Shown here: positions 1 through 64,000 of the stretch, piece after piece
Numbering within the stretch: position 1 is the first letter of the stretch
How the letters are laid out: each line of letters opens with the position of its first letter
Origin: Antedon bifida
Taxonomy: Eukaryota; Echinodermata; Crinoidea; Comatulida; Antedonidae
Direction of reading: 5' to 3'
Length of the DNA stretch: 64,000 nucleotides
Assembly: GCA_963402885.1 (NCBI GenBank)
Contig: OY727096.1
Location: 20,007,820 to 20,071,819 of the forward strand
Made by a program: the position numbers and the translations under genes
Notes under the pieces: generated by a model
Seen by the model: only the letters and a program-made list of their open reading frames with translations
Told to the model about the DNA's origin: nothing
The model's database searches: none

Positions 1-687
1 GTAGGATTTTTAATGAATATTAATAATAAATTTTTTTTAGATCTATTGTGACGTTTATGAATTAATTATTCCAGCTGAATTAGTAATTATTTTTTACATA
101 ATATTAATAAATAATTTTAATACATACATAATTTTATTTAGATCCTTTGTCAGATAATATGTCTTAGTTTACATTATATTTTTAAAATGCATAATAGATA
201 TATATTAGGTATACTTTCCATTTGAATTCTGTGTTTTAATTAGCATAATTTTCTTGTCATACAATTGTTCATGAGTTTTGTTAATATTAACAATCATTAT
301 ACTGAAGTGGATATACGGGATTTCAGCCAGATGATTGGAAAAAATCTCATTTGCATATTCACATTTGAAATGCGAAAGATTCAATGAGATATGTGTAGTG
401 TGATATGCGGTCGTGATTTATTGTTATTCTCTGCCAGCGACTATATCATTACTGAAATTAATGTACAAAGCTACACCGGTTGCTTCAGTAGACACCTATG
501 CTTGGTCTTGTCGACTGTGTTTATTTTACTCTGAGGGCCTAGCAGAATCTCTAAGCCTATCTGACCTAGCTAGGTATTTTGTTACCTACGCTCATCCAAT
601 GCTGAGTAAGAAGACAGAGTTCATCTTCATCATTTGCTTGGTTATTATTAAAGATAAATTGTATACAGTTTGAGAAACGGTTGCCTG
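1..687. other. Upstream region of RBFOX locus, no clear gene
   Basis: AT-rich DNA in which I see no convincing exon up to about position 400. From about 413 the base composition rises towards normal coding levels and an open frame runs to 673, but it has no recognisable protein similarity. It may be 5' UTR of the candidate exon that follows. Confidence 0.4.
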
Positions 688-846
688 ATGAAGGGGACGG
701 TGAAACCTAGTGATGCTGTTTCGCAATCCACAACGTCCACCTCTAACCTAGGCCTCACAGGTTTAGCGTCGCATTTGCTACATGCTCGGGAAGGTCAGCC
801 TTGCTGGGTGAAAATCATGTCAAAAACCCCTCCTCAGCTTACTAAG
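688..846 (+). CDS. Candidate alternative 5' coding exon of RBFOX
   Basis: An open frame from an ATG at 688 ends at a good splice donor (AAG then gtaagg) at 847, leaving phase 0 after 53 codons. The stretch is clearly less AT-rich than its surroundings. The peptide is Ser/Thr-rich at first and ends MSKTPPQLTK; I do not recognise it. Joining it to the acceptor at 7540 would hit a stop at once. Joining it to the phase-0 acceptor at 12702 keeps the RBFOX frame open, so it could be a first exon from an alternative promoter. RBFOX genes commonly have several such first exons. It could also be a non-coding exon or belong to another transcript. Confidence 0.35.
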
Positions 847-1637
847 GTAAGGATAGATTTCACTACACTGAACGTGTAGTAATACATCTCTGGAATTCCA
901 TACCATAGTGTCTTGTATTGAGCAATAGGAGGTTTTGGTCTAAAATCTATTTGTACAGAAATATGGGTCTATAGTTTAGAGTTCAAATTTATTTGTGCAT
1001 CTAGTAATTTTTAATTTATTTGAGTAATAATGTCATATAATTGATTTTTTTTTTATTGATACAGTGTTTGAACATTTATTAAAATATGATTTTTTCTTTT
1101 ATAATATTATCCCATTATAAATTATTTGTATCTAGAGCTAAAATGTATTTGCAACACCAATATCATTAAAATTTCAGTCTTGGTTTAGAATTTATTTGAG
1201 CAGTGGGAATTTGTGATGTACATTGCATTTTATAGTCGGTGAATAAATAAAACAACGTCTCTGAAATTTGCGTTAATGATATGTCGGTTGATTCTATAAA
1301 CTGTAAATGTGTTCAATCCTGTGGGGCTTAGAAATAAATGATTTTATTTTATAGGTAATAATGTTGTAATTATTTGTAGTATTAAGTTACAGATTTTCCA
1401 TTAAAAATGTTCTTTGTATATAAAATGTATACAAAATATATATTGAATATTTCTATCTGTACAAATGGTATTGAATAATTATCAAAGCATGCCCTTTGGT
1501 TATGAAAAAAAGATCTAGTACAAAATAGATTTACATATTTAATGATTTCTTAATAACTATTATGTCTGATATTAAACTAGCTAAAACAATCAATTTGAGG
1601 CAACCCTTTGAACAAACATGTTTTCTTTTTGTTGAAT

Positions 1638-1664
1638 GTGTCCCCTTAATAGAGGTACTACTAT
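1638..1664 (+). repeat. Fragment of AAGGGGAC-type dispersed repeat
   Basis: A short stretch reading tgtccccttaatagagg and then a tactactat end. It matches the right end of the better preserved elements at 24121-24250 and 55571-55695. Confidence 0.5.
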
Positions 1665-2596
1665 ATTTGTATTGTATGCCAAAAAGTTATTTGTAGAGCA
1701 GACTTACTGGGGAATACTATGATTATAAAGAATATTGGTTTTTACCTTGATTTAAACTCATGCTAAATTACACTCAATAGTAATAAACTTTATTGATTAA
1801 TTGATTAACGTTGTGTAATTACCTCTAATTACTATTATGCAACTGGAGATTTGTAAATAGATATTGTTAATAATCAATAATCAATCAATAATATGGATGT
1901 AAGTGAATTATTCTTCATTAAATTCTTATTTACTTTTGTATAAGATTTTATTTGTTTTAACAAATTAAGTTTTTACTGATAATTGTATGCTGTACATTGA
2001 CGATGATTTTAAAAGTATTGAAAATATTTGATGAAAACATATAAAACAATTTTTTTAAAGTTAAATTTTTTTTATGCAAATAGAAGGTAGAATTAATTAT
2101 AAAATTAGCTCTATGTTGGTATTATATTTCTTTAGTATTATATATATTTTATATTTCTTACATTGAACTACTGCTGTACAATAGAATAGAATGTGGTTGT
2201 ATAGAGAGACTATGTGTCATTTATACGTGAAAGCATAATTATATTCCAAATGCATATATTTGAAATTTGTTAGGGTTATTGCACAGACACATGCTTTAGG
2301 CGTCAAGAGATTAGAAGATTTATATTTAAAATATTGATACATAAAGTTGATAGAATATGGAAAATATGCAAAATGATATATGACTTTTAGATGTAACTAT
2401 CCTAAAAAAACTAAAATATTATTAGAGAAAATATATATGCTGAGTGCGCTATCGGAAGACGGCATATTAATACTGTAGGTAGTTTTACAAATTTATCTTG
2501 ATAGTGTATTGAATATACTGCACAGCAGGTGAGACGACTAGATTTAATATTCGTTTATCATTATCATTTCAATTTTCAAATCTTTTCACTTGGGCA

Positions 2597-2905
2597 ACGA
2601 ATAAATGTATGATAAGTAGATGAATAGATATCTGACATGAATGATAGTAGAGTACAGTAATGAGTTCTCATCAATGAACACATGGTCATAAGTAACTTGA
2701 AAGAAAGAGATAAATGTATAGGTTATAGCGATATCTGACATGAATGGTGGTAATGCATAGTAATGAGTTCTCAATGAACATGTATAGGCTCGTTTCTGCT
2801 AATTTAACACACAAAAAAGAGAGTTCTTGTTATGATAATGAATGTATAAGTTGTAGTGATATCAGTCGGCCATCTTGAATGTGAATGCTAGAATGGTAAT
2901 GAGTC
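2597..2905. repeat. Degenerate tandem repeat, about three copies
   Basis: Three diverged copies of a roughly 80-110 bp segment share ataaatgtat, gatatctgacatgaatg and agtaatgagttctca at the same relative positions (about 2600, 2715 and 2838). The third copy is the most decayed. There is no coding signal. Confidence 0.55.
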
Positions 2906-5055
2906 TTTTTAAATGTTACACATAGTCAAGCTTGCAATTAGCTTACCTTACCTTTCTGAAATAATCCATCAAAGATATACTGGAATAATCTGGCATATAA
3001 AATTACACTAAACTAAAAAAAAAGGCATTTGCACTTTATTCTTCAAGAATTAATTTTTCTACATCATATACAAACAACATAAGATAATTATATATACAAT
3101 GCTCAGTTTGTAATCCTGTAGAGAAGACCTCATCATTAGTGAACGTTTGTTGGTGAGATTGTTCTTCAAATTTTGTTTTCATTTTTGTAAACTGCACTAA
3201 ATTAAAAATCAGTACACAACTACTGAACGTGGACACAGCATACAGTAACTGTGTAAATAATGAGGTTATATGTTCATATTAAAATTTATATTGAGCTGCA
3301 AATTAAAATTGAGTCGTATAGAGTGATATATTTTAATTGAAATTACTTTTCCAATTCACAACATTTACTACATTACAGTGTCACAATAGTTTTAATTTAA
3401 ATACAATTTAAATGTCCATCTTCATAAACGATAATAGATATTGATACACTATTTAGGAAATAATATTATTTTTTATAGCCATAAATAAAAATACTCATTA
3501 AAGCTTCACCAACCGTGACTCTCTCAAAAGTAATTTTCTGATAATTAATCATCTTTTTAATTTTTAAAATGATAAAGATTACACTCTAGAGATTTCAGAA
3601 AATCTAAAAATCAATATATTTGGCAAAGGAATTAAAAGTATTTTGTTTTGCATTGTAGTAAGGAGTATGCTAGGTCAATATAAGGTTTTGTCATGCATAT
3701 ATCCACCACTCAGGAGAATATGATTTCAAGGTTGTAATTAGAAAAAACATATTTTTTTTATGTTTTACATTGTTTGTATAATGATTGTTTAAAAAGATAT
3801 TGTGGCAGGTAAAGTCCCCCAAGTCATTCTATATTTTTAGAATAATTACTAATGTATACATTGTAATTATTTTTTTGACATCTGAGAGTTTGTTTCGTCA
3901 ATTGATGTAATAAAATGCACATCAGGTAATCAAGTGTCATTGCTATTGTATCAGAGGATTTTAACAGTGTCAAAGGTCAGGAGAGTTTTACGGTTGGAGA
4001 GCAATGGTGTGTTTCTTATTGGCTTAAATCATGGAGGAAAAAAATAAGAAACTTGTTTTTCTTTCATGCTTTAGTTACTTTAGTTTCAAACAATAGAAAA
4101 GCCTTAAATATACTACAGTGCTATATTATGTATGCATATAATTATCCTACATATAATATACATATGATATTACATAGGCACTATGTTAAAAACCATAACT
4201 CAACATCTGAACAGGCCTCATAAATTCAACATGAGTGGTATTTATATTTTAAATTCCAAACCATTTTTTTAACAGAAAAGAGGTCAAAGCAGGAATAATA
4301 TGTAACCTATGCTAAAAAGCTAGAACACTTCATTATCAACGTGCAACGACTTCCTTCGTTTTACGATTCAAATCATGCACCACAAATAATCCTGAATTGT
4401 CAGATGAAAAACTGTAGTAACAAATTAAAATCGGAAAATTAGTACTGTAATCATACAATATAATATCAGGTTGAATATTTTGAAGAAAGCATTTTTTATT
4501 TATAATCTCCTAATAGTTTCATGGTTAGTGTGTTTAGAAACATATTTACAAAGAAAAAAATACATTTAAAATGGATGAAAGTTGATATCAGATTACTATG
4601 AATTATTGCCATAGGCTAGGCCAAAATAAAAGAGAATACTAGTGAAGTAAGCTCAAATGTTAGTTTCTATAACATCTTATGCCACTGGGGATGGGCAAAG
4701 GTCAAGTAAGCAAGGAGGATACAATCACATCAATCATATAAATGAGAGAAAAAGAGAGATTTAATTATTGTGTTAAAAACAACGCAAAGAAGTGTTGCAT
4801 TTATTTTTTGCTTGTCTGTCCTTTTTGCTTGATATGTATTTGATTTATCTACTTTTTATTGCATTTGAACCATATTGAAAAAAAATCAATTACTATAATG
4901 ATAATAATCATGATTATTAAAGCAGTGAAGGCTTATAAATAAATTAGAATTTACAATGTGTTGAGTGATTGTTAATTAAAAATTGAACATTAAAGAAGGA
5001 TGATTTTAAGATACTGTAATCTTATAAAAATAAATTGGAAATTATAATATTGATC

Positions 5056-5182
5056 GAAAGGCAAATAACTGAACAAATGACAATGCTGTGGGTATCGGTG
5101 GCTGCATCTCAATGAAGTTACAACTAAAATAAGCAAACAGCTAAATCAAAACGATCAAGTAAAAACAGCCAGAAAGAAATCC
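5056..5182 (+). repeat. Dispersed repeat family R3, copy 1
   Basis: Shares aaaggcaaataactgaa, gacaatgctgtg and aacagccagaaagaa, in order, with copies at 18196-18310 and 39881-40030. The family is not identified. The 39881 copy ends with a gctttcgggcaa...gcccttcatcagtg tail, a type of 3' motif often seen in retroelements. Confidence 0.55.
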
Positions 5183-7548
5183 TTCCTTGGTGCAATTATA
5201 GAATTATATGTTGGAAATATTTCTCCCTCGTATGTATACCAATACTAACGATATACAGTTGTTTCAAATATGAGCAAAAAATGTGTATCGTCGATACACC
5301 AAAAATAGGTCAGACTTAAGTCAAGATCATTATTGTCTGAAAATTACATAAAGCAGACAATTGATAGTCACATCTGTCCCTGATGCCCATTCCACATTAG
5401 CCAAAGGAAGCTCTTGAGCCTAGCTAGTGGTGTCTAAAAAGCCGCTAATATCTCTCTACACTCAGTCAGATGACGTGTGATTTTTTTCCAAGCTGTATTA
5501 ACTGTAATGATTTCTTTTCAAAATCTCATTAAACAATATATTTAATTTTCCTATTCAATCAATTATATATTGGAATATTATAGTAGAAGGAAAAATTCTA
5601 TTATCACTATAATACTCCCATAAGCAATACAATTTTGTTGATAAAGTTTTTAAAAATTGCAATAAAAATAGAAAGTTTTTATGTTTTTATGAACAGGAAG
5701 AACATGTGGAGATACGGAATAAAAAATACCAAAATAATTATACAAACTTGAGGCAAAGTAACTGGTTTTAAGAGGGAAAGATGATATGTAATAAACTCTG
5801 TGAATTATTGAATGTTTTGTGATTGACAGTCCTGTGTAATACTAATAGATCATTAAGAACGTGCTCAAAATTGGTAGTGCAACAAGCCCTGTACAATGTT
5901 ATATGGGTGTGTCTTTGAAAAAAAAAAGCTGGGTGACTCCACCCTCCTTCAATAAGCAGTGGATATCCAGTAGAAATACTTTAGGAGAGGGTTGCTGGCC
6001 CTTGAATAAAGTGAACTCATAGGTTAAAGTTCACCATACCATATTTCTATAAAGTCTTATTTGGGATACAATATTGTGATACTTAATATAATTTAAATTA
6101 TTTATTAATATACCAATCAATAATGTTAAATACCCATTGATACTGATAAATAACTTTAATTGTCACATTTCTAAGTCTTTAGTATCTATTGTAAGTTTCT
6201 ATCTGTTAAATTACGCTACTGTATTAAGTGCAGTTTGTTTTAAATCAAATTATTTTCATGCTTTCAAAATCCTAATCTTATTACTGTGTACAAATCTTTA
6301 CTGCTGGAATCAGTCAGCCTGGCAGGGCTATTTGAGATTGGATGGTGTTTTTCTGCAAGTTAATATACATAGTTTCTATGCAAATATGCCTGTTATGGAC
6401 ACTTTTTTCCTGATAAATTCACTTTAGCTACTGTAGTCAGGCGAACAGAAAACAGGTGGATTTTATTGTTATTGGTTTTGAGCAACATTAACACAATTTG
6501 TTGATGGTATATCGGACAAATTTCTGATGCCTTTACTTTGCTGAATCTTGTTTGCATTTGTGAGTTAATTTTGTGCAAAGAAATCTTGTATGCAGTGAAT
6601 TGTTTTAGGCCTACCAAATGTTTTTATTCTTGAATAGAAGGAAAGTAGAATAATGTCATCACTGTGTAATCAAAATAAAATATATTTATTGTTTAAAGTA
6701 AATTATTTGTTATCATAGAGATTATATACATAGTTTTTTCACTATTACTTGATAAGAGGTGAAGAGTAATCAACACATGCGCTCAGTGTAAAGGAAGTTG
6801 GTCCAGGAAGGAAATGATCAAACCATCTGTGTATACATGCTAGCCATCTTCGGTACTAAGCTTTATATGTTGGTATCCAGGGTGTAATCAGCCCAGCTTA
6901 GAAGGAAGACCAGTGGACTGTGAGTACCGTTTACCGTGAGTACAATCACAGGAGTTAACAGCTTGATGTAATTATCAACCCCACTGGGTTTTTGGTATGC
7001 AAATTAGGTGACAGTTGGAAGTAGCCTATGATCAGATGTAACAGAAACAAAGGCAAGCAAGCAGACCCACTTTGTCTCTTGTCAGCGAGCTGAAAACAAT
7101 ACATAACAGGACAGGGTTCTTTTGGAAACATACAGTATAACATTTTGATACAGAACTGGACTGGTTTCTCTACAAATTGGATGTTTTAGTTGTTGAATTT
7201 TCAAACTTTATTTTGATCTTTTATTTCTTTAACTTTAAGATGTTTCCAGGTTGGTTATTTTGTAGAAGTTAATGAAGAAATCTTAAAGATTTTATAGTTA
7301 TAAACAATAAGCTTTGACTGAACGCTTGATGAATTTTTATCAATAGACCAATTCTTCTATGGCTATCACTATTTGTACTTGAGGATACAAGTTGTTTATG
7401 TTGGATGCTTTTAACTTCAGTTGTATTTTGGAGATGACTGAGGTAGCATTATTTTAATTTTTGAAGGAACGAATTTGAATCAGGATTTTTAGTATACATT
7501 TAATTATTACTGCTGGACATTGACACATTCTTTTTGAAAGGCATCAAC

Positions 7549-7743
7549 ATGATGATTAGTGGTGGATTAGCAATGTCCCAGATGCAAAGTCCTGTTCATG
7601 CGATGGCGCAATACTCAACGCCGATGCAGGCGTCTGTTCAGGCGTCCGTCCAATCACAGTTGAGTCCATCTCAATATGTTTATTGTTCGTCTTATCCACA
7701 AAATGGGACAATTTTACAAGTTTCCGGTAAACAACAATCACTG
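7549..7743 (+). CDS. RBFOX: RBFOX coding exon 1 (N-terminal)
   Basis: Starts at ATG 7549 ([11 protein letters not shown]) and encodes 65 residues rich in Met, Gln, Ser and Ala, ending GKQQSL. The donor ctg then gtaaga at 7744 leaves phase 0. An AG at 7539-7540 could be an acceptor for a non-coding upstream exon. The second Met of the pair is equally possible as the start. Confidence 0.75.
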
Positions 7744-10700
7744 GTAAGATAGAATGAATATTAATTTCCAAATAAATAGAATTTTAATGATTATTTGAAT
7801 TTAATATTGAGAGAATATCACAAGGTTTTGAGCTAAATCATTTTTTTAAATTTGTTTAAATTACATTTCTTAGTTTGTAACAAAATTGTATTTGTTAAGT
7901 TTTTGCTGAAAATTTTACAAATAAGGAACTGCCAGCTTTTATTCTGACCTATGACCTCTTGTTTCTGATTTATTAGCTAAAATCAATTTTCATGACTGCA
8001 GTGGCACAGAATTTACTTGCAATCCCCACATTGCTATTCACTACTAGTAGTAAAATAATTCTCACGAACAGTCAAGTTAAGTCTATTGCCCTTTTGTGAA
8101 CTAATTAAACTTATATTAATATTATAATTGGAAAGATTATTTAACTTAAGAATGAGTATTTCAATGCTGAATCAATATTAAGACTATAAATACTCATGAG
8201 CCAACCGACTCGAAATTGTAAATGTTTTGCGACCAAACTATTTTTTTTTAAAGGATCTATGCTTTATGAATCACTAATTCGGTTGACTTGAAGTGTGTTG
8301 AACTTGCTTATGGTGCCATTAAAACAAATGAACTTAATTGACTCCACATTTAGAACATTAGCTTAACCATATTTTTTATTTGTTCTTTCCTTCATGATAA
8401 CTGAAAGTAAGTAAAGTAAAGTGTTCTGATTGTTATTAATTTGTTTTTACTTTTTCATTTGGAATAGGCCTATATAATTATGTTTAAAAGTATTACAGTT
8501 CGGTATAAATCATACAGTTTCCCAAAACAAAACCTTTTTTTTAAGGTCCAGAAGATCTCAAATTCTTGTTTTACCATTAAAAACACATTTGGAATATCAG
8601 ACTTTCCAGAAAACCAGACATATTAATTATTGTTAGACCAGCCCAAGGGTGTCTGGTATTTGTAGAGTTGTATTTCAATGGGATGGGATGGGCTAATTAC
8701 AAATAAACAATTAAAAACAAACAATAGACTAAAACAAAAAAGCTAAAGGTGTTTCCACTACCATCAAATTAAACAAAGCTATTGTTCTATTTCTAAGGAA
8801 TAGTTTCTACTTTTCACTGGTCTTTTCCACCTGCCAGCCCAGATACATCTGGAAAAACAGTTATTGCACAGTAGGAACTCCTGTAGAAGTATTTTAGCAA
8901 CCAGAATATTAATAATTAATCGACATCAACAAAACAATTTAATTTCACTCCTTAAAGTGCATTACAATGTTATACCAATTCTGGTTTCAGATTGGGTAAC
9001 AAGTCAATATTATTACTGTAGGCCTATATTATTACTCTCACTGTTGTTGTAAACTTATTAATTACTATTAGTTTGTATTGAATATCATTACAGAAATCCA
9101 CTCATAGTTTCAGATAAAATAAAAAATAGCGACAGTTTACACACATGTATCTTTATTTGGAATCACTCTTGTTTTATTTAAAAATCAACTGTTAAATTAG
9201 TAGTAGTAGTTATATTTATTATTAGTTTCATTTTCCAAATTGTTCACTACCTCTTTCAGGAAATACTGTAACTAAAATTTTAACATGTGTAATCTCGTTA
9301 CCTAGTATATAATAGAGTTGTTTCATATTTTTTAAGTGTATATAATCAACCACATGTTTCCATACTTCAATGAATAATGCACAATGTATAAAAACATTGA
9401 AGCGCAACTAGAACAGCAGTGTGTCATGCTTTTGAGATTATAAGCTTAAAGTTAGCGCATAATAATGCATTATATTCTAACTCGATGAATTATGTTGTCG
9501 CTTATGATAGATACACCAGATATCCACAGTAGCTTACTCTGATTTTTGAAAGCAATATTTGCTTAATCCTGGTCCATTTAAAATGGAATAGCTGTTTTTA
9601 AGTCCTAGGAGAATAGCATTTTTTAACTGTTTTAACTCATATCATCCATTATCAGTTTACCAGGTAATGAATATTCATGACATTTGAATATTCATAACAA
9701 GACAAAGAGCTTATTTTGAATGACAGAATTTACTACCAGTAATTTTTACATCAACTTTTTTCAACCATGCTGCTTTGCGATGAACAGTACATTTATTTTG
9801 TTTGAAATGGATTGACTGACTTTTCAAGTTTTGACTAGTTCTAACTGCAAAATAACATTTGCTATAGCCAAAATTTAAAATCATTGCATGCGTTTATTAA
9901 AGTGATCCAGTTAGTGGACTGTGATCTTGTTTTCCATTAAGATGAATATCTTAAGAAAGGTATGTAAAGTTAGATTATTTTTAACAATTTTGTATTGTGG
10001 CATCAGTGAGTTCCATGATATAAATTGATCAATTTATGCATACTACATTACTTAAATCTACTATTAATTAAATTGAAAATAACTAAAATGTGAAAAAGGT
10101 TGGCATAACATTGTAACAGCTCTAAATTTAATAAATAGCTCTAAATAAAATTCTTTTTAGTAATTTTTTTATTCTAGGCCTACGGTATTGCCGAGTTATA
10201 CCATTTGTTTGAAAATATTTTACATTTAATTGCCATGTAATCAGATTAGGTTTTACTTGGAATTAGATTAATCTTAAACAAATCCTAAATAATTTTTTCC
10301 AGACGTGTGACCTCAAATATTTGTTCAGAATAAATTAATTTGTAATCAACATTTTCTCTATAGTACATATATATATATTAATTTAGTATAATCATGTAAT
10401 GTGAAGCCTTCTTTTAATTCCATGTGGTTTTGACAAAACAAACTACAGTTTGTGATGTCACTAACATTGTGTTACCAAATTCATATTAGATGTTTTGTTA
10501 GCTAGTATTATGGAATGCTCACACATACAGTATTGGATGCCTTGTCCACAATCCCTGGCCAAGTTAGTAAAGGATTCTAAAATTAAAGTTACAAGAAAGT
10601 GTTTTGCAAAAAGTTTTTAAGTACACCATTACAATCAAGATCACAAGAATAGAAAATTAAATTGAATGACGCAAGTTGAGTGCCTCGGAGAACAATTACA

Positions 10701-13700
10701 GCACCATCTCACAAACTGTTAGATTTAAGTGTCGGTTATGTTCGACCATAAAATAGTGCATAAGGCGATTATGAGACGCTGTCTCCCTCACTAGATGCAA
10801 GTAGATTTCATCGTTTTTCTAAAACTGGATACTGTAAACAATGTAATTTGTCAAATAATGAACGCCAGTTGTTTCAATCGAATCAAATGGTTGTTGTTTA
10901 ATCGGGTATATCTTTAAAAAATAAATTTTACTTTTTTTAATGTTTAACATTTAAAGTCTGCATTTTTTTTCTGTGTAGAATGAAATGTTTGTTGATGGTG
11001 TACTGTTTGTACTTTCATTGAACATTCAATTACCAATAGCAAAAATAATATGTTTTTTTAGTATTTCAATTAATAAATAATAATATGTAGATATACATTC
11101 TTCAATTTCAAAATATTTGTATTTAAGTAAATTGTTTATAAAGGCCTGTGTATATAGATTTTAAATAAATATTAGTACTGATAGTTTATGCAAAATTAGA
11201 TAGTATAATACTGTATTTTCATGTATTTTAGATTACCATACTCTTCTACAACAGTATAATATGCTGATATATTTGGCTGTTGGCAAACATGTGTAGTTGT
11301 TATTATGTTAATCAGCCATAGATCGTGTCCTTGATAGGTTGGAGGTCACTCAAGTAATACTGCATTCAGTAGATAGAGAGAAGTGATCTTCAATCTCATC
11401 AGAAGCACGGGGTCGTTATAAAATGCTTCATAAGAAGTCAGCTTTAGAATTTTCATAGATGTGTTATCAAACCTAATCATCACGCTGGGACCCTAGAGAG
11501 TTCTTTCCCATTAATTGTAGTCAAATGTCTGCTGTGCAACTCATTAGCTTGGGCCTAGCAAAGTGGGTAGATAATCTGTATTGAAACGGGCATGGTTTTT
11601 AAAGCTGAATCCAATAAGTTGTTTGTACAGTATTATTGACAAAAATTCCTATATTGCCAGTTGTTTTACATAACAATATAACAATTTGTTTGTTTTAATA
11701 TCAAATAAACGAAGAAAAGGTTTTTGATTGGTCGGTTACATGTTATATACAGTATAGATCATTATCATATGAATAGTGACAATATTCTAGTACATATTAA
11801 TTATTTTGATTACTCTATTTTAGTTTAAATTTCATAATTAATAATTTTATAGAATATTTAGTTTTACAACCTAAAATACGAGAACAATTATTTTTGAATC
11901 AGAATTATACATTTAATGGTTTTATTGCTGCTGTTCTTTGTTATTTAAATTTTATTGTCACAATTATTAGTAACTTTGTAAATTTTCAGTCATCATTCAT
12001 CAAACAGTATTGTCGGTATTTGAAATGTGTTTATTACAGCTTTATATTATTCTGATTTGCATGGGAGATTCCACTTACAGTACCAGCAAAAACAGACGAG
12101 AGTCGCTCATGCGTATAATGACTTCTGTTAAACACAGAGACAAAGACTAGAGAAGTAAAAATTCAGACAAATATCTAATAACACTGAAAATTCTACACAC
12201 GAGTCGTCAAATCTGTCGCCTATATGCACTCTAAAATCAGCGTTTGTCTGTGCAGTATAAACGCTGTAAGTTGTCCTGAAAGGTAGAAGCTATTATCTAA
12301 CCTAACATTTGCCGAAGAAACATCTTATTATATTCTGTCATAACTCGCATTACATACATTCTCCTAAAAGGATTTATACAGGCTTTTTCGGTAAGATGAC
12401 GATTTAATCCGTGCGGGATGTAATCACCTAGGTCTTGAATGTGTAACGCTTTTTACGAATCAAACTACCGTCAGCAAGATCGGACTGTTTCAACGTGTTG
12501 TGTCAGTTGTTCAAATTTCAGTAGTGTCTTGGGAGTTTTAATGGTGTCATTTCCGCAATTTTGCATTAATATCTGCGCGTATGGCCTCAAACCAACACTT
12601 GGAAAATGAAACTTGGTTTTGTGCTTACAGGCTGTTTTTCCTCAATATACTAGTATATTTATATATAATCTAATAGTATTATTTCTTTGTTTTTTTCTTC
12701 AGCATCCTATGCAGATGGCCGGACAGCCTCAGCTGGCTGCAGCCTACCAAGCACAGGCATTCCCACCACAGAATGGCTTAGAGGCCTACCAACAACCTCA
12801 AGTGCAAACACCGTATGTACCTACATCTGTAGCCCAGGCACAGACAGATCAGGCAACGAGTTACACACAGCCACCTCCAACACAAGATGGAGTAACAGTA
12901 GCAGGCTTCCCTCCTGGCACGGCCGCAGATGGCACTACTTTTGTACAAACACAGCCTACCGGCACCGAACAAACAACACAACCAGGATTATCAATACCAA
13001 TCACGGTAAGTTGAAATAGGCCTAGATATAAAGTATCATACGTTTCATAATTTATGTTATTAATGATCATATATATGTTATTAAATTATGAAAGCCTGTG
13101 ATAGCATTTAGTGCAACATAGTTACAGTATCTGCTCTCTTGTTTAGTGTTTTTTCTGACTGACTTAACTGTGTAAGTTAAATAATTAACTATTGACTAGT
13201 TATTGATTGATTAATTCTTTTTATTATAAATATTTAGCAGAAGAATTCGGCTTTGATTCTAGGTTAGGTTGGCTTTTTCTCATTTTCACAGATTTTCCTT
13301 TACTTTATTTCTAGTAAACTATATGTATCACTCTTTTTTATAGTCCTTTCATTTTCACTCATATATGGCTGTGCACTTATTTTCATATTCCAGAGTTATA
13401 TGTTCAAGTCAACTTGTTAAACTTTAACCTCAATTCTCTGAATTCATCATCATTCATCAATTTATATGCATCTGTTAGAAAATTATAATTAATTACATAA
13501 AAATGAAAATTTGTCAATTATTTATAAACATTGTCATTTCATATGAGGATACTGATGACACTATTTTTACTAATTTGTATTTTTGATTTATTTCTTATTT
13601 TTGTAATCCTTTCTTGCATCAATTATCTTGTTACAATCAAGAAATGTTTATTTTTAACCTACTTCCTTGCAGATTTTTTAATATGACTCATATGTATCAT

Positions 13701-16700
13701 GTCACATGCTACACTCAATAATGAATCTATATAATTAAAACAATTGCTATCAGTAAGCTCTGGCTTTCTTGTTTGTACTCAAATGATGCTCTTCAACAAA
13801 ATCCATACTTTTCACATTTCTGTGAAGCATTTTACTGTAATTCAATCTTTTTAGTGTAAATATTCTACCAATTTATTATTATGTTATTATTATTAGATTA
13901 CTCTGTATTGCGTAAATGAAGGTCATGTCATTTGACCTTTCTTGTAAGCATTGGTAGTAGGTTGGAGTGTAACAGATTGTCAGGCCCTTTTTAATTTATA
14001 CAAGCATATGTTGCAGTATAATTTATTAAAAGTAAATGTTTTTTTTCCACTATGACCATTAGGCATTTTGCCTCTGATGTCTGGCTAAAGGTTTAGTGCT
14101 TGTTGTGCAGACATGAAGCTTCCAGTTATGATTAAAAACGATTTATTATGCAAGGCTTAGATTCTCTGCATTCTTAAAACCAAATAAACATGGTCTTCTA
14201 GTGTTGACTTACTTAATTTGGTATAGTGTCTTTAGATAGAATATAATCTTCATCAATAGTATGTATAGATATACAGTATAGTACTGTAGATAAGTTAGGT
14301 CTAGAAATGTGTGAATAGGCAGATGCATGCACAGTAGTTGTCCAGGTTGGATAATGGTTGGAGCATGTCTTAAGTTTGTTGTATACTGTAGTACTCTAAT
14401 CTATAGCACACTTTTCCTTTCTCCTGAAGTATCTTCATAACCTACAGTATGCCTACTATAAGTCTGTTCTTTGTAGGTAGATCCTGGCAATTCTTTTATA
14501 GTTACATTTTACATAATAAAGTATGTCACTTTTCTTCTTACAAACTCTATTCTTTTCCCACATTTCCTCTACAATTCTCATCAAAAAGGAATTAACGAAA
14601 GGTGTTATCTTACTCTTGCTTAGCAAATCCATTTGAAGATAATGTCATACTTATCATGCATAAGAAAAAACGCATACAACTATACGTAATGGCCTCATTT
14701 TTCGCGTAATAATTATATCGAAGGTGTAGACTTGCTAGTCTGTTTGATGTAGTGTAACATTACATTGTAGTTGACTAATGTTTCCAATAATGAGGAATGA
14801 TGAAGAATGTACTATCATCGCAAATTTACAATAGAAAATATAACAATAATCATATTCCCTAAAGACTGTAGTGTGTGTACGATGTGTTATAGCTGGCGTT
14901 ACTCTGTAGCAAATCATTATTTAGCAATTTTGCGAAGTCCTACTTTTTAATGACTTGTATGGAATTAAGAAAAATTACTATGTGATGCATATTGGCAATG
15001 ATATTGGATGACATGCAATCATAAATCTTATTTTTGAATCATAATTTAAAAATTCCCTCAAGAAGATTACTGTATGTCAGTAAGTTTGTGAAAAATTGTC
15101 GTAAGAAAGATATATTCATCATTTTCCACACTTTTCATTGCCATAAACGACATCATCATCATCATCATCGTCGTCATCACACATCTTTCAATTTATTATG
15201 CATCATGTCATAATCTTCATCATCATCATCATAATTATTTCTACAGTATCATTATAATCATATCAGAATCCACTTTTGATTTCTATCCTTTGAATCTAGC
15301 AGTTAAGGTTTACCTGAAAATATACTTACTGCAACTGATTACTGCAGCAACTGTAGTGTAGATTATCGTGTAATATACTATGCAATCCTTCTAAACGTTC
15401 AATAAAAAATATGTCACATTTCTTGATAATTACCGATTTGTGTTCTAGCTATAAAATTTAACTTCTTAGCTTTGCAATGCAATATTTAATTTGTCATTCT
15501 TTATCTCTCAATTATCTAATAAAAATTGTTTCTTGTTTTTAATTTTAAAGCAATACATTTAGTTTGACATAAAATACATTTAATTCAAATCCATTTGATT
15601 ACTTTAACCATTTATGAAAAGTTTGTGTTTTAAAGCAATTTTCAAGAATTGAGTTATGTCGCAAATGTTGCTGCATTTGTAGCTTTCTTGGTTTACATAC
15701 TGTAACTGTAAATTGTGGTTTGTAAATGTTTGTTATATGTTCTTTTACAGAATAGCGATGGTAGTGTATCAACGTCACAAGCGCCCTTAGCCACGGAAGC
15801 AGGGCAAGCAACACAAACTATTCCCGGAACGAAACCGGGAGAAATACCTAAACGTTTACATGTATCGAATATCCCATTCAGATTCCGAGATCCAGATTTA
15901 CGACAAATGTTTGGGGTGAGTACCGTGCTAGTCATGAATTAACATGGATCTAGTATAAGTATTCTTGTTATCTAGTTTAGCAGCATTTTCTATTTCCGAT
16001 GCAAATCCCACTATTACAGTGATTGGCAGAGGTGAGATAACTTCAAAAGTTTATTGAAATTCCATTCACCAAGCTTAATTTTCTAAGTAACTGTTTATGT
16101 TGTTATTTATCATATTTTTTAGGTATTTGGTGCCATATTAGATGTAGAAATTATCTTCAACGAACGAGGCTCAAAGGTAGGCTCTTTTCTCCAGCCTGGA
16201 TTGTGCATTATCAGTGCATTTTGATTCTAAAGCATGCGTCTGCAATGAGCATGATGCATGTGTTTGAATTCAAACCTGCCAATCAATGATCTTTAAATCT
16301 CCCATTGGTTAGCATCTTGCAGCAGGATTACTAGATGACCAATCAAATCCAAGCATGAATTTATTTTATGCAAATTTTATTTTTATTTATTTCCCCCACC
16401 CCACCCCACCCTTAAACTTTTCAGTTACTTTTTTGTTGAAAATGAAAGGGTTGACGTATTAAGGCTTATTAAAATTAATTTATTTTAAACTTTGAAATCA
16501 ACTATAAGACATTTAATTTTTTAAATAAAACAAACAAATTAATATAAAGTTATTGATAAATAAACACAAAATCTTAATATCAGAAAATGCTGAAAATTTT
16601 AAATAAACTAACTGTGTCTAGTTGACTGTCTAGATCACAATCTAGTATATAATGATGCTAAATTTATGTTTAAAAATTCATAAATTTATGTTAATTTATA

Positions 16701-19700
16701 ATTATGAAATTGATTTCAAATTCTGTTTTGATCATGTCTGGTCATCATAATAGCTACTAAAATAATATTCAGATCTATTTGAATTAGTTATAAATTAATT
16801 GTCAGACAGATATTATAATTACTTGCAGGTTTTTGAATTTTACAAAATATTAGCATATTATATTGCAACAAAAATTAAACCATTAGATTTTAAATTGATC
16901 ATCAGAATTCTTATTATAGCCTCACAGATAACATTTTGAGGAATATGTGTTGTGTCCCAAACCTGTAGTTAAAACATTAATGGTGTAATTACCTTTTTTG
17001 TTTTGAGAGGCTGCCACCAATATTCAATTCATAAAGGGCAATAAGTCTTGAATATTATATTTGGAAACAAATTTTTTTTTAAAATTAATCTTTATTTCCC
17101 TCAAAATAAAATCTTGTAAAGGTTTACAATTCAAATGAATAAAATATGTACAAATAACTGAACCAATCAGAGCCAATCAACCCTTTCATTTAATTTGCAT
17201 ATATGGTAATGAGCATGACTTGTGTGCCCCATTGAGTAGTATTTCTATTTTAAGTTACACATAAAATAAAACTAATGAATCAAATTTGAAAAACAAATTG
17301 GCAAATGGCCATTCCTCTTTAATATCATGACAATTAGTAAGTTACTACAGGTGTAAGGTAATACCTGTATACCACATGTTTCGGAAACCTTTACAGTAAC
17401 TGCAAGTATGTACTACTGTATGTTACAGTCAGTTACTTTAAGGTGAAACAACATGTGTCTGATCCAAGATCTGGGCACTCAAGATTCCTGCAGTAACTGC
17501 AGTATTATAACTACTCAGCAAAATTATATTCATGGCTTATACAAATGAAAGCGCAATAATTGAACTGTTGGCATTTGATGTTCTATTGCCTGATAATGAT
17601 TGTCCTCACGGAGACATAAAACTGCCTATTTATTACACCTCGCACTCATTTTTAGTGCATAGGTTCAATAATATAGAGGATTGCCCTTTGACCTCCTGGT
17701 TGGAGGAATTGCTCAAAATTATTTGATCAAACTTCCAAATTAATCAAAATTCATTTTATAAAATGTGTAACTTGAAAAATAGAAATCTTTTCTTAGAATG
17801 TCGATGCGAACAATGCATTAAGCAAGTTTGACAGAAATGACGTATAGATTACATTTTGTAACATCTCAATTTTCCACAATAAAATATTTTATGAATTCCA
17901 AAAAAAATTAGCACATTTAAATTCACAAACTGTGTATGTTGTGTGTGTTTGCACAGTGTGTTTATCATGAGAGAAAAAAAATAATACTAAAATTATAATT
18001 ACTTTGATTAAGCAATAAATTTTAATAATCAAATAATAAAACTTATTTAGTCATCAATGAATACAATAATCAAGAGTTAGGATGGGTTAAAGATCCTGCC
18101 AGTACAGTACTCCATATTACATTAAACATTGAAATTAGATTATTAGATTAGATTTGATTAAAATAATAGTTATATATAAATTTTACACAATAAATGCAAA
18201 GGCATATTACTGAAAAAAATGACAATGCTATGAATATCAGTGGCTGGATCTCAAGGGAGATACTAATAAAATAATCAGAACGGTTTGATAAAACAGCCAG
18301 AAAGAAGCCATTTTATACAACAATAAAATAATGAATAAATTTATATAATGTGTGGTAATAAATAACAATAGTATCTTCAATACATTTTAAACAACCATTA
18401 ACACATTAGGACATAGTACAAAATGGACTTAAATTGTGTAACACCGCATCAATCCTAAAGCCACAGAATATATCAAACATATGTGTATGCCTACTGTACT
18501 ATTCAGTTGGGTAACCCTACAAAATGTATTTAGGTTGTAGCTGTACAAAGATGTTTGTTATAGGCTACGGATTCACTGTGTGTCATGCAATTGTTAAGTC
18601 CATAAATACAGTAGGTAATTTCATACAAACACCGAGTGTGCATGTGTTATTTGTTGTGATACTGTTATGTCATTTTTCCTATGTTTTACAATGAATCGTT
18701 GCATTTTGTTTCTATTGAATGTTTTTTTTTCGGCACGTATTTTTCGAATTTTTAAAAATTCATACTTAAGTTCCTAGTAATCTTGCTGCCTGTGATATTT
18801 CTATTGTCATTATTTGTGTTATGTTTTGCTATGCTTGAATTTACCAAATAAATTGTGTTCTATTTGTGTTTTAGATCATACCATCTTTATAAATCATTGG
18901 TGAAGGCTGTAGACTATATAGATATATAGATACAAGTTTATTAAGAAAACGTGCGACCATAAATTCCTCTTGCCTCTCCCACCAGCAAAATGTAGTCTTC
19001 ATATACGGCAATCATTAAAAACAGTCTTTAAATTTTAAACATTGAAAGAAAATGGCATTCAAATTTGGTCTTAAAAAACCAGATGCCAATTATTTTATTC
19101 CCGAGAATTTTTTTTTTTTATGACAAGTTTAAAAAATCTACAAAGTACATATATATTTCATAATGTCAATAATTGGTTACGAATCTACAAATTAGATCTT
19201 TCGGAAGATTTTATTTTTCATAGAAATATCTTAAAAAGACGTTTGTATGAATGATAAATGATTTCTTTACTTGGATTTATCATGAGCAGTAAAAAGCTTT
19301 CTTTTCGTTGATCTAGAAAATTTTGACTCTTTCGCTAACGGTAATTGCTCTGAAAATGTTAGACATATGGTGTTTTATTTTAAATCATAAATTTGTTATG
19401 GTAATTCAAAAGATGGCTAATGCATATTGCACATTTACGTAAGTTTAATGGTACTGGCCATGTGTTTGCATCCCTATTATAAAAATGGTATGATCTAACA
19501 GCAATAGGATTTTTTGACAAACAATGACCATATGCTGTTCTCTAAAAGACATTGTCTGACCTTTTTAATATCAAAGGATCAGATATATTCTCTATCATGC
19601 TGCATAACGTATATGAAATTATGATTTTGATAATGACTTTGATTATACTGTACCTAACTACCATGTTTTTTCCTCAATGAATTTATACTGTACACAAATG

Positions 19701-22700
19701 CTTTATAATTTTATAGTGCTCATCTAAATGAATTTTAAAAATATTGAAAAAAAAGCACCAAATATAGATTATATGTTTTTTTCAATATAGTAAAATCTCT
19801 ATGTTTTAAATGTTGCCAATTCAGGCAAGCTTTTCATATAAATGTTATGAACTAAATATATGTTATTTCTAATGATACAAAATTACTGGTAATATTTGTT
19901 ATAGATTGTGATATAAATGTGCTTATTTTTTATAGATTCATTTTGATCTGCACTATATGTTAACGGAAACACAAATATTTATATATATATATTTATAAAC
20001 CCTGAGAAAGCATGATTGGCCAGAAATATCTCCCAAAATAATTTGGATGATCCAATCATGACAATGAACTTTGACACACAATTTCAATCCCTGTTTCCTG
20101 TACCCATAATGCAACATGACTTGGTTTGTTTTTCATGAGTGTAGTGATCTTTAGTACCGTGCTATGTTGAGAATAATTTTGTTTAAAGTTTATTTTCTGA
20201 CCATGATTGATCAACGTCGACAGAATGGACAGAACCACGACTGAGAATTATTGTCGTGAGACTACTTTCAAATTTATGGCTTTCCAAAACAACAAATTGA
20301 AAACAAAAAAGCACGTTCTCAAACCAATTGCATTACGCACCGATCATATGATTAACTTGTGTTTTCTACTATGCATGGTTTATTATAATGTTCTGCATGT
20401 GTATTATTTATTTTCCGATGCATGCAGGGATTCGGTTTTGTAACCTTCCAAAATAGTTCGGACGCCGAGAGGGCAAGAGAGAAATTGAACGGGACGATAG
20501 TTGAGGGGCGAAAGATTGAGGTGCATGTCATTCGTAAGATTTCTTCTTTAATGTGACCTATGCTTCTTCTCTACTTCTTTTCTACTATATCTTTCTGTTT
20601 TACTCTCTAGTACGGTGTGTTAACTGGTTCGTGTGATTTATTTCAGACCACGCATGTTTTTTAGTTACGTGATGAGTGTGAAGTATATACCACTAACCAG
20701 TACACACTCTTATATGCCACTTTACTAGGCCTGCTCGCAGAAATATTTTTTGTTATTACCCGTGAACGATCCCACACGATTAACCTATCATACTTAAAAT
20801 TTTATCCCGTTTTTTCTGGGTGTCATGAATTTATTTAAATTTTTTATGCAAATTTGTTGGCATGAACGCTACATAGATGAATGCGCATTTTTTGACATTT
20901 TGTAGTTTGTTTTAGTTAATTAAGACAAAATTTTCATTCATTTTATTTGATTTATATTTCGTTTGAAATGGCGCTTACGTGATGAAATTAACCGGTCATG
21001 TGCAACATAAATCAAAATGATAATCCCACATTTGAAGATTACCACTACGCAGAGCCAGGCCTAGTGGGTGTACAACTTTTCAAATCTCTGACTTCCATTA
21101 TCGAGACCTTCTACGGCTCGTTTATACATCTATATATTTATTTATGTTTTACCAGAAGAACATTTAAAGAGGGATAAGCAATTCAAAGTGCTTTGGGTTA
21201 AGACGTTGTCTGCTATTATTCTGCTGATTTTTTAACTGGTCAGGGTTGGGTAAGTTCTTATCGCTTAGAACAAAGCTATGTGCTCTAAAACAAACGTGAA
21301 AAAAAACAAAAACAAATTACGCCATCCATGAAGATCAGAGATTAAAACCGACCGGTCAAAGTATTCACAGTTTTTTATTTTATTTTTGTAGCAGTTTCTT
21401 AGTTTTTACTACTTAACGTGTTGTTTTAGAGATGTTTGCCGCCATCGTGTGCTATTATTAGTGCCCTCTATAGTTTATCCTGGAATGTGTTTTTGCTCCG
21501 GTCTTGAATTTGATGAATTAGCCGGTGTTTTTTGGTAACCACTACAACTCGCTGCACATACCTGGTTTATGTCCTCTGCATCGTGCATGCGATTTTTTTC
21601 CACTCTTGTTTTGTGCGAGCATCTGTTTGTCTCTATGAAACAAAAAAAAAACAATAGTCTAATAACAATACAGTATTAAGAATTGAATTGATCTTGAAAA
21701 TTTTTCCGCTATAAAGAAATTGGCTGCCATCAGGCTCAAGACAAACTATCAGGAATAACTGAATGGTAAGTTGGATTATTCCTAATACCCCACATCAGGA
21801 ATGGTATCTCCCAATGATGCAGAAATTATCCCAAATAGGCCAACCTGTATTCCCAGATCAAAATTATATTACACTAAGATGCAGGTTATTATTTTTTAGT
21901 GGAAAATATTAAACCTGAATACCAAAATTAAATTTCATGCTGGAATTATAACCAAAATTAATATTTTCCCTGACATGTTCAAACTGAAGATTAATTAAAT
22001 GAAACTGAATAGTATAATATTTAATCATCTTTTCAAAAATGATGTTTGACATTAACATATTATTAAGTAATTTATCTTGCTTGACCTGAAAATTTACCCA
22101 CAACTCTACATGTCTGAATTAAAAACAAAATAGAGGGCGCTATGTACTGGTAGGTTTTTAGAATGTTAGGAGTCAGTCCACATTCTTTCTATATCAGACG
22201 GTTACGGAACAGGTAGGAGTGATATATATTCTGTCTATATATACATTATAAGTTTCTTTTTCATCTTCTCTATTTTCAATGTTTCTATTATCGTAAATTT
22301 TTCTAGGATTTCTTCCTTTTCCTAAAGTGTAGGTCAAGCAACAATGTCAATAAATACATCAAAATATCTCTGAAAACAAACAACAATTATGTTCCAGAAA
22401 AATATTGTTATGGTCGAAAAATTATATCTGTTTGAATGTATAATAATTAGAAAATACTTTAAAAATACTTGGCAAAAATGATATTATAGAATTTATATTA
22501 AAAAAAAGTTATACCAATTTCTATTAATAGTGATTACCACAATTGATAATTAACTTTGCTTGTCAACTTTTCGATTAATTTTAAAGCATATGTTTTCGAG
22601 ATATTTTGATGTAAATAAAATGCTTTATTTGTATGTTTTTTATTATATGAAACAGTCTTGCCTTGGTTAACAAACGCTAGGACCGGCTATATGAATTTTA

Positions 22701-25700
22701 TTATATAATTTAAAATATTCATAAAAAAGAAAAAGTAAACAATTCTCTACAAAGTTAATTTGAGTACACCTAGACACTAGATGAAATTTTCATCAGATTT
22801 AGTGTACAGTATATGTACAGTATTCAGTACTGTAGGTCCGTTCTACCTATTTCTCATGTCTTAAAGGTTTAATTTAAAATTACTTAATTACTTCAAATTA
22901 CATAATTATTAAGGATATTAAAAGATAATATTGGATAAATTAAACATTATGGCCTTATAATCTTAAACTACATCATTAGTTATCTGGATAACAACTTTCT
23001 TCTGAACATAATTGAGCATACACATCCAAACTTTTTGCAACATCATGTAGATTATCTACTTAAATTCTGTAGACATTATTTTGATGTCAACTGCACTATT
23101 TTCTATAATAAATTCCAATAATCTTTTAAATAAAATCAGTTAATTATTAATATGTAATAATAACTTTTGAGACATAAAAATTATAACAGAAACAAATCTA
23201 CAAGTGGTACCTATGGCAAGACTGTTTAAAACTATTATGTGAAATTCTTTATGTTGAATGTTTGTACTGTATTTGTATATGTCACTGAATATAAATTAAT
23301 ATTTATAACTTCAATGTAAATATTATAAAATGTGTTAAAACTCATTGTTAACTTCCTCTAAATTAAAATTATGATATCATTTATATAAATCACAGGCACA
23401 GAATAAATTCTAAACCGCCCGGTGATGAAATTTGATTAATTAATTTGAATCGATAAAGATGATGAAATCTGTGAGAATTAGAAAAAAGTAAAAAATAATA
23501 CAAATTTATGCTATTAATGAAATTTGGAAGAAAATTATGTTTACATTTTAATATAAAAATATAAGAATTAGAAAGTAAGGTGTTTGTTATAATAATGATA
23601 TTTAGTATAAAAAAGTATCTATCTATTTGATGTATCAAATTGTTTGATATGAAGCTAATAAAATTAAACATATTTTGGATTCAGCAGAAAATATATAATT
23701 AATTATAACAGTAATATAGATTCATTAAATATAGTATGAAACAAAATGCTTATATCCATTAACAAATTCGATAAATAGTTTTAAAAAGGAGAAAACCAAA
23801 TTAACTACCTTCTGGAAAAATTAAATTGACTTGATTAAAAAATTGTGATTCATCTGTATAAAAAATGTCCTGTAAATGTTTTCATCTAATGTCCTCTTTC
23901 TACATGTTGCGTCTTGTTTTGTGTCAACTTTCATGGATTACATTTTACATTTGTCTTGACTCTTTACCTTTGTGTTTTTGACAGGTAAATAATGCTACAG
24001 CACGAGTAATGACGAATAAAAATAAACCAACTCCCAACGGCGAGTCTCTTGCTGGTAGGTGAAATAAACAATTTTTTAAATTCTAAAACTATCAGAAAAA
24101 AAGTTGTACTCTCTACAATAGAAACGACTCCATTGGAACACCCTATTTATGGGTACATTTTCCTGTGAAAGAAACGAGGGGAAAAATATGTTCTAAGCAT
24201 TACGGCCTACTTCCTGAAGTGTCCTTTTAATAGGGGTTCTACTACATTTTGTTATGCTGTACAGTTGTTTTTATTTTAATCTCTTAAAATAAAAAGTTTT
24301 TTTTAAATGTCCATTTAATATTATCCATTATTATTTTTTGTTTTATGTAAATGTTTTATGATGTATTAACTTTGGTAACTATGTAAGCTATATCTATAAT
24401 AGGTGTACTAAGAGCTCCAGTAATCGCTGCAGGCAGAGGTCGTGCAATCAGAGGTGCTTACACCGCATACCGATTAGCACCCCCACCACCAGTACCAGGT
24501 TACGCAACAGCTGCAATCTATCCAGAAACCTTTTATACAGCAGCGGCAGCAGATAGATACCAGGTATGTAACAGACACTACAGTCCTGTTTGGTTCAGAA
24601 TCCATTTACCACTACCCCTAATTATTTCTGGTTATTCCAAACAAACTGTTATCAAGAAATGTATTTATTTCAATGACAATGGTTGGATTGACTGTATAAA
24701 ATAGTGAAGTTGTGGAGCTGTAGCATGGTGGTTAACAACAATCCGTGACTAGTAGTAGTACCAGGATTGTTTCTACTTCACTGAAATGAGACTTAAGCTC
24801 TGTCTACACTATCAAACTAGTTTGCCAAAAAAAGTGTGATGTGCCCAAATATGGTAGTGATATTCCTAAATATGGTAGTGATATTCCTAAATATGGTAGT
24901 GATATGACATCATCATGTCCATATATGGACACATCACATTTTGTTGTTACATAAAGTTTGATAAGCATGATAAAATGTATCATGTATTCATCCAGTGAAA
25001 AACTTACTCCTGGTAATTGTGGTACACCTAAGAGAAAGAAATAGCAATTATTATACCCCACAAAAAGTGTTAACTATAAATAATTATATGAAAGACATTT
25101 GTATGCTGCATGTTCTACAGTATCTTCTATCTACTATCTATAAACTAACATCCCACTTGCAACACAACTTGACTATATTGCATAGGCCTACAGTTGAATA
25201 TGAATGAATATGGAAACGTGTCAATATGTGTAAATTATTACATTCATTTTATCCTTTTCCTTGTAATAGTATTGTAATTCCTATATATGACAATTTATAA
25301 ATCTTTTAACTAATACTGCGTGGAATGATATAAAGAATTTGAAGTGAAATTCCTTAAAATAAAACTTGTTTCTTCATAAATCTTCTGCCTGTGTTTGTGA
25401 ATGTTGTACAAATATTGTAATGACGTAATTTAACCAAATATGTTTGAATGATAAATGAATTGCTGTAGCATTATTTTAATGAATTTGTACACAAATTAAA
25501 TTAATATACAATATATCCTGTAAATTCTTCAGTAAAGTCTTCAATACAATGTATTTTCATAAATTATAATTTATTTAAACCATGGCGAACTAGTTTATAA
25601 TTTCCCCATGTTTAAACAAATTAACAATGAATGCATGATACAGTGTAGGAATGTTTTTTTTTTATTTAAACCTTAGAAAAAAACGGTTTGAAAGATAGCA

Positions 25701-28542
25701 TGAATATTGAACACTATACTATGTAACATTTTACTAACTTCATGAGACCAAATTACATCCATATCCTTGCACAAAAGTAGTTCTACTGTATACTCTGAAA
25801 TTGTATTCTTAATTCTGTATGCTGATTGGACTTATCTCTTCATGGCTTGCTTCCATTTGTGTAAACGAGGAATGCTCTAATGAGATATGTTTGATGGCAA
25901 GTGTATAGGGCTACTGCTATTTCCAAAGTTTGAAATATGAAATTGAATGGATTTTTAACACAGTTCAGTTATTTGTTTCTTATGATTTCATTGGCTATAT
26001 TTTAAATTATTGTTTTTCAAAATTTGTATTTCAAATCCATTTTCTTTGTTTTCATATTATATTGTTCATTATTTTCACCCACATAAGAAATAACTGAATT
26101 AAACATAACAGTTTAATTTATTCTTTATTTCACCTCACCTGATTCCTAATTATTTATACACATAATAATTATGTTTTAATATTAATAATAATAATAATAA
26201 TAATATAAATAAAGGTTAGTATATGCTTGTTTGCCTGCTGTAATAGTTTGCTGTGTTTGCTTAACTAACAAACAATTTTTTCCATCTCTTTATTTTCTTC
26301 CTTTATGCTACAAAGACGGAACTTCTTTTACAGAGCGCTGCAGCAGCCACAGCATATGGAGGCTACATAAGTCGATACGCAGCACCGGCAGCAGCCTACG
26401 CAATTCCATATGCCAGGGAATATGCGGATCCGTATCATCACACGATCGGCCCAGCGGCCGCAGCGTACGGGGTAAGATACCCCTCTATTGCACGGGTAAA
26501 TCCAAAGGGGCAATTATGTCTCCATATTCACTGGAGTGATATAGTCTGTAGCCCTTGTCCTTTGTGGTGGATTTTGCCTTGCATTTTTCTGAACGTTTTA
26601 AATAAAAATCACTTTTAGCATTCTGCTTGGAAATGTTTGTGTTCTTTGAATTTGTTTTGATATATCCATATTTACCATTAAAAATACCATATATGGTTAA
26701 AGAATTTAAACAAATGAAAATGGTATTTCACCATTTGTAAATAATTGGCAAGAAATTCCTATAAATGGTCATGATTTTAATAGATTCAAGCATTTTCAAA
26801 GAAGTGAAGCTAAAGTGAATAAGATATTGATAATGAAGACATTTAGAAATATAAACTTCCAAATTTTACAATCTTTAAAAAAAAAATGATTGATACCAAG
26901 TCCTGTCACATTGCACTTCCAAATTGCTGTCTCAGACTTTGTGTCGAGCATCTTATAACAGACAATAGTAATATGAGGTCAAACATTTAATCAAACATAA
27001 AATTACATTCCGATTATCAATATCTTTTATTAGACATTTTGATATGTATATGTATTTCTTTTTGATTTATTTATATGAATGATGTTATTACTTACTAGTA
27101 TTTATTTTGGCCTGATTAGAAATAGTGATTGTTGTTTTTTGTATTAGTGTTTGATTATTAGATGTTGTTCAACCTTTATTGTATGTTTTCATTTTACAAT
27201 ATTCATGTTACATTAGTAAACTGTAGCATTATTACTATCACACATCAGAGCACTATCATTCAATACCAACTGAAATAGTTATAGCCAACCCTAAATTTAT
27301 AAGCCAACCAAATTAAAAATCATACTCATTTATTGTATCCATGTACTATACTAGTAAGGAAAGATACCTTCGGGGCGATTACTTCATGTATGGATGCGTG
27401 CAATAGCAAACATTTGCATTACAGACAAAATGTACAATCTCTCTCTCTGTTATACAGTAGTATAGATATCAACATCTTACATGACTCAATAAAATTCCTG
27501 CCTGAAGTTCGAAGTTCAAACAGTCACTGACATATCAATGACCTTAATAAAAGTTTAGACAAGATTTGTAGAAAGCCATTAGAATTGTTATGCATGATTG
27601 CATACATCTGCGTTAATGTCCGTTCCATAATTAACATATCATAAATGCATTTGCCAAACAAGTACTGTAAAATGTCTAATGGTATCATTTGAGGAAACAA
27701 ATACTTGTCATTGAAAAAATTAAAATAAAAGTATTTTATTGATGGATTTTAATTCATTGCAGTTTTTATAATGCTTTCGTTTATAAATTAAACAACCAAT
27801 TTACCATGTAAATCCATGTACAGGAATTTTAAAAATATTTCTGAAGATAATAATAATTCATTAATGAAAGGTACAAAAAATATTAAAATAACAATACTAA
27901 CAATATTCAGAAAATAACAAAATATATATCTAAACATTACTACTACATCATGGCAAAAGGAAAAAAGGGCAAGGAAAGCCTATACTGCAGCTAGTCCCTA
28001 GTTTGAAAAGGTTAGAAAAAAAGGATTTCCTTAAACACCACCGCCTCCCCCCATACATCCATGATCTTATAGTACATCACATATGATGTCTTACATTTAT
28101 TACATGCATTAATTACATATACAATAATTACATACATGTAATATTCAGAAGTAATAGAAAGCTCCTTTTTTGTACTGATTGCTAACTCTTTGGTTTTTTT
28201 TCCTTCAAATTATTTCATGCACCTTTTTCTAAAATGTTTGATGTGTATAATCTCTTTGTCTAATCTATTTTGAACCTTTCTAATAAGTTGTATTTAACTT
28301 AATTTTCTTTAGAAGTAAATTTATCTTACTGTTTCATTACATTTGGCCTTAAGAAGAAAACGTTTGACACAAAATAATGTTCACTAGACCAACCATGTTG
28401 AAATGAAAGTAACATACCATGCAACCCTAATGGTATCATCAACTTTCTTCCATTTCCATGAAAAATATTACTAATTATTATGTATTTCTTATTTTAGGCT
28501 AGTGTATACAGAGGAGGCTATGCGAGGTATACTCCCTATTAA
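7549..28542 (+). CDS. RBFOX: RBFOX (Fox-1 family) RNA-binding splicing regulator, 9 coding exons modelled
   Basis: RBFOX proteins bind (U)GCAUG in pre-mRNA in the nucleus and promote or repress exon inclusion by position. The model joins exons 7549-7743, 12703-13005, 15751-15915, 16123-16176, 20428-20520, 23985-24054, 24403-24563, 26334-26471 and 28498-28542, all in phase, giving 407 residues. Residues 1-200 are rich in Gln, Ser, Thr and Pro. The RRM spans about 200-278: RNP2 is LHVSNI at 202-207 and RNP1 is KGFGFVTF at 239-246, followed by VNNATARV. The C-terminal part has RG repeats (GRGRAIRG), APPPPVPGY and Ala/Tyr-rich stretches, and ends [11 protein letters not shown] like vertebrate paralogues. 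RRM exon sizes (54 and 93 nt) equal those in vertebrates. Oddity: the residue after the FG that ends exon 3 is Val where vertebrates have Gln. Family assignment is near certain; the first exon is less so. Confidence 0.95.
7744..12702 (+). other. RBFOX intron, about 5 kb
   Basis: AT-rich intron. It contains one TGCATG (9885-9890). A less AT-rich, CpG-containing block at about 12060-12610, just before the next exon, may be a conserved regulatory segment or internal promoter. No gene is seen. Confidence 0.6.
12703..13005 (+). CDS. RBFOX: RBFOX coding exon 2 (Gln/Pro/Thr-rich)
   Basis: Strong acceptor (ttttttcttcag) and donor (acg then gtaagt), phase 0 on both sides, 101 residues. The QAFPPQNG stretch resembles the APPQNG / PPPQNG motif of vertebrate RBFOX N-termini. 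It is followed by a low-complexity Gln/Thr/Pro tract ending LSIPIT. Confidence 0.9.
13006..15750 (+). other. RBFOX intron
   Basis: AT-rich. It holds a TGCATG at 14324-14329 and a CAT/CGT microsatellite at about 15149-15240. Otherwise I see nothing definite. Confidence 0.6.
15149..15240 (+). repeat. CAT-rich microsatellite
   Basis: Runs of cat and cgt triplets, interrupted, within an RBFOX intron. Confidence 0.7.
15751..15915 (+). CDS. RBFOX: RBFOX coding exon 3 (start of RRM)
   Basis: 165 nt, phase 0 on both sides. It encodes a Ser/Thr/Gln-rich linker, then [18 protein letters not shown] and RQMFG. This is the invariant start of the RBFOX RRM, including RNP2 and the Phe residues that contact GCAUG. 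The donor is ggg then gtgagt. Confidence 0.97.
16123..16176 (+). CDS. RBFOX: RBFOX coding exon 4 (54 nt, RRM)
   Basis: Encodes 18 residues, [18 protein letters not shown]. Exon length and position match the 54-nt vertebrate exon; vertebrates read QFGKILDVE at the start. The acceptor is ttttttag and the donor is aag then gtaggc. Confidence 0.96.
16232..16357 (+). promoter_or_regulatory. GCATG cluster downstream of RBFOX 54-nt exon
   Basis: GCATG at 16232-16236 and 16249-16253, TGCATG at 16255-16260, and GCATG at 16353-16357. RBFOX proteins bound just downstream of an exon usually enhance its inclusion, so this may be a self-regulatory enhancer. That function is inferred from position only. 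Confidence 0.45.
18196..18310 (+). repeat. Dispersed repeat family R3, copy 2
   Basis: Aligns by eye with the 5056 and 39881 copies: aaaggcatattactgaaa, gacaatgctatgaatatcag and aacagccagaaagaagcc. Confidence 0.55.
20372..20424 (+). promoter_or_regulatory. Three TGCATG RBFOX sites at the 3' splice site of the 93-nt exon
   Basis: TGCATG at 20372-20377, 20394-20399 and 20419-20424. The last lies directly against the CAG of the acceptor. Upstream RBFOX binding normally represses the following exon. Vertebrate Rbfox genes are known to repress the equivalent 93-nt exon this way and make an RRM-defective protein. Confidence 0.75.
20428..20520 (+). CDS. RBFOX: RBFOX coding exon 5 (93 nt, RRM core, likely autoregulated)
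   Basis: Encodes 31 residues beginning [20 protein letters not shown] and ending GRKIE, which includes RNP1. Length and boundaries equal the vertebrate 93-nt exon. The donor is unusual: gag then gtgcatg, which departs from consensus and itself contains the RBFOX site. Skipping keeps the reading frame but removes part of the RRM, so the short form could not bind RNA normally. Confidence 0.97.
20521..23984 (+). other. RBFOX intron, 5' part compositionally distinct
   Basis: The first 1.1 kb (to about 21640) is richer in CpG and GC than the rest. It holds further Fox motifs (TGCATG 20522-20527 overlapping the donor, GCATG 20652-20656, TGCATG 21584-21589). The remainder is very AT-rich with nothing recognisable. 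Confidence 0.6.
20522..20527 (+). promoter_or_regulatory. TGCATG overlapping the 5' splice site of the 93-nt exon
   Basis: The motif occupies intron positions +2 to +7. U1 snRNP and RBFOX would compete for the same bases, which gives a direct feedback switch. A further GCATG lies at 20652-20656. Confidence 0.7.
23985..24054 (+). CDS. RBFOX: RBFOX coding exon 6 (end of RRM)
   Basis: Acceptor gacag, 70 nt, ending in phase 1 at a gtaggt donor. It encodes [15 protein letters not shown] and TPNGESLA. The [12 protein letters not shown] segment is invariant in the family. Confidence 0.95.
24055..24402 (+). other. RBFOX intron carrying a MITE-like remnant
   Basis: Contains an element at about 24121-24250 with cattggaacacc..., cctgtgaaagaaacgagggg and tgtccttttaataggggttctactac parts, related to the 55571 element. 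Confidence 0.6.
24121..24250 (+). mobile_element. MITE-like repeat family R2, copy in RBFOX intron
   Basis: Shares tcctgtgaaagaaacgaggg, the ccct...aat(a)ggg core and a right end ataggggttctactac with the elements at 48017 and 55571. The ends are loosely inverted. No coding capacity. Confidence 0.55.
24403..24563 (+). CDS. RBFOX: RBFOX coding exon 7 (RG / Pro-rich)
   Basis: Starts in phase 1, completing a Gly codon, and ends in phase 0 at a gtatgt donor. It encodes an [17 protein letters not shown] region then [15 protein letters not shown], comparable to the vertebrate RGRGRTVYN...APPPPIPAY segment. The acceptor has a weak pyrimidine tract. Confidence 0.92.
24794..24966 (+). mobile_element. 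MITE family R1, copy A (right end damaged)
   Basis: The left terminus taagctctgtctacactatc is intact. Inside, an aaatatggtagtgatat unit is repeated three times, followed by gacatcatcatgtccatata. The right terminus stops at ataaagtttgata and lacks the expected gtgtagacag block, so the element is clipped. Confidence 0.75.
26180..26208 (+). repeat. AAT microsatellite
   Basis: Uninterrupted run of aat triplets in an RBFOX intron. Confidence 0.8.
26334..26471 (+). CDS. RBFOX: RBFOX coding exon 8 (Ala/Tyr-rich)
   Basis: 46 residues, phase 0 on both sides, with [16 protein letters not shown] and YADPYHH motifs like vertebrate RYAQPTPATAAAYSD...YAADPYHHALAP. The main donor follows tacggg at 26472. 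A second donor 24 nt further on (cgg then gtaaat at 26496) would add VRYPSIAR in frame. Confidence 0.94.
26472..28497 (+). other. RBFOX last intron
   Basis: AT-rich. A TGCATG is at 27591-27596. No exon-like segment is recognised, although vertebrates have optional exons in the equivalent region. Confidence 0.55.
28498..28542 (+). CDS. RBFOX: RBFOX terminal coding exon
   Basis: Acceptor tattttag, then [14 protein letters not shown] and a TAA stop at 28540-28542. The ending matches the conserved YRGGYxRFAPY tail, which acts as part of a PY-type nuclear import signal in the family. Confidence 0.96.
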   Translation, partial: ASVYRGGYARYTPY

Positions 28543-31260
28543 GTGTGATTCTTGACAGTTCATTGCGTTCCCGCCTTCCATTGCTCATGGTAGTGTGTGT
28601 GTGTCCTGTACGGAAAGCAAGACCGGTCCACGAAAACTATGTTCCACCAACAACTCATCTCCCAGATGCTGACAGGGATGTTCTTCATTGCAAATATTCT
28701 TTTGTGTGCTTTATGATGTGCAACAATTTAAATTGCGCTATATTTTTGTCGGGTGTGATTCACAAAAATGGTGGAAATTTTGCAGCATGAATGCAAATTT
28801 AATTTAAAACAGTAAAGACAAACACTTTCAAATAAGTGACATGATCTTTAGTATAAAACTATTGCATCTTTTTCTTAATTTTATAATTTTACCCTATTTG
28901 GTAAATATGTTAATTTAAGCGCAATATTTCTTATATGTCAACTCTGAAATTTAGAATGGTCGGTACTCTGAGAATGGGATATTACCATGACAACTGTTGT
29001 TGTTTATTAGTAAACAGCTGATAAACTATGTCGGAATTTTATTTCTGGAAAAAAAAATCAGGATTTTTACTATGTGGTGCTATTTAAAAAAAACATTATA
29101 TGTCTACCATTGAGGGAAATGTATCTGAGCAGAGGAAGAAGTTTATTTGATTTTAGTAAAAATAACAAACCTTTGACGATACCCAATGCTGGAGATAACA
29201 CTGTTCAGAATGTAAAAGAGAGAAAAACCTCTATTGTATTTAAACAAATTTGAACTGAATGTCTATAATTCACTATTTCGGAATACCATACTGTTATGTA
29301 TAAACACATCTCCAAATGTGGAGAATTTTCTTGTAAAATTACCAATTTTTTATAGAACAACTAATATGCTAATTTGAGATCAAAGTGATGAATATGAATT
29401 TAAATTATTTCAACAGAAGGTGAAAATCTAGTTGAAATTCTTATTTAATAGAAATCGAAATTGTAATTCTGTATAAACCTAAATATAAGATTTTAATAGA
29501 AAATATTTAATTGATAAATTGTAATAATAATGATATTGATGTAGACTAACATTTAAATAAATGTAATAATAATAATAACAATCATGGCACTAGTAAATAT
29601 TTAAATTAAATTTTAATTACTGTATTCAGCATTCATATATTTTTGGACAGTGTTTTCTCCAGAATTTTTAAATTTGTAGATTATTAAATGATAAAAACTA
29701 TAAGTATTTTAAGATGTAGATAAGATTTAACTGTATAGTTGTCCGCAATGACATAAGGCACAAGGTGCTTTGGCTACCCAGACACATAAATGTATCCCAA
29801 GATGCTTTGCTGCAATCCGAGATGTATGTGTGAGTCTTGGGAAAACTGTACCATGCTAAATGTATCAAAGAATAAGTTATTCAGTTTGAATTGTTAATCT
29901 TCTGATATTTCAGTATGGTTTCGTTGAAGTTTGTTTTCTACTAGATGGATCCATTTTCAAATATGCTATTTAGTGTTTTGTTGCATTGATGGCAGAGATG
30001 AAACATTTTTATGTTAACTTCAAAAAATGTTCTAGCTAGTAGAAAACAGTGGAAACCTGCTTATCTATTTATTTGTATGTCTAATGTTCATTACGAACCT
30101 GTTCTAGACTTGTAGTAAATTTTAGAACTGCATTACGAACTAAAAAAAAATGTTTCAAAACATTTCATCTCAATGCCTTTGATGTTTTGGATTCAAAATA
30201 TATTTAAATTATTGTAAAATAAATTTAGAAAATAGACAACTATTAATCTGAAGATATTTTAGCTTTTAAATAAAAAGGGAAAATTTTGTGCAATGTTATG
30301 CATGATATATCCCATGTAGATGCTTAGTGTTAAAAGGCTTCTTTATATGTGGGCCAAATTATTTTATTTATGTTTTTTTGCTGCGTTCTTTGCCATTACT
30401 TTTTAGAGGTAGTTTATAATGTAGGTGCTCTAACTTAAACTTTCTATTATTAGAAAGATATTTTAAGGTTGTTGTTTAGTTTATATTCTAAAGTATACTA
30501 TTTGTCTTCTAAAACTATTAGGTTAAAATTTATTAATCATTGCGAATTTAGATAATCATACCCGTATACGTATTGTAGACTTTTAAAAGATCATGTTAGA
30601 GAGCTCTGTTACGAGCTTTAATTGCATTATGTATTATACATTTTGGTTTTATTTCTTTAGCTAATTTTCCCCAGTAATATCACTGAGGTGTTTAAATCAT
30701 GTACTATTTGGAAAACCTTGGTGATAGTAGATTTTAGAATGATACAATTTAAGACGAAACCACTTTTACGCAACTCATGTCACAACTTGACATTTGTTTT
30801 AAAGACGTGTTTTTAACTTGTAAAACAAATTTTAAAGTTTGTATTCAGGAACGAGAATATTAATCATGGAAATATTTAGTAATTTTTTCCTATAAACGAG
30901 AGATGTGCTGTTAAAGAGCGGTGGCGCTAGACTATAGCATGCCTCATAAATAGATGAGACAGAGGTGAGTCGGGTTTTCTGTAAACATGTCTTAACTTGT
31001 TTTTGTAAAAGAAAACCATTACTCAAAACAATGTGATTAAAACTTGTTGCTCTTTTTTTGAGTGAGTTATGTAATCCCCAGACCATGTGACTAGCATCAC
31101 CGCTATTGCCAAAAAAATACTGAAGTAGTGTGTGCTATAATGTATTGTGTATATAAAAACGAAGAGAATTCTTACTAAACTCTAAGCTTGTTCTCTAGTG
31201 TGCTTGAGTTAAAAATGTGACCAATTTGTAGGCAATGTCAAATAAAATGTTTGCTTTAAG
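28543..31260 (+). other. Probable RBFOX 3' UTR
   Basis: About 2.7 kb without coding signal after the stop, with several AU-rich stretches and one TGCATG at 30299-30304. An AATAAA at 31241-31246 is a plausible poly(A) signal. Vertebrate RBFOX mRNAs also have long 3' UTRs. The true end is not provable from sequence. Confidence 0.5.
31241..31246 (+). terminator. Candidate RBFOX poly(A) signal
   Basis: Canonical AATAAA. The DNA after it shows no conserved coding signal. Earlier AATAAA copies exist, so this choice is tentative. Confidence 0.35.
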
Positions 31261-33488
31261 AGCACTATTGGATTGGTGCCCTGAGTGTAAATGAATACAT
31301 TTGGGTCAAAGGTTATATCACATTTACAATCTTCCTTCCCAGGGTTTAACAAAGTATTTTGGCATTAATTTCATGCCTTGCCATGTTCCAGTAAACCAGG
31401 GTCGATATGTTTTCTGCTAAAAATGTGTGCTCTCTATGCCAGCTTAGTGGTCACAATAGATAGAGACAATCATTCTCCTGAATATTTTAGAGAAGTGACA
31501 TTATATTTACTACAAATGTGTGCTTACAGTTACTATTTTGAATACTTTTAAACATTATTTTTATAGTTTGTTTACATGTTAACATGTATTCAATAGTATT
31601 TATGTTGTTTATTGTTATATTATTACCACAATGTTGAATTTAGTTCTAAATATTGTTTTTCTAAATTACTGTGTTTTTTACCCATCACTACACTACTTTA
31701 TTGAAACACTAGAGAAGATAAGGAAGATTAAGTATTCTTACGATTCCCCAGTGGAAGGTGTTTTTCCAAATTTGTGATGAAGAAAAACCATAGTTCTGGG
31801 AAACACCAGTGTTACTCTGTCTGTGTCTATTGTATAAAATGCCCACAACTCATAATCCTGGTAGGGGAATCAAAGTGTAATATAATAGGATGCTAACATA
31901 TTTCTATTTATTATGATACAATAGAATTTCTTTTAACATCTGTTTTTTGCAAAATCCACAGATTTATTTAGATTATATTTTGTTTGGCAACATTTCTTCC
32001 ATCGGTGTAGTGTCATGCACATAATTTTATTTTATATACAGTAGATATAGTCTTGGTTTATGTAATTCATCAACTCTTTTTTGGTTATTTATATTCTGTT
32101 GTTTAAAGATGTTATATTTAAAGGCTAATTGTTATTTAATACCTCACAATTTACATGATTGAGTGGTGTTTTTCTTCTTTTTTTTTGTATTCGTTGTGCA
32201 TAAATCAAGCAGTATTCATTCATGTACCCGTATGTGTATTATAGTGAAGAAGAGCGTGGGATTAACCTCGCCTCATACCAACGTTATTTGTAGATCTATT
32301 ACTTCTGTGCTTGCATTAAATGCATTTGTCACATCAACTATTCTTGTGTCTTTTTTATATTTGTAATGTATGGAGCAAGTGTCACTCAAATTCAACAAAC
32401 ATTTATTTCATCAAATAACATACAAATAATACAAAGCATAAAATGAGGACCACCCTAGAAGTAAACTTGGCCCTTTAACATGGTTACAAAAAATAATAAG
32501 AACAAGTGAGAATATGAAATATTTCTTTTATTCTTTCTTAAATTGAACAAAATGTTTGATTTCTTTTATATTAGTAGGAAGCTTGTACCATTGGGTAGGC
32601 CTCGATGGTTTACAAACAAACTAGAAAAGAAATAAAAAAGATCCGATGATGGGTGTCTAGAAATAAGATCTAGAAAACTAAGATACCTTGGATATAGTTC
32701 CAGTTTACACAAATTATGCAGCAAAAAATGTTTGTTGAGAACATAAAAGGAAACAAGTCTTTTAATATTTCTGGAGTTTTCAGCTGTCTATTACTGAAAT
32801 GCACACAATGTGGATAATTCTTTTCAAAAATAAAAAATTACATGCAGTTTCATGTTTCCATGCTGAGTATGTTCCTTACAGAAAGCAAAGGTTTGGTAAA
32901 GTTACCCGACAATAGTAAAATTAACTACAGAAAAATACATTTGTGTTCGTCTTCTTTAATTAAATTTTCCCGGAAACTGTACAATCTGATCATGGGCATC
33001 ATGTTGGACACAAGATTTCAGACAATATTGAATATATAATTGAAAGCATTATATCCAATAAAAAAACAAGAAAGTCTAAAAATATAAAAACAAAGATGTC
33101 ACCTGGAAAAATGGTGCAAAGAAAAAGGTAATGGTTTTTAATAGGAAATTATTGAATAAAAAAGTATTTTGTTGTATATTGTAAGTTATTCTTTTATTCT
33201 ATTTCTTATAACGGTAGGCTTATTATTTACTTTACAGTATTATTATTCTAATTCTACTAATAAAATCCAACATATTAAGACCCAAATCAGCCCCAAAACG
33301 TTATACATCGATACGATATGTATATATTACATGAAGTAGTTAAACTTGAATTAAATTAATGTTGCTGGGTGTTTTAATTCGCTGTTTGCGTTCCATATGT
33401 ACAGCGCCCTCAACTACCACACTCCTTTTTGTTGTTTAATTTCTTGTTTTTTTCTGCTTTCTCCGGCGGGCAGGAGCCATCACAAAAA
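31261..33488 (+). other. Intergenic region between RBFOX and MOSMO
   Basis: Contains a decayed LINE 3' end on the opposite strand (about 32365-32850). Just before the MOSMO ATG is a short GC-rich block (about 33462-33480, ctccggcgggcag) that may be 5' UTR or the last bases of an upstream intron. Confidence 0.5.
32365..32850 (-). mobile_element. 5'-truncated non-LTR retrotransposon (LINE) remnant
   Basis: On the minus strand the frames give a broken peptide ending with WYKLPTNIKEIKHFVQFKKE then a stop and KKYF. This is the typical C-terminal pattern of LINE reverse transcriptase ORFs (WxxLPxxIK...FKxxLKxxL). A short AT-rich tail with aataaa follows. It has many stops and is non-functional. 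The clade (CR1/L2-like) is a guess. Confidence 0.5.
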
Positions 33489-33591
33489 ATGGATAAATTA
33501 GTAATTATATCTGCCATTTTGTTTATAGTTGCTGATGTGTTTGCACTTGCTAGTTTAGGTAACCCAGAATGGGTTATCTCACAAGATTACG
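33489..33591 (+). CDS. MOSMO: MOSMO exon 1
   Basis: ATG in an aaaaaATGG context. It encodes the first transmembrane segment and ends in phase 1 at a gtgagt donor. Confidence 0.94.
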
Positions 33592-34791
33592 GTGAGTATT
33601 TGATTAGGAATTTGACAAATAAACTAGGCCTAGCCTCTAGGCTAGATACTACTAAACTAGCTAGTAGCCTAGGCCTCACCTGCTGCCTAGAGAGTAGCTA
33701 GGCTAGACTAGGCCTAGGCCAACAAGTGTCTTTCAGCATTCGGAGCCTGACTCTGTATATAAGGACTAGGTTAGGCCTAGCTAGACTTGACCAGGCGGTA
33801 ATTCGCCCAGGCTAGTGTAGTACATGGGCTAGAACTTGAGTAGTACTGTGACTCTGAGGTGTTCTGTAAGTGTTTCCTGCTTGTTTTTGATCCTAGCAGT
33901 ACAAGAAAGAAGAAGAAAAGTGTATGTTGACCATAATATTAATTTAATATGTTTTGTTTTCTTTTACATAGGCGATATGAAGTTTGGCTTAACTAAGCAG
34001 TGTCAGACAATATATGGCAGAAGCCCCATATGCATGCCACCGAGCCTGTGTCCAGAGTGGAAGATCACCTTAACATTTATCATCATTGGAATAGCATGTC
34101 TCACAATGACATGTTTCTTTTTACTGTATTCACTAAAGAAAGTTGCGATGTTAAAGGTTGCCAGGTGGACTGCATTTGTTGGAAGTGAGTGAGCCGTTAA
34201 TTCACTTTACTCTCATCAATATTTTATCTACTGGCTACTTCATACATGTCAAGTTTGAGGTTGCTGCTGGCTTGAGATTTTGCTCCTATTTGTTCCCCAC
34301 CCCCAGTTCTAACCTTGTTTCGATTGGTGCAAAAGCGTGAAATTTTAGGTGCGCGTCGTGGAAGCTTGAGGTTGGGTCAAAAGCTGTGAACCTCACACCG
34401 GACTTGACATGTTTGCTACTTATGTTTGGGATAGGGTTAATTGTATTACTGTTTTAGTGTAATGCAATTCACTCCTTCCAAACCACTTCACTCAATAAAT
34501 TACAATAAAAATGTTAAGTCTTTACAAATAAAATCACATAAAAAAATCACAACAAAAATAATAACACACAGTATATATTCTTTTTTTTTTCATCCAGTGG
34601 TTGTCTTCTGCATAGCTGCATTGATATTTCCAACAGGATTCTATGTGGAAGAAATTGGTGGTGAACCATATAAACTACCAGACAGTGTATCCATCGGAAC
34701 GTCATATATCATGTTCATAATGTCAATATTTTTGACAATTGTTTCACTACTTTTTGCCGGCAAGATCTGTCTTCCTATGCTCTATGTGTGA
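33489..34791 (+). CDS. MOSMO: MOSMO, modulator of Smoothened, four-pass membrane protein
   Basis: MOSMO works with MEGF8 and MGRN1 to ubiquitinate and lower Smoothened at the cell surface and cilium, damping Hedgehog signalling in vertebrates. Exons 33489-33591, 33972-34184 and 34598-34791 join in phase 1 at both junctions, giving 169 residues (human about 167). Matches along the length include MDKLVIISAILFIVADVFAL, GLTKQCQTIYGR, PPSLCPEW, ARWTAFVGM, ALIFPTGFYVEEIGGEPYKL and LLFAGKICLP. Four hydrophobic segments lie near residues 5-25, 70-92, 107-125 and 140-162, and the TM1-TM2 loop carries conserved Cys. It differs from human mainly in the loop lengths and a short MLYV tail. The identity is firm and the gene looks intact. 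Confidence 0.95.
33592..33971 (+). other. MOSMO intron 1 with AGGCCTAG-rich patch
   Basis: From about 33625 to 33800 the palindromes ctaggcctag / taggccta and related ctagctag words recur many times in a locally GC-richer patch. They do not form a regular tandem array. Confidence 0.6.
33972..34184 (+). CDS. MOSMO: MOSMO exon 2
   Basis: Encodes the conserved loop (QCQTIYGR...PEW) and the second transmembrane segment, up to the start of the third. Phase 1 on both sides, donor gtgagt. Confidence 0.95.
34185..34597 (+). other. MOSMO intron 2
   Basis: About 410 nt ending in a long pyrimidine tract (t-run then catccag). No other feature seen. Confidence 0.8.
34598..34791 (+). CDS. MOSMO: MOSMO exon 3
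   Basis: Encodes the third and fourth transmembrane segments with FPTGFYVEEIGGEPYKLPDS between them. It ends CLPMLYV and TGA at 34789-34791. Confidence 0.95.
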
Positions 34792-36326
34792 CCAACATTT
34801 TTAACGTGATGATAGACGTTTCAAATTGACACTTTTTTGATGTACATACAGTGTACAGGGATAATTTAATATTATTTTATTTATAGAAAAAAAAAGAAAA
34901 AAAGAGCTTGTATAAAAATTCTAAAGATGTAATCATACATATGTTTGAAACCTTTTTTGACATTACACTACAGTATATACAGCAGTATAAACTTAATTAC
35001 GATATATTTTATTAAGTAAGTAGGATATATGTCTAAATTAATTCTTGTCTACACTATCAAATTTTATGTGACTAAAAAATGTGATGTGCTTATATATGGA
35101 CGTGATGATGTCATGTCACTACCATATTTGGGCATATAACTACCATATTTGGGTACATCACACTTTTTTTGTCAAACTAGTTTGATAGTGTAGACAGAGC
35201 TTTATGAAATCCGATAAAAATTTTCACTAACTGCAGTGATTTGAAGAAAATACTGCTTTTATTCTCATTTTAACTGTATTTATGTTAATTTAGTGAAATG
35301 TTAGTTATCTTTACACAGGGTACCAATTCGTAGAATTCTAAAATTTCTTGTGTGCTATTGAAAAACAATGGAAAGGAAATACAACAAGGCCATAACGAGA
35401 GGTTAAAAACAGATGAGGCAAAGATGCTTTAAATATAAAGTATGACGATCTCTGCTGGGGAATTGGGGTGGGTAGTGAAAATTAAAAATATCAGATGAGG
35501 TAAGCTCCTCATCTGCCTCACGCTGGCTACGACCCTGCAGTACAGTAAACTAAATCTTGATGTAATAATATTTTGCAGCATGTTTAATATTTATTATAAA
35601 AAAAACAAATTATCTGAGAGAGAATGTAATTGATGTAAAAAACTAAAGCCTTTTGTTGTTATGGGTATGTTGATAAATATATTTAAACAAATATGACAGA
35701 AAATTTCATATTAGCTATTATTAGTTTCCATGTATTGGTTGTTTACAGGGAGAGAGTGGGATGGTGGGTTAGAGTGCAGTAGAAAATTCTGCAAAAAATT
35801 GTAATTTAAAGCTTTGGAGTCGAGTATTCATGTGTGACAATCATTGACAAGAAAAGTGTGGAGAATATTAGAACTGTGGATTTGTTTTTTTTTTAAAGAA
35901 ATGTACGTGGAGTGTGTATGTTATTATAGTCTCTTCTTTGTACAGAATAAAAATAAAGATTGCTTTTTACAACTCAAACTAAACCCTGTGTATTTTTTGT
36001 ATTGCAATATAATTAATAATAATTAATTTAAAACAATGATGATACGATATTCAACGATCATCATTTCTGACTGAAGACACTGTTGACATTCCATAGAAGT
36101 TAGTTAAAGACAAAGATGTTATAACCTTTATATGATGGGTCAAAGCATATTGAGCGATAATTATTCGACGTTAACGCTCTAGGTCAGTGTCTATTACACA
36201 TCTATGGTTGAAACAAAATAAACATGACACGGGGGTGTCGAGTCGCTCTTGCATCCTAAAATTATCTTTTCTATTATCAGTAACTTGAACTAGAAATGCT
36301 AGGTATCCTTTTTATGATTTAAAAAA
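34792..36326 (+). other. MOSMO 3' flank and intergenic region
   Basis: Holds MITE R1 copy B (35043-35203). AATAAA signals at 35946-35957 could end the MOSMO mRNA, in which case the MITE sits in the 3' UTR. No other gene is seen. Confidence 0.5.
35043..35203 (-). mobile_element. MITE family R1, copy B
   Basis: The ends are inverted copies: tgtctacactatcaaa at the left, tttgatagtgtagacagagc at the right. Internal actaccatatttgg units lie in the orientation opposite to copies A and C. About 160 bp, no ORF. Confidence 0.85.
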
Positions 36327-36366
36327 ATGGCATCGAATAAAGATCCACTGCTCACTGAGTTAAAAG
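36327..36366 (+). CDS. RUN-PDZ-PTB gene exon 1
   Basis: ATG in an aaaaaATGG context, encodes MASNKDPLLTELK, phase 1 end at gtatgt. Confidence 0.75.
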
Positions 36367-39300
36367 GTATGTTTTGAAATAAAATGCTAGGCCTGGCTAT
36401 ATGAAGTGTCAAGCGTTATTGCATTCACATACATCGTCATTTGACGCCCTCTCCTCCTGGACTGTTGTCCTGCAGCTAAAGGCGTAGGAGGCTAGGCCTA
36501 TACTTGCAATATGTTATTTTATTTGCCATTAACTTTCATTAAAAATGATAATCATTAATTAATATCAATACTGTATCATTTTTACACTATTGTTTTTACT
36601 AGGCATAATCCTAAAGCTTCGTTCCGAAGACAAGCCAATCAATGATCATCATTTAGAACTCCGAAATCTTTGTGAATGCTTCGAGAAGATTTTTAGAAAA
36701 GGTCTAAAAAGTAAGTATACCAGATGTATGAATAGGTAATGATATTCTGGGCAACCTCCACAATGGACTAGCTACATTTTTCATGAATTCAATGATTTAT
36801 ATCGGTCACATTTGAAGTTTTTGGTTGTGATAAAATTAACTTCTGGTAGGTATTTTTTATAGAAAGCGCCGCTAGAAGCTACGCTTTTTTTAAATCTTAT
36901 CAGTCATAATTAAGTTGAGCTGCTACCCAAGGTACTTAACCAATAAAAATAGATCCCTACAAGGCAATGGTGAGTGAAGAAGATGGTACTCAATAAAGAC
37001 AATAGTGAATAAAGACACTGGATCAAATAAGCAAAGCATGTTCAACTGTGTCCATGTGTTCAAATGCTGGAAGTATATTTTATTTTGAAAACAAAATCAA
37101 ATGTTTGACCGGTACAGTTCACTCTCTCATCCTCGCGTAGAAAGAGATTGTGGATAACCCCATGATAATTATGTATTTAAAGTATTATGAATGTTTTCAT
37201 TTCCAGACCCAGGGTCCTTGTTTGGACTTTACAAGAGAGATTACTGGAGTTGGATAGAATCTCTACCTAATTACACATTCAATGAAAGGTAAAGTTTGGG
37301 TCATATTCAGCCATGCGTCAAAATCATTGTTACCTATGTCATGGTCAACTTTGAATTTAATTCAAGAGGACCATGCACCTTTATTCTGTTGTTTAGTGGC
37401 ACAGAGAACTGGACACATGGTTATATTATATATATAGCGAGTCAAATGGCCGAGCGGTTAAGGCAGGGGCGCCGTTTACCGTACCTAAAGAGCCAACAAC
37501 ATCGGCAAGGGTTCGATGCCGACTCGCTCCTAGTTCTGGTGGTGGAACAAGTCTTCTCGGATAAGGACTATATATAACCTGTGTGCACTTTAAAGAACCC
37601 AGTTCATTATTCGAAAGGAGTAATAAAAAACACAAAATAGCCCTTGTATCAGGGGGATTACCACCTATCTGATAGGACAGTTATTAATTCACTATTGGTA
37701 ATCCTTGGCCACATTGCCTAAAGACATAAAATAAAAAAAATAAAAAATATTCGATGCACGGTCAACCATGCCATTAAAAAATAATAAGTTACATAGCAGA
37801 TTTTGTAGAATAGCACCCAATTCTTTTATTATTAGTACAAAAAGTTAATCTCTAATCCTCTAAGGGTGATGAGTACAAATATTTATAAACATTTATTTAT
37901 CTAACAACATTTTTTTTTTATTGCCAGGCTAAATCCATTATTTTCAATTGCTTTAGAAGAATGTAGAAACTCACAAAAGGTAATACAATAATGATAAACA
38001 AAATAATATAAAACTTTACAAAAGGCTATACATAACATCAAGAATCCGGGACGATTCGGCCCACTTCTGGTGTGACAATTTGGCCAAAACATTCCACTTT
38101 AGACCAAACCATATACATTTTTTGTAGTGTTTATCAAGTTTTTGAAGGTGTTTGTACTACCATTTAATAACATATTTATTGATATTTCAATGTCGATATG
38201 ATAATATAATAAGTTACTAAAAAATGAAATTTTATATGCAATTATTATTTCCAAGCGGTCAACAGAGGGTGTAATTCTGAATTTTTCCATTGTACTGAAG
38301 AACACATTCAAACTTTCCTATTGACTCTCATTTTATGATACTTTTAGGTACGAACAGACCAGGGCAGAGGGAGGCTGTTTATTCGAATTGCACTAACCAA
38401 GAAGATTTTAAGCGTTGCTTTGGAACACCTTGTGTTGAACCCTAAATTGACAGAATACTGGTATAAACCAGAGTTGTCCATTATTGGTAATGAAATCTTT
38501 ATAGGTAAGAAAAAGGGTAGTTAGTATGTACTGTGCAGCTGTCAGTGTCAGTTGTATTGCCATATATCGTTTGATCGGTGGTTAGCATTCCATCTGTACT
38601 TTCATTGTTTACATACCTGGCAAGTATTATCCATCAAGGTATTATAGATTTGGCTAGAGGACGGACTCCATTGTTATAGCAGTTCAAAAAATGATTCTTC
38701 ATGGAGAGGGAACCAACAAGATGGTGGCTGCAATTGAACTTTCGATATGCCCATACGCAGTCACGCACTACTACGCCAGTGTTGATTGTATCAGTGTGAT
38801 AAATATTCTGTACATTCTCACATACGATACGCAACGCATCTCATTGAGCGCATAAATGTGAATGCATTCTACATGATCCTCGTATACAAAAAATTCTATC
38901 ACCAAGAAATTATTCATTCCATTGCGATAACAATATATTTTATTTTACAAAAAAACTGTGCTTTAACAGCAATATGTGTTATATGTGGTCTCTGATTTAT
39001 AATTTTAGATTATTATTTTATATACTAAATAATATTTTTTAACAGATTTACAGCCACCATCTTGTTGGTTTCCCCTCCAGTCAGAGGTATGCCCTCTAGC
39101 CTTCGTCTAATATTATCTCTATGGTATTATGCACTCCATCACTACATTTTCTGCTGTACTATTTTGTAATTTTTAGTAGACATTTCTTTATTGTTGTGTT
39201 TTGTTTTTTCCCATAGAATCCTTGATGTCTCTTCTATTCCTTATAACAGAAATAAAGTTTGATTTAAATGTAAAGGTATGATCAACTACATTCTTTAGTA

Positions 39301-42300
39301 TTACAAAAATATAAACTTTTTATTCCATTAATCCACTGCATCCATGTTGAATCAATGTTGAAGACATGAGTGTTTAGATTGTGTAAAACCAGCATTGTGT
39401 TGGACAACATTCTTTTGTGGTGTAAACTACCACTTTTATTCGTTCATCATATTACAAATACACATTCTAAAATTTGGCAAAAAGGTGAATCCACAATAGA
39501 ACCATTTAATAGAACTTTGACTGAACTAATACTGAACAACATGTGACACAAAATTAAGATATCAGATAGTAACAATACAATCAGGTGTATTACAATGCTT
39601 TATATTTATTTTAGACATTTAAATATCTGTAACATTTTCAGAATGCTAGTTTTTTGGATGAGACATGGATGATGGGGGTGATGAAGCAATTTGAGTTGGT
39701 ACCATGTAAGGATCTGGGTGTGTATGTGAAACACATCAGCAATAAAGCAGTGGTCGCTAGTGTGGAGGCAGGAAGCGTAGCAGAGGAAAATGTAAGAAAT
39801 GTCTTCATTTAGGTATATTTATTGGTCACTTGGCTTGGGGTTGGCTGTAGTTTTAATATATGTACTTTATATATATAAATCCAAAGGCAAATTACTGAAA
39901 ATAATGACAATGCTGTGAGTATAAGTGACTGGATATCAATGGAGATACAAAATAAAATAAGCAAAAAGCTACATCAAAACAGCCAGAAACAGCAGAGCTT
40001 TCGGGCAACACTAGCCCTTCATCAGTGCATGTGTATATGTATATATATATACGAATATAAGATAACTAGATATATATACATAGCACGTTCGTTGTACCCA
40101 TAATCAGTGTACCATGTCCTACAAAGCTGGCTCAACCTATATATTGTGCCAGTGCTTGCGGTACATTTCATTTCGAAACCTGAGCTGCACTGACGAGATC
40201 TACTAAGATCGAAACAGTACTGTCTGCAGATTGGATATATATACGATACATATATTTTTCCCCTCATTCATTTCACAATTTTCCCCTTAATGTGAGTGTC
40301 CCATGAACAGAGGTGTCCCAAAAGAGGAGTTATACTATACATTTTTTCTATCATGGGACTTGAAAATTGCAGTACGAAACCATAGCACTTAGTGCTGAAG
40401 TTAGATTTTTTATCTTTTCAGAATAAAATTGAAGTTGGTGATGTTGTTGATGAACTGTTTGGAGAAAATCTTCATGGCGTCTCAAAAGGAAAGGTAACAA
40501 ACACAGTATTTTCTTTTTTATTTCAGGTCTTGTGCTATGGTAGGTTTAATTGCTTAGTATCTCTGCATGCCACTAGTACAATAATAACTATTCTAATTTA
40601 TATATTTTTATATAGATTCCTCGTCTAATAAAAGACCATGAAGGTTGGCCTATATATATAACAGTTGTTAAGGTTAGTAAACAGTCAAAATATTGTAGAA
40701 GCAATGTTAACTAAAATGTTTTGTTATTTTTTTGAAAAAAATTGTAGACCATATAACTACTGCAGTAGAATATATTATAAGAGGATATATAGTAAACTGT
40801 AATTACTGCAGTAAACTATAATTATTCTATGAGCTTTATCGTTTCCATCCTTCCAAATTTACTGTTGTAGACTATATAATTACTGCAGTAGACTATGTTA
40901 TAACAGGTGTAACTATATAATTACTACATAGTAAACTGTAATTACTGCAGAAAACTATAAATTATTCTATGAGAATTATCATTACCTTTTTTTCCCTTAA
41001 GCTCTGTCTACACTATATTTTGACAACAAAAGTGTGATGTGTCCAAATATGGTAGTGATATGCCCAAATATGGTAGTGATATGACATCATCATGTTCATA
41101 TATGGGCACATCACATTTTTTTGATAGTGTAGACAGAGCTTAAATGTGTAAAATAATTTGTAAGCATTGTTACATTTTTTCAGTGTTACATGAAAAATGG
41201 CAGAGTATATCCACCTATCTATGAACGCCTGCGCTATGTTAAAGACGAGATGCCCGAATTTGACATGCCTCGTGACCGTAACCTAGGACCAAGTAATCCT
41301 GAATCCATAGGGAATGGGGCTCAGCAACCAGAACTTGCAAGTGATGGAAGGTAGAATCAATTATATAAATATTTCTTTATATTTTATCTTTAAAAACAAT
41401 TTATTCAATATAAAAATACAAATAAGACAATATAGAAATTTGAATATGATAAATAGTTTGAAAAAAAATTTACAGTTTCAATAGCAAATCAATTAATTAC
41501 TGTGTTGATCAAGTTATGCAATATCATTGAAAAATTATCGAATTCTATGTAAGATATAAATAATTAATTCATTAATGTTATGAAAATTAGAGTAGAAAAT
41601 TGCAAACGAACAATCATAAAAAAGAGGGTGTTTTTATCACAGTTTTATAACTCACATTTCTACAGATATTGATTTAGTGTTATTGTGTAAATTAAAGGTA
41701 ACATGAACATTAACAATTAATCATTTAAGTCATTTAATTATTTAAATCTGAAAAGTAAAAAACTCATAGTTTAGACCTCCCATTTCAAGATGCATAGCTT
41801 TTGTGTTTGATCGTAATAATCTGACTTGAGTCTGATAATTGTTTCATCGGAAAAACACAGACAACCCAAGGGACTTGGAAAAGATCTTACAATCTGCAAT
41901 GTGAAAGTATCTTTACAATCTGCTATGTTAATGCTTTTTATTCATTAATAGCGTTCATTTGAGGACAAAGACTCTTGGCCTTGTTGAATCTTGGATGAAA
42001 CCATTGTCATATGAGCAATATATCAGTATATCTGGTGGTTGACTGCAAATGATTCCAATATGTAGTAGGACATTGAAATCAATACTGCATATTACCTAGT
42101 ATAATCCCAGTAGAAAAGAAAGAAAAAAATACATGATTATAAAAAACATTTATTAACAGTTTCAAATATTGTTGTCTTTCTTGCAGCACCATATATAGAC
42201 TGAAATATGTTGGCAACATTAACGTAGGAGAAGTAAGCAAAAATGTTATTTGCATTTAGTACCACAAAAACATCCTCTGCAATCTAGGAGTTATTGAGCA

Positions 42301-45300
42301 TCACTGCAAATGTACATGCCTTGCGTAGCATAAACAATTTCAAAAGGGTGTTAAAGATCTAGGTAGCTAATCGGATTCGAACCATACCATGAATCTAATG
42401 GTAGGATGTCTGCATATCAAGCAGAAGATTCCATGTTCGAATCTCGGTTGGGGCCACTTCCCATTATCACAGATTTTCTCATTGTCAATCTTTGTAAATA
42501 AATTAATTGGTTTGGAATTTCTTATATACCTGTCACATTTATTTTGTGGTTAAGATTTGTTATCTAATACCCTTTTAACATCTGCATACATTTTTACAAC
42601 TTGTAACAAATTGTAACCAGGTTTGATCTCTCAATTTATTACACGTTTTCACACATGCATACGCGAACTGTGAGAAATCTTGGGAGAAAGCATAGTTGCG
42701 TGCTATTTAATTATTATGATTGATCTGTTTAATACCAGCACAATACCCGTGCGCACACAGTAAGAACTTGGGACATCTTGGAAAAAATAGGCCTCTCATC
42801 AGTGAGATTTCACAAGGGACCCTTTTTCACAAAATTGTCTTCACACTATTGAAAACCTGGTTACAACTTGTTACTTTTTGCTGGTGTGAAAAATTGTATA
42901 AGGCTATCTACCTACCAACCATACAGTAGAACAACATTTCAGAATTGTCTTCAAAAATGCCATAGTTAGTTTGAATGAATTGATTTATTGTTTCATAGAT
43001 TGAATTTTTAAACAAACGATCTACTGTAACAACTGATTAATTGCTTTATATTTCAATCCTTTTCAGTCTTTCAGTAATTTATAATCTAAAAGATCACTTG
43101 ATTGATCAGTACGTATCTTCTATTTACAGGATGGTGGAACTTATATTATAGAAAGTGCAATTAATAAAGTTATGAAACTTAATGGAACAGATGAAGATAA
43201 TTTCAAGGTAACATACTGTCTCTATTATTACTTGATTTATGGCGAATACCTACAACAAACTTCTTATATTTACAAAAGTACTTTGACTGGAACATCCATT
43301 TTATTTAGTTCTTTATTAGAAATAGTGGTAAGGTAATATTACAAGCATTGGTTAGACTTGCTTAGGCTAAACAGGCATTGTATTTATAGTATGAACAATC
43401 ACTAAAGCTCTGTCTACACAATCAAACTTTATGTGACAAAAAAATGTGATGTGCCCATATATGGACATGATGATGATGTCATATCACTACCATATTTAAG
43501 CATATCACTGCTATGTTTGGGCACATCACAATTTGTTGTCACATAAAGTTTGATTGTGTAGACAGAGCTTAACAGGATTTGAACCAAGGACCTTGGGATT
43601 GGTAAGCAAATATGTCAACCAGCAAGAGACACAACAGATCATTTGTTTCTGGCTATCTACAACGCATGTGTGTGTTAATTTGCATGTTCTGTGACTGTCT
43701 TTTAGCCTGTCTGTCTTCACCTTGGCGAAACAAAAGTTTCAATAAAATCACCTGACAATGATGATGTCATTTTTCAACATTCCTATCCTGAAATTTCTTC
43801 ATGTGGTCGAAGATTGGACGCTGTTAACTACTTGGCTTATGTAGCTGGGTAAGCTTGCTATTTTTGTGTTTATTTCTACCACACCTAACAGCCACAGCAT
43901 GGCTTATGCACATGCTTCCTGCATGTCTTGAGGCCTAGGTTGTGGCTCTTTCTTTTTGGCCATAAAACACATATGCTCTATGTACCAGTGAGCCCTCTTG
44001 TTTTTCGACAACCAAATTTTGTGAATAACATAATTATACTTTACAAAAATAAAACTAGCCTGGTGCAAATTTTTTAAGGTACTGTAATCATCATTTATCA
44101 TTTTGTTTTTCAGTGATACAACTTGTACAATTTCAAAGAATTTCATTTGTTATGTTTTTTATGCAAATGCTGAAGCTGAGGTAAGTATTATTATGCATAC
44201 ATTTGATAATCATTTTGACAGCAAAATCATGATACCAGCTTTTCATTGCAACTGTATTTTCGGGTTGCAGCTAAATTTGACCCCAAAACGGGGATACTCG
44301 CTTTTTTTAAACTGCTACTTTCATTCACAGCCTCATTTAAAACTAGAACCGTGATACCGGCTGTTATGTACGTTGCTACTCACGGTTGCAGCCTTATTTG
44401 ACCCCAAAAATCTGCAATAAAATTTATTGTGGTGTAAAAGTTACAACTCCACTCCCAAAGACTTGTAATAAGACTTTGTTTATGTAGAGCATCTTGTGTA
44501 TATGTTTGTCTTTTGAAAAGAAAAAAAAAAAAATGATCAGCAATTGCTGGATGGATCACCCTCAATAAATATGGTACAAAAAAAAAAAAAAAAGTAAAAG
44601 GTGCATAACAAACTCACAGAGCTTCAAGTTCAATCTAATTAACATTTTTTTCTGTTTTTGTGTGAACCACCATTAAACATGCCAAAGGAAGAATATACAT
44701 TTTAATATATATTATTATAATCTACCTATGAGTGCGAACCAGGTTTCACACGTGTGAAAGTAACACTATAAAGTCTGTAAATCTATCATGTGATTTTTGT
44801 TGGTGTGAACAGGACACTATAATGTGTAGCTGTTTATATTGCATAATTTTTGCATTAAATAAATGGGTAGTAGCTTGAACATTGTGTAGCGAAGTGATTA
44901 ATGTTTTAACTGTTGATTTGGCCTTGAGATTCACAATAAACTTCACAATTTGTCATTATAATAAATTGAAATATTGTTGTTGGAATAGTTCACGTTTAAA
45001 TTAATATTACTATTACTATTTAAAATTTAATCTAGTAGAGACAAATTTGCATAAGTAGCAAATGTTACCATCGATTTTCAGACTGTTTGTAATGCTGTAG
45101 AATATCAGGTGGATATTGAAACATGTCTGCTGGATAGCAGAGTCTACCAATGAGACAAATGTCTGCAGATGCTTCTCTCCATTTTATAAAATTCTAATTT
45201 ACTTGCTTCTCTTGATTTGTATGGATAAATGGGGCTAGAGGGGATTGGAAGAATGGGGAAGAGGAGGGGTGTAAGCTGAGAGGAGGGGTGTGAACTGAGA

Positions 45301-48300
45301 GGAGGGGTGTAAGCTGAGAGGAAGGGTGTAAACTGAGAGGAGGGGTGTAAGCTGAGAGGATGTGGCCAGGGTGTGCTTCCCCTTTTGACAGTTGAAATGA
45401 AATGATGAATTCATATTTAATTAAATATTAATTTTTTTTTCACTAATAATATTAAATGTTAATGCTCCCTTGTTTAAAATAACCTGGATTTGCACCTGAA
45501 GGCAATCTCAAGTTTAACACTTTTAAGGTCATGCACCACCCAGGAGTGCAAATTGCTACCATTTTAAAATAGAGTAGTAAAAAAGTATATGCCAAATTAC
45601 TTTAAACATATAATTGTAATATGTGTTCCTTATATTCCAATGCATTTGATAAAACTACACAAATTGTAATTTTTTAGAAAACTAAAAATACCTGTTATAA
45701 CAATTGTCGAACAAACCAAGCTTTTTTTTTATCAGTGGTAATGCCCTCAGTGAAAAATGAACATTGGAAATTACCGAATCGGAAAATAAATAATGGATTA
45801 ATGGAAGGTCTTACAAATTACTATGTTCCCAAATTAACTGAAGTAGATCATTTTTACTAGCAAGGGAAGAATCTGGTGTACATATGACAATAATACTGAT
45901 AAATGAATGCCATAAATAAATTGTAGATTATTAGTAATATCTGTAAATTGTCAGAAACAGCCCATGTATTATTGATATTAGAATGACTTGGGAGGGGAAA
46001 GAAAAACAGTACAATAATTAATATTGTATTAATAATCGTACTCATGTGTAGTTTTTATGCACCGATATCCATCAATACACAGATGTGTATGGCACAGTAG
46101 TAAGCCCTTTAAGGCAGGCCTGCAAATTAACCTTTTATTATAGTTGGCTGACAGGATAATTTGTTATATATAATAAGTGAAAAGTTCAGGCTGCTTATGT
46201 GGAATGAATAGATATATAGATAGAAACGTTACTGATTACCAGGTATTTTGGTCATTTTCTAGCCTTGCTACAGGCTTGTGGCAGATAATAACAAACCCTA
46301 AGACAATGTCCTCCACTTTGTTAGGTACTACAGTACTTTCTTACTGTATTACAGTACTCCTATATTGGTGTTCAATATCCGAATGTACGACGACAATGAG
46401 TTATTACTTCATTCAGACATTAACCTAACAATGATATCCTGCAGTACATATATATTTAGAGAGTTACTTACCCACTATTACTGTGTTGTGAGAGCATGTG
46501 TTTTGTCCATCATCTTCTGATTTGACTCCGTAACTATTATATATATCACTATCATTCTTTCTTCTATGTACATGTACAGAATATGCAAACTTTCTTGTTA
46601 AGTTAAAAAAACAACGTAGTATTTGGTAATAGTAACAATACGTCCTGCTTGCTTGCGAGAGCGAGATAAAGAAAAAAGGTTTTCTAAGAATGCTAAACGT
46701 AACACCTGCTAATTGATATGCAAATAGTACAATTGCCTCTACACATATACCAATCCTCTCGTACCAGCAGTGAACAATGGGAACACATCTAAAACATATA
46801 TTATTCTGTTATGCATTACATACACAGTGCCATCACAGTTGTATTTGGTGCCGTGCTCTTGTGTCCATAGAACCAATGTTTTTACATCCCATCCGAAGGA
46901 TGAAACACTAAGAACGTAGTAAGCACACAAACAGATCTTGAACTCGTAGGAGTTCTTTAATGTAATGTAGGATGCTTTGGTGATTGATTCTCCAAGACCC
47001 GAAGGCTTTTCTTATTCTACATTCAAATATATTAGTTTTCTTATAATAAGAGTCAAATGACCCTCATTGATAAATGTTCTTTTTCAGTTGTGTATGTTGA
47101 AACAATAACATGTGTATTTTGTCAAAATGTAATGATTGTGTTTACATATTGGATAATTAAAAAGAAACTGTTGATTCTATAGTAGAATATAATATATTTC
47201 ATTTCTTTTTATTTCTCTTTACTAATAACTTAAATATAGTGGAGAAGCCTAAATGAAATTATACAGTAGCTTGTAAAATGAATAGGCTCCAGTATCCTAC
47301 AATTTGTTATTATTATTTTATTAATGCATTTTCCATAAAAACCAATAGTTCCCTATTGTCACATGACATAACAGTGCCGTGCCACCAGTACGTTTGTAAA
47401 GTTTCAACCTGACCTCCTCCTCCCTGTGACTTTTTTACGACCACCGTGTCACTTTAATATCGTGGCTACGGCACTGCTTGATTGCATTGCACTACACAAT
47501 TCTATTCAGTTTTTTTTTATGAATATCCTTTACCAACCAGCTCCACTATCTAAACCTCATAACAGTACTTAGTTTAGAGAAAGCACACGTTTTGATCTCA
47601 TCCTTTCATAAATTAAATGAAATGAAATGGCTGAAATACAAAAAAAAAGTATTTAAATTGGAGACTGATGAGGAAAGGGAATATAATTATGATTGGTAGC
47701 TACTATCCTGTCTTTGTTGACGATAGGTAAAATTGGGTTAAACTAGATTAAAGTCACTCGGGATACTTTAAAATGTGAGATAATCAAAAAATATATCCTT
47801 ACTTAAATATCAGAGGCATTAAATAACCTTGCTAACCAATTATCTCGCGTATCCAATGTTCTAAGTTAACCTTTGCCAGGCTAAATTTATGGATCGTTTT
47901 GATCTTTTCTACAGCATGTGTCTGCAAATGCAAAGCTGGATGGGTAGTTAAGTTTCTGGACAATCATACTGACTTCACCAAACTGAATAATCAAAATATT
48001 ATTATTATTATCTGACAGCCCTGTTCAGAGGACACCCCTATTAAGGGGACTCTTTCCTGTGAAATGAACAAAGGGAAATAAATATATACTACTTCTAAAT
48101 TCCAAAGGTGTCCCACTGGTGTCGGGCTGCTGTTCTCAAGGTGTACCACTGGTGTCGGGCTGCTGTACTTTTATGGTGTCCCCCTGGTGTCGGGCTGCTG
48201 TCCTCAAGGTGTCCCACTGGTGTCGGGCTGCTGTACTTTTATGGTGTCCCACTGGTGTCGGGCTGCTGTCCTCAAGGTGTCCCACTGGTGTCAGGCTGCT

Positions 48301-51300
48301 GTCCTTAAGGTGTCCCACTGGTGTTGGGCTGCTGTCCTCAAGGTGTCCCACTGGTGTCGGGCTGCTGTGTCCCATTGGTGTCGAGCTGCTGTGTCCCACT
48401 GGTGTCGAGCTGCTGTGTCCCACTGGTGTCGGGCTGCTGTGTCCCACTGGTGTCGAGCTGCTGTGTCCCACTGGTGTCAGGCTGGTGTCCTTAAGGTGTC
48501 CCACTGGTGTCAGGCTGCTGTCCTTAAGGTGTCCGGCTGCTGTCCTTAAGGTGTCCCAATGGTGTCTGGCTGCTGTCCTTAAGGTGTCCCACTGGTGTTG
48601 GGCTGCTGTCCTCAAGGTGTCCCACTGGTGTTGGGCTGCTGTGTCCCATTGGTGTCGAGCTGCTGTGTCCCACTGGTGTCGAGCTGCTGTGTCCCACTGG
48701 TGTCGGGCTGCTGTGTCCCACTGGTGTCGGGCTGCTGTGTCCCACTGGTGTCAGGCTGGTGTCCTTAAGGTGTCCCACTAGTGTCAGGCTGCTGTCCTTA
48801 AGGTGTCCCACTGGTGTCTGGCTGCTGTCCTTAAGGTGTCCCACTGTTGTCTGGCTGCTGTCCTTAAGGTGTCCCACTGGTGTCTGGCTGCTGTCCTTAA
48901 GGTGTTCCACTGGTGTCTGGCTGCTGTCCTTAAGGTGTCCCACTGGTGTCTGGCTGCTGTCCTTAAGGTGTTCCACTGGTGTCTGGCTGCTTTCCTTAAG
49001 GTGTCCCACTGGTATCTGGCTGCTGTCTTTAAGGTGTGTTCCACTGTATACTGTTATTGATCAGAAGGATTTTTAATGGGAGAGGAAGTATTGCTTAGAT
49101 TTTCAGCCCTAAAAATAAATTCAATTTCTTTCTGAATGTGTTGGAGTTGCAAAAGTTGCATATTTTATTGTTGATATAAGGATTGGAAAAATGTCCTATC
49201 AAAATTAAGCACCAAATGATAATTCTATCCACAGTAAATTGATTTTAATTAGTGCATCTACAAGAGAGATCATGTGACTTTCTCAAGCCCAAGCTATGGC
49301 CGTTTATGTGAACTCTTAAAGCACCTCTTCTACCTGACTTATGAATCCGACTAAATTAGGATAGAAATAGATCTTGTAACTAATGACTAGAAAGACAGCT
49401 CTTATCTAATATTTTTATCTCTACTTTTACTTGCCGAGCCATTTAGATGATAAACCTCACCTATCTGACTTACTATCAGGTAATTATTGTATTACAGATG
49501 TTGATTCTCAACACATTTTTTTATTTTTTGTTTGGCAATCAATCAAGACATTAAGTTCCATGAACCAAACCACATTATTGTATTCATTCTTGCTTTATTT
49601 TTTTGTAAGAAAAAGAGAGTTGGGTTTATTAACATTTTGTCATATACACCTCTTATCTGAAGGACACATGCTCCTTTTGGATTATTGATAAAAAAAATTG
49701 TTTTCTTTTCTTGAAAATGTTCTTAAACGTTGAATATATCTATCTTGTTGTTTGGAGTTATTTTTTACTTTTTTCTAAAATTATTCAGCATATCTTTTTA
49801 AATTGGAGAATATAATTTGTGTCTGAATTGACTGAGCAGTTAACTGTCTAGTGGGAAATTAAAATGGAATTTTTTGTATGTGGTTGCATTTACATTCGTT
49901 AAAAGGTTGTAGAATACATTACCCATCTCTCAATATACCCTTTCTTCTGACAGATATATCCAGTCAATTTTATGCGCACTTTAATAGTTATTTCTAATGT
50001 TTAATTCTGATAGTATTCCGACCTTTCCAGCGAAGACCAGTTTGTAGTTTAAGTGGCGTTTAAATGTGGGGGCTTGTAGTAAACAGACTTCCAACCAATA
50101 TATCATGATCTAGCTAGTAGCCATAAAAGACTATTGTTAACCTAAAACCTGGAATTAAGAGCATAAGTCTGTTTTAAATAGTGATATAAATTGCTACTTA
50201 TGAATGAAGTAAATTGATTTGTCGTCATACACTTGTGGAATTCTGTTTTCTTGGTTGATGAATGGTGGTCTTATTATTTCTTTAAAAGGCATTTATTTTT
50301 TGCGCATCCATGGATTTTACTGCAGTAATTTGTTATTCTAAAACCACTGCAATTTGACAAGTTCTCTAAATAACTTTGAAATATTGAGCTAATGCAAAAA
50401 ATTAAAAAGTAAAATTACTGCACTACCTGCAGTAGAGTTACTGCACTACTTGCAGTAGAGTTACTGCACTACCTGCTGTAGAGTTACTGCACTACCTGCA
50501 GTAGAGTTACTGCACTACCTGCAATAGAGTTACTGCACTACCTGCAGTAGAGTTACTGCACTACCTGCAGTAGAGTTACTGCACTACCTGCAGTAGAGTT
50601 ACTGCACTACCTGCAGTAGAGTTACTGCACTACCTGCTGTAGAGTTACTGCACTACCTGCAGTAGAGTTGCTGCACTACCTGCTGTAGAGTTACTGCACT
50701 ACCTGCAGTAGAGTTACTACACTACCTGCAGTATAGTTACTGCACTACCTGCAGTAGAGTTACTGCACTACCTGCAGTAGAGTTACTGCACTACTTGCAG
50801 TAGAGTTACTGCACTACCTGCAGTAGAGTTACTGCACTACTTGCAGTAGAGTTACTGCACTACCTGCAGTAGAGTTACTACACTACCTGCAGTAGAGTTA
50901 CTGCACTACCTGCAGTAGAGTTACTGCACTACCTGCAGCAGAGTTACTGCACTACCTGCAGTACAGTTACTGCACTACCTGCAGTAGAGTTACTGCACTA
51001 CTTGCAGTAGAGTTACTGCACTACCTGCAGTAGAGTTACTGCACTACCTGCAGTAGAGCCTAGAGTTTCTACAGTATACCAATTGTTTTGTTTTTTGCAT
51101 GAATATTACAATGTCTCATTTCATAAATTATTGTTAATTGACCTATAACCTTTAAGACAAGCTAAATGCACAAAGACAAGATTGAATACTTCTAATGATA
51201 TGTTGGCATGGCAACCACCCAACTAATTATTTTATGTTCATCTATATTTTCACATTATTCAATCGCCAAATGTGTATTGTCTTCGAGTTTGTAAAATGAA

Positions 51301-54300
51301 AATTTTAATGTTACGTTTTAGTAATTTTCAGAACGTTAAATGACATGGTGTACAATGCATACAGTCGCATATCATAATAATAAATGGTATTGCCAAATTA
51401 ATACAGATACTATCTTAACTATTTAAGCGTCCAGGGTAATTAACCTTACAATTAACAACTTGAATTAATGGATTTTTAATTAGTAAACCACTCAAACACA
51501 GGATTTCAGTTAGACATGCTTCAGTTTGGCAATAACATCAGGCCTAAGTTTCACTAGTATTCATTTGGTGATTATTGGGACTTGAACCGGCATAAATATT
51601 TGTATTCTAATTATCTAGGGCTAATTTATCAATGAAATGATTTAGCAAATTACGATGTGTGCTTAATGATAAAAGTAAAATGTAAGCTATAATTTGGACC
51701 ATGCTGATTTAAAGGGTGCGAATAGAATATAAAGAAAATTACAGAAAAAATATTATTTGAAAGGTTATGTAGAAAAATTTACCATATGATTTATTTTATA
51801 TGTTATTTCTGAAGATATACCATTAATTAATTACCAAAAATTTACCATTATTTAATAATTTATTTCTAAAGATATACATAAAAGACAAATTCATACTATT
51901 CTATACAAAGATGAAGTAAAATAACCAAAAAAGTAACTAGGTGATAATATAGTAAAAGTTTTTAATTTAATTAATTTCATAATTTATTTCTGAAAGATAT
52001 ACTTCAAAACTTTATACTTTACAATATAAATCTTTATTTTATTTTTCATATACTTTCCTTTTTGTCGCATGACAAATTTGCAAATTCTTGCTTGCATACA
52101 GTATTGGAATAAAAGTACAATTTTATGAGATCAGTGCATAAGGATGAGTACATAAAAATTACATCCATACTTGCATTTACTATAAATTTATTTCTATTTT
52201 AATCAGCATTTCGGGTCATGCTCTGGTCAAAGAATAAGAATGAAATTAATTTCTAAATTACGGTAATTTTGCTAAACTATGGCATGCAACAGAGAGCTTT
52301 TATGGTATTTTGATAGTTAATCTCTAACATTCTTATGATATTATTATAAATATATGAGTAAAAAATATGCATTTTATGTCATTAAATCTGTATTAAACTA
52401 TATGACATACAAACTTGCTCAGAATAAAATCAAATTATTTATGTACATTTCATTTCAGTTCATTCATTTCTACAAACTGACAACATTTTAAAAAGAAAAC
52501 ATTGAAACTGCTTAATTTAAATTTTAAAAACTTAAAATTAAAATTAACAATACATTTAAAACATTTATAAAATTAACAAATTTAAAAGATTTTGACATTT
52601 TGTTTAAATTAACATTAAAAAAATATTTTTTTTTTTTGTCTTGTGTGGGGTCTTCCCACTTTTATTATAATTCTCAGATTTATATGTATACATATTATAT
52701 ATAAAAATAAAGGTACATTTGTAACAATCATTAACATTAAAAAAATAATTAACACAACAATTTTAATTTTTTTTTTATCGCAACAGTACATTTATTTGTT
52801 CAATAATTTAAATACTAATAGTAATTATTTATTGTAATAAAATAGTACTGTGTACATTATAACTACGAAAATAATCGTGCAATCACGTTTATATCTTGGC
52901 CGTACTTTATTAAATTTACATTTGTTTGTTGTTCATCTTCTTTAATTGATCTATGAAGTGTGCGTACATGCCTGTAGAGGAACGTCATACATGATGATGT
53001 TTAATTACCCTGCATTGTCTTAATTCCTGCATTTAAAAACAAATCATGTTTGTCAAAGTTTATCCAATGTTTGTTATTCACATACTGCTAAAAGCTTTAT
53101 CTTAAAGGGTAATTCTTGATTCGAAATTTCTATTGTTTTTGTTGTAAGAGAGAAGAATAGAAATAAATATATATTTATTTCTATTCTGCTCGACTTTGCA
53201 TAATAGATATAAATATATATTTATTTCTATTCTGCACTGCTTTGCATAATAGATATAAATATATATTTATTTCTATTCTGCACTGCTTTGTATAATAGAT
53301 ATAAATATATATTTATTTCTATTCTGCACTGCTTTGTATAATAGATATAATATATTTATTTCTATTCTGCACTGCTTTGTATAATAGATATAAATATATA
53401 TTTATTTCTATTCTGCTTTTTATTGAGCATTTTATTCTACATGACCTGGTGCAAGCTTACTTATATAGAACAAACCTTTTTTTCGCTTAAGCAAAACAAG
53501 TTATATAAGCACCAATTTTTAAAGAGGTACTTATTTCATGACGCTCGTTCAACTTTTGAAAATAAATGGGTGTTAAGATAACAATTTTTGTATGAAAGTA
53601 GCATGATGAGCATAGAATTCTCAGAAAATCCTTTGTTTTATATCTGAAAGATCACTACTACACTACGTAAGTCCGGTGTGTACCCTTCAAATTTGTTGTA
53701 TCAACTCTGGCCTCCGAAGCCGTGTCAAATTCTGGCGAACAGCCATTAAACACATGTTAGGTATCAGTAATAACTGAGTTATCCTGGAATGTCCCCGTAC
53801 TAATGAAATGATTTTACATAATTTAAAAAAAAAATTAAATTATCGATTGGCAGTTATTGCATTTGAAGAGGCGTTTATTGGAAACGAGTATATACGTTTT
53901 TTTTATATGTAAACTAGATTATTTATTATCAATTAAATGTCTCCTTTAATTCATGCGAAAGGTTCTGCTTAGAAAGTTGCAACTTTCTAAAGGTTATCGC
54001 TTTTTTAGACATTAACTTTAATTAACAACGATGTAATTGGTTGGAATACATTACGGTATTATACATCATCATTTGTGGGTGTTTTCTAGAAAGGTGTATA
54101 AAGGAGTATCCTATATTTGAGGTCACAGTTGGAGTTCACATGCTGATCCGTTCCAGAAAAGAGGATAAGCCTTGTAGAGCCACTTTGAAAAATCTTTCTT
54201 TTTTCTGCATTTGAAATGGTGCTTTTATTTCCTGTACAAACAAACAAGGGGCAATAAATGTTGACCAATTGACCAATCCTTATTCAGGAGACAATCGTAA

Positions 54301-54639
54301 AATCCTGTTCCGAAGGTGTCTACATAATAATATGCTATAGTATTACTTTTACACATAAAATTATTGTATTGACTTTGTGTGAGATGAAAAATAAAAGTTA
54401 TTCAATCTTAGTAATGTATATGCATTATCAGTGCTACCAATTATGCTGTAAAATCCTAGATCTTGTTTATTTCAATGTCATAATTTATCAGAGCATAGAT
54501 ATTAGATATAGCCTTCTTTGCAATAGCTGATAAATAATTTAATATGCTTATTTCATTTAACATATTTTACTTTTTATAGAGTCGGACAATATTGCGTAAC
54601 ATTGCACAGGGATTTGGAAGGACGACATGGTTCGTTTGA
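36327..54639 (+). CDS. RUN-PDZ-PTB domain adaptor protein, 15 exons, function unknown
   Basis: No named gene is recognised. Fifteen exons join in phase to 445 residues. Residues about 12-180 fit a RUN domain, which in other proteins binds Rap/Rab-type GTPases (WYKPELSIIGNEIFIESLMS, TEIKFDLNVKNASFLDETW). Residues about 183-263 fit a PDZ domain: a DLGV carboxylate loop, then AGSVAEENNKIEVGDVVDEL and FGENLHGVS. After a polar linker, residues about 316-445 fit a PTB/PID domain: YRLKYVGNINVGE, ISSCGR, LAYVAGD, FICYVFYANAEAE and a last helix RTILRNIAQGF. PTB domains bind NPxY-type receptor tails, so a cytosolic adaptor linking a GTPase, a PDZ ligand and a receptor is plausible but inferred. The final intron is about 10.4 kb. 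The domain calls rest on motifs read by eye. Confidence 0.82.
36603..36710 (+). CDS. RUN-PDZ-PTB gene exon 2
   Basis: Encodes GIILKLRSEDKPINDHHLEL and CECFEKIFRKGLK, the first helices of the RUN domain. Phase 1 on both sides, donor gtaagt. Confidence 0.88.
36711..37206 (+). other. Intron 2 of RUN-PDZ-PTB gene
   Basis: About 500 nt, no recognisable feature. Confidence 0.7.
37207..37288 (+). CDS. RUN-PDZ-PTB gene exon 3
   Basis: Encodes PGSLFGLYKRDYWSWIESLP and NYTFNE. The FGxxxxDYWxWIE pattern is typical of RUN domains. Phase 2 end. Confidence 0.9.
37289..37927 (+). other. Intron 3, carrying a tRNA-derived SINE
   Basis: Most of this intron is the SINE at 37437-37750. Confidence 0.75.
37437..37750 (+). 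mobile_element. tRNA-derived SINE (Leu/Ser-type head)
   Basis: The head starts gcgagtc and closes with gactcgc at 37521-37527, a perfect 7-bp acceptor-like stem. It has an A box (tggccgagcggttaaggc) and a B box (gggttcgatgcc). The anticodon arm does not fold and the T loop has two extra bases, so this is not a working tRNA. A body of about 220 bp follows, including gtgcactttaaagaaccc, and ends in an A-rich tail. It is a full-length SINE copy; the family is not named. Confidence 0.7.
37928..37979 (+). CDS. RUN-PDZ-PTB gene exon 4
   Basis: Encodes LNPLFSIALEECRNSQK. Acceptor ttgccag, phase 0 end at gtaata. Confidence 0.88.
38348..38504 (+). CDS. RUN-PDZ-PTB gene exon 5
   Basis: Encodes VRTDQGRGRLFIRIALTKKI, LSVALEHLVL and TEYWYKPELSIIGNEIFI, the central RUN core, with the GRxRxxIRxAL pattern found in RUN domains. 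Phase 1 end at gtaaga. Confidence 0.93.
38505..39216 (+). other. Intron 5, carrying a fold-back element
   Basis: About 700 nt, of which roughly 450 are the inverted-repeat element at 38652-39101. A false exon (39046-39086) lies inside its right arm. Confidence 0.65.
38652..39101. mobile_element. Fold-back / inverted-repeat element
   Basis: Arms at 38703-38730 and 39051-39078 are inverted copies at about 26 of 28 positions (ggagagggaaccaacaagat against its complement). Outer ends ggctagagg (38652) and cctctagcc (39093-39101) are also inverted. No clear target-site duplication and no ORF. Confidence 0.55.
39217..39275 (+). CDS. RUN-PDZ-PTB gene exon 6
   Basis: Acceptor ttttttcccatag. Joined to exon 5 in phase 1 it reads ESLMSLLFLITEIKFDLNVK, which completes the RUN domain. 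The donor is aag then gtatga. Confidence 0.9.
39642..39791 (+). CDS. RUN-PDZ-PTB gene exon 7 (start of PDZ)
   Basis: Encodes the RUN end (NASFLDETWM) and the first half of the PDZ domain, FELVPCKDLGVYVKHISNKA and VEAGSVAEEN. Phase 0 on both sides. Confidence 0.92.
39792..40421 (+). other. Intron 7 with family R3 repeat
   Basis: Holds R3 copy 3 (39881-40030) followed by short AT repeats. Nothing else is seen. Confidence 0.6.
39881..40030 (+). repeat. Dispersed repeat family R3, copy 3 (longest)
   Basis: Extends beyond the other two copies through agagctttcgggcaacacta to gcccttcatcagtgca. The short self-complementary tail (ttcgggc...gccctt) resembles 3' tails of some retroelements. Class not determined. 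Confidence 0.6.
40422..40493 (+). CDS. RUN-PDZ-PTB gene exon 8 (PDZ)
   Basis: Encodes NKIEVGDVVDELFGENLHGV and SKGK, the classical PDZ VGD...nG core. Phase 0 on both sides. Confidence 0.93.
40616..40672 (+). CDS. RUN-PDZ-PTB gene exon 9
   Basis: Encodes IPRLIKDHEGWPIYITVVK, the final helix and strand of the PDZ. The donor is aag then gttagt. Confidence 0.88.
40673..41183 (+). other. Intron 9 with ACTGCAGT palindromes and MITE copy C
   Basis: The words ctactgcagtag, attactgcagtaa and close variants recur about five times between 40750 and 40960. MITE R1 copy C follows. Confidence 0.7.
40998..41143 (+). mobile_element. MITE family R1, copy C
   Basis: Ends taagctctgtctacactat and tgatagtgtagacagagctt are inverted copies. 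The internal part has two aaatatggtagtgatatg units and a gacatcatcatgttcatata core. About 146 bp. Confidence 0.88.
41184..41350 (+). CDS. RUN-PDZ-PTB gene exon 10 (PDZ-PTB linker)
   Basis: Encodes CYMKNGRVYPPIYERLRYVK then an acidic, Pro/Asn-rich linker ending ELASDG. Phase 2 end at gtagaa. No domain is recognised in the linker. Confidence 0.88.
41351..42186 (+). other. Intron 10
   Basis: AT-rich, no recognisable feature. Confidence 0.7.
42187..42232 (+). CDS. RUN-PDZ-PTB gene exon 11 (start of PTB)
   Basis: Encodes TIYRLKYVGNINVGE, the first strand of a PTB domain (YxVxYLG pattern). Donor gtaagc. Confidence 0.9.
42233..43129 (+). other. Intron 11 with tRNA-like SINE fragment
   Basis: Contains the SINE T2 copy at 42391-42510. 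The rest shows nothing specific. Confidence 0.65.
42391..42510 (+). mobile_element. tRNA-derived SINE family T2, copy 1
   Basis: tRNA-like head: taatggtaggatgtctgcat (A-box region), a perfect stem tctgc / gcaga around the loop atatcaa, and a B box gttcgaatct. It shares the head and a cacagatt(c/t)tct body with the copy at 54706. The acceptor stem is not preserved. Confidence 0.65.
43130..43207 (+). CDS. RUN-PDZ-PTB gene exon 12 (PTB)
   Basis: Encodes DGGTYIIESAINKVMKLNGT and DEDNFK, the first PTB helix region. Phase 0 on both sides. Confidence 0.92.
43208..43705 (+). other. Intron 12 with MITE copy D
   Basis: Carries the best preserved R1 MITE (43404-43572). Confidence 0.75.
43404..43572 (-). 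mobile_element. MITE family R1, copy D (best terminal repeats)
   Basis: Left aagctctgtctacacaatca and right tgattgtgtagacagagctt are perfect inverted copies. The match continues inward through actttatgtgacaa for about 36 bp. The internal catatcactaccatattt orientation is opposite to copies A and C. No ORF, so it depends on enzymes from elsewhere. Confidence 0.9.
43706..43848 (+). CDS. RUN-PDZ-PTB gene exon 13 (PTB core)
   Basis: Encodes PVCLHLGETKVSISPDNDDV, then HSYPEISSCGRRLDAVNYLA and YVAG. HxxxEISxCxxD...FAYxxxD is the family signature. Phase 2 end. Confidence 0.94.
44114..44180 (+). CDS. RUN-PDZ-PTB gene exon 14 (PTB)
   Basis: Encodes DTTCTISKNFICYVFYANAE and AE, matching the PTB CHVFxAxxA strand-to-helix turn. 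Donor gtaagt, phase 0. Confidence 0.93.
44230..44407 (+). repeat. Degenerate tandem repeat, about 60 bp x 3
   Basis: Copies begin gataccagct, gatactcgct and gataccggct. Each has an actg/gttgctact block, a ttgcagc(c)t region, and two of the three have atttgaccccaaaa. Confidence 0.6.
45262..45356 (+). repeat. 19-bp minisatellite, about 5 copies
   Basis: Unit aggaggggtgtaagctgag with small changes (tgaactg, gaagggtg). Purine-rich on this strand. Confidence 0.85.
48017..48113 (+). mobile_element. MITE-like family R2, left part, running into a minisatellite
   Basis: Matches the 55571 element: acccctattaaggggac, cctgtgaaatgaacaaaggg, and then ccaaaggtgtccc. There the normal right end (cttaatataggttctac) is replaced by the tandem array. 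Confidence 0.6.
48107..49050 (+). repeat. 33/24-bp minisatellite
   Basis: About 33 units. The long form is 33 bp (ggtgtcccactggtgtcggg then ctgctgtcctcaa). A short 24-bp form lacks the tcctcaagg part. Long and short forms alternate in blocks, and the block order at about 48360-48520 recurs at about 48640-48770, so there has been a higher-order duplication. Both unit lengths are multiples of three, which leaves several frames open on both strands. These are not genes. Confidence 0.92.
50414..51058 (+). repeat. 23-bp minisatellite with a PstI palindrome in most units
   Basis: About 28 copies of gagttactgcactacctgcagta with few substitutions, mostly ctgcag to ctgctg or ttgcag. The near identity of units suggests recent expansion. 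Confidence 0.93.
53157..53417 (+). repeat. 46-bp AT-rich tandem repeat, about 5.5 copies
   Basis: Each unit has a self-complementary agatataaatatatattta stretch followed by tttctattctgcactgcttt. The period is 46 bp with one shorter unit. Confidence 0.88.
54580..54639 (+). CDS. RUN-PDZ-PTB gene exon 15 (last PTB helix)
   Basis: Acceptor ctttttatag. Phase 0 continues as SRTILRNIAQGFGRTTWFV and TGA at 54637-54639. It matches the C-terminal amphipathic helix of PTB domains (..I..I.QAF..). It is the only segment after exon 14 that completes the fold. The two other frames lack this pattern. Confidence 0.82.
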   Translation, partial: SRTILRNIAQGFGRTTWFV

Positions 54640-54705
54640 TGGTTTTATCTTCTGGAAATCGTAACCCACTACTTTTAAAATTATAATATTATATATAGCA
54701 CAAAA

Positions 54706-54840
54706 GCCCCAGGGGTCTAATGGTAGGATGTCTGCATATCAAGCAGAAGATTCGAATCTCAGGTGGGCAAGTTTGTTTTCGTTCTCACAGATTCTCTTTA
54801 TCTTCATTGTATATTACTGGGTGGTTTATAGTTTCTTTAT
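54706..54840 (+). mobile_element. tRNA-derived SINE family T2, copy 2
   Basis: Head gccccaggggtctaatggta through tctgcatatcaagcaga to a closing gggc, so outer gcccc / ggtgggc may still pair. It lacks 7 bases (ccatgtt) present in the 42391 copy just before the B box. It runs straight into the 5S-like element. Confidence 0.65.
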
Positions 54841-54849
54841 GGCTGCAAA

Positions 54850-55090
54850 TATACAGCCTTACCATGTTGAAACACCGTTAAGCAACGTTGGGCCCGGTTA
54901 GAGCTTGGATGGGAGATCATCTTATCTAGGAACATCGGGTACTGTATATAAGTCCCATATGAAGGCGTTTGAAATCAGCACTGCTGACTCTAATGGCAGC
55001 CCCTCAGACATATTGGCTTATGCCTCTTCTCTGGTCAAGGTGGGCACTGGATGAGTGAAGCCCTTGTTCAATGATAGGATAATAATATAT
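54850..55090 (+). mobile_element. 5S rRNA-derived element (SINE3-like)
   Basis: Positions 54850-54949 resemble a 5S rRNA gene: agccttaccatgttgaa, then a deletion of about 20 bases, then gttaagcaacgttgggcccg, gttagagcttggatgggaga and atcgggtactgta. The internal promoter regions (box A and box C) remain. A tail of about 140 bp, not from 5S, includes ggtgggcactggatgagtga. A degraded 5S-headed SINE is the best reading; a 5S pseudogene is the alternative. Confidence 0.7.
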
Positions 55091-55570
55091 AAATAATGGC
55101 TGCATATTTACATATGTATATAGTGGGGTGGCTTTTTATCATTCTTAATGATTTTGGCATTAATTTCCAGTATATCACCAGGTTGTTTTGTGTTTCTCTA
55201 TGCCTGATAATTTAGTTATATACCCGTCTCTACATAGACTGTTAAGGAGAAAGCCCTTCCATCATCAAATTTCTCTTTCATCTTTTGCCCCATACCTAAC
55301 CTATCTGCTTTCCTCTAATGTAGCTGATATACAGTACATATACACTACACTTCATTTGGAAGGACGACATTTAATCTACAGGAAATCCTATTACACTCCT
55401 TCACTTAATAACAGTATTATAAAATGAAAGAAATATTTAATCCTTTTTTGAGCACTGTTCTTTTTTTTTTGCTTTTTTAAAGCATGGTGGTGTTTCAAGC
55501 AAGTATTTAGAAGTTTATTAAAATATACAACTAAAACAAAATAACTAAAATAACAATAAAATAACCTTTA

Positions 55571-55695
55571 CAGAAAATGTCCTTTCCAGTGAAACAAATA
55601 AGGGGAAATAATGCTTTAATACTATGGTCAGCCCCTATTAAGGGGACATTTTGTTTGGTTTCAAAGGTGTCCCCTTAATATAGGTTCTACTATAG
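55571..55695 (+). mobile_element. MITE-like repeat family R2, best copy
   Basis: Contains gaaaatgtcctttccagtga, a cccctattaaggggac palindrome and a right end tccccttaatataggttcta. The same modules occur at 1638, 24121 and 48017. Confidence 0.6.
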
Positions 55696-56575
55696 TAAGT
55701 AGTTATATAAATACAAAGTACTGTAATAATTTAGAACAAACATTTGACAGTTGGGAATTATTAGTGCAATGTAACTTATTACTACAATAATCATTATTTA
55801 ATACATAATAATTTAATAACTTTATAGTGGTTTTTAAACTAATTTATTTGTTCATTTTAGAATGAAATAATTTTTATTTAAATGTAGTATACTGTACTTA
55901 TATTGTAAAAAAAGTAAATGTAATAAAGTACAAATATTAATATTAACTATATTTATTAAATTCAAATGTTTAAAAAAATACATTAAACAAAAATACATTA
56001 ACAAATGTGGCAAAATGCTCTAGTCTTGTTTAACACCCTTTACAGAAGGGAAAAATTACAAAATGATAATAAAATTTTGTAATGGAAAGACCTGAACTAT
56101 AATAAATACAGTACCCTTTATATGTAGGCCATCAGATAATTAAATTAAAACCTTGTCGCATGTCCAGTTTTAAAACAACATCGTTAGATGTCAATTGACG
56201 TTACGCATTAAAAGTGCTATATGTGTCTTCATTTGAAATAACACATTCTTGCAAAACAAAATTATTATTGTATATCATAAAAATGATACATAATTACACT
56301 AATCACTAGAATAGGATGTAGTTGTTTTGTGTAAGTCTGATATAATTATGACGTTTTCATGGGTTGCATTACGTCATCTTAAGGTGCGTATTATGACGTA
56401 GAAGGAGGATTACTTGTTTTGTCTTTCATTATTTGGGTACAGTATTTGATACTTTAAGAGTGATATACTTATGTAATTATTATTGTTATTATGGTATTAA
56501 AACTATAGACATTTAATTTAAACTAAGAAATGTAATATTGTTATGTGTTTCATTATCTACTCATTACGTTTTTCA

Positions 56576-56613
56576 TTCATTCCATCTATCCATCCATTCA
56601 TCCATTCGTTCAT
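56576..56613 (+). repeat. CATC/CATT microsatellite
   Basis: Imperfect run of catt and catc tetramers. Confidence 0.7.
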
Positions 56614-57227
56614 GACATCCACGTCGTTTTGTTTTGTTTGTATCAAATATGAATTGTTAGATCACCTTACGGTGAAAGTGGAATACAGTGCACACCAGCT
56701 GCTGTTTGTTTTTGGTTTGGTATCGTTACATCAGATACAACAATCGTGAACACAAAAGAAATTCATATATTGTGAAATGTGTCAACATGTCTATCGTAAT
56801 GCAACAGGTGGATCAGAATTCCAGTACAATATTGCTGTACATAGTTCAGTTTGATTATAACGTAGATTGTAATGATGTTATTTTTGATGATGGTGTGACG
56901 CAATGTTCCCTGATATCCCTCAGCAATCATAGGCAAAAACGGAGGAAATAAGAGAAATCGCAAAATTAATGAAAATTCCATCTATTGTCTGACACGTGAC
57001 TCGGAGTTACAAATTGATGGGAGTAGAGATGTCCTATCACTGGCCATTCAATGTTATTTCATGATTGCCATTATAACAATATTTGTATAAAATGTTTTTT
57101 AATATCATGTTGACGCGTGGTGTGTTCGACTACAGTGAGTTTGACGCGGCGGCAGTTCGTCGAACGGCAAATGATAGTTGCGAGTATGTTGAAAATAGTA
57201 TAGGCTACTACTATAGTCCATGATTTA

Positions 57228-57400
57228 AGGGTCTTTCAAACCGGTTCCAGCACCGGCAAATCAAATCGAACGTCAATGATTTGTGTTCACGCGGCTACGC
57301 GCATATCGATTGGCGCATAGCCGCGTGTGGAGCGTCGTGAAAACGAAACACTGACGTTAAGTTCGCCGGACCGGAACAGAATAGATGAGTGAAAGACCCT
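57228..57400. mobile_element. GC-rich inverted repeat, possible hAT-type MITE
   Basis: The ends agggtctttca and tgaaagaccctg are inverted. Inner arms ccggttcc/ggaccgg, aacgtcaatg/actgacgtt and cacgcggctacgcgca/gcgcatagccgcgtg also pair around a short centre. From the right end the terminus reads cagggtctttcac, a hAT-like start. No matching 8-bp target duplication is visible. It lies about 1.3 kb upstream of the RASD start codon. Confidence 0.6.
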
Positions 57401-58329
57401 GTATACAGTATGTCATAAATTGCGTTGAGATTGAATTAAATTGCGATACAAACAATGTCAATGACTTGAAAGTTATCTGCCTTGTGTGCAAACGTGTACA
57501 GTGCAGATAACATTTTACATCAGAATAATCGGAAAATTATAATTGTTTATTCACATGTGAGAGTCGCAAATTATGTGTATTAAATCAATTAATTTACAAT
57601 CTATATTCTAAACCATCAAAACAAGTTCGTTGACATCCAAAATTAAATCCCGTAAATTATGCACATCTACCGCGGTGTAAGTGTGGTAATAACAGTGGTA
57701 AAAGACGTCTACCGCAGTTACTGCAGTAACTACTTGACCATCATGGGTCAATTCATGCTTAGGTATTTATCCGGGTAATTGATCCATGAAGCCAACTTAG
57801 CGGGTAACAAACGTGAACTTGCCCTATAATGTTACCCTAAACGTTTGAGCAGGAGTTGTCGGGCAATCGACCGGTTCGTCCAGTGCGAATGGTCGAAATG
57901 AACGGAGATTACAAGAAAACATTATATCAAATGAAATACCTTTTCATTTGTGTGAACGCATCGTAACTCGGCACGTTTGACACTAATAACCACCTCTAGT
58001 GTGAATCGCACTTTGTAATGTTTTTCCAAAAGACGTTCGTCAAATTGAGTAATATCGGTAATGAAATATATACCTTTAATTTATTAATATATAATAATTT
58101 GAGCTTCCGACGGCTGTTGTTTACGTGTTTTAGTGTTAGTCCCTATAGACCCTGACACATGCCTCATTAGTTTTAATTAACAATTAGTTTGAATCGAATA
58201 TTGATATTAACAAATTAATATTTAAAATAATATCAATCAGCATGTTTTTCTTATTGGAAATATTGGCCAAGATGACAATGTATTTTGTAAACAATAATTT
58301 GATAGTAGTTTTGTGTTTAGTTCAAGCTG

Positions 58330-58461
58330 ATTGGTAGATGTGGTCGTAATTGATTACGCTTGGCGCTCTGGTAATCAGCCAATCAAAAGCGATGTACGAA
58401 AGGTAAAGGATTTGTCTTACCAATTTCAAAGGCCGATTCGCTAGTCAGCTTGTTTATAAAA
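58330..58461 (+). promoter_or_regulatory. Probable RASD core promoter
   Basis: A CCAAT box in reverse (attgg, 58330-58334) and one forward (ccaat, 58379-58383) precede a TATA box, tataaaa, at 58455-58461. Transcription would be expected to start about 25-30 nt further on, leaving a 5' UTR of about 200 nt before the ATG at 58689. Confidence 0.55.
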
Positions 58462-58688
58462 ACGGTGATAATAATAAGCAGCATCACATTTGTGTAACTC
58501 GGCTGCTACTGCAGACGATCGTAATATAAACAGCCGTTCAGCTGAGCAACTTACTATTTGTTTTAGAATCGACCGGTAATTGTCAACCATGAATGGTTTT
58601 CTGCACAGATAAGCGTTAACGACTTGGAAAAAGTGTAATTCTCCCGTCGCATTTGTGATTTTTACTGTTGCACTTTTTAGCAGCTAAG

Positions 58689-58974
58689 ATGAGCTCACCT
58701 TCATCGCCCGATGATTCTCCATCGCGGGACAGCGATTTTGAAGTCCCGCCGGATAACTGTTTCCGTTTAGTTGTTCTCGGATCGCCAAAAGTCGGGAAAA
58801 CGGCGATAGTCAATCGATTTTTGACCGGACGTTTCGAAGACCAGTACACTCCTACGATTGAAGATTTCCATCGAAAGATCTATAAAATAAAGGGTCAAGT
58901 TTATCGACTGGACATTTTGGACACGTCAGGCAATAACCCCTTTCCAGCTATGTGCAAACTGTCCATCCTTACAG
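58689..58974 (+). CDS. RASD: RASD1/RASD2-type (Dexras1/Rhes) Ras-family GTPase, exon 1, partial
   Basis: RASD proteins are membrane-attached small GTPases that modulate G-protein and adenylyl cyclase signalling. In mammals they are induced by glucocorticoid (RASD1) or enriched in striatum (RASD2). The 95 residues have a Ser/Asp-rich N-terminus, then the P-loop GSPKVGKT (31-38), switch I RFEDQYTPTIEDFHRK (about 48-63) and the family-specific DTSGNNPFPAM in place of DTAGQ (78-88). The exon ends LSILT plus one base at a gtaggt donor; the mammalian genes split at the same LSILTG. The NKxD and SAK motifs, the long C-terminal extension and the CaaX box must lie in an exon beyond the right edge. No second exon is found to the end of the window. 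ATG 58689 is the first ATG in frame. Confidence 0.93.
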
Positions 58975-59730
58975 GTAGGTACAATCATCAATGTACTCTT
59001 ATGTTATGTATGTTAACGGTACTTTTGTGTTCAGTGCAGGAATACAGTAGTTAGGCATAATGTAAACACCTTTTCTAATAACTTACGAAAAGTATAGTGT
59101 TATACAGTGTACCTAAATAATTATTATGATAACCATTCATACAGCGCCCTCGAACATGATGAACTAGTTTTTTTTAACGAACATGTACAGCACTGAAGTC
59201 TCTTTCAGTTTGGAGATACGATTTTGAGACAAATCGTACGTACGCCTACAGCCTTATACAATTCTTATGGGGAAAGGGTTGTTAAAACGAGGTCATTGCG
59301 CTATATAAATGTAATGAGTTGATTACTACACTAATTTGCTCACAATCATTCGTTTGTGATGCAATTGTCATGTCTGTAAAATACTCACATTATTAGTCAG
59401 CAATTGCATGATAATAAACTTCGATCACATTATGCTGACTGCTTGACATTGGTATTAACATGGTGGTAATGCAGATTTCTCAACTTGTACTTGGTATGAT
59501 ATTAATTTGGTTTTGCTTTCATTATTTCTCTCAAATGAAAGATTAACGAAGATTTAATTTGTTGGAGGAGATTGGGATTTTGTCTGTTCTTTACTGTGTA
59601 TTATTCGGACCTACTGTATATTACGTACCGACATTCATACAGACTACTTGATACTTGGTACTTTTCCAAGAACATCTTCCATCTTTATCGCACGTACACC
59701 GACATTGCACTTTAGGCAATATATCTTATA

Positions 59731-60890
59731 TTCATCATCAACTGTAACTCATCAACACACTGTAACATTCATCATCAACATATTGTAACATTCATCATCA
59801 ACATACTGTGTAACATCCATCATCAACATACTGTGTAACATTCATCATCAACATACTGTAACATTCATCATCAACATACTGTGTAACATCCATCATCAAC
59901 ATACTGTGTAACATTCATCATCAACATATTGTAACATTCGTCATCAACATACTGTGTAACATCCATCATCAACATACTGTGTAACATTCATCATCAACAT
60001 ACTGTAACATCCATCATCAACATACTGTAACATCCATCATCAACATACTGTAACATTCATCATCATCAACATACTGTAACATTCATCATCATCAACATAC
60101 TGTAACATTCATCATCAACACACTGTAACATCCATCATCAACATACTGTAACATTCATCATCAACATACTGTAACATTCATCATCAACATATTGTAACAT
60201 TCATCATCAACATATTGTAATATTCATCATCAACTGTAACTCATTAACACACTGTAACATCCATCATCAACATACTGTAACATTCATCATCAACATACTG
60301 TAACATCCATCATCAACATACTGTAACATCCATCATCAACATACTGTAACATTCATCATCAACATACTGTAACATTCATCATCAACATACTTTAACATCC
60401 ATCATCAACATACTTTAACATCCATCATCAACATACTGTAACATTCATCATCAACATACTGTAACATTCATCATCAACATACTGTTACATCCATCGTCAA
60501 CATACTGTAACATTCATCGTCAACATACTGTAACATCCATCGTCAACATACTGTAACATCCATCGTCAACATACTGTAACATTCATCATCAACATACTGT
60601 AACATTCATCATCAACATACTGTTACATCCATCATCAACTTACTGTAACATTCATCATCAACATACTGTAACATCCATCATCAACATACTGTAACATCCA
60701 TCATCAACATACTGTAACATTCATCATCAACATACTGTAACATCCATCATCAACATACTGTAACATTCATCATCAACATACTGTAACATCCATCATCAAC
60801 ATACTGTAACATTCATCATCAACATACTGTAACATTCATCATCAACATACTGCAACATTCATCATCAACATACTGTAACATTCATCGTTC
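59731..60890 (+). repeat. 23-bp minisatellite in RASD intron, about 50 copies
   Basis: Unit aacattcatcatcaacatac then tgt, with ccatc/tcatc alternation and 25-bp (tgtgt) and 26-bp (catcatcatc) variants. The first units contain tgtaactcatcaacacac, a variant that appears again in the middle, so the array has been partly duplicated. Confidence 0.93.
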
Positions 60891-63539
60891 TATATTAATC
60901 TTTATACTTTCAACGACATACATTCATCAACATTTTTTTATCATCTTGATTTTTGAAGATCACTTGAAGACACATCATAACACTAATATGTTATTATACC
61001 TCCCATGGTCACTATCGATTCCTGTTCCGACACAAACCGCACTCTAATTCATATCTTCAAACTATCCATTAGTGTTAATAACTAACGAAACAAATCAATT
61101 TAATTATTGAATGCAATACTTGAAACAATAAGATATAAACAATGTGTTGTTCTACCGATCAGCAATGAACCAGGATAGAGACTGACTACATGTGACCGAT
61201 GCACACCTGTATATAAACCCACTCTAGGGTCGGATTATTGATCCACGATGTGGCTACTTGAAGATATCTACTGTATTAATTAGCCTCTTGAGGAGAAGGA
61301 AATTCAGGAAAGATTTAATTATTCCGTCTTTCAGCTTGCTTGCAATGATGTTTTTGTGTGTTTAGGCCTAGTTGAAAACAATTATTTCAATAGAAAATAA
61401 TTTAACATTTTCAGTGAACGGTATCATTTTTTGGAAATTAAGTTATTTTTGTGGTATTCCCGACTGTTGCCTTCTGAAAGGTTGTGGTTAGTTTCTACCA
61501 TTTTTACATAGAACAACTTACATAGAAACTTCTATATTCTATTTGGTAGATTTCTGTTTTTGTAATAAGCACATAGTACAGATAATATATTATATTCATC
61601 AAAGTTATGTTTTATTATCCTACTAAACTTGTTTACTGCAGTAACTGTCGTTAATCATTTTAGCAAGATGTCTTGTAAGATATTTCACTTATAATCTTCC
61701 TCGATGAAAACAATTGTAAATTCTAATCCAATGTGCGGGTGAAAGCTTAGTGTTACAACAAAATCTTGAAACCAGTACAATTATACTTTTCTCAACATGG
61801 AGTTCGCTTTCAGTAATTCTAGAACGATAAAAAGAACTCGTGAGTTGTACAGACTACTAGTGTTTGTTTCATTTTCTTATGAAGGCTGGTACTACGTGCT
61901 CTAATCCTAAATATTATTAATATTAACATTATATTACTCAAATAACAAGGACGGATACATCAGTATGCTAAATGAATGTAATTACCGAATCGAACATATC
62001 TTAACAGTGATGCGGAAATACACTAAAGGGCATTGGTAGGTGATGAGTTGGTTTGGATGGTGTTTCACTCTGGTTCTGGTCGGGTGTATAGGCCACAGTT
62101 AATAATTCGATCCCAATGACGTAGCATGTTTCTTTCATCTTATAATTTACTAAAGGTGTAGCATTGAGACCTTATAATATTATTATCAATGTTAATATGC
62201 AAACACATTCGAAAATGTGCATTTGTCGCCATAAACACACGTTTACTCCGTTAACTTCCGCTGAGTGTAGTTACTTGTGATTTGATTATAGCTCTGAGAG
62301 AGCTGCGTATTAGGTTACGTTTTCGTGTTTATTTAATTGAACTAAACGTATATATTCATCGCAATTCTACAAACTAAATACTGACTGAACAGCCTACAGT
62401 AAACAAGCACGTAGGCCTAGAACACTTGAAATAAGTGTTAGTCTGTTTAATCCCAGGAAGAAGGTGCTAATCTTGGTAAGACGCCTCTTCTCTTCTCAAT
62501 TTGACTTGTTTCTCTGATTTTGTTTTATGTTAAAAACGTTTAGGTTTTACGCGTCATTATAATAAAGGAACAAGGCGTGCGTTTATCAAGGTACGTTGTG
62601 TGCGTGCAATTAAATCTATACCGCTGCTCGGTTAATCTGGTTAATGGAATATGGTCTAGAGACTTTTGTTCATTTGTCACGCTTCGTTCATTTTGTTGCA
62701 GAACTAGATCAAATGCTTAAATTTCAATAAAGTAATGTAAAATGTCTTTCACAATCTGAACAACTTCGTAAATGTATGTATTAAATTATCACCTATGGTG
62801 AGAATGAAAACATGTGACGAAATACCAGGAATGCATAAATTTAATGTTCGATTTATGAATGTTCATAAATTATGTACATACCTTCTGTTACTTAACTCTG
62901 TTTGCCTTGTGTTACATATGGCTGACTAATGTAACGCTCTTATAACAAAATCTTTTTTCTTACTCAGAAAAGGTATGGTTCAGATAGGCCTCTATAAAGC
63001 AACATTAAAATAAAAACGTTTGACAAACAAAATAGTATCTGTACCATCGAAAAAACAATCTAGCTATAAATGCCTGTGTCAATAATTATCACAGAGTTCA
63101 TTTAGCAACAAGAGCAACAAACAATGCTGCAGATATTAACTTCCCGCTACGTTTTTATTTGTCTGTTTTGTGTTCTCAATCCATTAATATCAAATCGATC
63201 CTTCCCAATTTTAAACGCGGTGGCCACAAATGAAAATGACAATCTAATTACTGTAATCGTTTTTCTAAGATCTCAATTTAGTACAGAAACACGTGGCTAT
63301 AATTAAAAGACGTGTGAGTTAAAGAGAAATTAAAAGTTTTCCTCCCCAGTTGAGAGTATTGTAGTGTTACACAGGAGGGTTCAATGCAGACTTTCTTATT
63401 AATTTGTTGAGAACCACCAAGGAAAGGCATGGAACCTTAATGGTAGCAGGTAGGGAGCCTTCAGTGCAGTCATCAATGCATCTGGTGTGTAAAGGGCAAG
63501 ATCCACAACAAACATGATACGTTGTGTATGATGTATATG

Positions 63540-63880
63540 CGGACATCCAGGAATTTACATCGAATATGGGACAGAGCATCCAGGGCAGCTATGATGGAGC
63601 CAGCATTGAGTATGGGACAGGAGCATCCAAGACATATAGCACGGACCCTGTATCGAGTATTATATGGGATGTGAAAGGAGCATCCAGTACAGTTTTCATG
63701 GAACCTGCAGCAAATGTGGCCCAGAGCGCCTAAGACTTCCATCATGGAATCTGCATCAAATATGGGTCCAGAGCGCCCAAGACTGCCACCATGGAGCCTG
63801 CATCACATACGGACGGATCAAGAGCGCCCAAGACTGCCATCATGTAATCTGCATCGGGCATCCAGGGCGGCCACCATGTT
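63540..63880 (+). repeat. Degenerate tandem repeat, about 45-50 bp units
   Basis: Units share gagc(a/g)(t/c)cc(a/c)(a/g)g(a/g)c, a catcatgga(a/g)cctgcatc part and an aatatggg part. Around seven diverged copies. Overlapping short frames on both strands are by-products. Confidence 0.6.
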
Positions 63881-64000
63881 AGGGAAGAATATGATTCAGT
63901 GTAGAGGCCTAGCTTTCGAATGTTTTGAAAAGCAATGTAAGCTAATAGCAGTTTGTTCTTAACCAATCTGATTACTGATACGCATGCGTGAATTGTCATT

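Follow-up and report, generated by a model that had tools for sequence, protein, structure and literature searches.

The RBFOX gene of Antedon bifida carries TGCATG, the word bound by its own product, at the acceptor as well as the donor of the 93-nt exon that encodes the second half of its RRM. We consider it likely that this exon, designated exon D, is a cassette exon repressed by RBFOX in its own pre-mRNA, with the in-frame skipped product acting as negative feedback. The mechanism itself is not new, since the vertebrate layout is in print, skipping has been shown in mammals and an equivalent alternative exon has been reported in Drosophila. What is new is that this arrangement occurs in an RBFOX gene which is single-copy and does not belong to a vertebrate, which means either a pre-vertebrate origin or convergence.

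A single-copy RBFOX gene

The window, that is, the whole stretch of 64 kb analysed here, contains the greater part of an RBFOX gene on its plus strand; eight of the gene's coding exons (A to H) are readable. Positions are those of the window.

12703..13005, plus strand: exon A, N-terminal low-complexity part of RBFOX, read from splice signals and an open frame
15751..15915, plus strand: exon B, encoding the beginning of the RRM
16123..16176, plus strand: exon C, 54 nt
20428..20520, plus strand: exon D, 93 nt, encoding RNP1 within the second RRM half; predicted to be a cassette exon under self-repression
23985..24054, plus strand: exon E, predicted partner of exon C upon skipping of exon D
24403..24563, plus strand: exon F, weak Fox-1_C match under the Pfam cut-off
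26334..26471, plus strand: exon G
28498..28542, plus strand: exon H, last coding exon, with the stop at its end

Spliced in silico, exons A to H give a single open frame that runs through to the stop in exon H. It contains one Fox-type RRM, whose best matches in the PDB are the RRMs of RBFOX1 and RBFOX2 (RBM9), with E values of 6.5e-49 to 4e-46. Across the first 83 residues of this domain, RBFOX1 and RBFOX2 do not differ; the window protein shares 76 of these 83 and deviates from both at the same seven positions, five of which are held by exon D. The gene is thus indeed RBFOX and the 93-nt exon indeed an RRM exon, as the original prediction had it. The frame of exon F scored 19.3 bits against PF12414 (Fox-1_C), for which the cut-off is 25.

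When the whole genome (315.6 Mb in 27 contigs) was searched with the RRM at E <= 1e-8, two matches were returned, both of them exons of the RBFOX gene in the window. RBFOX is single-copy in Antedon bifida, with no paralogue found at this threshold. One further candidate on contig C8, a 93-nt RRM match covering much the same part of the profile, was rejected; it is not an RBFOX exon, and its 2.1 kb contain no TGCATG at all. The RBFOX query found only one bacterial RRM locus, at 27% identity, in a collection of other genome contigs, and nothing among viral contigs. Neither Rfam at the gathering threshold nor ARAGORN gave any match in the window.

RBFOX words over both splice sites of exon D

Around exon D, the following words were found.

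20372..20377, plus strand: TGCATG copy 1, upstream of exon D
20394..20399, plus strand: TGCATG copy 2, 29-34 nt ahead of exon D, where branch points usually lie
20419..20424, plus strand: TGCATG copy 3, contiguous with the CAG acceptor (20425-20427)
20522..20527, plus strand: TGCATG copy 4, within the donor of exon D (GAG/GTGCATG)
20652..20656, plus strand: GCATG, downstream of exon D

At the acceptor the sequence is ...GATGCATGCAG/GGA, and at the other edge the first T of copy 4 is the T of the donor GT itself. It had been claimed from the sequence that three TGCATG precede the exon with the third touching the CAG acceptor, that a fourth lies over the donor, and that a GCATG follows at 20652; all of these words are present at those places. 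Because they are intronic without exception, coding constraint cannot explain them. They are also denser around exon D than around any other of the eight coding exons read: exon D has three TGCATG in the upstream 100 nt and one at the donor, and only exon C otherwise has a TGCATG within 100 nt, a single one 79 nt downstream, which is a member of a separate cluster.

16232..16357, plus strand: GCATG cluster, four copies in 126 nt, at the 5' start of intron C-D behind exon C

The intron between exons C and D has this GCATG cluster at one end and the TGCATG cluster preceding exon D at the other.

Skipping of exon D had been expected to leave the reading frame intact, and the predicted join of exon C to exon E (16176 to 23985) is in frame. 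The donor of exon D is the weakest of the seven donors by two measures. First, its score is 0.32 versus 3.77-6.26 for the six others in a weighted scoring of donor sites. Second, its continuous pairing with U1 is the shortest of the seven, at 5 bases versus 6-9 with wobble allowed.

A model for self-repression of exon D

From this layout, combined with what is known from mammals, we infer that RBFOX occupies the words at exon D, that exon D is skipped in an RBFOX-dependent manner through competition with U1, and that the skipped product acts as a dominant negative. When RBFOX is high, it would occupy TGCATG on the branch-point/acceptor side (copies 2 and 3) as well as at the donor (copy 4), and this occupancy would block U2AF/SF1 and U1, respectively. 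With both edges of exon D masked, exon C would be spliced to exon E with the frame kept, giving a product that is without RNP1, without GFGFVTF and the next helix, and without the remainder of the second RRM half, but that retains both flanking domains. Such a product should dampen RBFOX activity, so that activity would fall as RBFOX rises.

In mammals, Dredge and Jensen (PMC3126832) report that Rbfox3 drives skipping of Rbfox2 exon 6, and a review (PMC11380049) places RNP1 in exon 6 and describes the protein made without this exon as dominant-negative. In rat, forms lacking the 93 nt were cloned and were more abundant in cortex, and sites were found near the 93-nt exon (PMC5577181). Later papers cite Damianov and Black 2010 as the original account of the autoregulation. 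The claim that vertebrate Rbfox proteins repress this same 93-nt exon is thus borne out by the skipping reported in PMC3126832 and by the layout given in PMC1877881.

The GCATG cluster behind exon C may contribute as well. Since RBFOX sites downstream of an exon usually favour inclusion (PMC11380049), this cluster could, speculatively, aid the exon C donor or else loop the intron. The same rule renders the sites at 20522 and 20652 ambiguous by position alone, as both lie downstream of exon D, and this counts against the model.

Descent, convergence and other explanations

The shared layout suggests that the self-limiting switch is very old. We lean towards the view that the words at exon D are homologous to the tetrapod ones and go back to the deuterostome ancestor or earlier, that dominant-negative self-repression was ancestral, operating in a single gene before the paralogues arose, and that the cluster behind exon C forms its second half by aiding C-E joining. 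The original prediction that the loop is older than vertebrates stands in so far as the single gene fits it, as does an RRM whose 7 deviating residues among 83 are the same against RBFOX1 as against RBFOX2; it falls short in that convergence and loss in a lineage are both compatible with the same facts. Its age argument is also not wholly new, given that an equivalent alternative exon had already been stated for Drosophila (PMC3126832).

A second possibility is that the function is the same and its origin independent, RBFOX genes having repeatedly gained their own words at this in-frame, essential exon. According to Yeo et al. 2007 (PMC1877881), the FOX1 exon layout is conserved to Xenopus and absent in Tetraodon; this reported absence is in keeping with convergence, and it also constitutes evidence against self-repression of exon D, for the layout must then be dispensable. 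Six-base words moreover arise easily, as the 21 plus-strand copies of TGCATG in the window illustrate. However, convergence would have to place the same two words on the same two edges of a homologous exon, with the donor word weakening the donor, and we therefore regard an independent origin as doubtful.

Another outcome would be a shift of the donor in place of skipping. RBFOX bound to the normal donor could push U1 13 nt down to a second, cryptic site, with a frame shift, a stop and NMD instead of a dominant-negative protein.

20534..20539, plus strand: weak cryptic donor TTC/GTAAGA, 13 nt downstream of the exon D donor; predicted

The computed consequence is real, in that predicted use of this site would add 13 nt and shift the frame, with a stop after 6 residues, and its pairing with U1 extends over 5 uninterrupted bases, the same length as for the normal donor. 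Mammalian Rbfox2 also has NMD isoforms near this exon under raised Rbfox3, but these arise from separate cryptic exons rather than from a shifted donor (both points from PMC3126832). The cryptic donor scores below the normal one (-1.05 vs 0.32), its use is conjecture, and we consider this outcome improbable.

Third, the words might be without function in Antedon bifida and owe their position to chance. The count of TGCATG in the window is ordinary, with 37 copies on both strands versus 45.7 expected and thus no enrichment. Their spacing is less so: neither three plus-strand starts within 50 nt nor four plus-strand copies within 153 nt occurred in any of 60 simulated 64-kb windows (order-3 Markov), and the same was true of four GCATG within 125 nt, which served as the control for the cluster behind exon C. 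In a harder control, from which the minisatellite at 48 kb was excluded, 19 of 874 hexamers of similar abundance, TGCATG among them, reached four starts in 151 nt within the window; 14 of these lie in TRF tandem arrays (score >= 100), and the five outside form three separate clusters, that at exon D included. Clustering of a hexamer is by itself uncommon, not unique in the window.

Genome-wide (315.6 Mb), the two-ended pattern TGCATGCAG-N{80,110}-GTGCATG occurs at nine places, which equals the count of the reversed control pattern and would accord with chance. Yet of the eight places other than RBFOX, four fall in one repeat array on contig C1, three have stops in every frame and one has a single open frame; and among the eight of nine places for which upstream words were counted (a place on contig C16 was left out), RBFOX alone has three TGCATG in the upstream 60 nt. 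A wider pattern, in which two words precede the exon and one lies at the donor, was uninformative as a test: it has 196 places in the genome, compared with 82 for the reversed control, and among the matches listed, roughly the first half of them, most are tandem arrays by eye. Given that the two-ended pattern is as frequent as its reversed control and that hexamer clusters exist elsewhere, the strength of the finding is the placement of the words on both edges of the binder's own RRM exon rather than their number. Chance does not explain why the RRM exon of the very gene whose product binds these words should have them at acceptor and donor alike. Pure chance is unlikely given the match to the vertebrate layout (PMC1877881), and we rate the absence of any function as very improbable.

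Finally, it is scarcely credible that RNA structure rather than protein is responsible, with copies 2 and 3 forming a 12-bp hairpin that conceals the acceptor, for although 51 nt yield a fold of -12.4 kcal/mol (z -1.90, with 7 of 200 shuffles folding as well), this support fades in longer context (z -0.25 at 71 nt and +1.09 at 201 nt) and TGCATG pairs with itself by nature.

Self-repression of exon D by RBFOX thus remains our preferred reading. Should the words be homologous to those of tetrapods, three consequences would follow. A six-base word that weakens a donor would have been kept in noncoding sequence for more than 500 million years; an animal with a single-copy RBFOX would provide a clean test system for self-limitation, free of cross-talk between paralogues; and a feedback loop described mainly in mammals would be dated.

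Other features of the window and genome

Downstream of RBFOX, Pfam assigns two frames at 33833-34788 to Atthog (Attenuator of Hedgehog, PF18800), with 78 and 93 bits. A Ras-like GTPase frame lies at 58659-59051 (Pfam Ras, 61 bits; closest solved structure Di-Ras1); it resembles a RASD (Dexras) protein, and as human RASD2 lies near RBFOX2, this may reflect an old linkage. Large minisatellite arrays occupy 48105-49037 (periods of 24-33 bases among those reported), 50408-51058 and 59749-60886 (period 23 for the latter two), the first of them having long open frames on both strands. Outside the tandem arrays found by TRF, a cluster of TAGGCCTAG-type palindromic words is present at 33625-33780, with five GCCTAG and five TAGGCC starts, each set within 151 nt. 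Elsewhere in the genome, the repeat array at contig C1:412895-413230 consists of units with several TGCATG each and forms a dense block of RBFOX-type words. Of the 27 contigs, eleven (C1 and C7-C16) reach chromosome size judging by hit coordinates, and the other sixteen span 5 to 283 kb. On the mitochondrial contig, COX1 is unreadable in the vertebrate code, which leaves four stops. Four of its five AAA codons align with Asn of the best-matching solved COX1 (7o37_a, from mouse), in favour of AAA as Asn, a reading used by echinoderms and flatworms. Pfam scores rank ATA as Ile above ATA as Met and leave Asn and Lys for AAA unseparated (491.2 bits with table 9 versus 492.0, 491.9, 488.0 and 483.8 with tables 4, 24, 13 and 5). 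The COX1 locus (4,341 bases) has 72% AT, and two feather-star mitochondrial genomes have 72.73% and 67.84% AT. An echinoderm is thus the likely source, with a crinoid as the best guess.

Comparison with known systems

The closest parallel is provided by tetrapod FOX1 and FOX2. Yeo et al. 2007 (PMC1877881) describe TGCATG at the acceptor and at the donor of FOX1 exon 10, which is 93 nt long, and likewise for FOX2; in Antedon bifida, too, the exon is 93 nt long, in frame, encodes RNP1 with the second RRM half, and is overlapped by TGCATG at both its 3' and its 5' splice site. The original prediction was right on the sequence and on its likely meaning but silent on this published double overlap. 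Unlike human FOX1, for which the same paper gives five conserved TGCATG in 400-nt flanks, exon D has four TGCATG and six GCATG in all. In contrast to vertebrates, there is one RBFOX gene here and no paralogue was found, so that any regulation of exon D by RBFOX would be auto-regulation.

Outside vertebrates, our survey of the open-licence literature, which covered titles, the starts of abstracts and passages, found no description of these words among the entries listed. The Drosophila Fox homologue is stated in PMC3126832 to have an equivalent exon that is alternative; the likeness is one of exons, the statement giving no motif positions. In C. elegans, several GCAUG/GCACG sites in intron VI of xol-1 drive dose-dependent unproductive splicing by FOX-1, which resembles the present case, but the target is another gene and the response is intron retention or use of an alternative acceptor instead of skipping of its own RRM exon (PMC7787662). 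RBFOX, through exon D in its predicted role, would finally join SR proteins and PTB as an example of a splicing factor that limits itself through its own pre-mRNA, with the difference that their messages are sent to decay, whereas the form predicted to lack exon D would remain in frame (PMC6884704).
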